NCBI RefSeq assembly: GCF_030758935.1
Contig: NZ_CP132333.1
Location: 3,224,992-3,288,991 of the forward strand
Reading direction: 5' to 3'
Source: Geothrix sp. PMB-07
GTDB lineage: Bacteria; Acidobacteriota; Holophagae; Holophagales; Holophagaceae
DNA length: 64,000 nt
Part shown: positions 1 to 64,000 of the stretch, piece after piece
How positions within the stretch are numbered: position 1 is the first letter of the stretch
Layout of the letters: the number at the start of each line of letters is the position of its first letter
Position numbers and translations under genes: made by a program
Notes under the pieces: model-generated
The model's input: the letters and a program-made list of their open reading frames with translations, nothing else
Databases searched by the model: none
What the model was told of the DNA's origin: nothing

Positions 1-266
1 GTGGCCCCGCCGTCCTTGGGCCGGGTCACGGGAATGGCCCGGAAGGCCGTCAGGAAGGGCCGGAGCAGAGCGATCTTCCAGAGCGTGGCCTTGGCCAGCC
101 AACCCGCCCGGCGATCCAGCAGGGCCGCCGCAGCCAGGGGATCCAGCAAACCGTTGAGATGGTTCAGAAGGATGAGGCAGGGCCCGCTGGGAAGATCCGG
201 TCCTTCCCTTTGCAGGCCCCGGAACCAGATCCGGGCCAGGAGCCGCGCGGTCCGGCTGGCGGCCAT
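1..266 (-). CDS. PlsC-like 1-acyl-glycerol-phosphate acyltransferase, 3' part beyond window edge
   Basis: Translating the minus strand from an ATG at 266 gives an open frame that runs off the window. About 88 residues are visible. They include NHLNGLLDPLA at about residues 35-45, which resembles the His...Asp catalytic block of PlsC-type acyltransferases (the NHPNxLLDP variant), and AIPVTRPKDGG near the edge, where the second acyltransferase motif is expected. Such enzymes transfer an acyl chain to lysophosphatidate or a related lipid at the inner membrane. The start codon overlaps the stop of the upstream transporter gene (TGATG), so translation is probably coupled. The C-terminal half is not visible, so the exact substrate class is inference. 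Confidence 0.65.
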   Translation of the reverse strand, partial: MAASRTARLLARIWFRGLQREGPDLPSGPCLILLNHLNGLLDPLAAAALLDRRAGWLAKATLWKIALLRPFLTAFRAIPVTRPKDGGA

Positions 267-1516
267 CAGGCCTGTCCCGGCTTGGCTTCGGCAGAGCGGC
301 GGTGTCGGGCCCACCACAGGGCCAAACCGCTGATCAGGATGGCGGGCAGCACCATGGCCATGGCTCGGCCCAGGGCCTCACCACCAGCCAGGCCAGACGC
401 ATGAAGCGCATCGGCACGGCGCCCCACCAATTCTGGGCTGATGGCGTCCCCCAACAAGTGGATGAGCAGCACATTCAAGCCCACGCCCGTGGCGCGCACG
501 CTGGCGGGCAGGCAGCTCACCGTCAGGGCATTCACCGGACTGGTGTTCACGAACAGGAGCAGCATGCCTGCGAAGAACAGGGCGTAGACGGCCCCCAGAC
601 TTCCAGCGCCCAACGCCAGGGCCACCATGGGTGTGGCGGCCAGGAGGGTGAGGCCTGAAATGCCCACGCCCGCATCAGGCCAGCGCTTCTGCCAGCGGTC
701 CGTGAGCCAGCCGCCCAGGAAGGTGCCCAGGATGCCGGTGATGACGGCCAGGGCCCCGAACACCAGCCCCGCCTTGGCGGTGCTCACCGCGAACCGGCGC
801 TGCAGCAGGGTGGGCCCCCACATGCTGAGCGCCCCCATGGCGAAGGTATAGGCCACATAGCTGGCGGTGCAGGCCAGCCAGATGCGGTTGAAGAACACGT
901 GGCGCAGCCGTTTGATGTAGGGCAGCGAAGCATCCGTATCCACATCAGCATCCATGCCCCCGCGAACCGGATCCAATTGGAAGGCCATCCATGCCGCGAA
1001 GGCCAACCCCGGCAGGCCTGCCACCAGGAATGAGGCCCGCCAGCCCCAGGCTCCTGCCACCAGGCCACCCAGGCCATACCCAAAAGCGCTGCCCACGGGA
1101 ATGGCCAGGTAGAACCACGTGAACTTCTTGGCCCGCTCGGCTTCGGGAAAACCATCGGCCATCATGGCCGGGCCCAACGTGGCGTAGGCAGCCTCGCCCA
1201 CGCCTACCAGGGAGCGCATGATCAGCAGCGCGGAGTAGCTGTGGATGAAGGCCGCGCCCACCGTGGCGAGACTCCACAGAGCGACGCCGCCCGCCACCAG
1301 ACGGGGACGGTGGAACCGGTCTGCCAGGTAGCCGAACAGCGGCGCCGAGCACATGTAGACCAGGATGAACACCAGGGTCAGGCGGCCCAGCTGGGCATCC
1401 GTGAGATGGAGTTCCTTCCCCAGCGGTTCGAGAACCGCCGCGACGACGTACCGATCCAGGTAGTTCACCAGGTTGATCCCGGTGAGCAGCAGGAGCAGCC
1501 GTCGCGCGGCGGTCAT
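266..1516 (-). CDS. MFS transporter, spinster-like
   Basis: A 416-residue polytopic membrane protein with about twelve hydrophobic segments. The NYLDRY motif near the end of the first helix and the GYLADRFHR loop between helices 2 and 3 are typical of major facilitator permeases; the NxxDR signature is common in the spinster-like branch. The open frame extends 35 codons upstream, but that part is arginine/proline-rich and would overlap the skp gene. I chose the ATG at 1516, which gives MTAARRLLLLLTGINL, 25 nt after the skp stop. The substrate cannot be read from sequence. It lies between an outer-membrane chaperone gene and an acyltransferase gene, so a lipid or lysolipid substrate is possible but is only inference. 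Confidence 0.8.
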   Translation of the reverse strand: MTAARRLLLLLTGINLVNYLDRYVVAAVLEPLGKELHLTDAQLGRLTLVFILVYMCSAPLFGYLADRFHRPRLVAGGVALWSLATVGAAFIHSYSALLIMRSLVGVGEAAYATLGPAMMADGFPEAERAKKFTWFYLAIPVGSAFGYGLGGLVAGAWGWRASFLVAGLPGLAFAAWMAFQLDPVRGGMDADVDTDASLPYIKRLRHVFFNRIWLACTASYVAYTFAMGALSMWGPTLLQRRFAVSTAKAGLVFGALAVITGILGTFLGGWLTDRWQKRWPDAGVGISGLTLLAATPMVALALGAGSLGAVYALFFAGMLLLFVNTSPVNALTVSCLPASVRATGVGLNVLLIHLLGDAISPELVGRRADALHASGLAGGEALGRAMAMVLPAILISGLALWWARHRRSAEAKPGQA

Positions 1517-1541
1517 CGTCGCGGTCGTCTGGGTGGCTGGA

Positions 1542-2132
1542 CTACTTCTTGGGAGCCGCAGACTTCGGCGCAGCGGGCTTCGGCGTGGCGGCAGGGGCCG
1601 CCGGGGCGGCCTCGCTGGCATCCAGGCGCTTGGCCACTTCCGTGGTGAAGGCCTTCATCCAGTCCTGGTCAGCCCAGGATAGGATCTGCACGGCCTGATC
1701 CGAAAGCACCAGCTGGAGCTTCTGTTCCTTGGCCAGACCTTCAACGATGGGAGCAGCCAGCTTGGTGATGGCATCGCCCACCTTCTTCTCCACGCGCTGG
1801 TATTCCTGCTGGCTGTCCTCCTGCATCTTCTTGGCCTCAAATTCCGCATCCCGGAATTTCTTGGCCAGCGCATCCTTCTTTTCAGGATCCAGGCTGGGGG
1901 AATTCAGCTGCTGCTGCATGGTCTGAAGCTCCTGGCCCTTGGCGGCCAGCTTCTCCTGCAGGTTCTTGCCGGTGATCTCCAGTTCCGAGAAGATGGCTCC
2001 CGCCTTCTTCGAGGTGCGCACGAGCTGGTTGATGCTGAAGAAGGCGAAGCGGGGCGTCTCCTGCGCGGCGACGGGCACGGCGAGGGCCGCGGACAGGCAG
2101 AGGGCAGCCAGGGAAGGGGCGAAGAGGCGCAT
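1542..2132 (-). CDS. skp: OmpH/Skp-family periplasmic chaperone
   Basis: This 196-residue protein begins with a signal peptide (hydrophobic stretch to about residue 23, ending VAAQE). A charged Lys/Glu/Gln-rich helical region with coiled-coil character follows at about 45-120, as in the OmpH/Skp tentacle chaperones that hold unfolded outer-membrane proteins in the periplasm. The body ends near residue 172. The C-terminus is a low-complexity Ala/Pro/Lys tail, which is extra relative to E. coli Skp. The gene follows bamA by 38 bp on the same strand, the classic bamA-skp arrangement, which supports the call. Confidence 0.88.
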   Translation of the reverse strand: MRLFAPSLAALCLSAALAVPVAAQETPRFAFFSINQLVRTSKKAGAIFSELEITGKNLQEKLAAKGQELQTMQQQLNSPSLDPEKKDALAKKFRDAEFEAKKMQEDSQQEYQRVEKKVGDAITKLAAPIVEGLAKEQKLQLVLSDQAVQILSWADQDWMKAFTTEVAKRLDASEAAPAAPAATPKPAAPKSAAPKK

Positions 2133-2170
2133 GAACAGCTCCAGGGGGTATCGGCTATTGTAGCCAGGAA

Positions 2171-4750
2171 TTAGAAAGTGGTTCCGATGGAGAATTGGAA
2201 GTCCGTCTTGCCTTCCGTATCGAAGGGGTAGGGATTCAGCTTCCGCGCCCAGATCAGGCGCAGCGGCGCCGGACTGATGGGCAGGAAGAAGCGGAATTCC
2301 ACGCCCGTGGACCGGATCAGGGTTGGGTTTCGGAAGGTGTATTCATTATTGTTGTTGTCTTTGTACGTCACGCTGTCGTGACTGAAGACTTTGGTGCCAG
2401 CACCCCAGGCATTTCCCGCGTCGTAGAAGAAGACCAGGCGGAACTGGTCGGCGATCTTGAATTGGTACTCGGCGTTGGCCACGAACTGTTTGTTGCCGCC
2501 CACGACCACCGCGCGCTGGTTGTTGTCGAGGAGGACCGAACCCACCTGGCCATACCGGTACCCGCGGATGCTGTTCTCGCCGCCGGGTCGATAGAGATCG
2601 TAAAGGGGCAGGTCTTCCTTGCCCAGGTTCTGCAGGTAGCCATAGCTCGCGTTGAAGGCGAAGATGTGGCGGTCCGCCACGTTCGTGAACTTGGCGAATT
2701 CCCAGGTGGCCCGCAGGAATGGCCGGTCCCCGCCGAACTGCCAACCACCATACTCCAGGCCGAAGGACACGCGCGTGCCGTTGGTCGGCTTGAACTGGTG
2801 GTTCACGGTGCTGTAGGCCAGGCTCTGGCTGAAGGTGGACGTGAGTTGGTTCGGGGTGTCCCGGAAATAGAAATTCTGGCCACCCTCGATGCGGATCAAG
2901 CGGAAGCTGTAGCCCGTGGAGTAGGTGGTAAAGAAGGCCCAGGGCTCATTGGGCAACCAGTTGCTGAGGCGCGCGCCCACAGAAGCACCGAAGCTGCGGG
3001 TGAACTGCTTGTAGGCATTCGCAATGCCCACGCGGGAGGCATCGTAATCGGCGGATCCGTTGGAGACCGAGGTCGAGAAGGAATAGGGCAGGTCGAAGAC
3101 GAAGGGCTCGGTGAAACCCAGCGAAATGTTCTTCGAGAACTTACCCCCGTTGTAGCTGAGCGAAAGCGTTTCGCCGCCGCCGCCCAGGTTCCGGGTGGAG
3201 AAGCTCACACCTAGGGAGAATCCAAACAGGGATCCGTAGCCACCCTGGAAGAGCACCTCGTTGACACCGGCCTCTTCACCCTTGATCGTGACATCCACCT
3301 GGGGCTTGTCGGCCACCAGATCCACCTTGGGATCGCTGCCCTTCACATCGAAGAAGCTGAGCTGGCTGATGCTGAGGATGGAATCCTTGAAGCGGTCGGT
3401 CTGGAAGGGATCGCCTTCGCGCATGAGCATGCTGCGCCGCAGAACCTTGTCCTTGGTGGTGAGGTTGCCCTCGAACTCGATGCGCCGCACCGTGTAGGGC
3501 TCGCCCTCATCGAGTTTCAGAGTGGTGTCCACCTTCTTGACGCCGTCCTCTTCCCGCACGTCATATTTCCGCTCGGTGCGGAACATGATGTAGGCCTGAT
3601 TGGAGTAGGCCTCCTTCAGCTTGTCCACCGTCTGGTTCACGGCATCCAGATCGAAGGGCACGGGTTTGGTACCGGGCTTCGGGGCCTCCAGGCTTGGCTT
3701 GATGTTGAAGAATTTCCGCAGGAAGGACTGATTGTCCCGCTTCACTTCCGCGTACTTCTCCTTGTAGAAAGTCTCGCGGAAGAGCTTGCCACCCTCGGCC
3801 TTGAACGTGCCCTCGTAGAACTGCTCACCTTCCAGGATCGGGATGGTGAGCGTAGCCCGCAGATCGTACTTGGGGGACTTGGCCTCCGCGATGCGCTTCT
3901 CATTCTTCTTCTTCTGTTTGGGCGTGGTGCGATCCTCGACCTCGATGATCGGCTTGCCCACGAAGACATCCTTGTAGCCGCGCCTCCAGTAGGCCTTTTT
4001 CAGGTTTTCGAGATCCTCGTCCAGGTTCTTGTCCACCAGCAGGTCGTGGGTGGTGAGCCAGCTGAACATCCAATGCTGGCGGGTCTTCTTCATGGCCGAC
4101 CGCAATTCCGAACTGCTGAACACCTTGTTGCCGCGGAAGGCCACTTTGTAGATGCGGGCCTTGCCGCCCTCCTTGATGTCGAAGACCAGGCGCGCCACGC
4201 CGCCCGCCATGGGCTCCAGCGTGATGTCCACCACGGGATTGCGGAACCCCTTCTCGCCGGCCTGGTCGACGATCATGTCCTTGACCTTGCGGGCCGTCTC
4301 CGGGTCGTAGACCGTGTCCGGGTTGATGGTGAGCTTCTTCTCCTTCACCTTGTCCTTGATGTTGGTGAGGCCCACCTCGGTGCCGCCGCGGAAATCCACT
4401 TCCTTGATGAGCGGCCTTTCCTTGATGCGGATGATCAGCTTCTTGCCGCCAGGGGCCTCCGCCAATTCGAGCTTGATGTCATCGAAGGAGCCGCTGGCCC
4501 AGAGCTTCTCCAGAACGGCAGTGAAATCCAGGCTGCGCAGGTCGTCGCCCACCTTCACGCCCGACTTGAAGATCACGGTCTCCGAAGTCTGTTTCTGGGC
4601 GCCGATCACCTCGATGCTGACGAGGGGCTCGAGATCCTGCGCGGCCAGAGGAAGCGCCGTGCCCGCCACAAGAGCGACGAAGGTCAAAGGCAGCATGCCC
4701 TTCCACCACCGGGGAGAGACCCGGTTCCAAACCATGTTTCGCTGCGTCAT
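2171..4750 (-). CDS. bamA: Outer membrane protein assembly factor BamA
   Basis: An 859-residue Omp85 protein. A hydrophobic segment ending LPLAAQ at about residues 22-38 is the signal peptide. The N-terminal half holds serial POTRA-type repeats, for example VDFRGGTEVG, VAFRGNKVFSS and IEFEGNLTTKDKVLRR, and the C-terminal half is a beta-barrel ending in phenylalanine. The barrel contains RPGGENSIRGYRYG, matching the conserved RGY motif of the loop that enters the barrel lumen. BamA inserts beta-barrel proteins into the outer membrane. Its start ATG overlaps the clpC stop by 4 nt (ATGA), which points to translational coupling with clpC. An alternative start six codons in (MVWNRV) is possible. 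Confidence 0.95.
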   Translation of the reverse strand: MTQRNMVWNRVSPRWWKGMLPLTFVALVAGTALPLAAQDLEPLVSIEVIGAQKQTSETVIFKSGVKVGDDLRSLDFTAVLEKLWASGSFDDIKLELAEAPGGKKLIIRIKERPLIKEVDFRGGTEVGLTNIKDKVKEKKLTINPDTVYDPETARKVKDMIVDQAGEKGFRNPVVDITLEPMAGGVARLVFDIKEGGKARIYKVAFRGNKVFSSSELRSAMKKTRQHWMFSWLTTHDLLVDKNLDEDLENLKKAYWRRGYKDVFVGKPIIEVEDRTTPKQKKKNEKRIAEAKSPKYDLRATLTIPILEGEQFYEGTFKAEGGKLFRETFYKEKYAEVKRDNQSFLRKFFNIKPSLEAPKPGTKPVPFDLDAVNQTVDKLKEAYSNQAYIMFRTERKYDVREEDGVKKVDTTLKLDEGEPYTVRRIEFEGNLTTKDKVLRRSMLMREGDPFQTDRFKDSILSISQLSFFDVKGSDPKVDLVADKPQVDVTIKGEEAGVNEVLFQGGYGSLFGFSLGVSFSTRNLGGGGETLSLSYNGGKFSKNISLGFTEPFVFDLPYSFSTSVSNGSADYDASRVGIANAYKQFTRSFGASVGARLSNWLPNEPWAFFTTYSTGYSFRLIRIEGGQNFYFRDTPNQLTSTFSQSLAYSTVNHQFKPTNGTRVSFGLEYGGWQFGGDRPFLRATWEFAKFTNVADRHIFAFNASYGYLQNLGKEDLPLYDLYRPGGENSIRGYRYGQVGSVLLDNNQRAVVVGGNKQFVANAEYQFKIADQFRLVFFYDAGNAWGAGTKVFSHDSVTYKDNNNNEYTFRNPTLIRSTGVEFRFFLPISPAPLRLIWARKLNPYPFDTEGKTDFQFSIGTTF

Positions 4751-7221
4751 TCAGGCGCTCCGACCAGATGGGTTTCCTGGCCAGCGGCCACGTCTCCAGT
4801 ATCAGACAGGGTGGGGACGAGTTTCTCGTCCACCAGATCGAAGTCCACCAGGCCCGAGGGCACCGTGTCCTGGCCCACCATGAGCTCGGCGAGGGGATCC
4901 TCCACCTGCTTCTGGATGGCCCGGCGCAGCGGGCGGGCGCCATAGGCCCGATCCCTCAGGGTGGTCTTCACCAGCCAGTCGCAGGCCGCGTCCGTCAGGG
5001 TGACGGTGAGCTTGTGCTTCTGCAGGGTGACGTTGAGATCCTCCACCAGCAGACGGACGATCTTGCGCAGCTCGTCATCGCCCAGGCGGTTGAACACCAC
5101 GATCTCATCGATGCGGTTGAGGAACTCGGGCGGGAACGTGCGCTTGAGCACCTTCATCGCATCGCCGCTCTTGGCATCGGGACGGCCATCCTGCTCGACG
5201 AAGCCGAGGTTCTTCTCCGCCAGCAGCTCCCGGCTGCCCACATTGGACGTCATGATGATGATGGTGTTCTTGAAGTCCACCAGGTTCCCGAAGGCATCCG
5301 AAGCCTGCCCATCGTCGAAGATGGAGAGCAGGATGTTGATCAAGTCGGGGTGGGCCTTTTCGATCTCGTCGAAGAGGAGCACGCAGTAGGGGTTTCGCCG
5401 GATACGATCCGTGAGCATGCCCCCTTCCTCGTAGCCCACGTACCCCGGAGGGGCGCCGAGCAGCTTGGAGACCTCGTGCTTTTCCATGTACTCGGACATG
5501 TCGAAGCGGATCATCTTCTTGGAATCGCCAAAGAGGAAGGCGGCGAGGGTCTTGGCCAGCTCCGTCTTGCCCACACCCGTGGGGCCAAGGAAGAGGAAGG
5601 AGCCCATGGGGCGATTGGGGTTCTTGAGGCCCGTGCGGGCCCGGCGCACGGCCCGCACCACGGCGCTTACGGCCTCGGGCTGCCCGATGACGCGCTCGTT
5701 GAGTTTGGGTTCCATGTTCACCAGGTTGGTCTTCTCGTCGCCCTTGAGGGCCTTCACGGGAATGCCGGTCCAGCTGGCCACCACATCCTCGATGTCCTGC
5801 TCCGTGACCTCGGGGAACCGGGCGTAGTCCTCGTCCGTCAGCTCCGAGCGGTTCTTCTGGATTTCGTCGCGCAGCTGCAGCTCCTTCTGCCGAAGCAGCA
5901 CGGCCTTTTCGAAATCCCGGCTGAGCACGGCCTCGTTCATCTCGTTGATGACGCGGTGCAGCTCTTCCTCGTGGGTCTGACCTTCCGGGGTCGCGCCGCC
6001 GGGCCCCACGCGCAGCTTCACCCGGGCACCAGCCTCGTCCAGCAGATCGATGGCCTTGTCGGGAAGGAAGCGGTCTGTGATGTAGCGGTTCGACAGGTAG
6101 ACCGAGGCCTCCATGGTCTTCGGGGTGTAGCGCACCCGGTGGAACAGCTCGTACCGGCTGCGGATGCCTTCGATGATGCGCAGGCTTTCGGCCTCATCCG
6201 GGGGATTCACCGTGACGGGTTGGAAGCGGCGCACCAGGCTGCGGTCCTTGTCGATGTACTTGGCGTATTCCTTGTGCGTGGTGGCGCCGATGCACTGGAT
6301 CTCGCCGCGGCTCAGGGCCGGCTTCAGGATGTTGGCCGCGTCCAGGCTGCCCTCGGCGGCGCCGGTGCCGATGAGGCTGTGGATCTCATCGATGAACAGC
6401 ACCACACTGGGATCCTTGCTGGCTTCCGCGATGATGGATTTGAGGCGCTCCTCGAACTGGCCGCGGTACTTGGTGCCCGCCACCACCAGGCTGAGATCCA
6501 GCGCGTAGATGCGCTTGTCGGCCAGGCTCGGGGGCACCAGACCCTCGTGGATCTTCTGGGCCAAGCCCTCCACGATGGCGGTTTTGCCCACACCGGCTTC
6601 ACCCAGAAGGATGGGATTGTTCTTCCGGCGGCGGCTGAGGATCTGAATGATGCGTTCGACTTCGGCATCGCGACCGATGAGGTTGTCGAAGATGCCGCGC
6701 TCCGCCATCTCGGAGAGGTTGCGGGCAAATTCCGAGAGGAGCGGATGCTCCTTCTTCTTCTTGGCGATTTTTTCTTCCTTGCTGCTCTCCAGCAGGATCT
6801 CCTTGGCGGCAATGAGGTCGGCGCCGGCTTCCTTGAGCAATCGGCCCGCCAGGCAGCCCTCCTCGCGCAGCATGCCCAGCAGCAGGTGCTCGGCGCCCAC
6901 GTGCTTGTGGTTCAGCTTGGTGCTTTCGGCGGTGGCGTGCTGGAGGATGCGCTTGACCTCCTCCTCCATGGGGATGTCGATGCTGGTGCTGCTGGGGGTG
7001 ATCTTCCGGTCCTTGGGGGTCAGGGAGGCCACCAGGCGCTCCCGCAGGCTGCTCGCCTGCACGCCCATGCGTTCCAGCAGCTGGGTGCTGGTTTTCTCCG
7101 ACTCCCGGAGAAGCCCCAGAAGCAGATGGCCGCTCTGGATGCTTTCCGCACCAAACTGGCTCGCCTCATAGCGGGCGAAGAACATCACACGTCGGGCTTT
7201 TTCAGTGAATTTTTCGAACAC
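4747..7221 (-). CDS. clpC: ATP-dependent Clp protease ATP-binding subunit ClpC
   Basis: An 824-residue class I Clp ATPase. Two Clp-N repeats lie at about 1-145. The first AAA+ module has Walker A GEAGVGKT (207-214) and Walker [14 protein letters not shown]-like middle region (about 418-453) typical of ClpC follows. The second module has Walker A GPTGVGKT (545-552) and Walker [14 protein letters not shown]. An LGF tripeptide after the second module matches the ClpP-binding loop. ClpC unfolds proteins for ClpP. I chose a GTG start at 7221 because a GGAAGGG ribosome site sits just upstream and the protein then begins [10 protein letters not shown], the normal ClpC N-terminus. The open frame continues far upstream across purA, but that part is antisense noise. 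Confidence 0.95.
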
Positions 7222-7365
7222 GGGACACCCTTCCGGGTTAAGGATGGCGCCGGGGCCGGGATGGTTCCGGAGCGGTCTAACAGGGTAGCGCCTTCTGCCA
7301 CCCCTGTCCCCTTTCGACTGGGAAGGAAGAGCTTGCGGCGGTATCCTGGAAGGCTGGGAGGGCAC
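7222..7365. promoter_or_regulatory. Divergent clpC / purA promoter region
   Basis: The 144 bp between the GTG of clpC and the ATG of purA must hold both promoters, since the genes point away from each other. The visible elements are the two ribosome sites: GGAAGGG ahead of clpC and CTGGGAGGG ahead of purA. I could not assign -35/-10 boxes with confidence, and I see no clear CtsR-type heptad repeat. Confidence 0.5.
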
Positions 7366-8682
7366 ATGAGCCTGGCTAGGACCAATCTGGCGATCCTTGG
7401 CCTGCAGTGGGGCGATGAGGGCAAGGGCAAGGTCGTTGACCTGCTCAGCCCCAAATTCCGCCAAGTGGTCCGCTTTCAGGGCGGCAACAATGCCGGCCAT
7501 ACCGTGGTGGTGGATGGCGTCAGCATCGCCCTGCACCAGGTCCCCAGTGGCGCCCTGCACCCGGGCTGCTTCCTGGTGGTGGGCAACGGCGTGGTGCTGA
7601 ACCTCGAAGTCTTCCAGCAGGAGTTGGACCGGCTCAAGGCCCGCGGCTTTGATCTCACCGGCCGCCTCATGCTTTCCGAGAAGGCCCACATCATCCTGCC
7701 CCACCACATCGCCCTCGATCAGTGGCGTGAGATCCGCGCCGACAAGGTGGGCGCCAAGATCGGCACCACCGGCCGCGGCATCGGCCCCGCCTACGAGATG
7801 AAGGCCGCCCGCATGGGCATCCGCCTGGGTGACCTGCGCCACCCCGAAGCCCTGGCGGCGCGCATCGCCCCCGGTTATGAGGAGGTGCAGATCCGCCTGG
7901 GCCAGGACAGCCCCCTGCCCTCCCTCCAGGCCATCGTCGACGGCCTGCTGAAGACCGCCGAGCCGTTCCTCCAGTTCATTGGCGACACCCAAAGTCACCT
8001 GATCGAAGCCTGGGGACGGGGCGACAGCATTCTCTTCGAAGGTGCTCAGGCCACCCTGCTCGACATCGATCACGGTACCTACCCCTTCGTCACCTCCAGC
8101 AACTGCAGCCTGGGCGGCCTCTTCACAGGCACGGGCCTGCCGCCCAAGGCCGTGGGCCAGATCCTGGGCATCGCCAAGGCCTACACCACTCGAGTGGGGG
8201 CAGGCCCCTTCCCTGCTGAGCTGCTGGATGCCACCGGCGATCGCATTCGCGAAGTGGGCCGAGAGTTCGGCACCACCACAGGACGGCCGCGCCGCTGCGG
8301 CTGGTTTGACGCCCCCATCACCGCCCATGCCTGCCGCACCAACGGCGTGGACGGCCTCGCCATCATGAAGCTCGATGTGCTGGACGGCATGGAGGACGTG
8401 GGCCTCATCGTGGGCTACCGCACCGGCGAAGGCACCGTGACCACCAAGCTGCCCAGCTGCGCCTCCGAGTGGCGCGACATCCAGCCCGTGGTGAAGACAT
8501 TCAAGGGCTGGGACAGCACCCGCGGCATCACCGACCACCGGAATCTGCCATCGCAGGCCCAGGCCTACCTTGAATCTCTGGCGGAATCCGTGGAAGTGCC
8601 CATCACCTACCTCAGCACCGGGCCGGATCGCGCCGAGGGCTGCATCTACCCCGGGACCTTCCTCGAACCGCTGCTGGGTTGA
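7366..8682 (+). CDS. purA: Adenylosuccinate synthetase
   Basis: A 438-residue enzyme that joins IMP and aspartate using GTP, the first committed step to AMP. The family signature GLQWGDEGKGKVVDLL is at about residues 11-26 with the catalytic Asp. GGNNAGHTVV carries the catalytic His, FEGAQATLLDIDHGTYPFVT is the switch region, and TTTGRPRRCGW is near 300. Length matches bacterial PurA (about 430). The ATG at 7366 has GGGAGGG 4-5 nt upstream and begins close to the conserved N-terminus; the open frame further upstream is antisense to clpC and was discarded. Confidence 0.97.
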   Translation: MSLARTNLAILGLQWGDEGKGKVVDLLSPKFRQVVRFQGGNNAGHTVVVDGVSIALHQVPSGALHPGCFLVVGNGVVLNLEVFQQELDRLKARGFDLTGRLMLSEKAHIILPHHIALDQWREIRADKVGAKIGTTGRGIGPAYEMKAARMGIRLGDLRHPEALAARIAPGYEEVQIRLGQDSPLPSLQAIVDGLLKTAEPFLQFIGDTQSHLIEAWGRGDSILFEGAQATLLDIDHGTYPFVTSSNCSLGGLFTGTGLPPKAVGQILGIAKAYTTRVGAGPFPAELLDATGDRIREVGREFGTTTGRPRRCGWFDAPITAHACRTNGVDGLAIMKLDVLDGMEDVGLIVGYRTGEGTVTTKLPSCASEWRDIQPVVKTFKGWDSTRGITDHRNLPSQAQAYLESLAESVEVPITYLSTGPDRAEGCIYPGTFLEPLLG

Positions 8683-8786
8683 CGTTCCGCCCCTTCGCTG
8701 GCACACTGATCCTCCTGCCCAACCAGGCACCGCACGCTCGCGTGCACCGCGCGCTCGAGGGTTCGCGGGTCTGGCACCACCGGCAA

Positions 8787-8861
8787 GGGCCCTTAGCTCA
8801 GCGGTAGAGCAGCGGCCTTTTAAGCCGTTGGCCGCGGGTTCAAATCCCGCAGGGCCCACCA
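8787..8861 (+). tRNA. tRNA-Lys (anticodon TTT)
   Basis: A 75-nt cloverleaf folds by eye. The acceptor stem GGGCCCT pairs with AGGGCCC, the D-stem is GCTC/GAGC, the anticodon stem GCGGC/GCCGT carries loop CTTTTAA (anticodon TTT), and the T-arm is GCGGG TTCAAAT CCCGC. The discriminator A is followed by an encoded CCA. It lies 13 bp upstream of tRNA-Glu and is probably co-transcribed with it. Confidence 0.96.
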
Positions 8862-8874
8862 AGTTCCACCCCAT

Positions 8875-8949
8875 GGGGCTATCGTCTAGGGGTCAGGACA
8901 CCGCCCTTTCACGGCGGTAACACGGGTTCAAATCCCGTTAGCCCTACCA
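8875..8949 (+). tRNA. tRNA-Glu (anticodon TTC), integration site of a mobile element
   Basis: A 75-nt cloverleaf with acceptor GGGGCTA/TAGCCCT, anticodon stem CCGCC/GGCGG around loop CTTTCAC (anticodon TTC), T-arm ACGGG TTCAAAT CCCGT, discriminator A and an encoded CCA. The last 52 nt (8898-8949) recur exactly at 36462-36513, so this gene is the attachment site of the 27.6-kb element that follows. The tRNA stays intact because the element carries a copy of the 3' part. Confidence 0.96.
8898..8949 (+). repeat. Left attachment repeat (attL), 52 nt
   Basis: This stretch runs from the anticodon stem to the CCA of tRNA-Glu and is identical to 36462-36513. The preceding base differs (G here, T at the right copy), and the bases after CCA differ as well, which fixes the repeat limits. 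The crossover point lies somewhere inside. Confidence 0.93.
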
Positions 8950-8951
8950 GC

Positions 8952-8982
8952 AAAAAGCGCCTGAAAAATCAGGCGCTTTTTT
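8952..8982. terminator. Rho-independent terminator directly after tRNA-Glu
   Basis: A stem AGCGCCTGA/TCAGGCGCT with an AAAA loop is flanked by an A-run before and a T-run after, so it could stop transcription in both directions. It lies on the element side of the attachment repeat. A hairpin with the same core GCGCCTGA/TCAGGCGC stands at the equivalent place after the right repeat. Confidence 0.85.
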
Positions 8983-9019
8983 GTATCTAATCGGCAGACC
9001 CGATCAATCAATTCCAAAC

Positions 9020-9040
9020 TTACTGCAAGATTTACTGCAA
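9020..9040 (+). repeat. Left pair of TTACTGCAA repeats, candidate integrase arm sites
   Basis: TTACTGCAA occurs at 9020-9028 and 9032-9040, starting 12 nt apart. The same 9-mer occurs twice at the other end of the element (36331 and 36342), again in the plus orientation. Paired short repeats near both att sites are what tyrosine integrases of the lambda type bind with their N-terminal domain. The function is inference; the repeats are seen directly. Confidence 0.65.
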
Positions 9041-9075
9041 AGCACCTCAGGAACCTTCCAGAACCTTCGGGGCCA

Positions 9076-11643
9076 TTACGAGCTGGCCATCTCCGCATGA
9101 AGGGGGGCGGTGTCCTCACTCGCAAGGGCGAAGGCAGAACCCCTGATTCCCGCGAAACCCTTTCCCGACGTCGGCTCGCCCGCCCTCCGAAGGATCCAGA
9201 CGCAGGACCCGGCCCGCTTGGTGTCCTGGAGGTCAAGGCGCCACCCGCCATGAACCGCGCCGATAGCACGCAGCAGCAGGCGTCCCAGACTGCGACTGGT
9301 GAGTCCCTTGGGATTCACGTTCAGCTCCTCGATGGCCTCGTTCAGAGCGCTGTGGCGGGCTTCCTGGGCCACGAACAGGTTCCACACCTGTTCCGTGGTG
9401 AACGGGGTGGCGCCAAAGACATCCGCCAGCCCAAGCACCAGGGCACCCTGGGCCGCCCGTGTGGAATCGGCCCGGATCGCTAGAGCTTCCCGCGTGTCGC
9501 AGTCCACGCCCAGCACCCAATACACCGCGTTTCGCACTAGATCGCTCCACTCCTCGAAGGAGCCCCAACTCTTGAGTCCGAAGGTGGGCCGCCCTGCAAG
9601 ACAGTAGGCCCGGAGGATCGTCAGCGCGTCCCTGACGAACTCGGAGTGATGCTTGCGGATGTAGGCCACCAGGTTGGGAATTTTGAACCCCGTCCGTTCC
9701 TCAGGCCGCTCCACCTGGGGTTCCAGACGGATATGCAGGCAGCGGCGAACACCTTCGGCAGAGAGTGCCACGTTGTTTCCGGTGGTGACCCACACCGCAA
9801 GCTGGGGCACCTGGATCGTGGTGGACTGCCCCAAGAGTCGCCCCTCGAACGTCGGATACGCCGTCACCAGCGCGTTCCATTGCCTGGAGCCGAAGGGAGA
9901 AGGAGCTTCGTCGAGCAACACCATCCGCACGCCATCCCTCAAGGTCGCCAGAGCCATCTTCTGAAGTTCGCCCCCCTCTCTCGGCGCCACGCCCACAGGC
10001 AACGCCCGGCCCAGAGCAAGCTGTCCCGTGACCTGGGCCAGCAGACCTTTGCCCGAGCCCTGGCCGTTGGCTTCAATGAACACGAAGGGGACCGGGCCAG
10101 GGATGGCATAACGAGTGAAGGGCGTGAGGGTGAACGCCAGCCAGGCGGCGGTGTGGGCAGCGGGGCTCGGGCGCTCCGCGAACGGAAACTCGGCTACGAG
10201 GGACAGAAGGCGCCCTGCGGCCAGAATGGCATCCTCATGCCCCGGCTCCTCAGGCATGGGCGGGAACGGGTGCAGCGGTGCGTAGAAGACTCCGCTAGCT
10301 GGATCGAGGCCTGGCTCCTCCAGGATGGTTCCATCCGGCAGGAGCACCGGAACTTCGACGAGTGCCTTGAGCACCGGCAACATTTGGAGCTTGCTGCTGC
10401 TGAGAACCATGGGCGACAGCCATTCCGGCACCAGGCAATCGCGGGTGAGTCCCTCGGCATTCTCCTTCACGAACCTCACATGACGACTGAGTTGCTCACG
10501 CAGCCAGTGAGGCGTGGCTTCGCAGATCAGGGGACTTCCCTGCGGCAGCTTCAGACCAGATCGGTCTTTCGTGCCCCGATGCCTCCATACAAAAACGAAA
10601 CGTTTGCCGCTGAGGTAGTACCCGCCTTTCTGCTCCAGCACCTCAACAGCCGCTCGCACCACCTCGTGTTCCGGCGGACAGACCACGATCTCGCGCCGCC
10701 CCAGTGGATCAGCCCCCAGCTTCCTCCTATCCCACTCCTGGAGCCCTTCTTCCACCGCAGTGAGCAGGGCGGACCAGCGCAGATCAGGGTCGGCTTCCCG
10801 ATAGTCCTTGGGGCCCTTGCCATCCGCACCGTTGAGCCCCGGCAACACCACCGCTGGGAAGACCTTCCGCAGGCGCGCCATGGCCTGCACCCCTGGACGG
10901 TCGCGGTCGAGCACGAGGACCACTGGAATCGAGGGGTAATACCGTTGGAGAGCCTTTCGGATGACATCCGCGCTCGTGTTCGCAGTCACCCCGCCGAAGA
11001 CGAACTCGCTACTCTCGCGCTCGTAAGCATCCCAGCGCGCCGTCGCGGCGTCCCACACGCCCTCAAATACCACGATGACCCTTGGGCTTGCAAAGGGGTC
11101 CGTGAGGTAGAGTCCGCGAGCCCCCATGGTGCGGAGCATCCGCCCCGGCCCGCGAGGCGCGGATTCACCCGGGCGCAGGGATGCAACTGGCGCAAAGTGG
11201 CGCACCTCGACCCCGACCAGGCCAGAATCTCCGTACAGGGGTGCCATCAGTACCGGCCAGTCCTCACGTTCCGCCGCAGCAAGCACAGCCGGTTTTGGCA
11301 GCAAGGGCACTAGGTCCGGATCGGCGACCAAGCGGTTCGCGAGATTCCGCGTGATGCCGCGAATCCCGCAAAATTCGTCCAGGAAGGTCCCCGCGAAGCG
11401 GCGCCCCTCCTCCTGGATGTCGAGAGGCACGCCAGAGGCGTAAATGACCTCCCAGTGTCGCCGCTGCACCTTGCGCGCCAGCTCCCCCGTGTCAGCGAAA
11501 TAGGTCACGGGCTGCGGCCCGAGCCCCGCACGGGCGTGAGCCTCGGCATGGGGGCACATGGCCGTGGGCCTGCCCTCCACGTGATACCTCGGGTGACTGG
11601 AATGGATCACTTCCTCGGAATGACAGACAGGACAGGGGTGCAT
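9076..11643 (-). CDS. Mobile-element replication protein: zinc finger, TOPRIM primase and P-loop helicase-like ATPase
   Basis: An 855-residue protein. The N-terminus has a CPVC...CPHAEAH cluster (residues 4-36) like a primase zinc finger. A TOPRIM domain follows at about 188-275 with Glu194 in VVFEG and the acidic pair in LDRDRPG (246-248). The C-terminal half has an unusual P-loop, GQGSGKG (527-533), and a Walker B VLLDEA (575-580), then VTTGNN (a sensor-like segment) and a conserved arginine-rich stretch. The order primase-then-ATPase is that of phage and plasmid primase-helicases, so it probably starts or drives replication of the excised element. The ATG is 2 nt after the stop of the HTH gene, so the two form an operon. 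The GKG ending of the P-loop, instead of GKS/GKT, is unusual. Confidence 0.75.
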   Translation of the reverse strand: MHPCPVCHSEEVIHSSHPRYHVEGRPTAMCPHAEAHARAGLGPQPVTYFADTGELARKVQRRHWEVIYASGVPLDIQEEGRRFAGTFLDEFCGIRGITRNLANRLVADPDLVPLLPKPAVLAAAEREDWPVLMAPLYGDSGLVGVEVRHFAPVASLRPGESAPRGPGRMLRTMGARGLYLTDPFASPRVIVVFEGVWDAATARWDAYERESSEFVFGGVTANTSADVIRKALQRYYPSIPVVLVLDRDRPGVQAMARLRKVFPAVVLPGLNGADGKGPKDYREADPDLRWSALLTAVEEGLQEWDRRKLGADPLGRREIVVCPPEHEVVRAAVEVLEQKGGYYLSGKRFVFVWRHRGTKDRSGLKLPQGSPLICEATPHWLREQLSRHVRFVKENAEGLTRDCLVPEWLSPMVLSSSKLQMLPVLKALVEVPVLLPDGTILEEPGLDPASGVFYAPLHPFPPMPEEPGHEDAILAAGRLLSLVAEFPFAERPSPAAHTAAWLAFTLTPFTRYAIPGPVPFVFIEANGQGSGKGLLAQVTGQLALGRALPVGVAPREGGELQKMALATLRDGVRMVLLDEAPSPFGSRQWNALVTAYPTFEGRLLGQSTTIQVPQLAVWVTTGNNVALSAEGVRRCLHIRLEPQVERPEERTGFKIPNLVAYIRKHHSEFVRDALTILRAYCLAGRPTFGLKSWGSFEEWSDLVRNAVYWVLGVDCDTREALAIRADSTRAAQGALVLGLADVFGATPFTTEQVWNLFVAQEARHSALNEAIEELNVNPKGLTSRSLGRLLLRAIGAVHGGWRLDLQDTKRAGSCVWILRRAGEPTSGKGFAGIRGSAFALASEDTAPLHAEMASS

Positions 11644-11645
11644 GG

Positions 11646-12014
11646 CTACTTCCCCTCGACCCGGTCCACGCCATCCGCGAGGTCATCGAGCGTAAGCTGC
11701 GAGCCCGCCGGCGGGAGACTGGCCAAGTAGGCCATGGCAGCCTCATGGGAGATCACAACCCGCCGCCCTCGTTTCTGGGCCTTCAGCCGTTTGTCATCAA
11801 TTTCCCGCTTGATGGTGCTGACGCTCACATCCGACATAAGCGCGAGAGACTTAATAGAATAAAAACGCAACGGGGCCTCATAGGTTTCCGGCAGCACTTC
11901 GGCGAGGGGGATCACCTGGGTCCCGAAGGCCGTGGTCCTCAGGGGAAGGGGTTTACCCAGCGTGATGGCCCCATGGACGGCCACAAGGAACATGCGCGGT
12001 GCAGTGTGGTTCAT
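11646..12014 (-). CDS. HTH DNA-binding protein, excisionase-like
   Basis: A 122-residue protein. After about 50 residues of unassigned N-terminus comes a winged-helix-like segment FYSIKSLALMSDVSVSTI followed by REIDDKRLKAQKRGRR, the layout of the MerR-like/excisionase 'helix_turn_helix_17' type, where a tyrosine-headed helix-turn-helix is followed by a basic wing. The ATG at 12014 has GAGGTG upstream. It is the first gene of an operon with the primase-helicase and may control replication or excision of the element. Role is inference from position. Confidence 0.6.
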   Translation of the reverse strand: MNHTAPRMFLVAVHGAITLGKPLPLRTTAFGTQVIPLAEVLPETYEAPLRFYSIKSLALMSDVSVSTIKREIDDKRLKAQKRGRRVVISHEAAMAYLASLPPAGSQLTLDDLADGVDRVEGK

Positions 12015-12502
12015 GAATCACCTCGGACACTGGCCCTAAGGGCAGGAAGGTGGAGCTTGCCTAGGCCTTCGGCAATGCCGAGAATGGCAATGCCTTGGGC
12101 TTTAGAAGCTCCGGGTCGTGCCTGTGGGTTGGTCGGGTTCCAATCGCACTAGCCCATGGGCGCGGTTGAGGAACCAGGTTGATTGGCAGCCGCCGATCTC
12201 CCTGGAGTGAAGGGGCGCCATCACGTTTTGGGGAAATCGCCGAACGCTCTATCGAAATTCGTTCTTATCCGCACAAATCCGCGATGTATTTCCTTTCGGC
12301 CTATTACACCTCCCTTCTCTCTCTCCACATGCTTGATTGGGATGATCTTTTCACTCCGGTTGCTAAAACAGTCGTCAGACGACAAAAAAAGGAGAACCAG
12401 ATAAATGGCCACAAAATCTCTTACCCAGATCATTTCAGAGGGTAAACTTCAGCTACAAACAAGAAAGGTATATATTTGTTTTGATTATTTTTTATAAATA
12501 AA
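12015..12502. other. Non-coding stretch upstream of the replication operon
   Basis: Short open frames exist on both strands (up to 88 codons) but none has a convincing ribosome site or recognisable sequence. The last 80 bases (about 12420-12502) are markedly AT-rich compared with the rest of the element. This region should contain the promoter of the minus-strand HTH/primase operon and could hold a replication origin, but I see no iterated repeats that would prove it. Confidence 0.4.
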
Positions 12503-13366
12503 TTAACTCAAAATACTGATTAAATTCTTTGGTTGTTTTTGCCACCAGATCTGACAAAGCCTTATTGGTTTTACACCAAATGCCAGAACCAGTAACCAAT
12601 GGTTAGCTCGGAAAATATTTTGAATATTTCTCGGCCCTTGCTCATCTCTTTCCGCAAGTATCAAACCCATCGTTAGATGGATATTGTGACTGTATAATTC
12701 ATCTAATATTATTGGCAAACAGCGCGGTGGGTCACAGAGTGGCAATGGCCCAAAACATGACTGCGCCCACGCTCTGATGGTGTTAACCGTCTGCCATACG
12801 ATTGAAATATCGGTTAGATCAACATCAATTTTCGTCGCAGGTCTCAACCCGTAGTCGATCAATTCCGTCGACGAGAATGGATAGTATGTTGACGAAGTTG
12901 TTACTGCCTTTCGGACTTCCATGTAGACAGTGTCAAAATCCTTGGGGCGTAAAGGCTGTGTGTCCCACCACTGCAATAGTACTTCTGCTGTTTGAATGGG
13001 TGTCATGGAAATGAGGGATGGGAGTTCCACCTCTGGTCGAAAATGATCAGCATGTGGGTGTTCAATCAGATCAACGCGACGCAGGCAAGCCAACAACGGA
13101 AGTGCCTGTTCGATGACCTCTGGCATGCGTTCCTTGATCAATTTTTCGTATAGCTTTGCAAGCTCAAGTCTTGTCTTGTGCTTAACCCACCCGACTCCTC
13201 CCCCTTCTGCCCGGTATAGGGTCGCTCCAGAAATACTCATCCCTTTGGGGGGGCGTGCGATTTCGACAACTTCTAACCGCGAGAGTCCCAGTAGATTGCG
13301 TAATCCCCGACTGGCCGCGGCTTGTTCTTCGGCGAGTGGGTATTGGTGAGCTCGTGCGGGCATCAT
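12503..13366 (-). CDS. Hypothetical protein with an N-terminal HTH-like segment
   Basis: A 287-residue soluble protein I do not recognise. Residues about 20-75 (LRNLLGLSRLEVVEIARPP, then a Ser-Gly-Thr-Leu-Tyr-Arg stretch) read like a helix-turn-helix of the Cro/CI type. The remainder is Trp- and Leu-rich with no known motif. The start could be either of two adjacent ATGs (13366 or 13363) behind GAGAGG. Its coding sequence is clearly lower in GC than its neighbours, especially towards the C-terminus, which suggests a different origin. It sits between the replication genes and the restriction operon, pointing the same way. A regulator of either is possible but unproven. Confidence 0.55.
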   Translation of the reverse strand: MMPARAHQYPLAEEQAAASRGLRNLLGLSRLEVVEIARPPKGMSISGATLYRAEGGGVGWVKHKTRLELAKLYEKLIKERMPEVIEQALPLLACLRRVDLIEHPHADHFRPEVELPSLISMTPIQTAEVLLQWWDTQPLRPKDFDTVYMEVRKAVTTSSTYYPFSSTELIDYGLRPATKIDVDLTDISIVWQTVNTIRAWAQSCFGPLPLCDPPRCLPIILDELYSHNIHLTMGLILAERDEQGPRNIQNIFRANHWLLVLAFGVKPIRLCQIWWQKQPKNLISILS

Positions 13367-13510
13367 TCAACCTCTCACCAGAGCATAGTAAACCGTCTGA
13401 ATCTTGCAATATGCGTTCGTTTTTGCTACATTTCTGACGCATTCTCGCATTACAAGACTGCGGAAGGGGTTGACCGTCACACAGCTCAATTGACTGACGA
13501 CACCGAGAAT

Positions 13511-14227
13511 CTACGCCCTCCACCCCTCTGCCCCGAGCGGGAGTTCATTGAGTTCTACCCTCGCCTCTCGCCATATCGGGAAATGCTCTGAGAGCAGCAC
13601 CAGGAATCGCTCACTGTGGGTGGGTTCGATCAGGTGGATCATCTCGTGAACGATGACGTACTCAAGCAGATCCTTCGGCTTCTTCACCAGCTCCGTGTTC
13701 AGGCGGATGTGGCGAGCCTTGGGATTGCAGCTTCCCCACTTGGTCTTCATGCGCTGAAGGAAGTAGGCGCCTACGCTTATGCCTAGCCGCTTCTCCCATT
13801 TCCGGATGATAACGGGTACCAGGTCATGCAGGAGCGCTTTGTGCCACTCGTGCATGATTTCGGCCCGCTTTGCCTGTGAACTGCCCGGGCGGACACTCAG
13901 GGTGACCCGTCGGTGATCCAGGGAGACTCTGGGCTTGGCGTCCACCTCCTGCACACTCAGCAGGTAACGGCGGCCCCACAAATAGTGGGTTTCCCGCGTG
14001 ACGAACCGGCGTGGGGTCTCCCGCTCCTGGTTGCGGAGCTTCTCCTGCTGGACCCGGATCCAGGCCAGTTTGGAAGCGGCGTACGCCCGTGCCACTTCGA
14101 GACGCGTGGCCAGGGGCGCCACCAGCGTGACCCGGCCGTTGGGTGGGTGCACTGAGAGGTGAACGTGCTTCACATCCTTCCGAGTCACCGCGATGGCGAT
14201 CTCGCCAATCCGAATGGTCTCGGTCAT
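13511..14227 (-). CDS. YgjP/DUF45-family zinc metallopeptidase-like protein
   Basis: A 238-residue protein with HEMIH at 194-198 followed by THSERF (His204). This matches the gluzincin-type zinc site of the YgjP/DUF45 family, related to SprT. The family-typical KTKWGSC block is at about 161-167. The start overlaps the hsdR stop (TGATG), so it is translationally coupled as the last gene of the restriction operon. DUF45 proteins are often found beside type I restriction genes; their contribution is not settled. A role in protein turnover or repair linked to the restriction complex is inference. Confidence 0.85.
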   Translation of the reverse strand: MTETIRIGEIAIAVTRKDVKHVHLSVHPPNGRVTLVAPLATRLEVARAYAASKLAWIRVQQEKLRNQERETPRRFVTRETHYLWGRRYLLSVQEVDAKPRVSLDHRRVTLSVRPGSSQAKRAEIMHEWHKALLHDLVPVIIRKWEKRLGISVGAYFLQRMKTKWGSCNPKARHIRLNTELVKKPKDLLEYVIVHEMIHLIEPTHSERFLVLLSEHFPIWREARVELNELPLGAEGWRA

Positions 14228-17200
14228 CAGTACCCCGGTTGATGTTTAACGATCTCGAACATCGCTTTCGTGGCAGCCCGGTCGCGGCCGAGGATCGGGT
14301 ACAGAGCGTTCAGCACCTGGGCTTCCCGCGCCTCGTCCCCCTTCCATCCGGCGGGTGCATGCTCGCGCATGGCCAAGTCAAGCTGGAGCGCCAGTGCGGC
14401 TCTGGCCTCATCCTCCTCAGGGCATTGGAAGGTATCTCCGGGCAGGTCGGGCAGGTTGCTGTAGAGCACGATGGCCTCCCGTGCCCCGTGTAGGGAGGCC
14501 GGAAGACCGTCGTAGGGGCGATTGTTGGCCAGCATTCGGGCCAGTTCTTCCGCCTTCTTGAGGAATGCCTCGTAATTGTCCGAATCGTCGCGGCTCTGCT
14601 GGATCAGATCATCCAGGAGCTTGGACATCTCCTTGTAGAACTTCGGATCCGTAAGTTGCTCCCGGATGATGGTCTTCCTAACGTTGTTGATGATTCCTTC
14701 CGCGATAGCGTTCTTAGTCAGCTTGCCTTTCTGGTTCAGCTTGCGCGCGATGGCGTCGTGGATGCCGGTCTCGATGATCAGTTCCGTGAGGGATAAGGCC
14801 CCCAGATCGCCCAGGTTGTCCGAAGGATCCGCCTGGATGTAGGTGTTGATGAGGTGGCGCATGTCAGCCTCGAAGGGCTTGATGTCCAGCTCTTCGCCCG
14901 AATGCTTCTTGATGGCGTTGCGAAATTCACAGTGGCCTTCAACGTCCTGGCGGATGGCTTCGGCCTCCGTGGTGGAGTACCCGGCGTCGTCCAGATGCTG
15001 AACCAGCTCCGAGAAGGCGCGGGCGAGGCTGGCGACAGCCTTGTAATAGGTCACGCGCAGAGGCTCCGCCTCGCTCAGTGCGCTGGGGTCTTCTGCCGAA
15101 CCGCAGAAGTAATGAAGATACTGCTCCACCTCCTTGGGCTGTGCCACGGGTTCGCACAGGTATCGCAAGGCCTCCCGCGCCGCATCGAGCTGCCGCTTGC
15201 CTTCCTTGAGCCAATCCTTCAGCTCGATGTTGTTGCTACCGCCGCTGCCCTCGTCGATGTCCAGCTCGTCCGAGTTGTAGACCGCGATGGCCTGTTGCAC
15301 GTCACCGAACAGCTCCTTGTAGTCCACGATGTGGCCGTAGTCCTTGTCGTCCCCATCCAGCCGGTTCGTGCGGCAGATGGCTTGGAAGAGATCGTGGTCG
15401 TGGAGCGCATTGTCCAGATAGATGTAAGTGCAGCTCGGGGCATCGAAACCAGTCAGCAGCTTGCTCACCACGATCAGGAGCTTCAGGTTGGCGGGCTCCT
15501 CGATGAAGCGCCGCTTGGTGTCGTCTTCATAGCCCTTGGTGCTCTGGCCCTTCTTCAGCACGAGCTTGGTGTAGGTATCGAACTTGTAACGTTCGTCGCT
15601 GTTGAGAGGCTCCTTGGAGATGGCATTCGGGTTCGGCTCAAATGATGTGATGAGGCCACAGTAGGGCCCGAAGTTCGTGTTGTGGAGGATCCGGAAGTAG
15701 TGGCACGCATCATAAATGGAAGCCGCCACCAGAATGGCCGTGCCCCGGTCGCTGCTGAGACGCGGCTTCAGACTGAAGTCTTCGATGATGTCCGCCACAA
15801 TGCGCTGCTTGCGCTCGCCCGCGCTCATCAGCTCTTCCAGCGTGGCCCATCGCTTGCGAAGCGCGGCCTTCTGGAAATTGTTAAGCCCGGTGGTTTTCTT
15901 CTCGAACCACTCGTCGATCTTTTTCGGCGCCGTCAGGTTCTGCGGGACATGGCGGGCCTCGTACTTCAGGTCTAGCACCACCTTATCCGCCACGGCTTCG
16001 TGGAATTTGTAGGTGTGAATGTAGGTCCCGAACACGTCGCGGGTCAGTGTCCGGTCCTTGCGGAGCAGCGGCGTACCCGTGAAGCCAACGAAGAGGGCGC
16101 CCTCCAACCAGCGCTTCATCTGCCTGTTCATGTCGCCACCCTGGGTGCGGTGGCATTCGTCCACGAACACATAGAAGCGGCCATGGATGGGGGGTGGATC
16201 TCCCTTAAGATCCGAGGGATCGAACTTGTGTATCAGGGCGCAGAGCAACCGGGGCGTGGAGGCCCCCAGCTTCTGCACCAGCTCGGCCCGTTTCGTGATG
16301 CGCGGCGAAGGTGAATCTTCTCCCACCAACCCGGCATTCTTCATCACCCCTTCGATCTGTTTGTCCAGTTCGTCGCGGTCCGTGATGATCAATACCCGGC
16401 CCTCGGGATCCCACTCCAGCACCCATTTGGCCAGAAGCACCATCAGGATGCTTTTACCGCTGCCCTGGGTGTGCCAGATGACGCCCCCCTCGCGGCGTTG
16501 AAGGCGCACCTGAGCCTTCTTCAGTCCAATAAACTGATGTTGTCGGGGCACCTTCTTCTGGCCTGCATCGAAGATGATGAAGTTGCGGATGAGGTCAAGC
16601 AGGCGCGCCTTCTCGCAGAGATGACCCAGGGGGCCGTCCAGCAGGGCGCCGGTCGCCGGGACATCCCCAAGATTCGCTGTCCCATGCTTCCACTCCACAA
16701 AGAACTTTTCGGGCGTGCCCATGGTGCCATAGCGCAGGCCCTGGGAATCGTTGCCGGCGAGCACGAGCTGCACTGTGCTGAAGAAGCCCTTGTTGAAGAT
16801 CTCTTCCTGATTGGTGATGAGCTGGCGAATACCGTCCACCACATCCACTGAACTTCGCTTCAGCTCGATCACGCCCACGGCCAGGCCATTCAGGTAAAGC
16901 ACCAAGTCGGGGCGCCGCTCAAAACCGCCCTTGAGGGTCACCTCTTCGGCCAGGGCGAAATCATTTGCTTCCGGGTGCCCCCAGTCGATCAAATGCACCT
17001 TGTCGTGAGGCTGACCGGCCGCTACCTGGATATCCACCCCATAGCGGAGCAACTGATAGGTGCGTAGATTCGCCTGGTAGAGGGTGATGCCAGTGGCATC
17101 GGCAGTGGTCTCCAGCTTTTGCAGGGCGGCGGAGATGTGTGCCTCTGAATACCCGCGAGTCTCCAGATTCGCCCGCAGGAATTCAGTTTCAATGGGCCGG

Positions 17201-17325
17201 TTATTTTCCCGCTTATGCCAATCGCCCAGGTAGCGGTAGCCCAGGTTGTCCGGGCGCTTAGGATCAGTAAATAGTGCAATGACGCGATCCTGGGTGTTGC
17301 GCTCGGAGCGGGGGAGGCGAGACAT
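14227..17325 (-). CDS. hsdR: Type I restriction enzyme R subunit (HsdR)
   Basis: A 1032-residue restriction/translocation subunit. The N-terminal nuclease domain has [19 protein letters not shown] at about 138-156, with Asp140, Glu154 and Lys156 forming the PD-(D/E)xK site. The SF2 motor has motif I TQGSGKS (285-291), motif II DECH (388-391) and VGFTGTPLL, then the second RecA lobe with [11 protein letters not shown] and CRTNR. It translocates DNA and cuts unmodified DNA. Its ATG overlaps the stop of the kwaB-like gene by one base, and its own stop overlaps the ygjP start. It is separated from hsdS by the Kiwa-like pair, an unusual position for foreign genes in an hsd operon. Confidence 0.95.
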
Positions 17326-18206
17326 CAGTCAGCCTCTCGCTTCGAGTTGGTTTCGTACAGCTTCTCGGTGATCGCTCCTCTGTACAGCTCTTCATTCAAG
17401 AACTGCAGCAGCTTTTTGGCTGCCTGGCGGTCTGATGGGAAGACGATTTTGCCTCCCGAAATATGAACTTCAACATCGAATCCCTTTGAGCGCGCTTGGA
17501 TCTGCTTCGGGGAATAGGCATCGAGGACACCGGAATCCCGCAACATCGCGAAGCGCTTTCGGAACCACTGGTTGGATTCCGTGGCCAGCGAATCTACATT
17601 CTCCGGTGCGAGGCACCTATGGGCCAACACCTTTCGGATCTGCTGTTCCGAGGCTTCTTCGTAGAAATCGGCAAGGGGAAGGAAGGTATTTACGGTCCGA
17701 AAGTTGCGGAATCTGAGCTTTTTCTCGGACGGAACGAAGGTGGCGCTCAGCTTGTTTTCCAGCGTTAGGCCTGGACCTTCCGTTGTCACATAGGTGTCCT
17801 TCTGAAGGAAAATAAAATGCCCAGGCTTAATCACATGAGAACGGCTGAAATTCTGGAAGAGCACGAGCTCCGTTCCTTGCTCGTCCTGCGCGAAGCCCAC
17901 AATCCCGCGGATGGAGTCGATGGTGGCCTCACTTTGGCTAATAGCGTCCAGCCTGCTGGCCGTCAGGCTTGTCGTTTTTGCAAGCCATTCTGGTAGCCCA
18001 AAATTCGAAAGCGCAAAGCATTCGTGCTCTTCCGGCTGATAGCCTGCATTGAATGGGATCTCTTGCATGTCTTCCGAAAAGCTCATCTGCTGATCGCTCC
18101 AGTCCCTTGCTAAGGAGTCCTGCAACGCCTTATGCAAAGGAACACACAAAAGAAGCGTTTTAGAACCTTGTTTGACAATCGCCGCGAGCTGAAAATTCTT
18201 AAGCAT
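17325..18206 (-). CDS. kwaB: KwaB-like protein (DUF4868), Kiwa anti-phage system
   Basis: A 293-residue protein with the look of DUF4868/KwaB: a C-terminal half with a long mixed alpha/beta block ([11 protein letters not shown], then [16 protein letters not shown], and [21 protein letters not shown]). Recognition rests on this pattern and on the partner gene, a small multi-pass membrane protein like KwaA. In Kiwa, KwaA senses phage at the membrane and KwaB acts on DNA. The open frame starts at 18266, but I prefer the ATG at 18206: GGAGAG lies 4 nt upstream and the start overlaps the kwaA stop (ATGCTTAA). The stop overlaps the hsdR start. The gene is therefore embedded in the restriction operon. 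Confidence 0.72.
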
Positions 18207-18735
18207 CGTTCTCTCCAATTCGTAAGTAGATACTGTGATCAAGGTGAACGGTTTGAATGTCCACACCCGTGCGGCACAGTTTGGTCTTACTGATCAATAG
18301 ATGAGAAACACCATCTTCGCTCTTGACCGAATAGAAGTGGAAGCCAAGCATCCCCATCACGGGGTTGAAATGAAACGCATCCGCGTGGGCGATCACCAGG
18401 AAGATAATCAGAAGGACATAGGTGCCCGTCAGCCAATCCCCTGTGAAACCCAACTTTTCCGTTGAAAGGAATGGCAGGAGGTAAGTCACCAAGAACGCCA
18501 GAACCTCCTTGTCATTACGTTCAAACTCCTTGATGCGGTAGATCTGACCCTGAGCATTTTTCTCCGAATAGCGAAGCAATCCCCAGCATAGAAACACGAG
18601 GAGCAGCGCCACTGCCAGCCAAGGGCACCAATGCAATGCAGATTCTCCTCGCGCCAGCTTGTTCACAGCAACAGCACCAAGCAGCGGTGACAATGAGGTT
18701 GAAACAAGGAGGAATTTCGCAAAGGTGTTCAGCAT
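18199..18735 (-). CDS. kwaA: KwaA-like four-helix membrane protein, Kiwa anti-phage system
   Basis: A 178-residue protein with four hydrophobic segments at about 5-25, 36-54, 78-93 and 102-122, and a hydrophilic C-terminal tail of about 55 residues. The linker YRIKEFERNDKEVLAFL before the third helix looks like the conserved cytoplasmic loop of KwaA proteins. I chose the ATG at 18735, 4 nt after the hsdS stop; the open frame begins 17 codons earlier, inside hsdS, with a polar stretch that does not fit. Translation is coupled to kwaB by an 8-nt overlap. Kiwa pairs are known as stand-alone two-gene defence systems; here both genes sit inside an hsd operon. Identification is by topology and partner, not by search. 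Confidence 0.65.
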   Translation of the reverse strand: MLNTFAKFLLVSTSLSPLLGAVAVNKLARGESALHWCPWLAVALLLVFLCWGLLRYSEKNAQGQIYRIKEFERNDKEVLAFLVTYLLPFLSTEKLGFTGDWLTGTYVLLIIFLVIAHADAFHFNPVMGMLGFHFYSVKSEDGVSHLLISKTKLCRTGVDIQTVHLDHSIYLRIGENDA

Positions 18736-18739
18736 GTAT

Positions 18740-20629
18740 CTATGCGCCTTCCTTGGGAACGAATCCCCGACTGCGCATCCATCCAAGTGCCTTCAGCCAG
18801 CGATCTTTGGGAATTCTCTCTTTTGATTTATGCCAGTTGTTCAGGACTTCGTGCACGATTCGTTCGTCGGAGACAGGGCCTTCGGTTTGAAGCAGATCGC
18901 TCCAAGCCGACAATAACGTCGCCACGATCTCGCATCGCTCCGTTTCGAGCGTCTTGAATGTTTGAAGAACGTTTTCGAAGGTATCGGTGATGTCTGCAAA
19001 ATACCTCTCGAAATAGTGTTTGTGTCCACCCCAATGCGCCATGGGCAGGTATCGATACCGCTCACCTTCCTTGCGGCAATCGAACCACTGCTGCTTCCGC
19101 AACTGGCTGTCGATGGAGCGGAGGGCACGGTTGTCGTACGGCCCGGCGGCCTTCCGAAGGTAGGTGGAACCCGTATCAACCGCGCACAGATGCTCGACCA
19201 GGAACATCACCTTCTCGAATTTGACATGACCGAAGGTCGGCTCTGCATGCAATCGATCAATGATCTCGGCAGCCAGAACACTTCTCTTGAAATGGATATT
19301 GGCTTGCTGTCCATCGGCCTGGGATGCCGGTTGCTCGCTTGCCCCGGTGACAGACTCGACGAGCCGGATCCGCCCGGTCAACAGCTCCTGCATCATGCCC
19401 AGCTTGAGGGCGCGGGTCTTGTCGCGGCGGGCCTCCAGGGCAACCAGCTCAGAATCCATGTCAGAGAGGACAGCAGCGATGGCTTCTTGTTCGGCGACAT
19501 CGGGCAACCGCATTTCGACGCTTGCGATATGTGCACGGTTTGTCGCAAGGACCTTGGTCCCTGCTGCATGGCGCCGAAGGTGCGATGCGAATGTAGGACA
19601 GTATTGGAGGAAGCCCTTGAATCCATCGGCGAGCACGGTCTTGTCGAATCTCGCCGCGATTGTGTGCAACCCAGAGACGACTTCAATATCGCGGGTATCA
19701 CGTAGCTCCACCGACTTACAGACTCCCGCAATGTCCTCCGATGCGTCAGCGAAGATTAGGTCGCCGTCACGCAATCGATCGAGTCGTGTGGCCTTTGCAT
19801 CTGGGAGGCTTGGAAGGGCTTGCGGCGAGAGAATGGAGCCAGTAGAGGCGTGAATATCGCCGTAATGAAGGTACTTCACTTGACCCTCTGGCCGAAGCTC
19901 AGCTCGGGAGTTCACACCATTCCGGAGAAAGGTCACGTGGTCTCCCAATAGCTTCACCTCCCACTGCCCGCTGAATCCCGGCAGGCGGGTCTGGCCGGTG
20001 AGAAGCTGTTGCATGGCGGCCTGCTTGAGGTCGCGCTTCTTGGCAATGAGCCTATCTAGCCCCTCTAGTAGCGCATCCATATCGCTCAATGCCGTCGCGA
20101 TAGACTGTTGCTCCGTGGGATGAGGCAGGGGTATCCGAAACTTTTCAATGTCCGAACAGTTCAAGCCGGGCTGAGCAGCACCCTTTAGGTAATTCGCGAC
20201 TTGCTTTGCTCCAAGTGAACTGGCAAGGACATAACTGCAGTAAACTGCATTGATTTGTTCTCTGCGCAGCGCTACACGAGCGGTGGTCTGCGTGAGGTTT
20301 GCCCCATCCAGCCAATCGGGCACGATTGCGATACGACCAGTGCTTGCTCCGACAATGGTGATCAGCACATCACCAGTTATTACACGCGCGTTTTCAAATG
20401 GTTTCTCAACGGTTGGGCTGACCCTGAAGAGCTCAGAAGGTTCAACCCATCCCCTTGAGTAGTCTTGGCCCCGAATCATGAAACGACCTTGGGGGTCAAA
20501 TTTCCCGGGTTGAACAATGCCGTATCGAATGGTTCGGTTTGGATCGACAAGATCCTTAAGAGAACCTTCGTTCCAGTCTTTGGGAAAGACTCCCATCTCT
20601 GTCTGCTTGCCCCCCGGCCTCACTTCCAT
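18740..20629 (-). CDS. hsdS: Type I restriction specificity subunit (HsdS) with a C-terminal extension
   Basis: A 629-residue protein. Two target-recognition domains are each followed by a conserved spacer helix: LPHPTEQQSIATALSDMDA then KKRDLKQAAMQQLLTGQTRL, and LPDVAEQEAIAAVLSDMDS then KTRALKLGMMQELLTGRIRL. This repeated layout is diagnostic of HsdS, which sets the DNA target. Normal HsdS ends near residue 430. Here about 190 more residues follow, with FEKVMFLVEHL, then a GPYDNRALRSID stretch and a C-terminal DRWLKALGWMRSRG. The GPYD segment recalls SocA/Panacea (DUF4065)-type domains, a weak resemblance only. The ATG overlaps the hsdM stop by 10 nt. Confidence 0.93.
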   Translation of the reverse strand: MEVRPGGKQTEMGVFPKDWNEGSLKDLVDPNRTIRYGIVQPGKFDPQGRFMIRGQDYSRGWVEPSELFRVSPTVEKPFENARVITGDVLITIVGASTGRIAIVPDWLDGANLTQTTARVALRREQINAVYCSYVLASSLGAKQVANYLKGAAQPGLNCSDIEKFRIPLPHPTEQQSIATALSDMDALLEGLDRLIAKKRDLKQAAMQQLLTGQTRLPGFSGQWEVKLLGDHVTFLRNGVNSRAELRPEGQVKYLHYGDIHASTGSILSPQALPSLPDAKATRLDRLRDGDLIFADASEDIAGVCKSVELRDTRDIEVVSGLHTIAARFDKTVLADGFKGFLQYCPTFASHLRRHAAGTKVLATNRAHIASVEMRLPDVAEQEAIAAVLSDMDSELVALEARRDKTRALKLGMMQELLTGRIRLVESVTGASEQPASQADGQQANIHFKRSVLAAEIIDRLHAEPTFGHVKFEKVMFLVEHLCAVDTGSTYLRKAAGPYDNRALRSIDSQLRKQQWFDCRKEGERYRYLPMAHWGGHKHYFERYFADITDTFENVLQTFKTLETERCEIVATLLSAWSDLLQTEGPVSDERIVHEVLNNWHKSKERIPKDRWLKALGWMRSRGFVPKEGA

Positions 20630-23121
20630 GCCGCCCCCATCCGCTTGAGGTGATCCTTCACGCGGGTGGAAAGCATCTCTACCTCAGCCAGCAACTCCGG
20701 CAGAGGTGTGGCGTAACGCTGGGCCAACTCTCGGATCCGGCCCGTGAGGGTTTGAGAAACGCGATCCAACTCCCCCTGCACAGCGGCGGCAAGGTATGCC
20801 AACCACTTGTCTTCCACCACCAGGGTCTTGATCTCGGCCTCGGTGAGCTTGGGGTACCTTGCATCGATCTTCCGGTCCAGTTCCACCTGTGCGCCCTTGC
20901 GCTGTTCCTTGGTGTCCTTCTGCTTTTCCAGAAGGTCGGCGTAGGTCTTCAGGACTTCGCGCTCCTCGCGGTAGAGCGGATCTCTGCCGATCTCCTTCAA
21001 GCGATCCTTGACAGCCTTGGCCGTGATCTTCTGCTTGTCCCCTTCGCCTTCGATCACTTCCGCCAGCATCCCCTCTTCGCCGCTGTGCTCCTCCTTCAGT
21101 TCGTCGAGCTGCTGTTCCAGAGCGGCCAGCTCGTTATCCAGGGCTTCGATCGCGTCTCGCTCGGCCGCGAAGTACCGGGCCACCAGGATCGAAGCCGGGA
21201 TGAGGTCGGACTTGAAGCGCCGCCGACCTTTGAGGAAGTCGTGGGCATCGGGCCAGACCAGCTTGCCGTCCTTGTTCTTGATCTGGATGATCTCCCGGGG
21301 CTGGGCGCCCTCCACCCATCCTTCGCCACTGATGAGGTAGGCGTCGTCCTGCATCGTTTCCGCCCAGTAGTCCATCATGTGCTGGTAAAGGTCGTAGGCA
21401 TCCAGCAGAGGGTCCTTCCGGAAGGTGGCCAGCAGATCTTCGGACAGGGTTTCGATGAGGGCCTTGGGGTGGCTCTCCTTTTCGAATTCTGTGAGGTGGG
21501 GCCTATTGGCCGCGCGCCACTGGCCGAAGCGATCCAGCGCCTGCTGCTGGAAGGCCACGAATTCGGGATGACCCAGGATGGCCGCTTTTACCTCGGCTAT
21601 CGGGAGCTTCAGACGGGCGTAGCCCGCCCTCCCGGCCGAGTTGAAGAGGAAATCCCGCAACCCCGGCAGCACCTTCCAGTAGGGGGCTAGGGCGCTCTCG
21701 GGGGCATCCAGGTCGCGCTCGGGAATGCCGCCCCGCAGGTGACCGTCGATGTCCTGAAGATCCTCGGGATCGCTGCTATCGATGTAGCGTGGCAGATTGA
21801 GGTTGAAGTCGTTCTTGGGATCAGCGATCTCGCTGAAGGGCACCATGCGGGCATAGCGGGGATCGCTTGTATCCTGCTTCGTGAAGGTGTCCACGATCTT
21901 GTGGATGTCCTGTTCCCGCAGGCGGTTCTTGGCGCCGTCCTTCTTGAATCCTTTGCTGGCGTCGATCATGAACACGCCCTTGCGGGCAGCGGCGTTCTCT
22001 TTGTCCAGCACCAGGATGCAGGCCGGGATACCTGTGCCGAAAAAGAGGTTGGCGGGCAGGCCGATGATCCCCTTGAGGTAACCCGAGCGCACGAGCTGCT
22101 CTCGAATGACGGCCTCGGCATTACCCCGGAAGAGCACGCCGTGGGGCAAGATGCAGGCGCCTTTGCCGGTGCCCTTCAGGCTGCGGAGAATGTGCAGCAG
22201 GTAGGCGTAATCCCCCTGCTTGGCGGGCGGCTCACCCCAGGCAAAGCGCTGATAGGGATCGGCGGAAGGCGAAAGGCCATTGCTCCAGGTCTTGTCGGAA
22301 AAGGGAGGATTGGCCACCACGTAGTCGTAGGTGCGGAGCTGCTGGCCGTTTAGATTCAAGAACTTGGGCGAGGCTAGCGTGTTGCCCGACAGGATATTGG
22401 CCGTGGGGAAATCGTGCAGGATCATGTTCATGCGGGCGAGGCCGGCGGTGGTCACGTCCTTTTCCTGCCCTTCCAGGGTGATGTGCTTGCCCGCCTCGGT
22501 GGCCACCTTGAGGAGCAGGGATCCCGATCCGCAGGTGGGGTCGTAGGCCGTGGTGGAGGCCCTGGTGTTCTCGGGCGAGATGGCGATGACCTTGGCGATC
22601 ACCCGACTGACTTCGGAGGGGGTGTAGAACTGCCCCTTGCTCTTGCCGCTTTCTGTGGCGAAGTGACGCATCAGGTACTCGTAGGCATCGCCCAGGATGT
22701 CGTCGTGCTCGGCGCGATTCTTCGAGAAATCCAGCGCAGGGTTCTCAAAGATGGCGATCAGGTTGGAGAGCTTCTCCACCCGCTCCTTGCCCTCCCCCAG
22801 CTTGTTGGGGTCGTTGAAATCGGGAAAATCGCTTCGAGCCAATCGGCTATTGGCGTCAATGAGCGGCTGGATGACTTGTGTGTTGATCCGGTCCCCGATG
22901 TCGCTCTTGCCCTTGAGGGCCACCATGTCCTTGAAGCTCGCGCCCTTAGGAATGGCGATGGGAGGGGCGAAGGCCTCGCTGTTCCCATATTTGTCGGAGA
23001 CATACTTGACGAACAGCATGAATAGGACGTAATCCTTGTACTGGCTGGCGTCCATGCCCCCGCGCAGCTCGTCGCACGAGGCCCAGAGGGAGGAGTAGAG
23101 GTCGGATTTCTTGACGGCCAT
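20620..23121 (-). CDS. hsdM: Type I restriction N6-adenine methylase (HsdM)
   Basis: An 833-residue methylase subunit. It has an HsdM N-terminal helical domain (DLYSSLWASCDELRGGMDAS), the SAM motif DPTCGSGSL (194-202), and the catalytic NPPF (271-274) typical of adenine methylases. The C-terminal 300 residues include a Glu/Lys-rich coiled-coil region (about 640-740), making the protein much longer than the 500-residue E. coli form; this long type occurs with other hsd operons. Of three in-frame ATGs, I chose 23121 because AAGGAA precedes it and the sequence before it is atypical. It is the first gene of hsdM-hsdS-kwaA-kwaB-hsdR-ygjP. Confidence 0.93.
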   Translation of the reverse strand: MAVKKSDLYSSLWASCDELRGGMDASQYKDYVLFMLFVKYVSDKYGNSEAFAPPIAIPKGASFKDMVALKGKSDIGDRINTQVIQPLIDANSRLARSDFPDFNDPNKLGEGKERVEKLSNLIAIFENPALDFSKNRAEHDDILGDAYEYLMRHFATESGKSKGQFYTPSEVSRVIAKVIAISPENTRASTTAYDPTCGSGSLLLKVATEAGKHITLEGQEKDVTTAGLARMNMILHDFPTANILSGNTLASPKFLNLNGQQLRTYDYVVANPPFSDKTWSNGLSPSADPYQRFAWGEPPAKQGDYAYLLHILRSLKGTGKGACILPHGVLFRGNAEAVIREQLVRSGYLKGIIGLPANLFFGTGIPACILVLDKENAAARKGVFMIDASKGFKKDGAKNRLREQDIHKIVDTFTKQDTSDPRYARMVPFSEIADPKNDFNLNLPRYIDSSDPEDLQDIDGHLRGGIPERDLDAPESALAPYWKVLPGLRDFLFNSAGRAGYARLKLPIAEVKAAILGHPEFVAFQQQALDRFGQWRAANRPHLTEFEKESHPKALIETLSEDLLATFRKDPLLDAYDLYQHMMDYWAETMQDDAYLISGEGWVEGAQPREIIQIKNKDGKLVWPDAHDFLKGRRRFKSDLIPASILVARYFAAERDAIEALDNELAALEQQLDELKEEHSGEEGMLAEVIEGEGDKQKITAKAVKDRLKEIGRDPLYREEREVLKTYADLLEKQKDTKEQRKGAQVELDRKIDARYPKLTEAEIKTLVVEDKWLAYLAAAVQGELDRVSQTLTGRIRELAQRYATPLPELLAEVEMLSTRVKDHLKRMGAAWK

Positions 23122-23148
23122 GAAGTTCCTTGATTTATAGGCCATTGT

Positions 23149-23182
23149 AGAAGGGCAGGCCTTCGGAAGGCCCGCCCTTTCT
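23149..23182. terminator. Hairpin between radC and hsdM
   Basis: A long inverted repeat with arms AAGGGCAGGCCTTC / GAAGGCCCGCCCTTT (one A-C mismatch) folds into a strong stem. It lies just downstream of the radC stop in the direction of transcription and upstream of the hsdM start, so it probably separates radC from the restriction operon. The U-run after the stem is weak. Confidence 0.5.
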
Positions 23183-23219
23183 GCAATGTGACCAGTGTCG
23201 AGGAGACCAGGATCTCCTC

Positions 23220-23918
23220 TCAGTGGGAATCCCACCCCTCCGACGCCCGGAAGCTGTGCCAGCGGTCGCTGCCCAAGACCACATGGTCCGCCAGAGGCAC
23301 GCCCAGACTCTCACCGGCAGAGCGCAGACGGGTCGTGAGGGCCAAGTCCTCGCGGGAGGGGGTAGGATCCCCCGAGGGGTGGTTGTGCCAAGCCAAGGCC
23401 GTGGTGGCACCGAACCGGAGCGCTTCACGGAAGAACTCCCGGGGGCTGATGAGGGTCGCAGTGGCGGTGCCCTGGCTCAGGATGCGGTCAGCGAGCAGTT
23501 CGCCCTTGGCGTTGAGGGCCAGCATCCCGAAGCGTTCCTCAGTCCAGCCCTGGACCTTGGGCAGCAGGTAGCTTCCGGCGGCCCTGGGGGAGGAAATGCG
23601 GGGGCGTTCGAGGCTCCGAGTGGAGCGGCGCTGCACCTCCTGGAGGACCGCGAAGCGAGCCATCTCGCCCTTCGTGAGCCCAAGGGCCTGTAGTTCAGCA
23701 GGTCCCAGGGCTACCAGACGCCCCAGGTTCTCGACCTGGCGGAGGATCTCTTCGGCCCGCCCAGGACGGACGCGATTCAGCATGGCTTCGATGATCTGCG
23801 CATCCGAGAGGGATTCCGGCCCGTAGAGGGCGACGGTTTCGGAGACGGGGAAACTACGGATCTGCGCGGGAACGGTGGCGTTCGATTGATCGAAGAGGGG
23901 AAGGGTGGAAGATGTCAT
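23220..23918 (-). CDS. radC: RadC-family JAB-domain protein
   Basis: A 232-residue protein with the N-terminal helix-hairpin-helix-like segment of RadC (LSDAQIIEAMLNRV, then ALGPAELQALGLTKGE) and the C-terminal JAMM motif HNHPSGDPTPSREDLALT, whose two His and Asp residues bind zinc in the family. RadC-like proteins are common on mobile elements. Their role is unclear: the old DNA-repair assignment was withdrawn, and some members act as conjugation-linked proteins. The ATG at 23918 has CGGAGAAA upstream. A 260-bp stretch before it, up to the next gene, has no convincing gene. Confidence 0.88.
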   Translation of the reverse strand: MTSSTLPLFDQSNATVPAQIRSFPVSETVALYGPESLSDAQIIEAMLNRVRPGRAEEILRQVENLGRLVALGPAELQALGLTKGEMARFAVLQEVQRRSTRSLERPRISSPRAAGSYLLPKVQGWTEERFGMLALNAKGELLADRILSQGTATATLISPREFFREALRFGATTALAWHNHPSGDPTPSREDLALTTRLRSAGESLGVPLADHVVLGSDRWHSFRASEGWDSH

Positions 23919-24178
23919 GGCGTTTCTCCGTGCCCGCCGGATCGGGGCACGAAACCGCCGGGGCCCCCCGCTCCCCAGGGCCGGACCGGGAACGAACCGG
24001 GCAGCGCAGCGAACCGGGCAGAGAGCGGGTAGGGTCGCCGCGGCGCGGGATTAGGACATCCGGCAGTGCCCGCTCCGGCATGGGCAGGGACGCCACACCT
24101 CGCCCACCTTCTCCCACGAGAAAAGGCGCACGGAAGATCGCCTCCCGCGCGCCCTGACGCCATGTGCCCCTTCGAAAC

Positions 24179-24652
24179 CTAGGCCGGAGCCTCCTCCAAG
24201 GCTCCCGTTCCATCATCCCGGCTGATCTCCGGAAAGAAGTAGCCGATCACCTCCCAGGCCTCGGCCTCGTTGGAGTCTTCAGGGCCCTCCAGCAGTGCGG
24301 CTTGCACCACGGGGAGTGGCGATTCCTCACCCATGAGCGGTAGCACCACCCGCAGCACATCCGGCGAGATCATCCCAGTGGACATGAGCGCGTGAGCCAC
24401 ATCTCCCCAAGGAGCGGCCACCTCCTCCCGGAGATGCAGCACGATCTCCTCGTAGGGGAAACCATGCTGCTTCCATTCCTGGGCCTCCTCGGCCCAGGCC
24501 TGACGTTCGCGCAGCACCTCGGCGATCACCTCCTCCCCGATCCCCTCGCCCTGGAGGTCCACGACAATGTCGGCCCACCCCTCACCGTGGGCTCGACTGT
24601 CCTCGACCTGCTCCCGCGCATAGTCCATCCACCCCTGACCGCTCACAGCCAC
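24179..24652 (-). CDS. Acidic hypothetical protein coupled to the coupling-protein gene
   Basis: A 157-residue, strongly acidic protein (many Glu, Trp and Ala) that I do not recognise. It is predicted to be mostly helical, with three short repeats of a 'GxG/hxxEhhxxhL' kind (GEGIGEEVIAEVLRERQ, GFPYEEIVLHLREEV, GMISPDVLRVVLPLM). Translation probably starts at a GTG at 24652 inside the end of the TraG-like gene (10-nt overlap), behind GGGGGAGGAG. That coupling suggests a partner of DNA transfer. No signal peptide or membrane segment is visible. Confidence 0.6.
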   Translation of the reverse strand: MAVSGQGWMDYAREQVEDSRAHGEGWADIVVDLQGEGIGEEVIAEVLRERQAWAEEAQEWKQHGFPYEEIVLHLREEVAAPWGDVAHALMSTGMISPDVLRVVLPLMGEESPLPVVQAALLEGPEDSNEAEAWEVIGYFFPEISRDDGTGALEEAPA

Positions 24653-26499
24653 TCCTCCCCCGCCGGGACTACGAGCGCCTCGACGGAAGCGTGGGAGGTC
24701 ACCAGCTCTCCCGGAACCGGAAGCGGTTCGGGCTTCCAGTCCTCCGGCGTCACCTCCTGGAGGGCCTCCATCGCCAGCGCCTCGGCCTCCTCCCAGGGAT
24801 CCGCCGCCACCACCGGCTTACCAAGGGGCGTGTCCGGGATTTCGATGGGCACCGGGAACCAGTAGGTGTAGCCGTGAAGCCTCCCCAGGGCCACCCGAAG
24901 CTCTGACCACTGAGCCCAGGCATCCAGGGGCATGAGATCGGCTTCCTTGTCGGTCTCATTGGCGTTCTTGTTGGCCGGAGGAATACGGCGGGTGTACTTG
25001 CCGATGCCCGTAGAAAGCTGCTGACGAAGCTCATCCTCCAGGTTCCTGGCCAGCCAGACCCGGGTACCGAACCCCTTCATCACGGCCTTCCACTCATGGG
25101 GATAGACATTCTGGAGCAGGCCAAGGTTCTGGATCGCCGCCAGGATGGCCACCCCCCGAGTCCTCAGGAGCACGAGGGACTTCTGGATATTGGGAATGCG
25201 CCCGCAGTCCCCGAACTCGTCCATCAGGAGAAGGATCTTCGAGGAGCCCTGTGGCCGGTTGCGCAGCCGACCGAGCAGCATGGCCCAGAAGACATGGACA
25301 GGCACCTTCAGGGCGTCGCTGTCCTCGCAGTTCATGATGTAGCCGCCCCTGGCGATGAAGTCGTCCAGGGTGGCGGTGCTCCGACCTTCCGTGATGCTGC
25401 GGACCCGCTCCGTCTCCCACCGGCTCAACGTCACCACCAGGTCCTGAAGCACGGGAACTTGGCTCTTGGGTTCCTTCATTGTGTCCAGGTAGATGGGATC
25501 GAGCATGGCCAGGAAGGGCTCCAGCCGGGTCTTCCGGAGCGTCCGCGAGATCTCCTGGATGCTGTCCCAGCGATTCGAGCGCAGCACCGCCCCGAAGATC
25601 ACGCGGGCCATATCCCGGACCCAGGCGTTCGGATCGTTGGGATTCTTCGGGAAGAGGTAATCCACCAGCAGGTCGAAATCCTCGGTGCTGCGGATCTCCT
25701 CCAGAGGGTTCCAGACAAGACTGCGGGTGGCATACCCCCGCACATCGAGGCCGAACACAGGCCTGTCCTTGAAGGATTCGCGGAAGGGTAGTTCGGCCTT
25801 GCTGTCCTGGTAGATCCAGGGTACGAGGGACGAATACATGATGGGCGCATAGAAGCTCGCGGTCTTGCCCGAACCCTGGGGGCCCACCACGAGCATGTGC
25901 TGGCTGAGGATGTCCCACCGGAGGGACAAGAGGGTGAGGTCCCCCTCCCGATGCTGGCTGCCCCCCACCAGGCGACAGGCCAGCCTGGAAGGGCTGCGAT
26001 AGACCAGGATTTCCGCGGTAGGGCGAGGATCGAGGTAGGTCTTATCTCCCTCAACCCTGCGAATGCCCCAATCCTCGGGCACATCTCGGAACCTCGTGTC
26101 CGCAAGACCGACGCCCTTCTTCACATGCTTGGGCTCGCGGTCCCAGGTGACCCAGACCGCCACGGCGAGCATGGCCAGGGCGGCATGAATGGCCAGAAAG
26201 AGAAAGCCGTTCTCGTAGGCCCAGAGGACGAAGGTCCGCTGGCCGATGCCCCAGAACATGCCCGTGCCGAGGCCAAGAAGAGCCAGGCTCAGCGGAAGCA
26301 CCTTCGGGGACCGCCGATGCTGGAGCAGCCAGCGAGTGGGCCACTCGAAGCGGCGGTGAAGGAGTGCCAGCGGATTCTCGTGCTCCACGAAGTACCAGCG
26401 AATGAACACCCAGAGGAGCCCAAGGAGACCGAGGGGCATGAGCAGCCTGGCTCCCCAGGTCTTCCAGGCGAAAAGGAATTGGTAAACAACATCCGTCAT
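24643..26499 (-). CDS. VirD4/TraG-type conjugative coupling protein
   Basis: A 618-residue protein with three hydrophobic segments in the first 120 residues (about 16-36, 67-86 and 97-118), then an ATPase with Walker A GPQGSGKT (206-213) and Walker B LLLMDEFGDCG at about 396-406. The order membrane anchor then P-loop, with IPNIQKSLVLLRTRGVAIL after Walker B, matches type IV coupling proteins, which deliver the relaxase-DNA complex to a mating channel. The start overlaps the relaxase stop by 4 nt (ATGA). No channel genes are nearby, so it would have to serve a helper element's channel. That is inference. Confidence 0.88.
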   Translation of the reverse strand: MTDVVYQFLFAWKTWGARLLMPLGLLGLLWVFIRWYFVEHENPLALLHRRFEWPTRWLLQHRRSPKVLPLSLALLGLGTGMFWGIGQRTFVLWAYENGFLFLAIHAALAMLAVAVWVTWDREPKHVKKGVGLADTRFRDVPEDWGIRRVEGDKTYLDPRPTAEILVYRSPSRLACRLVGGSQHREGDLTLLSLRWDILSQHMLVVGPQGSGKTASFYAPIMYSSLVPWIYQDSKAELPFRESFKDRPVFGLDVRGYATRSLVWNPLEEIRSTEDFDLLVDYLFPKNPNDPNAWVRDMARVIFGAVLRSNRWDSIQEISRTLRKTRLEPFLAMLDPIYLDTMKEPKSQVPVLQDLVVTLSRWETERVRSITEGRSTATLDDFIARGGYIMNCEDSDALKVPVHVFWAMLLGRLRNRPQGSSKILLLMDEFGDCGRIPNIQKSLVLLRTRGVAILAAIQNLGLLQNVYPHEWKAVMKGFGTRVWLARNLEDELRQQLSTGIGKYTRRIPPANKNANETDKEADLMPLDAWAQWSELRVALGRLHGYTYWFPVPIEIPDTPLGKPVVAADPWEEAEALAMEALQEVTPEDWKPEPLPVPGELVTSHASVEALVVPAGEEWL

Positions 26500-28049
26500 C
26501 GTTCAACCTCCACGCCGCGAGATGCGGCATTAGCGACGGTTTGCGTGGTTTCGGCCGCCACCTCGGCGACCTTCGAGACGCTCCCCACGATGGGAAGCCA
26601 TCCGATCACTTGCAGGGCCCGGCGCACGGGCTCGGGGAGTTTGGCTGTCAGGCCAGCATTCCGAGCCGCCGTGGCGCCCAGGTCCGTGGCCCCTCCCGCC
26701 AGGGTTCTGCCCAGCGAAAGGGGAGAGAGGGTGACGAGATCCTTGGTGGCGCCTGCCGCCGTCCGGGCTGTCGTTGCGGCCATCTGGACTCCCGCCTGGA
26801 CCTCCTGGGGCAGCAGCTCACGGCTGCCTGCGGCCACAGCACGGCCAGCTCCCTTGCCCAGTTCGGCTCCAGTTCGAGCCGCACCGTGGCCAGCTTCCTT
26901 GCCGGCCTGGATCAGGTCCCGGCCAGCTTCTTTTCCGGCCACCTTCAGGGAGGCTCCAGCGGTCGGAAGGGCCGCCACCAGACCCGTGGCCAGCTTGACG
27001 GAGGCCTGACCCACATGGATCCCGCTCCGGGCTGCGGCTTTGGCCGCCTCCATGGAGGCCCGGAGCGTGGCCTGGGTCGCCTCCTGGGCAAGTACCAGAC
27101 CCGCACGACTCACTTTGCGGAGTGGGGCAGGAACCCCGAGTTCCTTCATGGCCTTGTCCAGGGCCATCCGTCCGACACGACCAGCCACTCGGGCCCCACG
27201 CTGCACCACGCGACCGCCCTGATCCACGGCCCGGCTGAAACGAGCCTTGGCCACGCCAAGCTCCCGGGAGGTCTCCCGCTTTTCCAGCCGACGCACGGCC
27301 CCCGTGCGGCGATGCTCCGCCTGCTCCAGCTCCGCCTGGTGCCGCGGGCTGCCGAGCATTCCCCGGGACTCGTAGCGGGCCCGCAGCGCGGCCGTCTCCG
27401 TCAGGAAGCGCCGCTCGATGAGGAGCCGAGCCTTCCGCTCGAAGGGCCGGGCAGCTTCGGCCTTGCGCCCGGGTGCGGCCCGTTTCACGGCCTCCCGGCG
27501 CTGGCGTTCGTTCTCCCTCTGCTCCCGGACGACCTCCTGGAGCCGGACCTTCTCCGCCTTGAACCGCTGATGGGCATCCCAGTCCTGGATCCTCGGTTCG
27601 TCCCCGAACAGCTCTCGATCCCAGTGCTTCTGCATGGACCCGTGGCGCCCCAGGGCCTGCTCGGGCATGCTCCCGCGCACGGCAATGTGAAAGTGGAAGC
27701 GCCCATCCTGCTCGTGGATGGCGAGAAGGTAGGGGCGGCCCTCGGCGTAGGCCTTGGCCAGGCGCTGGCCAGCCTCTTCTGCCGCCCTCGAAGGATCGGA
27801 AGGATTCCGCCCAAGGATCGTCCGACACTCCGCCTCAGAGGGGGCCACGATGATCTCGTGGTACGGTGCCGACTTCCCACCCATGGCCTCGATGCCTTGG
27901 GTCGGGGTGAGTTCGTGTCCCTCCATGCCCAGGAGCCGCGCCGAATCTCGCCCCTGCTGGGCTGCCAGGTAATGGGCTCGTCGGCTCAGACTGGGTGGAG
28001 TCGTGCGGCCCCGGAACCCAGGTTGAAAGCCGGGCTTGATGATGGCCAT
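26496..28049 (-). CDS. Relaxase/mobilization protein
   Basis: A 517-residue protein. HEQDGRFHFHIAV puts three histidines at residues 112, 119 and 121, matching the metal-binding motif III (HxDxxxxHxH-like) of MOB relaxases. Candidate catalytic tyrosines lie upstream (Tyr27 and Tyr63). The middle region (about 165-260) is a highly charged Arg/Glu helix. The C-terminal part (about 290-480) is Ala/Gly-rich with 11-residue-like amphipathic repeats (KEAGRDLIQAGKEAGHGAA). This nicks the transfer origin and pilots the strand. It is one base after the MobC-like gene and overlaps the coupling-protein start. The MOB class is not assigned. Confidence 0.78.
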   Translation of the reverse strand: MAIIKPGFQPGFRGRTTPPSLSRRAHYLAAQQGRDSARLLGMEGHELTPTQGIEAMGGKSAPYHEIIVAPSEAECRTILGRNPSDPSRAAEEAGQRLAKAYAEGRPYLLAIHEQDGRFHFHIAVRGSMPEQALGRHGSMQKHWDRELFGDEPRIQDWDAHQRFKAEKVRLQEVVREQRENERQRREAVKRAAPGRKAEAARPFERKARLLIERRFLTETAALRARYESRGMLGSPRHQAELEQAEHRRTGAVRRLEKRETSRELGVAKARFSRAVDQGGRVVQRGARVAGRVGRMALDKAMKELGVPAPLRKVSRAGLVLAQEATQATLRASMEAAKAAARSGIHVGQASVKLATGLVAALPTAGASLKVAGKEAGRDLIQAGKEAGHGAARTGAELGKGAGRAVAAGSRELLPQEVQAGVQMAATTARTAAGATKDLVTLSPLSLGRTLAGGATDLGATAARNAGLTAKLPEPVRRALQVIGWLPIVGSVSKVAEVAAETTQTVANAASRGVEVER

Positions 28050-28050
28050 C

Positions 28051-28515
28051 TCAACCCTCCCCGCGAAGGGTCTGGAGCTTGGCCTTACCGGAGGCGGTGA
28101 TGTCCCCCGCCCGTGGGCTCGACTCCACTACGCCCATCAGGTAGGCGTAGGTGTGCTGGCAGAGGCTCACCGTCACCGCCAGCGTCTGGAGGATCTGCGC
28201 CTCTCGCTCGGCTTGGCCCTCCTCCACCTTGCGGATGATCGCCACCAGGGCCTCGATACGGGTGGCATGGCGAGCCTGTTGCTCGATGACTCCAGTGAGA
28301 GTCCGAGCGAGGGCATCAAGCCGCGGCCCAAAGGCCTCTTCCGCCATGCGCTCTCGTGCGTCGCCCAGAAGGTTCTTCAGCGCCTGCGTGCGGCTTACCC
28401 CCTGCCGCCGCGCAAGCTCCTCCAGCACGCCACTGTTCTCGGCACCCACTCGTGCATGCACCACATTGCTGGCATCGCTTCCACCCAGCACTGATCGGCT
28501 TTTCCGTTCGTTCAT
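28051..28515 (-). CDS. MobC-like relaxosome accessory protein
   Basis: A 154-residue protein beginning MNERKSRSVLGGSDAS. Its N-terminal third (VVHARVGAENSGVLEELARR, then a QGVSRTQAL segment) reads as a ribbon-helix-helix DNA-binding domain and the rest as a long helix, as in MobC/TraJ-type accessory proteins that bind the transfer origin. The open frame is longer, but ATG 28515 has CAGGAG upstream and the earlier part is Cys/Trp-rich noise. The gene is one base before the relaxase gene, the usual mobC-mobA order. Confidence 0.65.
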   Translation of the reverse strand: MNERKSRSVLGGSDASNVVHARVGAENSGVLEELARRQGVSRTQALKNLLGDARERMAEEAFGPRLDALARTLTGVIEQQARHATRIEALVAIIRKVEEGQAEREAQILQTLAVTVSLCQHTYAYLMGVVESSPRAGDITASGKAKLQTLRGEG

Positions 28516-28570
28516 GTTGCAGCTCCTGTTGCGTTCACTGCATCGCGCCACGCGAATGCACCACTCCCAA

Positions 28571-28681
28571 CCTGTCGAAAGACAGGGCGTTGCCCATCGG
28601 GCGCCACAGTCACGCGCCACGCCGAACTTGCCACCCAAAGGGTTCGATCTTTCAATCGCCTTGCATCACCCTTCGTGCAAG
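28571..28681. promoter_or_regulatory. Candidate transfer origin (oriT) region with two inverted repeats
   Basis: The 286 bp between the MobC-like gene and the AlpA-like gene hold no plausible gene. They contain the hairpin CCTGTC-GAAA-GACAGG (28571-28586) and the inverted repeat CTTGCA...TGCAAG (28660-28681). An inverted repeat just upstream of a mobC-relaxase operon is the usual place for oriT. The nick site cannot be assigned from sequence alone. Confidence 0.4.
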
Positions 28682-28801
28682 CTCAGGGTAAGAGTTCGTC
28701 GCTTCTGGTCAATCAGCCAAAAGCAATTGAACCAACCAGATACAACAAGAACCAACAGGACCCATCTGGAATTCGGCTGGCAGGAGCCTCCTGATCGTCT
28801 A

Positions 28802-29110
28802 CTACCCGCGATTCTTCTCGACAAAGGCTCGCAGCTCACTCTCAGTGAAGAGAAGGCGCCGTCCAATGCGAACTGGGGTGAGCAAACCTGATTTCAGAAG
28901 GACATAGACGGAGGACCGTGAAATCCCCAGAATCCTTCCGGCATCCCTCACTCCATAGACCATGGGCTGAATACCGTCCAAGAGCTTCGTTCCAGTGGGT
29001 TCTGGTTTTGGCTTCTCTACAGGTTTTTCGACGGGCTTCTCGACAGCCCTCGCAGTCCGACTTCCCTGAACTTCTTCGATATCAATTGTCATCGTCACCA
29101 GGTAACGCAT
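28802..29110 (-). CDS. AlpA/excisionase-like HTH protein
   Basis: A 102-residue protein. After a short N-terminus and a Lys/Pro linker (EKPVEKPVEKPKPEP at about 27-41) comes a helix-turn-helix: VYGVRDAGRILGISRSSVY then LLKSGLLTPVRIGRRLLFTE, the classic excisionase/AlpA pattern of helix-turn-helix plus a basic wing. I chose the ATG at 29110 with GGAGGAT upstream; the longer open frame has an atypical N-terminus. It lies at the head of the mobilization operon, which suggests a regulator of transfer or a recombination directionality factor. Confidence 0.75.
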   Translation of the reverse strand: MRYLVTMTIDIEEVQGSRTARAVEKPVEKPVEKPKPEPTGTKLLDGIQPMVYGVRDAGRILGISRSSVYVLLKSGLLTPVRIGRRLLFTESELRAFVEKNRG

Positions 29111-29442
29111 AGGGCATCCTCCTCGTTCCCCAGGAGTCCCACTGAAGTGTTCCTGGTGGCGAGTCAAGGTAGACCAACATCGGTTGGGTTTCAGGGGAAA
29201 TGCGGGGATCTCGGCCTTCCTCCCAGCCAAATTCTCCCCCCTCCATTCAGCCTCGCCTCATTTCCGTCATGGCAGAGCAAGAGCGGTCGCTGGAAGAGGG
29301 ACGCAAAGCGAAACGGCCTCCAAGGGGAAGGGTTCCCTCCGAGAGGCCGCCTTGGGTAATCCAACCAATCAATAGGTCATAATCACAGGCACCCGGTCCA
29401 CAGCCAACCAAGAGACCGCCCCCAGTAGAGCCGGAGAGCAGC
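29111..29442. other. Divergent intergenic region before the Mrr gene
   Basis: This 332-bp gap separates the minus-strand AlpA-like gene from the plus-strand Mrr gene, so it should contain both promoters. Short open frames of 60-70 codons overlap each other in all frames without good starts. No repeats or RNA gene were recognised. Confidence 0.4.
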
Positions 29443-30633
29443 ATGGCTGAGCCCAAAGAGTATGTCGTCCGAACTCCCCTCTTCCCGAGCTACTCGGATG
29501 TATACAAGTTGATGGACATCATGGCCGGTGCTACCACGAAGGCAGATTTCCTCGACTTTCTGAATACCATCTGGGATCAAACCGGCACACCACAGAACCC
29601 CGTTGACTGGAGCAACCCGGATGAGTGGATCGGCGAACGGCTTACCGGGTCAGCCCGGAAACTGGCACAGCGAATCTGGGATGAAAGCTCTAATACTGTG
29701 AATCCGCGCCATGTGTATGGCGCTTATCTCTTCATCAATACCTATGACCTGCTCAGTCCAGACACAAGCGGGATTTATCGGCTTTCCAAGATTGGGGCCG
29801 CATTTAAGGCGAATGATCCTACTGTCGTTCGAAAATTGGACGAGGCAGAGGGCCTCCCCAAACTCCTAACCATCCTGGCCGCTCATTCACCAGCCAAGCG
29901 TGGGGACTTGCTCGATGAATGGGGCGAGTTCCTGCTTGCAAACTCTAAATTCGGGACACCCTCGACCATAAAAGACACCCTGCGCCGAAGAATCCAGAAC
30001 CTAGTCAAGCGTGGCTACATTAGTCGCGAAGGCAATACCTACACGATCACTGATAAGGGCATAGCCTACGCCACCGACACCACTACCCCTGCCGCCCAAC
30101 AACCTCACCATCTGGTGCTGAGCTCGATAAAGCAATATAACGACGCGCAGAGCAAGGCCCTGCGTGAACGGCTCGGCAAGATGAACCCCTACCGTTTCGA
30201 GGGTCTAATCAAGGATCTGCTGGAGGCGATGGACTACGAAGATGTGGTGGTCACAAAGCAGAGTGGTGACAAGGGTATTGACGTGGTGGCGCACTTCCAG
30301 TTCGGCATCACCCAGATCAAGGAGGTGGTACAGGTCAAACGCCAGCAGGGTTCGATCACCCGCCCTATCATCGACCAGCTGCGCGGCGCTTTGCCCTATC
30401 ACCAGGCCATCCGCGGCACCGTCATAACCCTGGGACGTTTTGCCAAGGGCTGCGAGGATGCAGCCCTATTCCCTGGCGCCGCACCAATCACTCTTATTGA
30501 TGGCGACAAGCTCATGGAGTTGCTTCTGAAGCATGGCGTCGGCGTGAAGAAGCGGCCCCAAACGTTGATCGAAATTGATGAAACCTATTTCGCCGCCATT
30601 GAGAACGAGGCGGATATCGACGCCGCCGAGTAG
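29443..30633 (+). CDS. mrr: Mrr-type restriction endonuclease
   Basis: A 396-residue protein. The C-terminal nuclease domain has FEGLIKDLLEAMDYEDV (Glu253), GDKGIDVVAHF (Asp280) and VQVKRQ (Gln297-Lys299), giving the D-(Q)xK site of the Mrr branch of PD-(D/E)xK nucleases. The middle section (about 140-205) is a winged helix (TIKDTLRRRIQNLVKRGYI then GNTYTITDKG), like the Mrr N-terminal domain. An additional N-terminal domain (1-130) is unassigned. Mrr enzymes cut methylated DNA (type IV restriction). ATG 29443 has AGAGCAGC upstream. The gene is on the opposite strand to the mobilization operon and looks like independent cargo. Confidence 0.85.
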   Translation: MAEPKEYVVRTPLFPSYSDVYKLMDIMAGATTKADFLDFLNTIWDQTGTPQNPVDWSNPDEWIGERLTGSARKLAQRIWDESSNTVNPRHVYGAYLFINTYDLLSPDTSGIYRLSKIGAAFKANDPTVVRKLDEAEGLPKLLTILAAHSPAKRGDLLDEWGEFLLANSKFGTPSTIKDTLRRRIQNLVKRGYISREGNTYTITDKGIAYATDTTTPAAQQPHHLVLSSIKQYNDAQSKALRERLGKMNPYRFEGLIKDLLEAMDYEDVVVTKQSGDKGIDVVAHFQFGITQIKEVVQVKRQQGSITRPIIDQLRGALPYHQAIRGTVITLGRFAKGCEDAALFPGAAPITLIDGDKLMELLLKHGVGVKKRPQTLIEIDETYFAAIENEADIDAAE

Positions 30634-30809
30634 CCTAGCCCCTTCATCCCGGGATTTTGGTGAGAGTGGGGGGGTTCAGGCCTTCCTGAAAGTGCGTTTC
30701 CCCTCCCCCCATAGGCTGTCTTCAGCCCTGCCCCATACCTTCCTGCTGAGGGGCAAGAGTGCTCATGTGGTCATCACCATTTCTCTTGGTAAGCCACTCC
30801 ATAGACTCT

Positions 30810-32315
30810 TCAGGACCCTGCTAAGGCCTCATTCTGGTCATGCGTTTCTCTCTCCTCATCAGGAAGGGTTCGCAGGTGTTTTTTCAATGAGGCGGAGGCT
30901 CTCAGAAATACCATTGCGAGCCTCTCAGGATCTTTGGTCGTTCGTAGACACCGAAGCAGGATTTCGTTCTCCGCCTTGGTCCAGGGTTCCCAGGCTCTTC
31001 GATAACTCTTACGTACTGTCCTCTGTTCCTCCTTTAATACAGTATCAGGTCTCATTAGTGGGCAGTTCACGAACCCCTTGCGCGTCTCTTCCAAAAGCGT
31101 CTCCCCTTCAATCCGATCGGGCACGGCAGGGACAATTCGCACTGAAGCCCACGACTCGAAGTCAGGGTTCAACATGTCCGCAAGCAGGTCTGGAGCAGGC
31201 TTCATGTCTGTGCTTGCTAAGGACCCAAACAATTCATACTCTCGGACGCTTGCAGGCCAACCTTCCACGAATACGCCCAGAAGTACACATGCCCCGGATT
31301 TTGGAGTGACCGAGATCCCTAGCTCCATCAGACGATCGAACATTCGCATCCGATCATCGTTACGGGAGATTGGCTCCATCTCCGTTAGTAGCTTAGATGA
31401 GGGCGGATGGGTGAGGAATGGAACGATCAGAAATTTTAACTGCTTTCGGAGGAGCTTTGGAAACCGCGATTTTGAAAGTATTCCGAAGCAGGAGAGCTGC
31501 TCGGAGATCCTTCGAACCCGGGTTAGTTGTGTGCCCTGGAGGACGCGGGCTACAAACGTATACGTCGGGTAAGGCAGGATGGTCCTGATTTCGGCAATGT
31601 AGGCTCCCATCTTTTCTGGGGTAAGCAGCGCCTCTAATTCCGGTTCGACCAGGTCTTCCAATGAGCCATTTCGATTGAGCGCATCGGATGAATCGCTGGT
31701 TACGCCGACCTCAATCTCGCATTCCTCTAATTCCGTGTCCTCACCAATAGCTTCTGCGGATTCTGGGGCTCCATTGATCAATTCGATAGCCAGCTCTCGA
31801 AGGTTCTCTGGCAAATCTAGATTTCGGAACTCCGGCCAAGCGGTGATGGCGTCTACAAGCTCCAACCCAGCTTCCCAGGGGTCTCGGAATAGCTCCGTTG
31901 CGCTGAATCGATAGATTCGATAGCCCAATCGTTGGAGTTCTCGTTCCCGTCTTCGCTCATATTCAAATTGTTTCGAATTACGATCGTGATAGCTGAATCC
32001 ATCGCATTCGATAATGACTTTGGCACCGGTTTCTTTTTGAATCACCACGAAATCCGGTTTGTATTTTACAGACCCACAGACTCGCTCAACTTCGATGGGC
32101 TGCTGTTGCAAGATCTGGAGATTGCCATGGAAGACCTCCTTCCAGAGGAGGATCCGAATCACAAAGGCCAGGAGTTCTTCGGGCGGCGAATCCCCCGTTG
32201 CGAATTCTTCAAAAATTCGAGGAAGCCAAAATCGAGAAAAGAACTGGGCCCCTTGGTCGAATAGGTCCTTCTTCAGGACCTCCAATCGGGTCCCAGAACC
32301 AGCTATATTGCTCAC
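30810..32315 (-). CDS. Orphan protein with N-terminal DUF559/Vsr-like endonuclease fold
   Basis: A 501-residue protein. The N-terminal 150 residues carry KPDFVVI (Asp88), KVIIECDGFSYHDRN (Glu103, Asp105) and a RRRERELQRLGYRIYRFSATE helix, which is the arrangement of DUF559/Vsr-type PD-(D/E)xK nucleases. The remaining 350 residues are not recognised; an acidic stretch lies at about 185-215, then helical segments and a Trp-containing block near 445-455. Translation starts at a GTG (32315) behind GGGG. It converges on mrr with a 176-bp gap. It could be a stand-alone defence nuclease; no known system name can be attached. Confidence 0.65.
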   Translation of the reverse strand: MSNIAGSGTRLEVLKKDLFDQGAQFFSRFWLPRIFEEFATGDSPPEELLAFVIRILLWKEVFHGNLQILQQQPIEVERVCGSVKYKPDFVVIQKETGAKVIIECDGFSYHDRNSKQFEYERRRERELQRLGYRIYRFSATELFRDPWEAGLELVDAITAWPEFRNLDLPENLRELAIELINGAPESAEAIGEDTELEECEIEVGVTSDSSDALNRNGSLEDLVEPELEALLTPEKMGAYIAEIRTILPYPTYTFVARVLQGTQLTRVRRISEQLSCFGILSKSRFPKLLRKQLKFLIVPFLTHPPSSKLLTEMEPISRNDDRMRMFDRLMELGISVTPKSGACVLLGVFVEGWPASVREYELFGSLASTDMKPAPDLLADMLNPDFESWASVRIVPAVPDRIEGETLLEETRKGFVNCPLMRPDTVLKEEQRTVRKSYRRAWEPWTKAENEILLRCLRTTKDPERLAMVFLRASASLKKHLRTLPDEERETHDQNEALAGS

Positions 32316-32497
32316 CGAAACCCCTAAATCGTTCCTATCGATTTATTTGAAGCTGAAGATGAGTGCACATCATCACGACTTCCTAAGCACTTGCGACATA
32401 TGGAGCCCACTCCGAGATGTGGGGTTTGGTTGGTATTTAGGGTTATTTGATGCTCCTTTCGCTCAATGTTTCGCCCTTTCAAGACCGTTCATTAATT

Positions 32498-32526
32498 ATA
32501 TATGTTCACAATTCGTGAACATATAT
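32498..32526. promoter_or_regulatory. Perfect palindrome upstream of the AbiE-type toxin-antitoxin
   Basis: Arms ATATATGTTCAC (32498-32509) and GTGAACATATAT (32515-32526) are perfect complements around a 5-nt spacer. A further GTTCAC lies at about 32587. The whole 305-bp gap (32316-32620) is AT-rich and otherwise empty. The antitoxin encoded just downstream has a winged-helix domain and related antitoxins repress their own promoter, so this is a likely operator. The link is inference. Confidence 0.6.
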
Positions 32527-32620
32527 TTTTTTTGAACAAACCCTTGACCAATTCCCGTTTCAACGCGATGTTCATTATTGAATTACGTTCACGGATCAAG
32601 GACATCGCAAGGGATTGAAC

Positions 32621-33631
32621 ATGATCATTCATCGAGAAGTTGAGCTGATAGATGCCGCCCTGGCGCGATTCGAGGCTCAGACCGGACTCCAGGCCATCCG
32701 TGAACCGATTGAAGACCACCTAGGCCCGGATGGGCGAGTCAGGATCATCGACGGTCCTCGCCAATGGGTCTTCGACGTGGAGTGCAAGAACCGGGTGGAC
32801 CGACTGGCCATGCTCCACGGCGTACAAGCTCAAATCCAGGGATTCGCGAACGCGGGCCTGCTCATGGTTCCTTACCTGGCCCCCGAGTTGGCCCGGCAGT
32901 GCCAGAGCATCGGGTTGCCCTTCATGGACGCCGCCGGGAATGCCTTCCTCAAAAGGGAGGGCCTCTACGCCCTGGTGACAGGACAAAAACCCGACAAGGC
33001 GCTGCTGCGGCCCGAGAAGCCCATGCGCGCTTTCGATCGGACTGGCCTTAGGGTGGTCTTCGCTCTCCTGGCAGCCCCCAAGCTAGTGCAAGCCCCCTAT
33101 CGAGACCTGGCCAAAGCGGCGGGCGTGGCGCTGGGAACGGTGGGCTGGATCCTGACGGATCTCCGGGAACATGGCTTCCTGGTGGACATCGTGGGCGAGC
33201 GCCGCTGGATCGACCGTCAGCGCGTCATCCAAGCCTGGACGACCAACTACCCCCTTCGCCTGCGCGAACGCCTGCGCGTTCGCCGCTTTGCAGCCAAGGA
33301 CGACACCTGGTGGGAGAACGCAAACCCAGGGGCCTTCGGTGGCTTCTGGGGAGGGGAGATAGCCGCGGCCAAGCTGCATGGCGATCTGATCCCCAAGACC
33401 GTCACGATCTACCTTCCCGAGGACCGGAAGGATTTCCTGGCGAAACATCGGCTCCGAGCGGATCCCCAGGGTCTCATCGAAGTGCTGGATGTCTTCTGGG
33501 ACTTCCCCCCTGCACCGGAAATCCCCGAAGGCATCGCGCCCCCGCTATTGGTCTATACGGACCTCCTGACCATCGGAGATCCTCGCACCCTGGAGGAAGC
33601 CCGGAGGATCCATGACCACTACCTGGCTTGA
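32621..33631 (+). CDS. AbiEi-type antitoxin/transcriptional regulator
   Basis: A 336-residue protein. The N-terminal half has a nuclease-like fold (FDVECKNRVDRLAMLHGVQAQ) without a clear full catalytic set. A winged helix follows at about 145-195 (YRDLAKAAGVALGTVGWILTDLREHGFL), and then the C-terminal domain of AbiEi-like antitoxins (PGAFGGFWGGEIAAAKLHGDLIP). The partner downstream is a nucleotidyltransferase-like toxin, overlapping by 20 nt. In such type IV pairs the antitoxin acts against the toxin and represses the operon. I chose the ATG at 32621, with AAGGG 7 nt upstream; a TTG two codons earlier has poor spacing. Confidence 0.78.
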   Translation: MIIHREVELIDAALARFEAQTGLQAIREPIEDHLGPDGRVRIIDGPRQWVFDVECKNRVDRLAMLHGVQAQIQGFANAGLLMVPYLAPELARQCQSIGLPFMDAAGNAFLKREGLYALVTGQKPDKALLRPEKPMRAFDRTGLRVVFALLAAPKLVQAPYRDLAKAAGVALGTVGWILTDLREHGFLVDIVGERRWIDRQRVIQAWTTNYPLRLRERLRVRRFAAKDDTWWENANPGAFGGFWGGEIAAAKLHGDLIPKTVTIYLPEDRKDFLAKHRLRADPQGLIEVLDVFWDFPPAPEIPEGIAPPLLVYTDLLTIGDPRTLEEARRIHDHYLA

Positions 33632-34484
33632 CCTCAAGCGCCCCTTGGACCTGCGTCTGGACCGATTGCTGCGGGACCTGGACGATCTCTTCCGGAGCCG
33701 AGGTATCGACTACCTGCTCACGGGCGGAATGGCCCGCGAGATCCTGTTGTATTACGGCCACGGCTGCGCGACGGGCCGCGCCACCAAAGACGTGGACTTC
33801 GGCGTCACCCTGTCCTCCTGGGAAGACTACGAGACCTTGCGCTCAGCCCTGGTGGGCACAGGAACCTTCCGGCCCGACCCCAAAGAAACCCAGCGAATGA
33901 TCCATCGGGATCCCGGTACGGGACTCGAAACCAAAGTGGATCTCGTGCCCTTCGGCGCCATCGCCGGACCCGATGGAGCCCTGGCTTGGCCTCCTGATGG
34001 CAGCCATTTGATGCGCGTCCTGGGCTACCCCCAGGCACTCGCATCCGCCATTCATCTTCGTCTGGACGAAACAAAATGGGTGCCCCTGGCCTCAGGTCCA
34101 GGGCTGGCCTGCATGAAGCTGGTCGCCTGGATGGACCGGGGCGACGCCAGGTTGGGCCGCGATGCTGTGGACTTCATGGAACTCCTCCACCAGTATTCCC
34201 ACGTGCTCACCGACCAGGAACTGTACGACAGCCATCCGGATGCCATGGATCGCTATGATTTCAGGGCAGAACCCGCCGCCGCCTTCATCCTTGGCAAGCA
34301 GGTGGCACATCTCGCAGACGACCGGCTGCGCGACGTGATCAGCGAAGCGCTGGAACCGCCGTCCATGCAGAAGATGCTGGACTACTTCCTGCGGGAACGA
34401 GACTCCCAGGATTCCAGTGCCCGTCTGGAAGAAGCCGCACGCCTACTAGAGGCCTTCAAGACTGGATGGAAAAGCATAGAATAG
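33612..34484 (+). CDS. AbiEii-type nucleotidyltransferase toxin
   Basis: A 290-residue protein with a nucleotidyltransferase core: YLLTGGMAREILL (GG motif, about 36-48) and TKDVDFGVTL (two metal-binding acidic residues, about 59-68). A third acidic residue is probably in KVDLVPFG. The pattern matches AbiEii/MenT-type toxins, which add nucleotides to tRNA and stop growth or phage multiplication. The start lies inside the antitoxin gene (20-nt overlap). The antitoxin-first order is typical. Confidence 0.78.
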   Translation: MTTTWLDLKRPLDLRLDRLLRDLDDLFRSRGIDYLLTGGMAREILLYYGHGCATGRATKDVDFGVTLSSWEDYETLRSALVGTGTFRPDPKETQRMIHRDPGTGLETKVDLVPFGAIAGPDGALAWPPDGSHLMRVLGYPQALASAIHLRLDETKWVPLASGPGLACMKLVAWMDRGDARLGRDAVDFMELLHQYSHVLTDQELYDSHPDAMDRYDFRAEPAAAFILGKQVAHLADDRLRDVISEALEPPSMQKMLDYFLRERDSQDSSARLEEAARLLEAFKTGWKSIE

Positions 34485-34542
34485 ACTCCTCCAGATCGAT
34501 CCCAACCTCATCCTTCTCATGTTTTCCAACCTAGGAGCCACA

Positions 34543-34962
34543 ATGCAGGAACCTTTTGGTATCGACAAAAGCATCAGCTTTAATGATTTCCAAATAGCAG
34601 CTACGACCTTGCAGAAGGATCTTGTATCGGGGCGGGAACTACAAATCGAAACTCTTTGGCTCTTCGCCAGTGCATTGGCCAAGCACGGTCTTACGAGCCC
34701 TGCAGGTTGGCTCGATCTAGGCCATCAAATCCTCACAGAGTTTGGCTGGCCCAACGCCGGGATCATCCTTCAGGGAATCATGGAATCTGGCGATCCGGAC
34801 TTCTTCCGCAACGCAATTTCAACCCTGAAGAAAAAAGGAACTCCTTTCATCTCGGAATACATCGGTCGACAGCGTGTCTCTGAACTTCACGCCCAAAATA
34901 AGATCACTGATACGATCCAAGATTTGTACAACCAAGCGGGTCGTGGCATTGAATGGGCATAG
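34543..34962 (+). CDS. Hypothetical protein downstream of the toxin-antitoxin pair
   Basis: A 139-residue soluble protein with no known motif. It is mostly helical and reads WLDLGHQILTEFGWPNAGII in the middle; there is no signal peptide or membrane helix. I chose the ATG at 34543 because CTAGGAG precedes it; an in-frame ATG at 34519 has no ribosome site. It lies 58 bp after the toxin gene in the same direction, so it may be co-transcribed. Whether it belongs to the toxin-antitoxin function is unknown. Confidence 0.55.
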   Translation: MQEPFGIDKSISFNDFQIAATTLQKDLVSGRELQIETLWLFASALAKHGLTSPAGWLDLGHQILTEFGWPNAGIILQGIMESGDPDFFRNAISTLKKKGTPFISEYIGRQRVSELHAQNKITDTIQDLYNQAGRGIEWA

Positions 34963-35015
34963 TCCATCTAAGCACCAGTCCTTCGGAGTCGTTCAGAATA
35001 GCCCTTGGGACTGAC

Positions 35016-36296
35016 TCATTCTGACAAACGCAACAGCGGCGATAGCTGGCGGATCGTGTCCGTGACGTACTTCTTCGCCAAGTGGCCGTAGTGCTTGTCC
35101 ACCATACGCGTACCCTTGTGGCCAAGCTGCTCAGCCACCACGGCCAACGGCACGCCAGCCATGATCAGCGTTGAAGCATAGGTATGCCTCAGTTCGTGGA
35201 AGGAGAGACCGTCTTCGATCCCAGCGTCCTTAACCGCCTGGTTCATTGGTCGAACCTGGTGGCCGCGCTTCCATTCCTCGCCCCCTTCCGTCAGGAACAT
35301 GCGCTCGGACTTCTTCCGGCCTTCCACGATGTCCTTGAAAAAGGCAATGCCCTCATCGCTGAGCGCAATGTAGCGACTCTCTTCTGACTTCGTTTCGGAA
35401 GTCACGAAAACCTGCCCGGTGCGCTCATGGAAATCTCGAACATGCATGAGTCGGGACAACTCGCCGTAGCGCGCCCCTGTGAACAGCGCCGCCTGGACAA
35501 GTTTCTTGAAATAAGGCGGGCAGACGTTCACCAGCGTCTTCTGGTCATCGACAGACAGGAACCGAAGCCGGGCGCTATCGGCCTTCCTGAACGGTTTGAC
35601 CATCCGCCAAGCCGTATTCGGACAACTCACTCTCTCCATTTCCAAGGCCTTGTTCAGAGCCGCTTTCAACACTGTCAGGATTCGGTTGGCGGTACTTCTC
35701 CGGCGGCGCTTGGCCTCAAAATCGTCAGGCAATTCCCGGAACCGCTGCTCAGCGCTTTTGGCGGTGCGCAGTCTCGCGGGCGTATCTGCGAGATCCTCGA
35801 ACCACTCCTGGATTAGTGACCTTGTAAGCTTCTCAACCAAGTGGTCGCCGAAAGCGGGAAGGATGTGGGCATTGATCACGCGGAGCGTGTCCTTGCTGGC
35901 ACGGCCACCGGCCTTCTCGTAGCTGCTCATGTAGTCCGCCATGCATTTGCGCACGGTGTACGGCTCTTTCGGAGCCCCTGAGGCTGGAGCAGCAAGCGCC
36001 TCTGCCTCGGCCTTACGCCATGCCAAAGCAGCTTCCTTCGCCTCGCCGTAGGTCAGGGTCTTGATATGTGCCGGAGCCCCGCTGTCATCGGCAAAGCCGA
36101 TGTCCTTCTGCTTCCGGGGTGGCTTGGCCTCGGGGAGGTAGTACTTGGCGTACCAAACCCCACCGCGCTTTCCCCGGCGATACCCAAGGGCGCATCCCTC
36201 CTCGATCACCTCCCAGTAGGGCTCATGGCGCGGCTTGCAGTTCTTTGCCCGAGCCGTGGGGGTGTCCATCTTGGGGGTGGCTTGTCTCTTGGCCAT
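35016..36296 (-). CDS. int: Tyrosine integrase of the tRNA-Glu element
   Basis: A 426-residue site-specific recombinase (counted from the ATG at 36296, which has AGAGGA upstream; a longer frame begins 7 codons earlier with poor spacing). Catalytic residues in order: Arg in TGARYGEL (R276), His-Arg in HELRHTY (H367, R370), His in QLGHKG (H393) and the nucleophile Tyr in HYGH (Y403). The N-terminal part has a lysine/arginine-rich arm-binding segment (GKRGGVWYAKYYLP) and a SAM-like core-binding domain. The gene starts 35 bp from a pair of arm-site-like repeats and 166 bp from the right attachment repeat, so it is the integrase of this element. Confidence 0.95.
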   Translation of the reverse strand: MAKRQATPKMDTPTARAKNCKPRHEPYWEVIEEGCALGYRRGKRGGVWYAKYYLPEAKPPRKQKDIGFADDSGAPAHIKTLTYGEAKEAALAWRKAEAEALAAPASGAPKEPYTVRKCMADYMSSYEKAGGRASKDTLRVINAHILPAFGDHLVEKLTRSLIQEWFEDLADTPARLRTAKSAEQRFRELPDDFEAKRRRRSTANRILTVLKAALNKALEMERVSCPNTAWRMVKPFRKADSARLRFLSVDDQKTLVNVCPPYFKKLVQAALFTGARYGELSRLMHVRDFHERTGQVFVTSETKSEESRYIALSDEGIAFFKDIVEGRKKSERMFLTEGGEEWKRGHQVRPMNQAVKDAGIEDGLSFHELRHTYASTLIMAGVPLAVVAEQLGHKGTRMVDKHYGHLAKKYVTDTIRQLSPLLRLSE

Positions 36297-36330
36297 GGTC
36301 ATCCTCTGGGTGACCATCCTGCCAGAGAAT

Positions 36331-36350
36331 TTACTGCAAACTTACTGCAA
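36331..36350 (+). repeat. Right pair of TTACTGCAA repeats, candidate integrase arm sites
   Basis: TTACTGCAA at 36331-36339 and 36342-36350, 11 nt apart, matching the pair at 9020/9032 at the other end. They lie between the integrase start and attR, so integrase binding here could also repress its own promoter. Confidence 0.65.
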
Positions 36351-36461
36351 ACCGATATTGAGCCTTCAGGGGCCGCCCAGAACCATCCTGATTATTTGTT
36401 TCTTGTTTTTCATATATTTACAAAATTGCTCACAAATCCAGGAAGGGTCAGAAAGGGTCAT

Positions 36462-36513
36462 ACACCGCCCTTTCACGGCGGTAACACGGGTTCAAATCCC
36501 GTTAGCCCTACCA
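36462..36513 (+). repeat. Right attachment repeat (attR), 3' half of tRNA-Glu
   Basis: An exact copy of tRNA-Glu positions 8898-8949. It has the anticodon arm, T-arm and CCA but no acceptor 5' strand or D-arm, so it is not a tRNA gene. It marks the right end of the element. Confidence 0.93.
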
Positions 36514-36518
36514 AACAC

Positions 36519-36547
36519 GCGCCTGACTTCAGTCAGGCGCTTTTTTT
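36519..36547 (+). terminator. Rho-independent terminator after attR (original tRNA-Glu terminator)
   Basis: The stem GCGCCTGAC/GTCAGGCGC with loop TTCA is followed by seven T. It lies outside the element. Before integration it would have stood directly after tRNA-Glu, so it is probably the gene's original terminator. Confidence 0.85.
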
Positions 36548-37019
36548 GATAATGCTCGGGTTACCCAGCAAGGCACTTTGGTCCAATGATCCCAATCTTT
36601 TGGACAAGCAAACGCGCTCTTCACCTATTCTCAGAATTTCCTAGCGCCATCTGAGATTACCGGCCTGACCTTGGAGTTCTCTGGTTCTCGACCCCCGCTG
36701 GGGCGCGAAGAGTGGCCCCGGTGTTACCAATCAGCCACTCCGAGCCCGATTTGATCTCGGTCAGAAGCGGCCGTTTTAGGGTCGTCATGACCGGTAACAC
36801 ATCTTGTATTTATGCGACTTTTCTCACGCCCCAAAAAAGTCCGCAGAAACAGAGAACGCCATCTGGGCTCCCAGGCGACCGCAAGGGAGGTCCAGAATCA
36901 CCGTCTCGTGGACCCTGGCCCAAGTCGAGAGGGATAGCTCTGGGGCAACCATCGGAGTTCGACCCACTCCAGAGGGATTGTTGCAGGCGCCTCAGGATCG
37001 CACTGGAGATCGAGGCAGC
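36548..37019. other. Stretch with no recognised gene right of the element
   Basis: Open frames of up to about 200 codons overlap here on both strands, but they lack ribosome sites and give arginine/proline-rich noise. I see no RNA gene and no repeat apart from the terminator at 36519. It may be a decayed region, since the next two features are gene fragments. Confidence 0.4.
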
Positions 37020-37177
37020 ATGGGTCTGCTGAGCAACGTATTTGGCCGCAAGGAGTCCCGTCGGCATCCAGCACCTGAGCCCCCTGCACCCTCGACGCCA
37101 GCAGATCCGTCCAGAGATCCCAACCTCATCCGAGTCCATGGTGCTTATGGCCGTGAATCCAATGGATTCACCGGATT
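37020..37177 (+). pseudogene. Possible N-terminal gene fragment
   Basis: An ATG at 37020 behind GGAGATCGAGG opens MGLLSNVFGRKESRRH, a Pro-rich linker, then DPNLIRVHGAYGRES. A short hydrophobic start, a Pro linker and an 'NLIRVxxxYGRE' stretch recall the beginnings of some larger bacterial proteins with TPR repeats, but the frame then loses that character within about 20 codons. It looks like the left-over start of a gene whose body was deleted. The LysR fragment begins at once on the other strand. Low certainty. Confidence 0.25.
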
Positions 37178-37564
37178 CTACTCGGCGCTGGGGGTCAGCC
37201 CCATGGAAAGGCCGCCCGCTTCAGAAACCGTCCCGCGAGGTTGTTGTGCAGGGAGCGCCGGGTCCGCGCAGGATCGCTGTCCTGCCTGGCGGTCACTCGG
37301 GGCGGGATGCTGGGAGAGGCACGCCTCCCGCGCATCCTCGATGGCGCTGAGGATCCGGCGGGCATGGGGCATGAACCGAACGCCCGCATCGGACAGCAAC
37401 ATGCCTTTGGCGTTGCGGTGAAAGAGCAAGATTCCGAGCTCGTCCTCCAGGCTCGCCAGGCGGCGTGTCAGAGGAGGCTGAGTGGTATGCAGGCGCTCGG
37501 CGGCGCGGCGTAGGCTGCCGGTTTCTGCGACAGCCAGGACGGTGTGGATCTGCTCAAGGCTCAT
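37178..37564 (-). pseudogene. Truncated LysR-family regulator
   Basis: The first 90 residues are a normal LysR helix-turn-helix domain: MSLEQIHTVLAVAETGSLRR, then AAERLHTTQPPLTRRLASLE and DELGILLFHRNAKGM. After the linker helix (about residue 85) the frame runs into unrelated sequence and stops at 128 codons. The effector-binding domain of about 200 residues is missing. It is divergent from the methionine aminopeptidase gene 87 bp away and may once have regulated it. It probably no longer works as a sensor, though a bare DNA-binding domain could still be made. Confidence 0.75.
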
Positions 37565-37651
37565 GGGACCTTATGGTAATGGCGATCCGCAGGGGGGGCG
37601 ATACCGAATCGGTATTGGCGAAGCTTTGCGTACACGAACTACCGTTGCTCC

Positions 37652-38428
37652 ATGTCGATCGAGCTCTATTCCTCCGGTGATCTGGCCGCCCTGAGAAGGG
37701 CTGGGGCAGTGGCCGCGGCCACGCTGGCCTATGTCGGGGACCAGCTTTGCTCCGGGATGTGCACCGCTGAGATCGATCGCCTGGTTCGCGAGGATACGCG
37801 GCGCCGGGGGGGACGTCCCAGCCAGCTTGGGTTTCAAGGCTTCCCAGCCGCGGTCTGCACCAGCCGCAATGACGTCGTGTGTCACGGCATCCCCTCGTCA
37901 GAGGAATGGCTGGAAGAGGGGGATATCCTCAACGTGGATGTAACCACGTGCCTCCAGGGCTTTCATGGCGACACCTCCCGCACTTTCTTCATCGGCCCCC
38001 CAGGCCCTGAGGCCCGCCATGTGGTTGAAACCGCGGAGCAGTGTTTGATGGCGGGGATCAACGCAATTCGGCCCGGTGCCCAGCTCGGAGATATCGGTTG
38101 GGCAATCCAGCGCACCGCCGACGCGGCAGGTTGCACCGTGGTGCGGGACTATTGTGGGCACGGCATCGGGCGGCACATGCACCAGCCCCCGGAGGTCCCT
38201 CCAACAGGGCGCCCCGGCACCGGCCTGATCCTGCGCCCTGGCATGGCTTTCACTGTGGAGCCGATGGTGAACCAGGGACGGGCCCAAACGCGTTTGGACC
38301 GGGATGGTTGGCGTGTGGTAACGGTGGATGGCAGCCTTTCAGCTCAGTTCGAGCACACCGTCATCGTGACGGCCGATGGCCATGAGGTTCTGACCCTGGC
38401 CCCTGAGCCTCCGCGGCCCCATTCTTGA
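37652..38428 (+). CDS. map: Type I methionine aminopeptidase
   Basis: A 258-residue enzyme that removes the initiator methionine from nascent proteins. All five metal ligands are visible: Asp96 in NVDVT, Asp107 in HGDTSRTF, His170 in YCGHGIG, Glu203 in FTVEPM and Glu234 in QFEHT. His78 in VCHGIP is the catalytic histidine. Length matches the bacterial type I enzyme. Since core map genes usually sit with ribosomal protein genes, this copy next to a decayed LysR gene may be an extra, stand-alone paralog. That is inference. Confidence 0.93.
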   Translation: MSIELYSSGDLAALRRAGAVAAATLAYVGDQLCSGMCTAEIDRLVREDTRRRGGRPSQLGFQGFPAAVCTSRNDVVCHGIPSSEEWLEEGDILNVDVTTCLQGFHGDTSRTFFIGPPGPEARHVVETAEQCLMAGINAIRPGAQLGDIGWAIQRTADAAGCTVVRDYCGHGIGRHMHQPPEVPPTGRPGTGLILRPGMAFTVEPMVNQGRAQTRLDRDGWRVVTVDGSLSAQFEHTVIVTADGHEVLTLAPEPPRPHS

Positions 38429-38534
38429 CGTTGGAAATCCCTGGAATTGATCCTGTCGAGGCCGAAGGTAGTTGGCGGTGCACCCAGGATGGCTCTGCGT
38501 GATGCGTCGCACAATCAGATCCAGCAAATTTGTC

Positions 38535-39413
38535 TTAGGAAGCGATTAAATGAATTGGTGCATTCAGTGGCATGTCTGGGATTTCGAGCTCATTCGAGAA
38601 AAACATCACCTCGCTGCCTTTGTACCGATCCATGGCGCTATAGCTTAGGGCATATCTAATGCTCCGGAAGTCTCCATAGAGATCTCTGATTTCTGGGACG
38701 TCATCATAGGAAACGATCCAGTTGACAGCCTTAAGGCTAGGAACCAGTTTCGCAATCCCCGCATGGTCTTTTGAAGAGTAAAAACTATCGTACAATCTGC
38801 GCCCCTTAACAAAATAAGGTGGGTCGAGATAGATCAATGATTTTGGCGGGGCCTTGCATTTCCAACCCGCCAAGAAATCCACTGCATCTAAGTTTGAAAG
38901 AGTAATTCGCCCACGAAATCGACCAACTTGTTGGATCCGCCTTATGAGAGCCTCCCGGTTGTACCGGGCATCCAGTTTCCATTTTCCCGTCTGATCTTTC
39001 CCCCCAATTACTCCGCCACCGATAATTCCTGATCGGTTGCACCTGTTAAGGAAAAAGGTCGAGAATCCGAGGTCTAGCTCTGAATGAATCGCCGGTTCCA
39101 CCTGAATCAACTTCTGCTTGTGCCAGGTTTTCATATTTACTGGTGTCTTCATGATCCGGTCACAAAGTTCATCCGTACGATTAAGAACCGAGGACCAGAA
39201 CGCATGAACTGATGCGTTTAAATCGTTGATGTAGATGCTCGAGACATGATCGAGAAGCAACAATTCCAACGCTACGGCGGCGCCACCGGCATATGGCTCT
39301 ACATAGCAACCATCCTGAAGTCCGTTAACATTGATCACGGCCTTCACGTACTCCGCAAGTTTCCCTTTCCCCCCGGGGTAACGTAGGGGGCTGTAGTAAA
39401 GCGGAGATGGCAT
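38535..39413 (-). CDS. Dam-type (D12 class) N6-adenine DNA methylase
   Basis: A 292-residue alpha-class adenine methylase with RYPGGKGKL (11-19) at the N-terminus, motif I VEPYAGGAAVALEL (38-51) and the catalytic YLDPPYF (195-201). It would methylate adenine in a short site. No restriction nuclease lies directly beside it. The neighbour 68 bp upstream on the same strand is a ParB-fold protein, and the two seem to form one operon. The lower GC of this stretch suggests transfer. It is either an orphan methylase or part of a two-gene modification or defence module. Confidence 0.85.
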   Translation of the reverse strand: MPSPLYYSPLRYPGGKGKLAEYVKAVINVNGLQDGCYVEPYAGGAAVALELLLLDHVSSIYINDLNASVHAFWSSVLNRTDELCDRIMKTPVNMKTWHKQKLIQVEPAIHSELDLGFSTFFLNRCNRSGIIGGGVIGGKDQTGKWKLDARYNREALIRRIQQVGRFRGRITLSNLDAVDFLAGWKCKAPPKSLIYLDPPYFVKGRRLYDSFYSSKDHAGIAKLVPSLKAVNWIVSYDDVPEIRDLYGDFRSIRYALSYSAMDRYKGSEVMFFSNELEIPDMPLNAPIHLIAS

Positions 39414-39481
39414 GGGCGCCTCGGTTGGTTACCCAAGTCTACAGGCTGAGATGCTTCGTGGCCACCATTAATGGCCCAGTT

Positions 39482-40855
39482 CTACATGCGGTCCCATAAG
39501 GCCAAGAAAAAACCTTCGCAAGAGTCCCAGGCTCGAATCAGGCCGACAGCATCGGGATGGAAATGCGCGTTGTGAACAACCATATGCAACTGACCGATTG
39601 AAAAAGGAGAATCCGTAGAAGTGAACTTCGTGAATGCCGAGTTGATTACAGTTTTTTCAGCACCCTTGGCTAGTAGATCAGTTCGAACACATTCAACCTT
39701 GTGTCTCAGTGTTGGATCCTGCTTCCCTGCAACCGCAGCCAATGCACCTTTGAGTTTATGTTTCTGGATAAACAGATCGAGACTTATTTCGAGGAACACT
39801 CTGGCCATCACTGCAACAGAAAATGGGTACAAGCGAATATCGAGCTTCCGGAGTTCGCGGTAGATATCATTCGCCTTCGTGGCGTCCACGGGGAATGTTG
39901 TTGCCCTAGGAATTAGGTGATTCCGAGTTTTGGAAGAGGGCAAGGACCCCTTCTTCCCTGAAGCCGATTTGGCTGTGGAAGCCGGTGAATTCGGTGAAGA
40001 TTCAGCATTTCCCCTTCCTTCAATTTTCCAAGATTCCTTAGTTGGAGTTCCCGATGTCAACTGAGGTTTGATCTTTGCCAGATATGCCTTTCGGTCGTCC
40101 TTTGTGTAGACGTGCCCTACGGTGACATCTGGCTGTTGGAGATCCTGCATGACTACATAAAGATTTTTGGCAGTGGTTTGGGGATCAATCGTCGAGGTTA
40201 GCTGTCCGCCTTTAAGCTCTAGACCCATCGATTTTCTAAATGCTGGGTCTCCTAACAATCGCTCCAAGTTGGTCACCGGGAATCGGTCAAGGACTTCCGC
40301 GTCACATGCACCTGCGAGCTTAATTCGAACAAATTCAAGTGCATCATAGCCAGGACTATTCCCACGGAATCGAGCTGTTGAAGCACCATCCCAACTAACA
40401 ACACCCGCCCCCTTGTTCTCTCCTGTGTGCCGTAGCTGGATCCAGTGTTTTGCATCCTCGACCGACGCAGCTAGGACGCATTTCACCTCGTCTTGGTGTT
40501 TAACTTTGAACGCCTCTGCGAGACGTTTCAATCTTTTCTTGAGAGGTTCTGCCAAAGGTGCTTCGTCGATCCGTGTAGGTTGGGCCAATAGCTTTAGTGC
40601 AGCGACCCTTCGATTGCCCTCGACCACGGTATAACGACTGTGTCCATCAATCTGTACCACCATCGGAATATCGATGGGGCTGAGACCTGAGTGGACGATA
40701 TCCTCCGCCAATTGAATAAGCTTTGAGCCCTGGTCAATACAAACAGCATGTAAGGCCGAGCGCTGATCTTCGACAGGATCAAATCTCGGATTGGCGACAT
40801 AGAGATCAATGGATTCAATTGGTGTAATAACTTCTGTATATTTGGGATCCATCAT
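39482..40855 (-). CDS. ParB/sulfiredoxin-fold protein with unassigned C-terminal domain
   Basis: A 457-residue protein. The N-terminus (about 10-95) has the ParB-like fold: IPMVVQIDGHSRYTVVEGNR with the E-G-N-R/R motif, then AALKLL. A lysine/serine-rich linker lies at about 280-330. The C-terminal 140 residues (YRELRKLDIRLYPFSVAVM, then FSIGQLHMVVHNAHFHPDAV) look helical with conserved HN/H residues, reminiscent of HEPN-like domains, but this is weak. It stands ahead of the adenine methylase gene. Two adjacent ATGs are possible starts (40855, 40852); GAGG spacing favours the second. Function unknown; ParB-fold proteins can be nucleases or CTPases. Confidence 0.65.
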   Translation of the reverse strand: MMDPKYTEVITPIESIDLYVANPRFDPVEDQRSALHAVCIDQGSKLIQLAEDIVHSGLSPIDIPMVVQIDGHSRYTVVEGNRRVAALKLLAQPTRIDEAPLAEPLKKRLKRLAEAFKVKHQDEVKCVLAASVEDAKHWIQLRHTGENKGAGVVSWDGASTARFRGNSPGYDALEFVRIKLAGACDAEVLDRFPVTNLERLLGDPAFRKSMGLELKGGQLTSTIDPQTTAKNLYVVMQDLQQPDVTVGHVYTKDDRKAYLAKIKPQLTSGTPTKESWKIEGRGNAESSPNSPASTAKSASGKKGSLPSSKTRNHLIPRATTFPVDATKANDIYRELRKLDIRLYPFSVAVMARVFLEISLDLFIQKHKLKGALAAVAGKQDPTLRHKVECVRTDLLAKGAEKTVINSAFTKFTSTDSPFSIGQLHMVVHNAHFHPDAVGLIRAWDSCEGFFLALWDRM

Positions 40856-41380
40856 GACCTCGACTGTAGATTGCGTTGAGAATCAGTAATTTCATGGGAT
40901 TGATCAAGAAAAAAATATGGTCGTCTTCTGGCGATCCGGTTCGCCGTCTTCTCTTCCATCACCACGCGAACCGGGAACCTGCGTAAGAGTTCCGGCCCGA
41001 CAGAAGGCTAGCACTTGCTGGTAGTCAGAAAGTGTATTTCGGCCGAGCGGTAGCATCTCCCCTGCTGAACGGGCATCTACCTGGCTCCTAATCACTCCAA
41101 AGATCCAACCGAGTACGATAATATTTGCAGGCTCCCGGACAAGGCGCCTGAACCCAAGAGAGCTGTCCAGCCCGAAGACCCTTCTACACCCCAGGGAACT
41201 AACGTAAGGTTCGCGCACGATGCATTTAGATAGTGCGCGTGGCAAACCTTTTGTCATCTTTCATTGAAACATGTCAGTTGGCATTGCGGAGGTCACCACA
41301 GCATTACGCGAAAGATGATGAAATCGATCATCGCCTCCTCCTACACCTTGACGTGAACTTAACCCACGCGCCGAGCTTGA
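40856..41380. other. 525-bp gap with no supported gene
   Basis: An open frame of 117 codons on the minus strand (40904-41257) has no ribosome site and no recognisable domain, so I leave it out. The region may hold the promoter for the ParB-fold/methylase operon at its left end. No RNA or repeat was recognised. Confidence 0.4.
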
Positions 41381-41842
41381 CTACCCGACCACGACCCAAA
41401 CAGGGCGGCCTTCCTCATGAGCCCTCCGGATAGCCTCACTGGCCTTCCTGGCAGTGATTGCCTCGGCACTGTCGTCCTCGCGGTGAACCAGCAATAGCCC
41501 CCCTACTGCAAGACTTGGGAGCCTGATCAGATCCGCGGCGTAGGCCTCAGCCACAAGCAGGGGGCCCAATTGCCTTGGCTGGGCCGGCACTTTGAAGCCT
41601 TTGCCAGAGCGCAAAGCCTGGATCGTCAGGCCGAAAAGCCCTGCAAGCGCACCGAGGGCAGGTTCTCCCGGCTCCTGCTTGTCCAGCTCCCAGCGGGAGA
41701 GGCTCTTCTGGTTCGTATGAATAGCGTCGGCCAGCTGCGCCTGACTCCATTTCCAAGCCAGCCAGATGCGCTTGATTCGCTTCCCGATGGTGTCCGGATG
41801 AGCAGGGGGCGTTCCGTAGCCGCCGCGCAAAGGACGACTCAC
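41381..41842 (-). CDS. XRE-family regulator with a C-terminal 'VWVVVG' module
   Basis: A 153-residue protein. Residues about 18-80 form a Cro/CI-type helix-turn-helix (IGKRIKRIWLAWKWSQAQLA, then DAIHTNQKSLSRWELDKQEP). The C-terminal part, GGLLLVHREDDSAEA followed by ASEAIRRAHEEGRPVWVVVG, matches the end of the free-standing 71-residue protein encoded at 49099-49314 (ILLLQRE..., AIRQARKAGKTVWVIVG). It is divergent from an Mrr-type nuclease gene, and a palindrome lies between them. It probably represses both. A regulator controlling a restriction nuclease is a familiar arrangement. Confidence 0.75.
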   Translation of the reverse strand: MSRPLRGGYGTPPAHPDTIGKRIKRIWLAWKWSQAQLADAIHTNQKSLSRWELDKQEPGEPALGALAGLFGLTIQALRSGKGFKVPAQPRQLGPLLVAEAYAADLIRLPSLAVGGLLLVHREDDSAEAITARKASEAIRRAHEEGRPVWVVVG

Positions 41843-41875
41843 TGCATCTCCCCAGTTCCGGATACCCTGGGCTTT

Positions 41876-41892
41876 ATACTCATAATGGGTAT
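41876..41892. promoter_or_regulatory. Candidate operator of the XRE regulator
   Basis: The 17-bp near-palindrome ATACTCAT-A-ATGGGTAT lies 34 bp upstream of the regulator start. The half-site ATACTCAT recurs at 42029-42036, 32 bp upstream of the nuclease ATG. Two copies between divergent genes suggest an operator for the XRE protein controlling both directions. Binding is inference. Confidence 0.6.
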
Positions 41893-42067
41893 TTCAAAGC
41901 ACCCACCCGTCCCGCTCCAGGAAACGGAGCGAGAGAGGTGGCGTGGCACCATGTCCCAACTGTAGCGGGAATTGGCAGCCAAACAGACAGCCATTCAGCA
42001 GTTGTGGTGTCGTCTCGAGGGAGTCAAAATACTCATAACGAGACTTTAGAGAATGGGAGGGTGCGCC

Positions 42068-43087
42068 ATGACAGCGACTTTGTGGGGGATCCATGGAGGC
42101 CGGGATGGCTCGGCCGATCCTCTTTTCCGAGAAAAGAGCCTGCTCGCTCTGGGCTGGACGGCCCTAGGAGACCTGAGCCAGCTTGAAGCGGACCGTGGGG
42201 CATTCAGGGCGGCCCTGGTCGAGGCCTATCCAGAGACCTTGGCCGGGGCAGTGCCCGTCGAGGCTGGTGTCCTATTTCGGTTCGTCCACGAAATGGCCAT
42301 AGGTGATCTGGTGGCCTACCCAAGCCGGGAAGACCGCTGCATTCACCTCTTCGAAGTAAAAGGCCCGTATCAATATGACGCCACCGCGGGAGCGGAGTTC
42401 CCACATCGTCGTCCCGCAAAACTTGTGAAGAGCCTTCCCCGTGGCAATTTCAGCCAACCAGCTTTGAATGAGATTGGCGCCGCCATCACTCTGTTCAAGA
42501 TCAAAACCAATGCAGCAGAATTCCTGACGAAGCTGGCGGATCAGTCCCTTGATATTTCGAAGCCCATAGCGGCAGATCTCGAACCCGAAACTTCGAGCAG
42601 CGGGCCCGATTTCTCAGAAAGCACCCAGGACTTCGTAATCGGGCGGCTTGGGCTTCATCTCAAAGGACACCCCTTCGCCCACTTCGTAGGGCACCTGCTG
42701 AACCTGCTGGGATACCGCACCCAGATCTCTCCTCCCGGGCGCGATGGTGGCATCGACATCCTGGTCCACAACGACCCTCTGGGTATGCAGGGGGCGGTCA
42801 TGAAAGTCCAGGTAAAGTCCTCAGAGGCCCAAGTTGGAGAGAAGGACCTGCGAGACCTAACAGGGCTGCTCCACGAGGATGAGCGAGGACTGTTCGTCAC
42901 TTTGGGCACCTACAACCTGGATGCCCGCAAGGTCGCAAGGGGCCCGAAAGGCATTCGCCTAATCGATGGGCCGGAGCTTGTTAATTTGATCTGCGAACAC
43001 TACGACCAAATCGACCATCGTTATCGATCGTTGTTGCCCCTACGAAGAATTTGGGTCCCCGACTTGCCTGGCAATACGGGGGAATGA
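42068..43087 (+). CDS. Mrr-type restriction endonuclease with N-terminal extension
   Basis: A 339-residue protein. The nuclease domain (about 205-310) has FAHFVGHLLNLLGY, GRDGGIDILVH (catalytic Asp) and AVMKVQVKSSE (Q-V-K), the Mrr-type PD-(D/E)xK site. The N-terminal 130 residues (LWGIHGGR, FREKSLLALGW then a GDLVAYPSR turn) resemble the N-terminal domain seen in some restriction endonucleases that begin with a WGIH motif. The start was moved to ATG 42068 because GGGAGG precedes it. It is divergent from the XRE gene. Distinct in sequence from the Mrr protein at 29443. Confidence 0.82.
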   Translation: MTATLWGIHGGRDGSADPLFREKSLLALGWTALGDLSQLEADRGAFRAALVEAYPETLAGAVPVEAGVLFRFVHEMAIGDLVAYPSREDRCIHLFEVKGPYQYDATAGAEFPHRRPAKLVKSLPRGNFSQPALNEIGAAITLFKIKTNAAEFLTKLADQSLDISKPIAADLEPETSSSGPDFSESTQDFVIGRLGLHLKGHPFAHFVGHLLNLLGYRTQISPPGRDGGIDILVHNDPLGMQGAVMKVQVKSSEAQVGEKDLRDLTGLLHEDERGLFVTLGTYNLDARKVARGPKGIRLIDGPELVNLICEHYDQIDHRYRSLLPLRRIWVPDLPGNTGE

Positions 43088-43183
43088 GGCTCTGTCTGAA
43101 GAAATAACCCATTCAGGCAACTATTCACTTCCCATATTTGAAAGCTGACCCAATGATCTACTGCCCTACGAAAGGAGGCTTGC

Positions 43184-43627
43184 TTGAAACACCTCAGAAA
43201 TCTCGCAATTGCAGCGCCATTGCTGATCTTGGCCTGTTCGACAGTGCCAGATGGGTACACCCCAGAAGCATGGGAAAGATATCAACGAGAGAATCCGAAT
43301 GGAGCTCAGCTAGAGCGATGGATCCATGAGGATCCAGCCAGGCGGGACCTTCGCAGAACCTGCCTCTCGGCAAGCCAAGCTGTTATCGGCAAACAGGATT
43401 ACGCCCGTGTCTGGTTCTTGATGAACGCCGAGATTGCCATGATCAATGGATTGGACTTGAAGCAATTCCTAGTGAAGGACCTTCAAAGCTCGATCGAATC
43501 AAGGGAACGGAAGATCACCAGCAGGCGGGAAGCACATGCTCAATTGGGTTGGCCAAGCCCAGACACCTCAGGGGACGATCTCATACTTCGATCTGACAAA
43601 GCCATCTTGGCGGCGATCACTCGCTAG
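43184..43627 (+). CDS. Small lipoprotein, TTG start
   Basis: A 147-residue protein starting at TTG, supported by a strong AAAGGAGG 5 nt before it. The N-terminus LRNLAIAAPLLILACST is a lipoprotein signal with the lipobox LAC, so the mature protein would be anchored by Cys. The rest is a helical polar domain (EAWERYQRENPNGAQLERW) with no known motif. The stop TAG falls inside the IS481 target duplication (43623-43628), so the element landed exactly on the gene's end without changing it. Confidence 0.7.
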   Translation: MKHLRNLAIAAPLLILACSTVPDGYTPEAWERYQRENPNGAQLERWIHEDPARRDLRRTCLSASQAVIGKQDYARVWFLMNAEIAMINGLDLKQFLVKDLQSSIESRERKITSRREAHAQLGWPSPDTSGDDLILRSDKAILAAITR

Positions 43628-44562
43628 ATGTCGTTGCCAACGAGGTTGTTCAGCCTTGTGACCGGGGGCTGACCTCCTAAGGCCGAATGTGGCCTGTGGT
43701 GATTGTAGAAGTGGAGCCAGGCGCCGAGCGCCTGGTTTCTTTCGTCTGAGTTCTGCCAGGTGGGACCGTAGGCCCACTCTCGCAGGGCCGTCTGGATGAG
43801 GCGCTCGGCCTTGCCGTTGGTCCGTGGGCGGTAGGGGCGGGTGCGGCTGTGCGTGAGGCCGAAGGCTTCGCGCATGGCCTTGAACGCCTTGGACCGGTAG
43901 GGCGAGCCGTTGTCGGTCAGCAGCTTGCGGGCGGTGCCGCCCCGGGCCTGGAAGTGCAACAGCGCCCTCTGGAGGAATGAGGCAGTGGTCTCCTTCTTCT
44001 CGTCCGGAAGCACTTCCATGTAGCAGGCCCGCGAGTGGTCGTCCGAGCAGACATGGAGCACCTGGTAGCCCGCATCGCGGTTCTTGTGGTGGCGGATGCC
44101 TGTGGCGCGGTGGCCCACTTCGTGGAAGTTGGCGAGCTTCTTGGTGTCCAGGTGGAGGAGGTCGCCGGGGGCCGCGTGTTCGTAGCGGTTGTCGGGTTCC
44201 TTGGGCTGGAGGTCCGAAGCCTTGGAGATGCGCGCCTTGCGGAGCCAGAAGCCCACGGTGGAACGGGGCACGCCCAGTTCCGAGGCAATCCGGATCGCCG
44301 CCTGGCCCCGCCGCCTTCGACCTACGGCCTCGACGACGAGGCCAAGCTCGTGGCTTCGCGCCAGGCGATGCGGCTGGCTGGAGCGATCCAGGAGTCCGGC
44401 CGGACCCTCTGTTTTGAACCGAGCGAGCCATCGGTAGGCCCTGCGCGTGCTGATTCCTATGGATTCAGCCGCATCCCGGACCGTCCAGTCCTCCTCCAGA
44501 ACGCGCTTCACCATTAATGCTCGACTGGCGGGGCAAGACTTTGCTGAACTGTGGAGGTTCAC
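43624..44562 (-). CDS. IS481-family transposase (copy 1)
   Basis: A 312-residue DDE transposase. N-terminal helix-turn-helix (TVRDAAESIGISTRRAYRWL), then an RNase H-like core: Asp in LLHLDTKKL, Asp in LTDNGSPYRS and Glu in TNGKAERLIQ, followed by HHRPHSALGGQPP. The gene differs from copy 2 by only a handful of residues (for example GGTARKLL here, GVTARKLL there; HSALGG versus HKALGG). The stop TAG lies in the duplicated target (CTAG), three bases beyond the inverted repeat, so the host site supplies the stop. Confidence 0.95.
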   Translation of the reverse strand: MNLHSSAKSCPASRALMVKRVLEEDWTVRDAAESIGISTRRAYRWLARFKTEGPAGLLDRSSQPHRLARSHELGLVVEAVGRRRRGQAAIRIASELGVPRSTVGFWLRKARISKASDLQPKEPDNRYEHAAPGDLLHLDTKKLANFHEVGHRATGIRHHKNRDAGYQVLHVCSDDHSRACYMEVLPDEKKETTASFLQRALLHFQARGGTARKLLTDNGSPYRSKAFKAMREAFGLTHSRTRPYRPRTNGKAERLIQTALREWAYGPTWQNSDERNQALGAWLHFYNHHRPHSALGGQPPVTRLNNLVGNDI

Positions 44563-44639
44563 CCGAGGCTCCGAGAAAGCTGTTTGTTGGCGCTTTCAGC
44601 TTCCCAGATCTCGGGTGAACAACCTGATTGGCACTTACA
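43629..44639 (-). mobile_element. IS481-family insertion sequence, copy 1 (1011 bp)
   Basis: The ends are inverted repeats of about 27 bp beginning TGT: TGTcgtTGCCAAcgAGGTTG at the left and, on the other strand, TGTaagTGCCAAtcAGGTTG at the right. A 6-bp duplication GCTAGA flanks it (43623-43628 and 44640-44645). Read in the transposase direction the target is TCTAGC, which fits the NCTAGN target reported for IS481. One transposase gene fills the element. A near-identical copy in the opposite orientation is at 61430-62440. Confidence 0.93.
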
Positions 44640-44776
44640 GCTAGATGTCCTTCACCAGGACCAACGCCCGAGGGCATGACTCGGGGTTCCGACTCCAAGC
44701 GTTGACGGTCCCCTCCAAAAAATCATCCCGCAACTGAAACCAGTCGCTTCAACCCTTTGATCAGGAGCCTCGACCC

Positions 44777-45106
44777 ATGCCCCAAATGATCTGCCGAAAT
44801 TGCGGCACCGTCTCTCAACCAATCAACACGGATCCACGGGGCGGAAGTATCGGGATTGTCTTTATCGCAATTGGAAGCATCGCGTTCTTTGCTGTAGTTG
44901 TTGCCTGGGGGCTTGGGTGTGGGTTGGGCTGTTTCGGCCTTCCGGTTTCGGTTGGATGCCTTGCTCTGGGTTGGTGGCTGAAATATCGGAAACCAGCACT
45001 CCGGTGCACTCTCTGCCACACAACCGGAAGCATGCTCCCCCTGGAGTCACCCATGGGCCAGGAGCTGGCCCAAAGATTCCACCCAAACCCGTCCAGCACC
45101 AAATAA
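44777..45106 (+). CDS. Small membrane protein with two CxxC zinc knuckles
   Basis: A 109-residue protein. The N-terminus has MICRNCG (CxxC) and residues 68-80 have LRCTLCHTTG (CxxC); between them lie two hydrophobic segments (about 25-45 and 48-66) rich in glycine. The layout looks like a zinc ribbon split around a membrane hairpin, as seen in short membrane-bound zinc-ribbon proteins. ATG 44777 has AGGAG upstream. No neighbour suggests a function. Confidence 0.6.
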   Translation: MPQMICRNCGTVSQPINTDPRGGSIGIVFIAIGSIAFFAVVVAWGLGCGLGCFGLPVSVGCLALGWWLKYRKPALRCTLCHTTGSMLPLESPMGQELAQRFHPNPSSTK

Positions 45107-45214
45107 GGCCCTGCCCTCCCCATTCCTACCAGAAGACCTCCCGGCAAGGCCGACAGGTCTTCTGCGTTGTTGTCGGCAAGGCATGGCCAGGGCTTGAACC
45201 ACGATGACGGCTAG

Positions 45215-45814
45215 CTAAGGCTGGGACCCCAGGTATTCCTCCACCACCCTTCTCAGGGCAGCTTCGCAGCTGTCTCTCGCCGCGCGGGCGAGCAAGTCGG
45301 GCTCCATCTCGTAAGATGCCCCAGAGTCCCGAAGGTCCTCCGAAAGGATCCGTTCAGTAGACCGAAGCGCGTCGTGCAGCGCTTGCTCGGCAAGCGCCCG
45401 TAAGGTCACCTCCGGGAACGCTGTATTGGAGGCCTGGAGGGCCATTCCCAGGCTCCTGGTTGCATCCGTGCGCATGCCCTGAAAGCCCCTGATCGATCGA
45501 TCCCAGGTCTCGACCATGCTGAATAAGCTCGCCAGACACATCAGGGCCTCGATGACCCTCCTCCAAGCCTCTTGTTCAACCAGGCAGTCATCCGTAACCC
45601 CGCGTGACCGGAGATCCTCAATGCCCTCCCTCACCGTGGAAGCACTTTCCGGATGGTTCCGAGCGATCAGCTCACAACTCTTCCGGCACACCCGCTCTGC
45701 CCTGTCCCACTGCTTTCGGTCAAACGATCGATAGAACTCCTGGAGGTACCCTCCGGCCACGGCGATCTCAAGGCGCCAGGCCAGAAGTTGGTTTGCGAGA
45801 GGGGTCGACACCAT
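45215..45814 (-). CDS. Hypothetical helical protein
   Basis: A 199-residue soluble protein without a recognised domain. It is almost all helix, with repeated Arg/Glu/Ala patterns (YLQEFYRSFDRKQWDRAERV; LLARAARDSCEAALRRVVEE). ATG at 45814 has AAGGTAA upstream. It points away from an HTH gene at 46098 across an AT-rich gap with a short inverted repeat, but the two need not be linked. Confidence 0.5.
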   Translation of the reverse strand: MVSTPLANQLLAWRLEIAVAGGYLQEFYRSFDRKQWDRAERVCRKSCELIARNHPESASTVREGIEDLRSRGVTDDCLVEQEAWRRVIEALMCLASLFSMVETWDRSIRGFQGMRTDATRSLGMALQASNTAFPEVTLRALAEQALHDALRSTERILSEDLRDSGASYEMEPDLLARAARDSCEAALRRVVEEYLGSQP

Positions 45815-45827
45815 TTACCTTGTTGTT

Positions 45828-45847
45828 TTAAATAAATATATATTTAA
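45828..45847. promoter_or_regulatory. AT-rich inverted repeat in divergent gap
   Basis: TTAAATA / TATTTAA arms with a 6-nt AATATA spacer, immediately upstream of the minus-strand gene ending at 45215. The stretch is far more AT-rich than its surroundings and probably includes a promoter. Confidence 0.35.
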
Positions 45848-46097
45848 TCTAATGGCGCACTGATCGATCGGCCAAGTGGATTTCACACGAAGCAGACGTT
45901 GAAAAGCTTGGAATTCCTTTTCCCGCCGAATAAGCAACGGTGGCGCCTCTGGTGCGTTTAGCCTTGGCGGCATAATGCGCTTAGGTCAAAGTTTATGCCT
46001 GAGCGGCTTGGGTTCATCTCCGAATCGTTCCCAAAACCGGATCGCCGAGGCTTCGCATCGCCCACGAAATGCATCATCACTAGCGAATGGAGATCCA

Positions 46098-46538
46098 GTG
46101 CCCAACATCGCCTCCACTCTGAAAAGCGAAATCCTTCGCTTGGCACGAAAAGAAGTCCGACAGGAAGTGGAAGGACTGAAAAAGGCCTCAGCGCAGTACC
46201 GATCTGACATCGCGGCGTTGAAGCGGCGTGTGGAGGCACTGGAAAAAGTGCGCGCCCGTGCAGAGAAGCATGCCGTTCGATCAGCCTCCAAATCGATTGT
46301 GACCGAGGGGAAAACGACCGTTCGCTTCAGCGCCAAGGGCCTCGCCTCCAAGCGGCGCAAGCTCGGATTATCCGCCGCGGAGGTGGGAGTCATTCTTGGA
46401 GTGTCGGCACAAACCGTCTACAACTGGGAGGCTGGCAAATCCAAACCACAGGCACGGCAGTTGGAAGCCATCGCCGCCCTGCGCAACATGGGAAAAAGGG
46501 AGATTGCCGCCAAACTCGCCGATTCACCCAGCGAGTAG
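46098..46538 (+). CDS. Coiled-coil plus C-terminal XRE helix-turn-helix protein
   Basis: A 146-residue protein. The N-terminal 55 residues (TLKSEILRLARKEVRQEVEG, then an ALKRRVEALEKV segment) are a heptad-like coiled coil, probably for dimerization. The C-terminal 60 residues form a Cro/CI-type HTH (LASKRRKLGLSAAEVGVILG, VSAQTVYNWEAGKSKPQARQ). I use a GTG start at 46098 behind GGAG; the longer frame begins in an atypical stretch. This kind of short DNA-binding protein is widespread in GC-rich bacteria; its targets are unknown. Confidence 0.7.
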   Translation: MPNIASTLKSEILRLARKEVRQEVEGLKKASAQYRSDIAALKRRVEALEKVRARAEKHAVRSASKSIVTEGKTTVRFSAKGLASKRRKLGLSAAEVGVILGVSAQTVYNWEAGKSKPQARQLEAIAALRNMGKREIAAKLADSPSE

Positions 46539-46661
46539 ACGGAGGTTGAACCACCTCAATCAAGGGCTGCGCCGCGTCCACCTACTGGGCTCCTTCAATC
46601 CAGCTGGGCCCATACCTCGTTTTCAACACCCCCTTCAGTGAGAAGGCCCCACCCTCGGGAG

Positions 46662-47087
46662 TTATCGCCCGCCCGAACGTGATGCCTTTGCCGGCCTGCC
46701 CTCACGAATATGGGAAGCCCAAATCCTGCGCTGGTCCTGCCATAGAGGAACTCGAGCGATCCGCAACAAGGCATGGAAGTTCACCCGGCTGGCCTCCGCC
46801 CTTGCCAGAAGCACCGCCTCCTGGAGGTCTGGAGCCAGGTAGACCAGCGCATGAAGCTGAGCCACACGAGGTTGGCTGACCCCAAACTTTTTTGCCAGAA
46901 TCTGCGAATACCCTGGGCCAAACGCCTCGATGCCACGCGCGAGCACATGGGCTTTCGCCAGGCACAGGGCCAGGCGGGGAGGCCGACCCATCGGTTCATC
47001 TCTCTCCCCTGGCTTCTGAAAGGTCACCTGGAGCCCTCGGCGCACCCGCATGAAGGGCACCTCCACTGTCAGTTCATCGACCTTCAT
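46662..47087 (-). CDS. HTH protein, last gene of the recombinase cassette
   Basis: A 141-residue protein. The middle (SQILAKKFGVSQPRVAQLHA) is a helix-turn-helix, followed by LVYLAPDLQEAVLLARAEASR, like the ParB/Spo0J-type HTH and its following helices. The ATG overlaps the recombinase stop by 4 nt (ATGA), so it is co-translated. In similar cassettes the recombinase is followed by such a small HTH protein. It may direct the recombinase or repress the operon. Confidence 0.6.
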   Translation of the reverse strand: MKVDELTVEVPFMRVRRGLQVTFQKPGERDEPMGRPPRLALCLAKAHVLARGIEAFGPGYSQILAKKFGVSQPRVAQLHALVYLAPDLQEAVLLARAEASRVNFHALLRIARVPLWQDQRRIWASHIREGRPAKASRSGGR

Positions 47088-48394
47088 GCTGAGATCCTCG
47101 ATTCAGCGAGGTCGAGGCGCTCCAGATTTCGCAACCGGATGCGCAGGGTCCCCTGAGCCTCCTCGACCACCACTTCATCCACCAGCAGGCGGATGAGCCG
47201 CTGGCGGTTCCGAAGGTTCAGCGCTGCCCAGATCTCCTCAAATCCAGGAAATGTCCTGGGCAACCACCCCAACCCCTGGATGAGGTAATGATCCAAGGCC
47301 GCCCGTCTTGCTTCGTTCTGAAAGGCCTCCTTGAGCTGGTCCACCACGAAGGCCTCGATGGCCTCCGCCGGAAGCTGCTTCATGGCGCAGACCTTCTTCC
47401 CCCATTTGTCCCGCGTGGTGCAACGGTAGTAGCGAAATACCCGACCATTTCGACGGGTGGATGCGCTGGTCATGAGCCCCTGGCAAACCCCGCAACGCAA
47501 TGTGCCCCTGACCAGGTAGTCTGGGTTTTGGATCAGCACGCCGGGTTGGTGGTGCCTGGGTTTCATGAGGCGCTGGGTCTGATCGAACACCTCTCGCTTG
47601 ATCAGAGGAGGGTGCTCCGCCGTCACGAACTCTCCGAGACAAGATATTTCTCCGATATAGAGGCGGTTCCTCAGAATCCGGAGCACATGATCCTTGTTCC
47701 AGGGATGTGGCCGCGGCTTCTGCATGGCCCGCAAGGGGACATCCGCATCATTAAGGCATTGGCTAATCTCCAGGGCACTCTTGCCCTCCAGATACCACTG
47801 AAAGGTCTGAATCACCCACGGAGCCTCTGCTTCGGCCACCACGAGCCGGCTCTTTTCGGACCTATACCCAAGGGAGGTGACACCCCCCGTCCATTTCCCC
47901 TTCCGTCGAGCTCCGGCCACCTTGTCTCGAATGCGATCTGCGATCATCTCCCGCTCGAACTCCGCAAAGCTCATCAGCATGTTCAGCGTGAGCCGACCCA
48001 CAGGATCAGCCGTGGAGAAGTTCTGGGTGATGCTCACAAAGGCGACCCGGTGCCGGTTGAAGTGTTCCATCACCCGGGCGAAATCCACCAGAGAGCGGGA
48101 GAGCCGGTCCACCTTGTAGATCACCACGACATCGATCATTCCTTGCCTGATGTGATCCAGGAGCTTTTGAAATCCGGGCCTCTCGATGTTGGCCCCTGTG
48201 AACCCCCCGTCATCATAGGGTTCATCGAGAGCGACCCAACCTCGGCTAGCCTGGCTCGAGATGTAGTTCAGGCAGGCCTCACGCTGGGCGTCCAAGGAGT
48301 TGAAATCCTTCTCCAGACCCGCGGCCGTGGATTTGCGGGTGTAGACCGCACACCGGACTGCGGGTGGCAGGCCCAAATCAGGATTGGCGGCCAT
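47084..48394 (-). CDS. Large serine recombinase
   Basis: A 436-residue resolvase/invertase-type recombinase. The catalytic domain has AVYTRKST with nucleophile Ser22, then YDDGGFTGANIERPGFQKLL and VVVIYKVDRLSRSLVDF, the conserved Arg region. A 'recombinase' domain (GYRSEKSRLVVAEAEAPWVI) and a zinc ribbon (RCGVCQGLM ... YRCTTRDKWGKKVC) follow, and a C-terminal helical part. It is short for a phage integrase but complete. It overlaps a DUF2924 gene (17 nt) and the HTH gene (4 nt). No att repeats or other mobile genes surround it. Confidence 0.9.
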   Translation of the reverse strand: MAANPDLGLPPAVRCAVYTRKSTAAGLEKDFNSLDAQREACLNYISSQASRGWVALDEPYDDGGFTGANIERPGFQKLLDHIRQGMIDVVVIYKVDRLSRSLVDFARVMEHFNRHRVAFVSITQNFSTADPVGRLTLNMLMSFAEFEREMIADRIRDKVAGARRKGKWTGGVTSLGYRSEKSRLVVAEAEAPWVIQTFQWYLEGKSALEISQCLNDADVPLRAMQKPRPHPWNKDHVLRILRNRLYIGEISCLGEFVTAEHPPLIKREVFDQTQRLMKPRHHQPGVLIQNPDYLVRGTLRCGVCQGLMTSASTRRNGRVFRYYRCTTRDKWGKKVCAMKQLPAEAIEAFVVDQLKEAFQNEARRAALDHYLIQGLGWLPRTFPGFEEIWAALNLRNRQRLIRLLVDEVVVEEAQGTLRIRLRNLERLDLAESRISA

Positions 48395-48932
48395 TGCCCC
48401 CTCCCCTGTTGATCAGCCCAAAGAACAAGAATCCATTCCAGGGTGTTCCGGTAATCTCCTTAGCGATGGCAGAGAGGCTACGGTAAGCCCGACCGCGATA
48501 GACGAACTCACGCTCCTGCACCCGAACTTCATGAATGAAGCCTCTGAATTCACGGCTGACCAAGCTTCCAGCCTTTGGCAGCCGCGGGTCCCTGGCCTCC
48601 TGCCGATTCGTGGACGCGGGCTTGGGCGCTTTTGGCAAAGGCTCTCGCACGTCCTGCTGGGCCGTAGGGGGCACCTCCATGGAAGAGAGCTCCTCGATGC
48701 GAGCCTTGGCTTCACCCGAGAGTCCGCCTTCCATTTGCTCCTGGATGCGGTAGGCGATCCTTTTCCGGAGGTAGGGGAGGTTCTTGGACCGAGACTCCTC
48801 CCCATATACCTCTAGATATCGCGCCCTGAGCGCTGCCAACCCCAGGCCTTGAAGCGCCCCAATATCCTTTGCCAGGGACCGCATCACGGCGGCCTCTCGG
48901 GATAGAGCTTCGCCCTTGATCTTTGAAACCAT
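48378..48932 (-). CDS. DUF2924 protein
   Basis: A 184-residue protein matching DUF2924: GLAALRARYLEVYGEESRSK, LPYLRKRIAYRIQEQ, then RLPKAGSLVSREFRGFIHEV and FVYRGRAYRSLSAIAKEITG followed by TPWNGFLFFGL. It regularly precedes a serine recombinase of the type found next, and here overlaps it by 17 nt. The family has no proven function; a recombinase partner (DNA-binding or directionality) is plausible. The ATG has AGGAGGTG upstream, and a 66-nt leader before it resembles the leader of the 71-residue gene upstream. Confidence 0.8.
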   Translation of the reverse strand: MVSKIKGEALSREAAVMRSLAKDIGALQGLGLAALRARYLEVYGEESRSKNLPYLRKRIAYRIQEQMEGGLSGEAKARIEELSSMEVPPTAQQDVREPLPKAPKPASTNRQEARDPRLPKAGSLVSREFRGFIHEVRVQEREFVYRGRAYRSLSAIAKEITGTPWNGFLFFGLINRGGGNGRQS

Positions 48933-48999
48933 ACAACACCTCCTGGAGGCCCCGTCTCTCGGGGTGTCGTATGTCCGCTCTGAAGGGCGAAACGGTCAA
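48933..48999 (-). promoter_or_regulatory. Leader with AGAGCGGACAT box and hairpin, copy A
   Basis: On the minus strand, AGAGCGGACAT (48971-48981 on the plus strand as ATGTCCGCTCT) is followed by a short hairpin (CCCCGAGAGACGGGG) and then AGGAGGTG and the DUF2924 start. The same order occurs before the 71-residue gene (49315-49378). The shared 11-mer and spacing suggest a common regulatory leader. Confidence 0.55.
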
Positions 49000-49098
49000 T
49001 AGAAATCTCAAGGGTTTGGCCATTTGGGGGCCATAACGACATCGAGGGCAGCCGACTACGCACTCCAACCATGCCGGGTTGGAAGGATCACCTTCCGG

Positions 49099-49314
49099 CT
49101 ATCCGACGATCACCCACACAGTCTTTCCGGCTTTCCGCGCCTGTCGAATGGCATCATCGACATTTTGCAGGGACAGCTCCGAGGTTTCTCCGCTCTCGCG
49201 CTGGAGCAGCAGGATACCGCTGACTCCTTGGACCGGGAGCCTTAGTTCCGGCGCTTCATTTGCTGGCAGCTTCTCAATCTCTGACCGGGCTTTGCCCGAA
49301 CTCCTGCGAACCAT
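49099..49314 (-). CDS. Small 71-residue protein with the 'VWVIVG' ending
   Basis: A 71-residue protein: a basic start, then SGILLLQRESGETSE and AIRQARKAGKTVWVIVG. Its C-terminal 40 residues match the end of the XRE regulator at 41381-41842. A ribosome site GAGGTG precedes the ATG, and the leader resembles that of the DUF2924 gene downstream. It is the first gene of the recombinase cassette. A beta-alpha-beta element used as a protein-interaction module is a guess only. Confidence 0.65.
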   Translation of the reverse strand: MVRRSSGKARSEIEKLPANEAPELRLPVQGVSGILLLQRESGETSELSLQNVDDAIRQARKAGKTVWVIVG

Positions 49315-49378
49315 GCGACACCTCGAATGCCCCTGCTTCCGGGTGCTGCATGTCCGCTCTCTTTGACGGGTTATTCAA
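49315..49378 (-). promoter_or_regulatory. Leader with AGAGCGGACAT box and hairpin, copy B
   Basis: Matches copy A: AGAGCGGACAT (plus-strand ATGTCCGCTCT at 49350-49360), a GC-rich hairpin-like stretch (CACCCGGAAGCAGGGGC), then GAGGTG and ATGGTT. Its box lies 36 nt from the start codon, against 39 nt in copy A. Confidence 0.55.
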
Positions 49379-49705
49379 GTCCTTTTTGGGTCCTCCAAAA
49401 CTTACTTTCGTCAAACGGCATAACCTTGATCCTGATTTGCCTCGATGCGAAATCCTGAATTCACCTCGAATAACATAGGGCCACCGGACAATCGGCTCAC
49501 GTGCCTTCCACCTTCACTCCCTTCACCTTCAATCCACTGGCCGATAACCAATCGGCTGGAACGGTCCTTCAGATCTTTGAGTTCAAGGCTCCGGTCATTC
49601 CCCGATGAACGGCCTTGGCCTTAAGAGAACCTCCATGGACATGGACGCTCTCGTTTGCCCACCCACCAAGTCCTTTGAGACGGTATCTGGCCAGGTTTGG
49701 TGACA
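49379..49705. other. Stretch between the recombinase cassette and the IS5 element, no gene seen
   Basis: Only short frames without ribosome sites. It should hold the promoter of the minus-strand cassette at its left end. Confidence 0.4.
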
Positions 49706-50572
49706 CTAGGGCCTGTTTTCAAAGTCAAGAAAGGCAAATGGACGTAAGGGGTTGTACAAATTGCCTAACTGCGGTACCTCATGGGTATGACGTTGAGGTA
49801 GAGCGTGGCGAGAACTTTTCTGACTGAACGAATGTGGGCCAGGCTAGAGCCTCTGCTGCCGAGCGAGCAGGGTGGAATGGGGCGCCCTCGCCTGGACAAT
49901 CGCCCCATCGTTGAAGCGATCCTCTGGAAGCACAGAACGGGAGCGCCCTGGAGAGATTTGCCTGAATCCTTCGGACCTTGGAACACGGTCTTCACGCGCT
50001 TCAATCGGTGGAATCGGAGCGGAGTCTGGCAGCGGGTCCTCGAAGCCCTTCGAGGTGAAGCGGATTGCGAATGGGTCATGGTCGACGGAACCGTTATCCG
50101 CGCCCATCAGCATGCGGCTGGTGCAAAAGGGGGACCTACATCCAAGGGCTTGGCCGCTCGCGCGGCGGTTTCTCGACCAAAGTCCACCTGATCGGGGATG
50201 CCCACGGCAACCCCGTCGATTTCGTGCTGACACCAGGCCAGTCGCACGAGAGCAAGCAACTCGGAAGCCTATTAATGGGCCGGGAGGCCGGGGCTGTTCT
50301 CGGTGATCGTGCCTACGACGGAAAGTCCTGCTGGGATCAGATCGCGTCTATTGGAGCAGAGGCAGTTGTTCCACCTCATCCATGCAGGAAGGATCCAGCC
50401 GCCTTCGATAAGCATTTCTACAAGGCCCGCCACGCCGTCGAGAACCTGTTCGCGAAGCTCAAACAATACCGAAGCCTCGCTACCCGTTACGACAAAACCA
50501 TGCGCAACTACAGCGCCATGGTCGCCATTGCCTGTGTCCTTACCTGGCTCCGACTTTGAAAACACACCCTAG
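49706..50572 (+). mobile_element. IS5-family (IS427-like) insertion sequence, about 867 bp
   Basis: The left end CTAGGGCCTGTTTTCAA and right end TTGAAAACACACCCTAG are inverted repeats with two mismatches. CTAG at both limits may be the target duplication. Inside are two overlapping frames that together make one DDE transposase by a -1 frameshift, as in the IS427 group. Confidence 0.85.
49805..50559 (+). CDS. IS5-family transposase made by -1 frameshift
   Basis: The first frame (49805-50191) gives the N-terminal insertion domain (RMWARLEPLLPSEQGG, GAPWRDLPESFGPWNTV) and the first catalytic Asp (MVDGTVIRAHQHAAG). The second frame, open from 50065 and ending at 50559, gives RSRGGFSTKVHLIGDAHGNP, the second Asp (VLGDRAYDG) and the Glu (HAVENLFAKLKQYRSLATRY). 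Joining them needs a -1 shift near GCAAAAGGGGGA at about 50123-50134, where AAAA and GGGGG runs stand. Together they make about 250 residues, the normal length, so the element is probably active rather than broken. Confidence 0.85.
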
Positions 50573-50935
50573 GTCCTCAAACAATTCAGCTCTCTGGTTC
50601 CCGCAGCAATAGGGCCGATAACGATCCCCCACCAAAGGTGGGGGTCTTCCCGTTGCTGGCCCCTCAAAGGGGCCTTTTCGCAACGGCCGGCTCAACCAAC
50701 CTCCGTTCCCACTCCAAACGTCATCCCACGCTAAGAACCACAACCACTCGCCGGTCCACGCACACGCATCGTGGCCACTTTTGCGAAAGCGTTACGATGC
50801 CAACCCATAGCCTCCTATGCTTATTCTCTCCGTGACACAATTCACGCCTCACCCCTCCTTATCGCCCTACCCTTCCCGTAATTGTCAAACTTCTACTGTC
50901 ACCCCCGCAAAGCGGGGGGCCTACCCCACTTGGTT
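50573..50935. other. Filler between the two IS5-family copies
   Basis: No gene recognised. A short GC-rich hairpin-like run (CCCCCGCAAAGCGGGGG at about 50903-50919) is the only structure. Small open frames lack ribosome sites. Confidence 0.4.
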
Positions 50936-51176
50936 ACGGGAAGCAATTGCAGACATGGGTGCGGAGGAAGTGATTCCGCCACACCCATGCCGCAAGAACC
51001 CTGCGAGCTACGATCGCAATCTCTACAAGGCTCGCCACGCCATCGAGAACCTGTTCCCGAAGCTCAAGCAACACAGCAGCCTCGCCATCCGCTACGACAT
51101 GAGCATGCGCAATTACAGCGCCATGGTCGCCATCGCCTGTCTCCTCACTTGGCTCCGATTTTGAAAACACACCCTA
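50936..51176 (+). pseudogene. Truncated IS5-family transposase remnant
   Basis: Only the last 75 codons are left: ADMGAEEVIPPHPCRKNPAS, then KARHAIENLFPKLKQHSSLA and YSAMVAIACLLTWL. They match the end of the intact transposase at 50559 with scattered changes. The right inverted repeat TTGAAAACACACCCTAG is preserved at the end. The 5' part and left repeat are gone. The copy has diverged from its neighbour, so it is an older insertion. Confidence 0.85.
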
Positions 51177-51204
51177 GGACGCACATTCGCCTGCCGAGCA
51201 TGGG

Positions 51205-52608
51205 CTACTTCGGAAGGACCAGGGTACTGAAGCTGTGGGCCGGCAGCACGAGCGCCAGATCTCTACCTTTGACACGAGCCTTCAGACTCCGGGCCTCATC
51301 GCTGGTGTTACCCAGGACCATAACCGTCCCGCCATCTGCGTTGCGGAATGCCAAAACTTCTCTGTCCTCACCTGTGGTCGCGAGACGTCGGGCCCCGGGC
51401 AAAACGAATGCTGAGAAGTGGCGGAAGAGATGGTATTCAGGGTTCCATGTGACAGTTCCAGCCGCCTTGTCTATGGTGATGAGTGCGTTCTGGACCCACC
51501 CCCAGCGGCTGACGCCACCCTTCTCCAGCACCATGTTCCAGGCCATGTGTGCTTCAGCGCCATGCCCCAAGTAATGTCGGATAAGGCGGAAGGTGTATTC
51601 CGCGTCCGTCCAGCTGTTGGCGCCTTCTCCACACTCGGTTTCGGTCTGCACGAGGGGTAGCTTCGGATACTGGCGGTGGACGAGGGCGATGCCATCCTTC
51701 CCGGCCCACTGGAAGCCCACCCCACGTAGGATGTGCTTTGTCGCGGGGTCCTCGATGATGGTTCGAATGCGCTCGAAATGAGGCCTCTCCACAGTGCCGA
51801 GCCAAATCTCTGTGGGTAAGGCCTCCATCTCGAACCTCGGACCCAAGTACCCACCAATGAAAGTGGCCAGGTCCTTTGGTTCCCAGACACAGCTGGGGAA
51901 AACCTGACAGGAGTTGAATTCGTTTTGCACATGCAGTGCCTTGATGGGAAGGCCCTCTGCCTCATATGCACGTACGAACCTTGCTAGGTAGGCGGCATAG
52001 CACTTCAGATACGGTGGTTCCATGCGGAACTGAGTGCGCATTTCGCCCCCGCGTCCTTCAGGCTTCAGGTCGTTGAACTGAGGGCTGGGCTTGCAGGCAT
52101 AGTGGTTGTTCGTTTTCATCCAGCTCGGCGGGCACCAAGGAGAGGCCCATAGTGTGAGGCTTGGCTCCAGCGTCTTCGCCGACTTGAGGTACGGGAGAAG
52201 GCGCAAGCGGTCCCGTTGGATGCTGAAATGCTTCAGTTCGAAGTCCTCCTTCGTTTCGTCGTGGCTGTACCAATCTGCCGAATAGTCATTTGCACCTACC
52301 GGGACCCGCCCCAAGGTGAACCTGAGGCCTGTCGGTCCGTAGAGGCTTGCCAAGACCTCCGCCCGTTTCCCTTCGGGGAGCGCCTCCATGGCGGCCCAGC
52401 CCAGCTCATTGAAGCAGCCACCCCAGCCCCGTATGGTCTGCTCTTCGATATCCGTGACTTCGAGCTGGAAGGAAGGTTGAGGGGGAAGCATAGCGGGGGG
52501 GGCAACCTCGACCCACGTCGCGATTACGGTACTGACAAGGAGGGAGGGCTGCGGGGTTTGTGCGGCCAAAATGAGGCCCAGCATGGGGAGAAAGACAAGT
52601 CGAATCAT
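51205..52608 (-). CDS. Secreted GH30-family glycoside hydrolase
   Basis: A 467-residue protein with a signal peptide (FLPMLGLILAAQTP). The GH30 pattern is clear: GWGGCFNELGW (61-71), RVPVGANDYS, WASPWCPPSWMKTN, acid/base Glu230 in LHVQNEF, and the nucleophile among VQTETECGEG (Glu323/Glu325). The end (FRNADGGTVMVLGN, PAHSFSTLVLP) is the side beta-domain of the family. GH30 enzymes hydrolyse beta-glucosyl or related linkages (glucosylceramide, beta-1,6-glucan, xylan). The start overlaps the upstream GH2 stop by 4 nt, so it is part of one operon. Substrate is not resolved. Confidence 0.9.
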   Translation of the reverse strand: MIRLVFLPMLGLILAAQTPQPSLLVSTVIATWVEVAPPAMLPPQPSFQLEVTDIEEQTIRGWGGCFNELGWAAMEALPEGKRAEVLASLYGPTGLRFTLGRVPVGANDYSADWYSHDETKEDFELKHFSIQRDRLRLLPYLKSAKTLEPSLTLWASPWCPPSWMKTNNHYACKPSPQFNDLKPEGRGGEMRTQFRMEPPYLKCYAAYLARFVRAYEAEGLPIKALHVQNEFNSCQVFPSCVWEPKDLATFIGGYLGPRFEMEALPTEIWLGTVERPHFERIRTIIEDPATKHILRGVGFQWAGKDGIALVHRQYPKLPLVQTETECGEGANSWTDAEYTFRLIRHYLGHGAEAHMAWNMVLEKGGVSRWGWVQNALITIDKAAGTVTWNPEYHLFRHFSAFVLPGARRLATTGEDREVLAFRNADGGTVMVLGNTSDEARSLKARVKGRDLALVLPAHSFSTLVLPK

Positions 52609-55600
52609 GGATGCTGCGTCCTCAATAAGTTGAAGCCCCGAAGGCGAAGGATAGGAGACTCGCCCCGACAGTCCTCGTGGCGGACCTCCACGCAGACTTC
52701 CCGACTTTCTCCCGGAAGCAGGGTGAGGAAGTTGTCAGTGAACAGGGCCGGCAGAATACGGTCATCACTTCTGTCGCGATGTACTGACAGCATTAGGCCC
52801 AGAGCGATGGTCGCTGAGCTATTGCGAAGCTCACCTTTCAGGATCCATTTGTCTCCTGATTGCGTGCGAGACTGTCTAAGGTCTACCAGGGCCGATGGAA
52901 GACTATTGATGGCCTGTGTGTCCGTGCTTTCTCTGCCACGCAAATAGTCGTTCCTGGACAACGTCGTCCCACCTCCCTCTAAGGTCAGCCTGAGGAGGTA
53001 GGCAGGAGTCAGGGGCAGAGGGCGCTCCACTGCGAAGAGGTCCTGTGTACTGTCCTCCGTGCTGTCCACGTGGGCCATTTTCTCCCACACCAGGGTACCG
53101 TCGAAGCGGTATAACTGGGCTCGGGCTGAAAGTCCTTTATGGTCGTTCGCTCCAGTATTTACCACCTGGATACGATCAGAGGATTCGTGCCATTGAATAT
53201 GCAATGGCTCGCAGGCCTTCTTTGCGCCGAAATAGGCTGCCGTGGGCTCAAGGTAGTAATCGTATGTCTGCCAGACCAGGCTCGGCCAGGCGGGGTGGCT
53301 CATCCAGATGAGCAGCCCCATGCGCTTCTGATTCTGGCCCTCAAACATGGCCCGGTACCCGTCGTAGCAGAGGAATTGCGCCTGTTGAATCCATTCCTCT
53401 ACCGAACCTGCGTGGCCGTATGAGCGCCGTAGCTGGTCGAGGAAGGAGGTACCACCCTGGGCACCTGCCAGAGTGAAATCATGCAGACCCCAGAGGCGGC
53501 CCGGGGGCCAGAGATCGGCCTCCGGCATCATGAGGCGCAGGCTCTCCAAGCTGGGAATACTGGGCATTCCCATCTCACTGTGGAGCTTGGCACGGGCTAG
53601 GGTGGTTCCGTAGGTTTCCAGTGGGTACACATGGTAAGGGCCATAACCACCCACCACTCCATCCGCGGAATTAGGTACAAAGATGGCGCCGGGGTGTTCC
53701 CTGGCCAACAATGACCGAATCCCTTGTTCGATGGGCAGGGGCGGATACCCTTCATTACGCCCGCAGTAGAGGCCAAGGGAGGCATGGGTCCGAACTCTGT
53801 TGACCAACTCGGCGGCATTGGCCAGGAATAATGTGGTACTCGCTGGGTCATCTCCGTCCCAGGGATTTGCGAGCCAGAAGTCCTGCCAGATCACGATTCC
53901 ATTGCGGTCACAGGCCTCGTAGAAGGCATCCTGGCCCACCATGCCAAGCCAGTTCCGCACCATGTTGAAGTGCATGTCCCGGTGGTACGCCAGCGCCGCG
54001 TCGAATTCTCGCTCCCGGTAGCGGAGCAGGGATTCGGAGAAGCCCCAATTGCCACCTTTAGGTATGAACCGACGGCCGTTGACCCACAGGCGGAGGCTGT
54101 TTCCATCGTCCGAGGCCTTAAATTGCCGAACCCCTGCCTGGAAGCAGCACGTATCGCTGGGACGGGTAGCACCTTCCGGAATGAAGCTCAGCTCCACACC
54201 GTACAATTCCGGCTTGCCATAGCCATTGGGCCACCAGAGACGGGGGTTCTGCAGCCGCAAGCTGGGATTGGTAGCGGGATCTAAGTGGAGAGTTATCCGT
54301 TCCCGAGCGCCCAAGGATACCGCTTGTTCAAACACTACTTCGCCAAAGTGGCCTACAAGGCGACCCATGACAGGCCCATCCACGCCTGAAACTACGGTGA
54401 TGGCAAGGGCGACATCGGCGGTAGAGGTGTCCGGAAGAGGCAGCCGGATCGTCACCTCGGGCCGTTCCAGGGTCACCGGTCCGGTAGACAGAAGGCGGAC
54501 GCGATCCCATATCCCGGTATTGCGTCCGCGGATGCTGGGAATCCAATCCCAGCCAATGGAAGCATGAAAGGTAGGGTTGTCGCATCCCAGCACGCCGCCG
54601 TTCTCCCCAGGCTCCTCAAAGGTCTTCTCCTTCACCGAACCGGGATGGTCGTTCTTCACAATCCTCACCGCCAGGGCGTTGAGATGCCCAGGGATGAGCT
54701 GGTCGGTCACATCGAAGCGCTTACGAGAGAAGGCACCTTCGATGCGGCCAATATCCACCCCGTTGAGGTAGACCTCCGCCTTCCAGTTGATGCCATCGAA
54801 GCAGAGCCATCGCCTCTGCCCGGCGGAAAGGACTGGAACGGTGAAGGTGTTGCGGTACCAGAAGTCGGCGTAAAAATAGGAATCCGAAACTGCCAACTGC
54901 TGGTCTCCATAGGTCGGATCGGCAACGGCCCCCGCCGCCACATAGCTGGCGAGGACGGTCCCGGGAACCGTGGCAGGCAGCCAAGCATCATCACAGAACC
55001 CTGGCTGCGACACCTGGGCTCCGCTGCCCTGAACCTGGGATTCGCGGGCCAGACGCCAGGCACCCATGGTGAGTTCCAGGTTGCCATTCGGGCTAGGGGT
55101 CGGCTGGGGTCGAGAGATAGGCACAAGCCCACCAGTGCCCCATATCTCACATTCTGAAAGGATATAACCATCCTCAGTGGCAGCTTTGGCCATCCAAATC
55201 CTTACATGGCGCGCCCTTTTGGGGTGGAATCGGAGGTCGTCCCTTTCACCAGATGAGGGCAGGACCATGGCCGTATTCCAGTGGATTCCGTCCTGGCTTA
55301 ATTCCACCCGGCCCTCCAAAGGGCGGCGGATCCAATGAAGGGTGACTTGGTCTACGCGAGCTGGGGCTCCCAAGTCCACGGATACCCATTCCTCGCCTCT
55401 CCCAGCGGATTTCCAGGCACTGCAGAATCGCTGCGGGCCGCCCACTGGAATCTCTTGCCCTTGGCGGGTAAGGTTCCATTCCTGAAGGATCCATTGCCGT
55501 GCGCGTGGATCTCGGAGGTGGATTCGATAGGCTTGGCACCTAGCCATGGAAGGGAATGCAATCGTCGCCGTGAAGTTACCACCAAGACGCGTCTTGCCAC

Positions 55601-56141
55601 TCGCTTCCCCGAGGGTGCGCCATGCGTTTCCATCATCGGTGCCTTGAAGCAGGCAGCCCCAGGTTTCTGGATCATTCCCTGAACCCTTCACTACACCGGT
55701 TAGCTGCATGGCATCGACTTCAGGCAGAGCCCCGCCAAAATCCAGGCGGATCCATGGTGCGGAGGCATCCACGGGGAGCAAGGCCGAGCCCTTGAGCTCC
55801 ACTTCGGTCACCCAGTTTCCATCGAAAAGGCGTTCTCGTTGGTGTTTCTTGAAGGTGCCTCGTTCCGAGCTGGCGAAGCTGAACCATGTGGGAGGGGTGT
55901 TCGTGATGATGCCGTCGGTGACGAGCTGGGCCGTCAGGTTGTAATCCCAGGCGCTCGATTGCAGAGCCGGTCGGTGCAGGGCCAAGTTCCTCCGAGCAGC
56001 CGGGGCCGGTAGGAGTAACGGAGCTGCGCTTTCAGAGGCGCGACCGGGATAGCATCCCGTCCCCAAGGTGGGCTTGGTGGATGCAGCAAATAGGGGCGCA
56101 AGGACACAAAGCAGAGCTAGGATGCGCAATGGACTCTCCAT
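52605..56141 (-). CDS. Secreted GH2-family exoglycosidase with discoidin-like domains
   Basis: An 1178-residue protein with an N-terminal signal peptide (ILALLCVLAPLFAAS). Residues about 45-330 hold F5/8-type (discoidin-like) carbohydrate-binding repeats (NLALHRPALQSS; APWIRLDFGG; WVSVDLGAPARVDQVTLHWI). The GH2 sugar-binding and immunoglobulin-like domains follow, then the TIM barrel: FIPKGGNWGFSE, acid/base Glu in YCGRNEGYPP and nucleophile Glu in LHSEMGMPSIPS. The family includes beta-mannosidase and exo-beta-glucosaminidase. It starts 12 bp after the first GH2 gene of the operon. The extra binding domains suggest work on a polymer or glycoconjugate. Confidence 0.88.
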   Translation of the reverse strand: MESPLRILALLCVLAPLFAASTKPTLGTGCYPGRASESAAPLLLPAPAARRNLALHRPALQSSAWDYNLTAQLVTDGIITNTPPTWFSFASSERGTFKKHQRERLFDGNWVTEVELKGSALLPVDASAPWIRLDFGGALPEVDAMQLTGVVKGSGNDPETWGCLLQGTDDGNAWRTLGEASGKTRLGGNFTATIAFPSMARCQAYRIHLRDPRARQWILQEWNLTRQGQEIPVGGPQRFCSAWKSAGRGEEWVSVDLGAPARVDQVTLHWIRRPLEGRVELSQDGIHWNTAMVLPSSGERDDLRFHPKRARHVRIWMAKAATEDGYILSECEIWGTGGLVPISRPQPTPSPNGNLELTMGAWRLARESQVQGSGAQVSQPGFCDDAWLPATVPGTVLASYVAAGAVADPTYGDQQLAVSDSYFYADFWYRNTFTVPVLSAGQRRWLCFDGINWKAEVYLNGVDIGRIEGAFSRKRFDVTDQLIPGHLNALAVRIVKNDHPGSVKEKTFEEPGENGGVLGCDNPTFHASIGWDWIPSIRGRNTGIWDRVRLLSTGPVTLERPEVTIRLPLPDTSTADVALAITVVSGVDGPVMGRLVGHFGEVVFEQAVSLGARERITLHLDPATNPSLRLQNPRLWWPNGYGKPELYGVELSFIPEGATRPSDTCCFQAGVRQFKASDDGNSLRLWVNGRRFIPKGGNWGFSESLLRYREREFDAALAYHRDMHFNMVRNWLGMVGQDAFYEACDRNGIVIWQDFWLANPWDGDDPASTTLFLANAAELVNRVRTHASLGLYCGRNEGYPPLPIEQGIRSLLAREHPGAIFVPNSADGVVGGYGPYHVYPLETYGTTLARAKLHSEMGMPSIPSLESLRLMMPEADLWPPGRLWGLHDFTLAGAQGGTSFLDQLRRSYGHAGSVEEWIQQAQFLCYDGYRAMFEGQNQKRMGLLIWMSHPAWPSLVWQTYDYYLEPTAAYFGAKKACEPLHIQWHESSDRIQVVNTGANDHKGLSARAQLYRFDGTLVWEKMAHVDSTEDSTQDLFAVERPLPLTPAYLLRLTLEGGGTTLSRNDYLRGRESTDTQAINSLPSALVDLRQSRTQSGDKWILKGELRNSSATIALGLMLSVHRDRSDDRILPALFTDNFLTLLPGESREVCVEVRHEDCRGESPILRLRGFNLLRTQHP

Positions 56142-56153
56142 GGCGGAGATGAA

Positions 56154-58898
56154 TTACCGGAACTGGAGTTTCAGGCTGGCCAAGCCATTCCATGCCTGAA
56201 CCTTGAGGATGACAGGCTTGAGTGGCTCACTACGTTTAGGGGCCACTTTCACGATGATTGTGCGGCTTTCGCCTGGCAGGAGGCTTACATAGTTATCGCT
56301 GTAGGTTGCGGTGAGAACTTCGTCCTCACCCTCCAGGCGGAGCCGTGCATCAAACAGTAAGGCAGAACCAGGGTTCGAGAGGGTGACTCGGAACACGCTG
56401 GGTCGTCCAGGCATCGTCTCCGCCGTGAGAGTGGGTGAGACGATGGGCAACTTCTGAAGCTCATCCAGAGCGTTTTCAAAATGCCTAAACTTGTTGAAGC
56501 CGCGGTCCTTGGCTTGCTCGGACGTGGGTACAACCGGTGTGGTGGTGCGCACCGCCATGGGATAGTGCAGGTCGCTGATCATCCGGCCGCTGGCATCCTT
56601 TAAGCGCACCGCCAGTAGGAAGGTGCGACCTTCGAAATCCATGGGAATGGCCCAGCGGTGGGTGAGTACGGCCCGGGAGGTATTGGCCGCGATGTCCGCA
56701 ACGACCTCTTGGTGGTCCAGCACCCGGCCTTGAACGCTCAGCAGTGTGGATTCCACTTTGAGGTTCTGCTGGGCCTGATCGAGATCGTTTAGCAGGCTTA
56801 GTTCTGTCCGAAACGTCTGTTCGGGCTTCCAGAGATAGGTTTCAAAATCCGCTGCCACGTGGACAGGGCGGCTGGCGCGGCGGGATGCGTAATAACCGCT
56901 TTTCGGTGTACCATACCAGTCGACCATCGACCAGGATGCGCAGGGGTAGGCATCGTTGAACTGCCAAATGAGCACGCCGCTGTTCTGAAATTTCTTCGAC
57001 CGGCAGAACTCAATGTTGAAGCTATTAGCGAGCGCCTGGGCGAGTTGTGAGTGGCGGATGTATTGATCAATGCTGCTGGAGGGCCCGAATTCATTCGCGT
57101 AACGGTCTTGTTTGGGCATATGGCTGAAATTCACTTGATAGGATCCACGGAATTCCAACCAGTGCTTGTCCATGGGCCAGAGCTTGTCGGGTGGCGTGAA
57201 CTTCCTGTAATTCTCCACCACGGGCATCGCGTTCAGGCCCGCCTCGCTCCGGAAAGGACGGACCCGACGGTAGTCGGTATATGGGGCGAAGCGGTGCCAC
57301 ACACCCCAGAAATGGTCATCGCCCATGTAGGGCGATGCCCGGTGGAATTCACGGTCGGGATCCTCCTCCTGGACAACGCGGCCGAGGCGATCAATGAGAT
57401 CCTTGATGCCAGAGGCATCGGGGTCGAATTCATTCCCGCCACAGTAATAGGTTAAGCTGGGGTGGTTTCGGATCCGGCGGAGGGTGGCGCGGGATGCGCG
57501 AGTGAAAATGTCGCGGTCCAGTTTAGAAAAGTCACTGCTGGAGAGAAACTCGAACCAATTGAGAATGCCCTTTTCATCACAGAGCTCGTAGAAATCCTCG
57601 GTCTCGAATAGGCCACCGCCCCACACTCGGAGCAGGTTAAAATGAGCATCCTTGGCCAAGGTGAGCAGGTGGTCGTAGCGGGCCCTGTCGAGCCGCAGCA
57701 TCTGGTCAATCGGGACCCAATTACTGCCCTTGGCGAACATCTTCCTGCCATTGACTTGGAAGGTCCAAGGATAGGCCCCCACCACTTTCCCCTGGCTCTG
57801 CACGGCGATGAGGTCATTGGTCAACGCGACCGGCTTGGCAATGGACTCCTTCATGGCTTTGAGGAACTCGTCTGTGTTTTCGTTGGGGATGATTTTGAGC
57901 TCGCGGATGCCAAATGACGTGCTTGCCTGATCCGAGATACCCATGCTGGACATTACCTTGACATCGAAGGTGTAGAGGTTCTGATCCCCCATGCCGTTGG
58001 GCCACCAGAGCCTGACATCCTTCAGGTCGATGGTGAAATGCGAGGTGGTGGAGCCCTTGGCGGCCACAGAAAAGTGCTTTTCCACTCTGACGGGATCACC
58101 TTTGAAGTTTTTGGGCCGGATGTTTCCCACCAGCGTGGATTCAGCAGTCTGAGCAGAGAGGTTCGTGGTTTCGACCTGGACATCCAGGCGAGCTCCGCCT
58201 TCAGGCCGCAGTGTTGTCCGCACCCAGGGCTGATCCACCCGCAGGAAATTGGTCACCCGGAGCTTCACCGGGCGCCAGATCCCCGTCACGACCATGTGGG
58301 GCGCCCAATCCCAGCAATAGAGGCTCTGGCTGATGGCATGGAGCTGGGGTCGCTCTGGGGTCAGGTCGTACTGATAACCAAACGATAGGTTTCTTTGCAC
58401 GGCGTCCTTGGGCGCCTCCAGCCGCACGGCGATGACATTCTTTCCGCCATAGTTCAGATCTGAAGACACAGGGAACGCGAATGGATTGAACATGCCTTCC
58501 ATGGCGCCCAGAGCTTTTCCATTGAGCCAAACTTCTCCCTTGTAGACGATCCCCTCGAAGATCAGGTCGATGGTCTTGCCCTTGTGGGTCGCGTCCAAGG
58601 TGAATTCCTTGACGAACCACCACTCCTTCTCCTCAGTCCAGAGGGTGTCGAGGGCATTGGTGCCCACGTATGGATCGAGGATTTCACCAGCTTTGAGCAG
58701 AGCTGCGCGTTCAGTAGTTGGGACAGTGACAGGCATGAAACCAAGACGTGACCCTTTAGGCAGGTGAATTCCCAAATGAACGCCTACCCCCTTAGAAAAA
58801 TCCTTCATCCGCCATAGGCCGGTCAGGGGCACATCGTTCGCCCGTAGGAGCAAAGAGGTGAAGAGCAGGCTGAACATAACAAGCAGGCTCCGTTGCAT
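56154..58898 (-). CDS. Secreted GH2-family exoglycosidase (first gene of the operon)
   Basis: A 914-residue GH2 enzyme. The signal peptide is MQRSLLVMFSLLFTSLLLRA. Domains: a jelly-roll sugar-binding domain (WLNGKALGAMEGMFNPF), an Ig-like domain, and a TIM barrel with FAKGSNWVPIDQ, acid/base Glu in YYCGGNEFDPD and nucleophile Glu in YANEFGPSSS. It resembles the beta-mannosidase/exo-glucosaminidase branch; the exact specificity is not determined. I chose the ATG at 58898 with GGGAGA upstream; the open frame extends 27 codons into the divergent promoter. It is divergent from the MFS gene. Confidence 0.9.
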   Translation of the reverse strand: MQRSLLVMFSLLFTSLLLRANDVPLTGLWRMKDFSKGVGVHLGIHLPKGSRLGFMPVTVPTTERAALLKAGEILDPYVGTNALDTLWTEEKEWWFVKEFTLDATHKGKTIDLIFEGIVYKGEVWLNGKALGAMEGMFNPFAFPVSSDLNYGGKNVIAVRLEAPKDAVQRNLSFGYQYDLTPERPQLHAISQSLYCWDWAPHMVVTGIWRPVKLRVTNFLRVDQPWVRTTLRPEGGARLDVQVETTNLSAQTAESTLVGNIRPKNFKGDPVRVEKHFSVAAKGSTTSHFTIDLKDVRLWWPNGMGDQNLYTFDVKVMSSMGISDQASTSFGIRELKIIPNENTDEFLKAMKESIAKPVALTNDLIAVQSQGKVVGAYPWTFQVNGRKMFAKGSNWVPIDQMLRLDRARYDHLLTLAKDAHFNLLRVWGGGLFETEDFYELCDEKGILNWFEFLSSSDFSKLDRDIFTRASRATLRRIRNHPSLTYYCGGNEFDPDASGIKDLIDRLGRVVQEEDPDREFHRASPYMGDDHFWGVWHRFAPYTDYRRVRPFRSEAGLNAMPVVENYRKFTPPDKLWPMDKHWLEFRGSYQVNFSHMPKQDRYANEFGPSSSIDQYIRHSQLAQALANSFNIEFCRSKKFQNSGVLIWQFNDAYPCASWSMVDWYGTPKSGYYASRRASRPVHVAADFETYLWKPEQTFRTELSLLNDLDQAQQNLKVESTLLSVQGRVLDHQEVVADIAANTSRAVLTHRWAIPMDFEGRTFLLAVRLKDASGRMISDLHYPMAVRTTTPVVPTSEQAKDRGFNKFRHFENALDELQKLPIVSPTLTAETMPGRPSVFRVTLSNPGSALLFDARLRLEGEDEVLTATYSDNYVSLLPGESRTIIVKVAPKRSEPLKPVILKVQAWNGLASLKLQFR

Positions 58899-58909
58899 TC
58901 CAGATCTCC

Positions 58910-58941
58910 CATCTGATATCCAGAGTATGATATACCAGATG
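58910..58941. promoter_or_regulatory. Candidate operator between glycosidase operon and transporter
   Basis: An inverted repeat CATCTGATATC (58910-58920) and GATATACCAGATG (58929-58941) fills the middle of the 79-bp gap between the two divergent operons. On the minus strand it also reads as two direct copies CTGGTATATCA / CTGGATATCA. The site is like those bound by GntR-type repressors, but no regulator gene is present in the window. Confidence 0.6.
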
Positions 58942-58977
58942 TCTGAAAAAAGACCAACCCTTCTCCATGAGGTCACC

Positions 58978-60102
58978 ATGAACTTCCGGGCAGTACCCGT
59001 CTTTCTTGTCTTCCTCTTGATGGGTGTGGCTGACGCGATGGCGCCCTTGTCAAGTCAAGTGTCGCAAAACCTAAAAATGGCTGCGCTAATGCCATTCTTT
59101 GTTTTCACTGCCTTCGCCGTATTCAGTGTTCCAGGGGGTGTAATGTCCGCGCGCCTTGGGAAAAAGAGGACACTCCTGTTCGGCTTGACTCTTTGCACTG
59201 CGGGTGTGGCCGTGCCGACATTCTTTCGTCCACCCCTTCCTCTTTTGTTGATATCTATTACGTTATTGGGAGCAGGAACGACGCTCCTTCAAGTGGCAGG
59301 AAATCCCATCATGCGCGATGTGAGCCCTGCGGGAGCATACAGTCGCAATCTTGCCTTGGCCCAGGGCATCAAGGGTGTAGGATCGACAGCAAGTGCTTTT
59401 CTTGTAACTGCAGTGACATCTATTACAGTTTTTTCAACCATGGGCTGGCGAGGCGCTTTTCCCATTTTTTTTGCCTTAATGGTTTTGGCGCTGATTTTGG
59501 TGGCAACCCTGAAGATACAGGAAACGAAGGCTGAGGCACCCTCAAGTATCTCTAGTTCCCTGACCCTGTTAAGAGAGCCGATCTTCGCTCAAGCGGTAAT
59601 GGGCATATTTTTGTATGTTGGCGCCGAAGTCTGCATGGCGACCTATTTAAAACCGTTCATGGCGCGATTTGGAATGGGTGAAAGGGTTGCAGCGCTGACT
59701 GGTCCAACGGTGTTTTTCGCGTGCCTCACATTGGGGCGCCTAGTGGCTGCCGGTCTAAAAATTCCCGCGAGCTATTTTTTTCGAGTTAGTACCGGGCTTG
59801 GATTGGCTGGGCTATTGTGCTTAACGATTGGCGCGAAGCCCTTGGCGCTCCCTGGGGTCATCCTCAGTGGGTTGGGTTTCGCGAATATTTGGCCCATGCT
59901 CTTTAGTCTTACGGTGGAGACAAAGCCTGAATGCGCTAGTCAACTTTCTGGACTTATGTGCATGGCCATCAGTGGTGGTGCCTTACTTCCTCTTGTAATG
60001 GGACAACTGGGAGGCGGGGAGCTTTCGATTTCATTCTGTGTTCCATTGGCCTGCTTTGTATATCTCTCTGCTTTAAGCCTGATGGACTGGAATGTGAGGT
60101 GA
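58978..60102 (+). CDS. MFS sugar permease, FucP-like
   Basis: A 374-residue permease with about eleven or twelve membrane segments. The N-terminus VPVFLVFLLMGVADAMAPL and the loop GGVMSARLGKKRTLLFGL, then LGAGTTLLQVAGNPIMRD, match the FucP/GlcNAc/glucose permease branch. It probably imports the sugar released by the glycosidases. I chose the ATG at 58978 with GAGG upstream; the open frame extends through the promoter. The coding sequence is clearly lower in GC and different in codon use from the GH2 gene next to it, so these parts may have joined recently. It is 6 bp ahead of the ROK gene. Confidence 0.85.
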   Translation: MNFRAVPVFLVFLLMGVADAMAPLSSQVSQNLKMAALMPFFVFTAFAVFSVPGGVMSARLGKKRTLLFGLTLCTAGVAVPTFFRPPLPLLLISITLLGAGTTLLQVAGNPIMRDVSPAGAYSRNLALAQGIKGVGSTASAFLVTAVTSITVFSTMGWRGAFPIFFALMVLALILVATLKIQETKAEAPSSISSSLTLLREPIFAQAVMGIFLYVGAEVCMATYLKPFMARFGMGERVAALTGPTVFFACLTLGRLVAAGLKIPASYFFRVSTGLGLAGLLCLTIGAKPLALPGVILSGLGFANIWPMLFSLTVETKPECASQLSGLMCMAISGGALLPLVMGQLGGGELSISFCVPLACFVYLSALSLMDWNVR

Positions 60103-60108
60103 TTTGAC

Positions 60109-61239
60109 ATGGCAGATTCACGCACAATTCTGACCCTGGACGCTGGCGGAACTACATTTAGTTTTCATGCCATTCGTAATCAGCAGGAAGCATCAGCCCC
60201 TCTTGTTCTCCCAAGCCATGCTGATGACCTCGGGGCCTGCCTGTCCACGCTTGTAGATGGATTCAATCGTCAGAAACAAATTGTAGGCGGCCCAATAGCG
60301 GCGATCAGCTTTGCATTTCCTGGGCCAGCTGACTATGCTCGCGGCATCATTGGTGATCTTCAAAACCTCCCTGCCTTTAGAGGTGGGGTGGCTGTTGGCC
60401 CCTTTTTGGAAGACGCTTTTGGTGTGCCAGTTTACATTAATAATGATGGAGATCTCTTCACATACGGGGAAGCCCTCTTCGGAATATTGCCGAAAATTAA
60501 TGAATTGTTGGCTAGCTCTGGGAGTCCAAAGTGTTTCCGTAATCTGTTGGGTCTTACGCTCGGCACAGGATTCGGAGCCGGCGTGGTAACCGAAGGACAC
60601 TTGCTTCGTGGCGATAATAGTGCGGCGGCAGAAATCTGGTGCCTCCGGAATAAATTGGATCGAAATTCTTATGCGGAGGAAGGGGTATCCATTCGTGCCA
60701 TCCGGCAGGCCTACGCAGTTGCGAGTGGCATGAATTACGAACAGGCCCCCGATCCACGGGAGATCGCAGAAATTGCCGCTGGGACGAGACCCGGAAATGT
60801 TGGTGCAGCAAAGGACGCCTATACCCGTATGGGTGAAGTGGCTGGAGATGCAGCAGCGAATGCCGTGACAATGGTAGATGGGATAGTCGTTATCGGAGGT
60901 GGATTGGCCGGAGCATCTGAATTCTTTCTCCAATCCATGGTAGAGGAAATGAATCGCGACTTGGCAAGCGTCACAGGCAGGGGAAATGTTCCAAGAATGG
61001 AGCTTAAGGTATTCAACCTAGAGGAGCCTACTCAACTTCAAACCTTTTTAAAAGGCCAGGTCACAACCATTCTCGTCCCAGGGGCACACAGACGACACAT
61101 TGCTTACGACCCCATGAAGCGAATCGGCGTCGCCGTGACTCGTCTCGGAACAGCGCGGGCTGTAGCTCTAGGTGCCTATGCCTATGCAATTGCAGAACTG
61201 GACCGGCAAAATGTTTGCCCCGCACAGATTATTAGCTGA
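60109..61239 (+). CDS. ROK-family sugar kinase, zinc-free type
   Basis: A 376-residue protein. The phosphate-binding loop LTLDAGGTTFSFHAI is at 8-22, a second nucleotide-binding stretch GLTLGTGFGAGVV at about 147-159, and an adenosine-site VIGGGLAGASEFF near 265. VYINNDGD supplies the catalytic Asp. The usual ROK zinc motif (HxxGC(x)CGxxGC) is missing; GAAEI-like SAAAEIWCLRN takes its place. This variant occurs in ROK proteins of gut and soil bacteria that act on hexoses. It would phosphorylate the sugar imported by the MFS protein. The substrate is not identified. 190 bp without a gene follow up to the IS. Confidence 0.85.
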   Translation: MADSRTILTLDAGGTTFSFHAIRNQQEASAPLVLPSHADDLGACLSTLVDGFNRQKQIVGGPIAAISFAFPGPADYARGIIGDLQNLPAFRGGVAVGPFLEDAFGVPVYINNDGDLFTYGEALFGILPKINELLASSGSPKCFRNLLGLTLGTGFGAGVVTEGHLLRGDNSAAAEIWCLRNKLDRNSYAEEGVSIRAIRQAYAVASGMNYEQAPDPREIAEIAAGTRPGNVGAAKDAYTRMGEVAGDAAANAVTMVDGIVVIGGGLAGASEFFLQSMVEEMNRDLASVTGRGNVPRMELKVFNLEEPTQLQTFLKGQVTTILVPGAHRRHIAYDPMKRIGVAVTRLGTARAVALGAYAYAIAELDRQNVCPAQIIS

Positions 61240-61429
61240 GGGCAGATAATGGAATTCTAAATTCCTGACGTCCTTATTCTAAGTATTTGAGTCGGCAGTT
61301 CCAATATCCATGGACCTTCTCATCGTTCTTATCGTTTTGACTGAGGGGATGATGTTACGTAGTCGGCCCTGAATAATCGCAGACGTAGATTTGGCAGGGA
61401 TTTGAGGTAACTTCTGGCATATATCTAGT

Positions 61430-62440
61430 TGTAAGTGCCAATCAGGTTGTTCACCCGAGATCTGGGAAGCTGAAAGCGCCAACAAACAGCTTTCTCGGAG
61501 CCTCGGGTGAACCTCCACAGTTCAGCAAAGTCTTGCCCCGCCAGTCGAGCATTAATGGTGAAGCGCGTTCTGGAGGAGGACTGGACGGTCCGGGATGCGG
61601 CTGAATCCATAGGAATCAGCACGCGCAGGGCCTACCGATGGCTCGCTCGGTTCAAAACAGAGGGTCCGGCCGGACTCCTGGATCGCTCCAGCCAGCCGCA
61701 TCGCCTGGCGCGAAGCCACGAGCTTGGCCTCGTCGTCGAGGCCGTAGGTCGAAGGCGGCGGGGCCAGGCGGCGATCCGGATTGCCTCGGAACTGGGCGTG
61801 CCCCGTTCCACCGTGGGCTTCTGGCTCCGCAAGGCGCGCATCTCCAAGGCTTCGGACCTCCAGCCCAAGGAACCCGACAACCGCTACGAACACGCGGCCC
61901 CCGGCGACCTCCTCCACCTGGACACCAAGAAGCTCGCCAACTTCCACGAAGTGGGCCACCGCGCCACAGGCATCCGCCACCACAAGAACCGCGATGCGGG
62001 CTACCAGGTGCTCCATGTCTGCTCGGACGACCACTCGCGGGCCTGCTACATGGAAGTGCTCCCGGACGAGAAGAAGGAGACCACTGCCTCATTCCTCCAG
62101 AGGGCGCTGTTGCACTTCCAGGCCCGGGGCGTCACCGCCCGCAAGCTGCTGACCGACAACGGCTCGCCCTACCGGTCCAAGGCGTTCAAGGCCATGCGCG
62201 AAGCCTTCGGCCTCACGCACAGCCGCACCCGCCCCTACCGCCCACGGACCAACGGCAAGGCCGAGCGGTTCATCCAGACGGCCCTGCGAGAGTGGGCCTA
62301 CGGTCCCACCTGGCAGAACTCAGACGAAAGAAACCAGGCGCTCGGCGCCTGGCTCCACTTCTACAATCACCACAGGCCCCACAAGGCCTTAGGTGGTCAG
62401 CCCCCGGTTACCCGGCTGGTCAACCTCGTTGGCACCGACA
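61430..62440 (+). mobile_element. IS481-family insertion sequence, copy 2 (1011 bp)
   Basis: Same length and ends as copy 1 (starts TGTAAGTGCCAATCAGG). The flanking 6-bp duplication is TCTAGT (61424-61429 and 62441-62446), again NCTAGN. The orientation is opposite to copy 1, so the two copies form inverted repeats 16.8 kb apart. Each copy has its own target duplication, so each moved independently. Confidence 0.93.
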
Positions 62441-62445
62441 TCTAG
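61507..62445 (+). CDS. IS481-family transposase (copy 2)
   Basis: A 312-residue transposase with the same HTH and DDE core as copy 1; catalytic positions are Asp in LLHLDTKKL, Asp in LTDNGSPYRS and Glu in TNGKAERFIQ. A few residues differ (GVTARKLL, ERFIQTAL, HKALGG, LVNLVGTDI). The TAG stop again lies in the target duplication. Confidence 0.95.
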   Translation: MNLHSSAKSCPASRALMVKRVLEEDWTVRDAAESIGISTRRAYRWLARFKTEGPAGLLDRSSQPHRLARSHELGLVVEAVGRRRRGQAAIRIASELGVPRSTVGFWLRKARISKASDLQPKEPDNRYEHAAPGDLLHLDTKKLANFHEVGHRATGIRHHKNRDAGYQVLHVCSDDHSRACYMEVLPDEKKETTASFLQRALLHFQARGVTARKLLTDNGSPYRSKAFKAMREAFGLTHSRTRPYRPRTNGKAERFIQTALREWAYGPTWQNSDERNQALGAWLHFYNHHRPHKALGGQPPVTRLVNLVGTDI

Positions 62446-62586
62446 TACACCAGGATGGGAGGGGTGCCTCCCACTTTTCCGGGGCACAAATGAAGCCTGA
62501 CCCAAACCCCGAAAAATGGACCAGGGATGATGTGAAATTCGGGCCTTGGAGGGCACCCTAGAGGGAGCCCAGCCAAGGAGGCAGAG

Positions 62587-62853
62587 ATGCCAAGGAAGGG
62601 ACACAGCGAGGAGCAGATCGTCTTCGCCTTGAAGCAGGCAGAGAACGGGGCAAAGATCCCGGATATCTGCAGGAAGTTGGGGATCTCGGATCAGACCTTC
62701 TACCGGTGGAAGCACCAGTTCGAGGGGCTCGGGGTCTCTGAGCTTCGAGAACTTCGGCAGCTTCGGGATGAGAACGCCCGGCTGAAGCGCTTGGTGGCAG
62801 ACCTGAGCCTGGACAAGCACATCTTGCAGGAAGTGCTTTCAAAAAAAGTCTGA
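62587..62853 (+). CDS. IS3-family OrfA (left copy)
   Basis: An 88-residue HTH/leucine-zipper protein: HSEEQIVFALKQAENGAKIP, DICRKLGISDQTFYRWKHQ, then LRELRQLRDENARLKRLVAD. This is OrfA of IS3-type elements (IS407 group). The gene ends shortly after a run of seven A at 62841-62847, which fits the classical A AAA AAA slippery site for -1 frameshifting into OrfB. An AAGGAGG lies before the ATG. Confidence 0.92.
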   Translation: MPRKGHSEEQIVFALKQAENGAKIPDICRKLGISDQTFYRWKHQFEGLGVSELRELRQLRDENARLKRLVADLSLDKHILQEVLSKKV

Positions 62854-62861
62854 AGGCCGCG

Positions 62862-63199
62862 GTGCGACGTTCGCTGGTGGACTGGATCCAAAAGGGCTAT
62901 GGGTTCAGTGAGCGTCGCGCCTGCGGCCTTGTGAGCATCTGCCGGACAAGCGTCCGGTATAGGCACAGGCGGGACTCGCAAATCCCTTTACGAATGCGGT
63001 TGAAGGAACTGGCGGCAGCCCGAGTGCGGTTCGGCTATCGGCGTCTGACGGTGTTACTACGGCGGGAGGGGTGGCACGTGAATGCGAAACGGGTCTATCG
63101 GATCTACAAGGAGGAGGGGCTGATGATCCGCACCAAACTGCGGAAGAAAATCGCACGGAGAAGGCCACTCATCGTAGAACGGGCCAAGGCCCCGAATCA
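62862..63199 (+). pseudogene. Truncated IS3-family OrfB (left copy)
   Basis: The N-terminal part of the transposase is intact (SLVDWIQKGYGFSERRACGL, FGYRRLTVLLRREGWHVNAK, IARRRPLIVERAKAPNQ), then it breaks off at 63199 into unrelated sequence. The DDE core is missing entirely. The right copy on the minus strand continues past exactly this point with RWSMDFVAARL, which shows what was lost. This copy cannot make a functional transposase. Confidence 0.88.
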
Positions 63200-63301
63200 G
63201 CTGATCCGCCCCGGTTTTCTAGCGCAGGTTCAATGTGGAAGATCGGACCTCTGAGAGTCCCCTTGGCCAGTGTTTTAGGCCTTGGGAGCGGGTTGGTCGA
63301 A

Positions 63302-64000
63302 TCAGGATACGCCCTCACACAAACCAGGTGAATCAGGCAGGAGAAGGCCCGCCCCTCGGGGCGGGCCTTCTCCTGCGGGCGCGGGATTCTGGGCTGCGAA
63401 CTGGGCCGGTGTCTGGTCGTCCAGTGCGCTGTGTGGCCTGCGGTGGTTGTAGTCGTAGCGCCAGGCGGCCAGCTTGCCCCTGATTTCTGCCATGGACCGG
63501 AATATCTCCGTGTTCAGGCACTCATCCCTCAACCTGCCGTTGAAGCTCTCAATGAAGGCGTTCTCCGTGGGCTTCCCTGGCCGGATGAAGGCCAGGTGCA
63601 CGCCCCTGGCATCTGCCCAGGCGTCCATCACCTTCCCAGCGAATTCGCTTCCGTTGTCCACAGTGATCGATGTGGGCTTGCCCCGCTCCCGAACCGCCAA
63701 GTCCAGGACATCAGCCACATCGCTGCCATTCAACCTGGGCTTGCCCCGGATCGCCACGCATTCCCTCGTGAACTGGTCGACTACCGTCAGGATCCGGAAG
63801 GGTCTCCCATCATCAAGTCGGGCCGCCACGAAATCCATACTCCAGCGCTGATTCGGGGCCTTGGCCCGTTCTACGATGAGTGGCCTTCTCCGTGCGATTT
63901 TCTTCCGCAGTTTGGTGCGGATCATCAGCCCCTCCTCCTTGTAGATCCGATAGACCCGTTTCGCATTCACGTGCCACCCCTCCCGCCGCAGTAACACCGT
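63302..64000 (-). CDS. IS3-family OrfB (right copy), 5' part beyond window
   Basis: At least 231 residues of OrfB on the minus strand, cut at its N-terminus by the window end. The catalytic core is complete: Asp in WSMDFVAARLDDGR, Asp in SITVDNGSEFAG, and Glu in NAFIESFNGRLRDE, then YNHRRPHSALDDQTP. The part at 63850-64000 repeats, in reverse, the end of the left copy. The C-terminus runs into a 40-bp palindrome (63337-63376), which adds about 25 unusual residues; the real protein may be meant to end earlier. Confidence 0.9.
   Translation of the reverse strand, partial: TVLLRREGWHVNAKRVYRIYKEEGLMIRTKLRKKIARRRPLIVERAKAPNQRWSMDFVAARLDDGRPFRILTVVDQFTRECVAIRGKPRLNGSDVADVLDLAVRERGKPTSITVDNGSEFAGKVMDAWADARGVHLAFIRPGKPTENAFIESFNGRLRDECLNTEIFRSMAEIRGKLAAWRYDYNHRRPHSALDDQTPAQFAAQNPAPAGEGPPRGAGLLLPDSPGLCEGVS
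63337..63376. repeat. Near-perfect 40-bp palindrome at the end of the IS3 gene
   Basis: Arms of 19 bp, GCAGGAGAAGGCCCGCCCC and its complement GGGGCGGGCCTTCTCCTGC, are separated by only 2 nt (63356-63357). It lies inside the C-terminal coding part of the right IS3 OrfB. It could be a terminator stem without a T-run or a transposon-end structure. Confidence 0.7.

Follow-up and report, generated by a model that had tools for sequence, protein, structure and literature searches.

Nucleases of the Vsr/DUF559 type belong to a lineage that includes homing endonucleases such as I-Bth0305I as well as the repair enzyme Vsr. Bax1 works with XPB, and DUF4011-type anti-phage proteins employ the MTES_1575 nuclease as one of their domains; among DNA-binding domains, RQC binds duplex and branch junctions in RecQ. 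Phage EDxHD homing enzymes combine a nuclease with tethered DNA-binding modules (PMC3943268), and winged-helix modules follow the nuclease domain in MTES_1575 itself (PMC3710099).

We analysed a stretch of 64,000 nucleotides from Geothrix sp. PMB-07 (contig NZ_CP132333.1, positions 3,224,992 to 3,288,991; hereafter the window), which holds a gene for a 501-residue nuclease inside an integrative element. The gene is real and its catalytic family is known, while the architecture of its product is new and rare. Features of the window are collected in Table 1.

Table 1. Location of the nuclease gene, its segments and the surrounding features, in window coordinates.
Feature	Position	Strand	Basis or remark
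Integrative element in tRNA-Glu	8898..36513		Bounded by 52-bp direct repeats
Variable cargo segment (mrr + nuclease gene), 3.1 kb	29355..32500		The sibling element of G031 has ~164 unrelated bp instead
Convergent Mrr-type restriction endonuclease (PADLOC PDC-S02)	29443..30633	(+)	Mrr_cat 2.3e-26; PDC-S02 2.2e-180
501-aa nuclease with RecQ-tail-like C-terminal half	30810..32315	(-)	ORF, Pfam, codon statistics
Myb/SANT-like W-x-E helix-turn-helix, residues ~432-484	30864..31022	(-)	HTH profile; weak Myb matches of the Persicobacter relative
RQC-like segment, residues 254-283 (FVARVLQGTQLTRVRRISEQLSCFGILSKS)	31467..31556	(-)	RQC profile against shuffles and natural frames
Catalytic PD-(D/E)XK domain, residues ~40-164	31824..32198	(-)	Pfam PF18741/PF04480, conserved columns, model
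AbiEi/AbiEii type IV toxin-antitoxin pair	32615..34484	(+)	Pfam
Tyrosine integrase of the element	35016..36317	(-)	Pfam; 95% identical in G031

The nuclease gene and its catalytic domain

The original prediction, made from the sequence of the window, had described an orphan 501-residue protein with a DUF559/Vsr-like core, and both the reading frame and the core were borne out. The frame opens with GTG, just 3' of an AGGGG motif, and measures 510 codons from stop to stop, compared with a maximum of 469 in random controls (n = 300, 9 kb each, matched to the regional trinucleotide composition); the GC content by codon position (0.592/0.404/0.548) follows the pattern of coding genes. Overall GC content was 0.515 for the nuclease gene versus 0.551 for mrr, 0.62 for AbiE and 0.64-0.69 for the transfer genes, and because it lies below that of its neighbours the gene is probably of its own origin.

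Pfam matched residues 67-157 of the protein to PF18741 (MTES_1575; 52.1 bits against a curated cut-off of 38.2, E 7e-14) and PF04480 (DUF559; 27.6 bits against 20.6). Alignment with 22 phage and bacterial relatives placed the beginning of the domain earlier, at a helix with the motif S43-x-x-E46, which is followed by D88, E103-C-D105-G, H110 and R123. Residues E46, D88, E103, D105, H110 and R123 were common to all 23 rows of the alignment, the ECDG..[YF]H columns having belonged to the search pattern and the other conserved columns not. That pattern, ECDG[FY]x[YF]H, was set for distant nuclease relatives by artificial decoy rows aligned with the query, which served as a search device and not as evidence. 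In a model built from the alignment with the 22 nuclease homologues, the core reached pLDDT values of 70-96, and its best PDB neighbour was the DUF559 structure 3hrl (Z 9.8, rmsd 2.1 over 94 residues), which was also reached by a sequence profile (E 2.4e-15); other neighbours were the I-Bth0305I catalytic domain (3r3p, Z 9.2), Bax1 (Z 8.0) and Vsr (1cw0, Z 7.9). On sequence and model, we regard the prediction of an intact Vsr/DUF559-type PD-(D/E)XK domain as firm. The catalytic domain alone does not tell defence from homing or repair.

Searches for relatives supported the orphan status of the whole protein. No full-length homologue was found in 93 genomes of the class or in a 396-genome sample of the phylum, both of which yielded nuclease-domain matches only, and tblastn with loose limits against plasmids and phages returned only a C-terminal relative from Persicobacter plus weak matches at chance level or to the nuclease alone. 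Scans for close relatives with the single sequence gave no match, and scans of genome contigs and viral contigs, restricted to sequences with an exact short motif, gave no full-length relative. With no whole-protein homologue, neither conservation nor recurrent association with defence is demonstrable. The nearest domain relatives in the whole-genome search were the C-terminal nucleases of frames of 1.5-1.9k residues, and stand-alone phage relatives of the same nuclease core exist. Literature searches on the domain combination of the protein turned up nothing specific.

Weak resemblance of the C-terminal half to RecQ tails

The original prediction had called the C-terminal part of the protein unassignable. 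This stood for the domain libraries, since residues 160-501 had no convincing assignment in Pfam or NCBIfam, but did not wholly hold for two stretches that weakly resemble the tail of RecQ. Inspection by eye suggested that residues 253-283 (TFVARVLQGTQLTRVRRISEQLSCFGILSKS) recall the RQC motif of RecQ, and a profile built from 16 RecQ proteins scored 12.1 bits on the query, compared with 9.0 for the best of 3000 shuffles; this match spans only ~30 residues, lies below Pfam detection and concerns a family picked by eye before testing. Among 3345 natural frames, the query was the top frame after the RecQ helicases (12.0 bits), the next scoring 8.1 bits. Nearer the C-terminus, a profile search with the query and the Persicobacter protein pointed to RecQ helicases that have an AYEKWS-x-EED helix-turn-helix (HTH) at the end of the tail. 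The HTH profile scored 13.2 bits on the query (shuffle maximum, 9.0; next natural frame, 7.0 with the Persicobacter relative set aside), a test that is partly circular because the RecQ tails had been found by a profile that included the query. The RQC-like segment and the HTH follow one another in RecQ order and at similar spacing (186 versus 210 residues), with an hhalign probability of 78.6%. An HRDC profile built from 15 sequences did not have the query among its listed matches, and Pfam scans of the 501-residue protein found no DEAD/Helicase_C core or other helicase. No RQC-type RecQ was detected in the organism's own genome or in any genome of the same genus that was searched, and a resident RecQ is therefore unlikely as donor of the RQC-like module.

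A reading of the C-terminal half as a RecQ-like DNA-binding tail without its helicase is plausible from these comparisons, and DNA-binding modules in this half are weakly supported. The original prediction had held that a helicase accessory domain here would tell against a defence system of a new kind, and the weak, shuffle-controlled similarity of the RQC and W-x-E HTH stretches to RecQ tails comes near to such a domain. A single-sequence AlphaFold model of the protein was uninformative (mean pLDDT 36), and in the homologue-based model the HTH reached ~62 and residues 184-444 were mostly below 50, for which reason we make no fold claim for the latter; the whole model gave no PDB match in Foldseek at E <= 0.001. 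We also suspected that the C-terminal half repeats itself internally, but rejected this because 1071 of 2000 shuffles were equally good.

The Persicobacter relative is a 240-residue plasmid protein (L004, 5821-6543) that shares query residues ~325-478 at 25% identity, including the EPW-x-x-x-E HTH (blastp E 4e-8 when these two alone were compared; none of 2000 shuffles did equally well). It matches Myb models weakly, is without the nuclease domain, has no adjoining nuclease gene and possibly represents a new small DNA-binding family. A C-terminal profile that included it found no confirmed viral relative. The W-x-E HTH was also seen in other settings: in two RecQ helicases (L031, L075) HRDC is followed by an additional W-x-E HTH and by HTH_40, and three small proteins of 116-122 residues (L029, L035, L037) have this HTH on its own.

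The integrative element and its variable cargo

The nuclease gene lies in an element delimited by identical 52-bp repeats at 8898-8949, the 3' end of tRNA-Glu, and at 36462-36513; tRNA-Lys and tRNA-Glu together occupy 8787-8949 (ARAGORN). The ends of the element were set here because the repeat is exact, the integrase lies next to it and a 47-base core of the repeat has no other occurrence in the genome. The element carries a coupling protein, a weak relaxase match, a RadC protein and a type I restriction-modification system (HsdM/S/R), together with KwaA/KwaB, mrr, the nuclease gene and AbiEi/AbiEii. The presence of type I restriction-modification, Kiwa, Mrr and AbiE between the repeats upheld the earlier description of the element as rich in defence genes. 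Within the type I operon, the Kiwa pair (17325-18786) is flanked by HsdS and HsdR. Defence genes continue past the attachment site, with PD-Lambda-5 A/B and a second Mrr-type nuclease of PDC-S02 immediately beyond the element at 38535-43087. Next to the tRNA end of the element, an 855-residue ORF (9076-11643) has no Pfam match and a relative of 53% identity in another genome (G001, L114). An AT-richer stretch (12001-13000, GC 0.46) holds a 287-residue ORF (12503-13366) with no Pfam or PADLOC match.

As had been noted from the sequence, the nuclease gene is convergent to mrr; 176 bp separate the two stops, and the genes are not in one operon because they are convergent. A sibling element in a related genome, G031, has the integrase as well as AbiEi and AbiEii at 82% and 90% identity, respectively, and is without both mrr and the nuclease gene, which identifies the two as a variable cargo segment, perhaps acquired or deleted in one piece. 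On its left, this segment ends within a stretch rich in inverted repeats, and its right border lies at a palindrome (GTTCACAATTCGTGAAC) upstream of abiEi. The 12-bp-stem palindrome at 32498-32526 (ATATATGTTCACAATTCGTGAACATATAT), upstream of abiEi and close to this border, has a core that is conserved in G031 and is a likely AbiEi operator. Four congeneric genomes have the relaxase of the element at 89-92% identity, and others have it at 46-66%; sibling elements in several related genomes were observed to carry different cargo. Relatives of mrr at 46-51% identity were found in Vibrio, E. coli and Salmonella records. An obligate partnership of the nuclease with mrr was unsupported, as the two neighbourhoods of mrr relatives that were checked (one in E. 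coli, one in Vibrio) held no relative of the nuclease.

Possible functions and comparison with known systems

Our preferred reading, to which we give an even chance, is that the protein acts on its own as a DNA endonuclease and forms part of the defence-type cargo of a tRNA-integrated mobilisable element. The RQC-like winged-helix segment and the Myb-like HTH of the C-terminal half would bind DNA, by structure or by sequence, and would thereby position the metal-dependent N-terminal nuclease on invading DNA, which it would nick or cleave with no need for ATP, a helicase or other motor, or a partner protein. Self DNA might be spared through modification, through DNA structure or through low activity until triggered. 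The targets, the self-protection and the defence role of the nuclease are those that we infer from context. The bolder proposal of the original prediction, a new type of single-gene defence, found no support here: the protein has no whole-protein match in PADLOC, there are no homologue neighbourhoods to compare, and its lineage includes homing and repair enzymes. Among known single-gene defence systems, PADLOC matched only PDC-S37 and Hhe, each through the nuclease part. In a narrower form, namely an anti-phage nuclease of new build in which a Vsr/DUF559 cutter is steered by a RecQ-type tail to attack particular structures such as replication or recombination intermediates of invading DNA without a motor, we consider the idea rather unlikely. 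If our preferred reading is right, it would show that a cutting domain in the defence cargo of a mobile element can take RecQ-type recognition modules directly, with no motor involved, and would provide a small, ATP-independent nuclease design; at present the rarity of the protein limits the weight of the finding.

The strongest alternative is a free-standing homing endonuclease of the EDxHD/Vsr type. Its grounds are a predicted catalytic fold equally near to I-Bth0305I and to DUF559 3hrl, and the empty allele present in the sibling element of G031. Such an enzyme would cut copies of the element that are without the segment, repair would then copy its gene and the neighbouring gene into them, and the C-terminal modules might, by analogy with NUMODs, provide specificity for a long site. 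The stand-alone phage relatives of the core and the layout shared with phage EDxHD enzymes (PMC3943268) point the same way. The unit of presence and absence includes mrr, however, the empty allele is a replacement by unrelated sequence rather than a clean insertion site, and the gene is not within an intron or a conserved gene, so we give this explanation a modest minority share of the probability. Were it correct, this would be an unusual case of a homing enzyme carried in a defence segment. That the protein instead serves as the nuclease subunit of a separate helicase supplied in trans is an unlikely arrangement, suggested by the large frames to which the nearest domain relatives belong, by partial matches to PDC-S37, Hhe and ProA and by Bax1 among the fold neighbours, but no helicase gene adjoins the nuclease gene, mrr and abiE are oppositely oriented to it and no RQC-type RecQ was found in the genome.

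A Vsr-like repair or housekeeping nuclease of the element, acting for example on recombination or transfer intermediates, would be consistent with Vsr among the closest folds and with RQC and HTH modules that suggest binding of special DNA structures. The gene is absent, however, from sibling elements whose relaxases are 89-92% or 66% identical, and is thus not needed for element function; with no cytosine methylase partner identified beside it, this role seems improbable. We hold it very improbable that the gene is a decaying fusion without function, as its want of a homologue and a GC3 unlike that of its neighbours might suggest, given that the 501-codon frame is open, the conserved nuclease residues are all intact and codon periodicity is maintained.

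Whichever of these roles it has, the protein can be set beside known systems part by part. DUF559/MTES_1575 nucleases, such as 3HRL and the stand-alone phage DUF559 endonucleases, share its catalytic domain, conserved residues and predicted fold, but at ~95-300 residues they are without the 340-residue C-terminal half found here. DUF4011-type SF1 helicase-nucleases (Hhe, ProA, PDC-S37) have a nuclease domain of the same family, although the present protein has no helicase, is 501 rather than ~1500-1900 residues long and scores far below the whole-protein cut-offs (ProA, 20.4 versus 1500; Hhe, 16.8 versus 2000), PDC-S37 being matched by its nuclease end only. I-Bth0305I is a near neighbour of the predicted catalytic fold (Z 9.2, tied with 3hrl) and is alike in the layout of a nuclease with tethered DNA-binding modules; here, in contrast, the nuclease is N-terminal, and there is no intron and no known cut site. 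The C-terminal tail of RecQ, as in L031 and L075, consists of RQC, then HRDC, then a W-x-E HTH, and our protein resembles it in the order and spacing of an RQC-like segment and a W-x-E HTH, with a nuclease in place of the helicase core, the zinc-binding domain and a detectable HRDC.

Follow-up and report, generated by a model that had tools for sequence, protein, structure and literature searches.

A candidate FadR-type operator between divergent glycosidase and sugar-uptake operons within an IS-bracketed segment of Geothrix sp. PMB-07

Glycan utilization loci of Bacteroidetes and Xanthomonas combine a TonB receptor, exported glycoside hydrolases, an MFS inner-membrane permease, a sugar kinase and a linked regulator. 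The locus described here contains the same types of components, with the difference that IS elements separate its receptor part from its glycoside hydrolase part. In the FadR divergons treated in the relevant parts of a GntR-motif survey (PMC4494728), a single site usually occupies a position close to mid-gap, and weaker boxes are often observed 7-12 nt from the site centre. Our locus resembles the FadR (FCD) divergons of those parts (PMC4494728) in its palindromic box near mid-gap, its weaker extra box and the presence of HTH+FCD regulators with similar boxes. Our main reading, to which we assign a probability of roughly 0.55, is that it represents a GntR-controlled divergon for the use of glycans containing beta-mannosides, with a gene named FCD1 here as the likeliest regulator. 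The locus is not named in the literature among the matches listed. Such a reading would provide a regulon amenable to testing in a phylum that has been little studied, as no Acidobacteria are included in the taxonomy table of the survey (PMC4494728); if true, it would also mean that the match between a regulator and its targets can persist while IS elements move and break up a sugar-use locus. Apart from these regulon and IS aspects, the genes represent ordinary bacterial sugar metabolism.

The window, i.e. the whole 64-kb stretch of DNA analyzed, corresponds to C1:3224992-3288991 of a genome that consists of a single contig (C1) of 4,242,863 bases. Its relevant features are as follows (window positions):

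49704-50572, plus strand: IS element with a DDE transposase
51205-52608, minus strand: GH30 glycosidase (PF02055, 1.5e-30)
52605-56141, minus strand: GH2 with F5/8 type C (CBM32-like, two models) and Ig_GlcNase domains (Pfam), called GH2+CBM below
56154-58898, minus strand: GH2, beta-mannosidase-like, leading the minus operon (Pfam, PDB structures)
58899-58977: divergent intergenic region, 79 bp
58914-58924, minus strand: weaker second copy of the box, CTGGATATCAG, one base shorter, repeated in direct orientation at a distance of 15 bp from the main copy
58927-58938, minus strand: candidate main operator-like box in FadR-type GntR style, CTGGTATATCAT (matrix score 14.0)
58978-60102, plus strand: MFS sugar permease (Pfam)
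60109-61239, plus strand: ROK-family hexokinase (PF00480, 1.4e-18)
61507-62445, plus strand: IS481-type transposase, separating the ROK gene from the receptor/regulator part of the segment

Pfam and ORF analysis confirmed the predicted arrangement, in which GH2-GH2-GH30 (minus) and MFS-ROK (plus) are split by a 79-bp gap; the likely starts bounding this gap (58898 and 58978) were chosen by eye. All NCBIfam matches of the locus genes are far under the respective cut-offs, and therefore no exact function was assigned by family.

The GH30 protein reached 126 bits against the NCBIfam endo-1,6-beta-glucanase model (cut-off 700), and its nearest solved structures are PDB 2wnw (1.3e-34) and 5ngk (5e-31). 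It has a signal-peptide-like start, a feature that was judged by eye only for this and the other enzymes predicted to be exported. For the GH2 protein at 56154-58898, the nearest solved structures are the beta-mannosidases 5n6u (8.6e-84) and 2je8 (8.2e-70). Both of its Glu positions (N-E and, later, S-E), which we take to be the catalytic residues, align with 2je8; the aligned 5n6u has no Glu at the first position. As judged from these comparisons, the protein is beta-mannosidase-like. A 70%-identical ortholog is present in Geothrix limicola, and the GH2 itself was detected at E<=1e-60 in 3 of 396 genomes of the phylum. The nearest solved relative of the GH2+CBM protein is the exo-beta-glucosaminidase 2vzo (8e-61), which is a point against the mannoside reading. 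An S-E doublet at the acid/base position is a subfamily mark of GH2 exo-beta-D-glucosaminidases; 2vzo has S-E there and the GH2+CBM protein N-E, and chitosan use by the latter was rejected on this basis. Five near-full-length relatives of this protein (47-52% identity) were found, all in other families of the phylum.

The MFS protein belongs to the gluP/fucP/NagP superfamily and is below the cut-off of each NCBIfam model, with 48.5 bits against the FucP L-fucose permease model TIGR00885 (cut-off 280.4). The nearest solved structure of the ROK protein is PDB 3mcp, named 'Glucokinase' (9.2e-119). Together they form a recurring cassette: three further pairs with the same gene order are present in the genome (C1:206, 650 and 2703 kb; identity 65-70% for MFS and 57-64% for ROK), and MFS adjoins ROK in five of eight loci taken around ROK matches in other genomes. 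The closest ROK from another genome lies at L119 of genome G075, where the gene listing contains no MFS. GH92 enzymes are alpha-mannosidases. The pair at 650 kb has a GH92 gene before it and a MannoseP_isomer gene after it, the pair at 2703 kb also adjoins a GH92 gene, and no GH92-like or mannose-related neighbour was identified for the pair at 206 kb. Since one GH2 is beta-mannosidase-like and MFS-ROK paralogs lie beside GH92 genes at two of three places, mannose appears to be the likeliest sugar of the locus. Besides the GH92 neighbours of two of them, these cassettes differ from the window pair in the GC3 of their six genes (0.81-0.89) and in the lack of an FCD-type box upstream (best matrix score 7.7).

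The original prediction regarded the gap as being filled by a palindrome. The 32-bp element concerned (58910-58941) covers 32 of the 79 bp; the two arms match over their outermost 6 bp and are shifted against each other by 2 nt from there on. Of 500 sequences generated by a first-order Markov model of these 79 bp, 65 reached or exceeded the element's score of 8 as an ungapped inverted repeat, so that it is no better than chance and the 32-bp palindrome was discarded as a functional unit. With up to three mismatches allowed, the full element has a single occurrence in the 4.24-Mb genome, and no exact match was found in viral contigs. Two copies of a single box describe it better than a palindrome does: the minus strand shows TCTGGTATATCA and then TCTGGATATCA (TCTGG-ATATCA with a gap). 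The main box (12 bp) lies in the right half of the proposed palindrome, and its centre is 5.5 bp off the middle of the gap. The second copy scores just 0.66 on the ungapped matrix described below, and its facing half is, by our count, ~11 nt from the main site centre. A search of 58700-59100 revealed no sigma-70-type promoter.

Further examination of G. limicola revealed a perfect version of the box, CTGATATATCAG, 20 bp ahead of the GTG start given by the ORF list for the GH2 ortholog, and in three genomes of the genus similar boxes (CTGRTAYATYAG) are situated upstream of GntR genes of the FadR type (FCD). When a matrix was built from 11 regulator-linked sites without the two GH2 sites, the window site scored 14.0 and the G. 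limicola GH2 site 20.6. The scan covered 407,979 bases, i.e. the window plus 21 loci chosen around FCD, GntR and MFS-ROK genes and not the whole genome, with an overlap of 3 kb between the window and L060. Scores of at least 14.0 were obtained at 14 sites: 11 regulator-linked matches, both GH2 promoters and one IS sequence (L060:10621). Ten of these regulator-linked matches are among the 11 training sites; the remaining one is another occurrence of CTAATACATCAG, at L152:19310, which precedes a 738-aa gene near FCD1b that is not a regulator, though it was counted as regulator-linked; the training site GTGATACATTAC itself scores below 14.0. A palindromic A/T-rich box is common to the regulator and target promoters; the GH2 sites were known when its motif frame was selected. 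For this reason, and because some FCD1 sites were picked using a matrix that contained the GH2 sites, leaving these sites out does not make the test completely independent.

It is unlikely that the box is a chance match or a remnant and that the two operons are not co-regulated. The unremarkable 32-bp inverted repeat and the position of the locus in an IS-rich, low-GC segment would agree with such an explanation, but the box recurs at the same promoter in the 70%-identical ortholog, and the best score of the window gap was reached by 84 of 20,000 random Markov 79-mers and that of the G. limicola gap by none of 5,000 Markov sequences. At one mismatch, the pattern CTGRTATAYCAG occurs at 14 places in the host genome versus 8 for the reversed control, a weak enrichment, and at 15 places versus 9 in G. 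limicola. The 14 host places are upstream of FCD2, upstream of FCD3, in the window, in two IS sequences and inside long ORFs (nine places); the TATA core is kept at three of them, namely upstream of the two GntR genes and in the window. Occurrence at many unrelated promoters, the counter-evidence named in the original prediction, was hence not seen among these places in this genome. Among the 15 G. limicola places, eight of which were inspected, an FCD1-like box (CTGATGTATCAG) was observed between two ORFs (C3:566019-566030, L165).

Compared with the FadR consensus given in the part of the survey concerned (NyGTM-N0-1-KACNy / TKGT...ACMA; PMC4494728), the Geothrix CTGRTAYATYAG boxes often have AT/AT in place of GT/AC. 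The conserved GT and AC are present in the FCD2 boxes of the host and G. limicola (GGTATACC), in one half only of the window box (GGTATATC) and in neither half of the G. limicola GH2 box. Because the box is kept at the GH2 ortholog and similar boxes are found upstream of FCD genes, the locus has the appearance of an ordinary GntR divergon; the idea of a shared operator served by a GntR-type regulator from elsewhere would stand in this form, though with a box that makes up only part of the palindrome.

The host genome has 13 GntR-HTH matches (12 above the cut-off) and four FCD matches. None of the 13 lies in the 64-kb window, and the nearest gene starts 6.7 kb beyond its end, which agrees with the predicted absence of a regulator gene as far as GntR genes, the class covered by this check, are concerned. 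Control in trans, as predicted, is strictly correct, but the nearest candidate, FCD1 (C1:3295650-3296366), is located 11.7 kb from the box, outside the window and inside the same IS-bracketed segment. FCD1 is divergent from an outer-membrane (TonB-type) receptor gene and two small genes for OM-protein-like products, and has the boxes CTGATGCATCAC and GTGATACATTAC upstream, 139 bp apart. At its G. limicola ortholog (72%), the two boxes are CTAATGTATCAA and CTAATACATCAA with a spacing of 140 bp; the box CTAATACATCAG is found at a second paralog of that species, and a weaker match only (11.0) at a third (L158). No score reached 14.0 around the FCD gene in L156 of genome G019. In G. limicola, two FCD1-type regulators are present within 7 kb (L152 8116-19350), each with receptor-like genes and CTAATRYATCA boxes. 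A perfect palindrome, TCTGGTACACCAGA, located 0.25 kb behind FCD1 (C1:3296619), was rejected as an FCD1 operator because it belongs to an IS: the sequence is found again at C1:1296826, close to a second transposase-like ORF, and the two occurrences lie in repeats of 120 bp (81.7%) and, farther on, 256 bp (85.9%). FCD1 relatives of at least 58% identity were found in two of the 47 genus genomes (the host and G. limicola), the next being 51% identical in G044. The 70% GH2 ortholog, for which a set of 77 genomes including these 47 was searched, occurs in the same two of the 47; as both genomes are among the larger ones, this co-occurrence may be partly trivial.

An alternative that we consider possible, if doubtful, is that the regulator is FCD2 or FCD3, distant FCD paralogs, and that the locus is part of a wider regulon. 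Boxes are present upstream of FCD2 (C1:4127183-4127965) in all three genomes, CTGGTATACCAG in the host and G. limicola and TTGGTATATCAG in G019. For FCD3 (at about C1:1023.3-1024.0 kb), a box lies ~1.45 kb upstream in each of the three genomes inspected (CTGATATATTAG in the host and G019, CTGATATATTAA in G. limicola), and a peptidase-like ORF, recognized by eye, is situated between box and gene in the host and G019. The FCD3-upstream boxes of the type CTGATATATTA are at L064 7346-7357, L154 4950-4961 and L153 4359-4370. The box centre is G or C in the FCD1 boxes, a point against FCD1, and A|T in the window, G. limicola GH2, FCD2 and FCD3 boxes, so that FCD2 or FCD3 fits the box letters better. 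Moreover, the GH63/MGH1-like gene located behind the G. limicola GH2 has a counterpart of 59-62% identity at the FCD2 loci of three genomes. However, both genes are unlinked to the locus, and G019 has FCD2 and FCD3 yet no GH2 ortholog. The recognition-helix stretch is SRTPLRDAL in both FCD1 and FCD3, and therefore fails to separate these two; it is GRTPIREAL in FCD2.

Control by a MocR-type GntR appears highly improbable. In G. limicola, such a gene is found at a distance of 3.8 kb from the GH2 ortholog, and the host genome contains an ortholog of it with 67% identity, but 19 kb around the latter contain no strong box (best 9.2), on which ground it was dismissed as the regulator; moreover, MocR motifs are described in the survey, in the part concerned, as being without a common palindrome (PMC4494728).

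Returning to FCD1 and the mannoside reading, the presumably exported GH30 and the two GH2 enzymes would release mainly mannose, which the MFS permease would import and the ROK kinase phosphorylate. A dimer of a FadR-type (FCD) GntR is predicted to sit on CTGGTATATCAT near mid-gap, probably contacting the shorter neighbouring copy more weakly, and would repress both operons until freed by a sugar-derived ligand. Among the FCD paralogs, we infer that the binder is most likely FCD1, whose gene lies beside that of a TonB-type receptor and shares the IS-bracketed segment with the two operons.

This segment is delimited by the IS copy at 49704-50572 and an inverted copy beyond the window (window-frame 73229-74097; C1:3298220-3299088), which are 99.885% identical over 869 bp and each carry CTAG at both ends. 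The 22.7 kb between them contain the glycosidases, MFS-ROK, the IS481-type and another rve-type transposase, the receptor part, FCD1 and a DUF772 transposase. Cargo is thus bracketed by near-identical IS copies, which suggests a composite-transposon-like segment with low-GC glycan genes. We also consider, tentatively, that Geothrix may have expanded FCD-type GntRs into dedicated, receptor-linked regulators of glycan loci, whose CTGRTAYATYAG boxes differ slightly from one regulator to the next, and that FCD1 travels with the receptor, glycosidases, permease and kinase in the IS-bracketed segment. If so, regulator and operator would have stayed matched despite the mixed origin of the target genes.

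The GC3 of nine measured cargo genes is 0.456-0.713, versus 0.81-0.90 for ten comparison genes of the genome, which suggests that the segment is acquired DNA. Within it, the plus-strand genes (0.520 and 0.456) differ in composition from the three glycosidase genes (0.664-0.705), in line with the predicted two pieces of different origin. On the other hand, in a ROK tree of 33 rows the window ROK groups with that of G075, a member of the same family (support 95/91), and these two with the ROKs of C1:651 kb and G019 (99/98). It seems from the tree that the ROK half originated in the host's own family or close to it, and a different origin of the two halves, which may have had different donors, is plausible. 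A donor with the same gene order was rejected, as the GH30, GH2 and MFS set is absent around all five GH2+CBM relatives and at a sixth locus, L190. Among the relatives' loci, L185 contains a remote ROK (28%) together with a receptor fragment (23%), L187 a remote GntR (25%) and L188 a receptor fragment (18%). Several other features were observed in or near the segment. A serine recombinase gene with Resolvase/Recombinase domains (47084-48394) is located just left of it; a 704-bp stretch (62498-63201) is repeated in inverted orientation at window-frame 63847-64550 with 96.4% identity; and a large ORF to the right of the segment (L060 14722-18819) contains direct repeats of 267 bp (window-frame 78872-79695).
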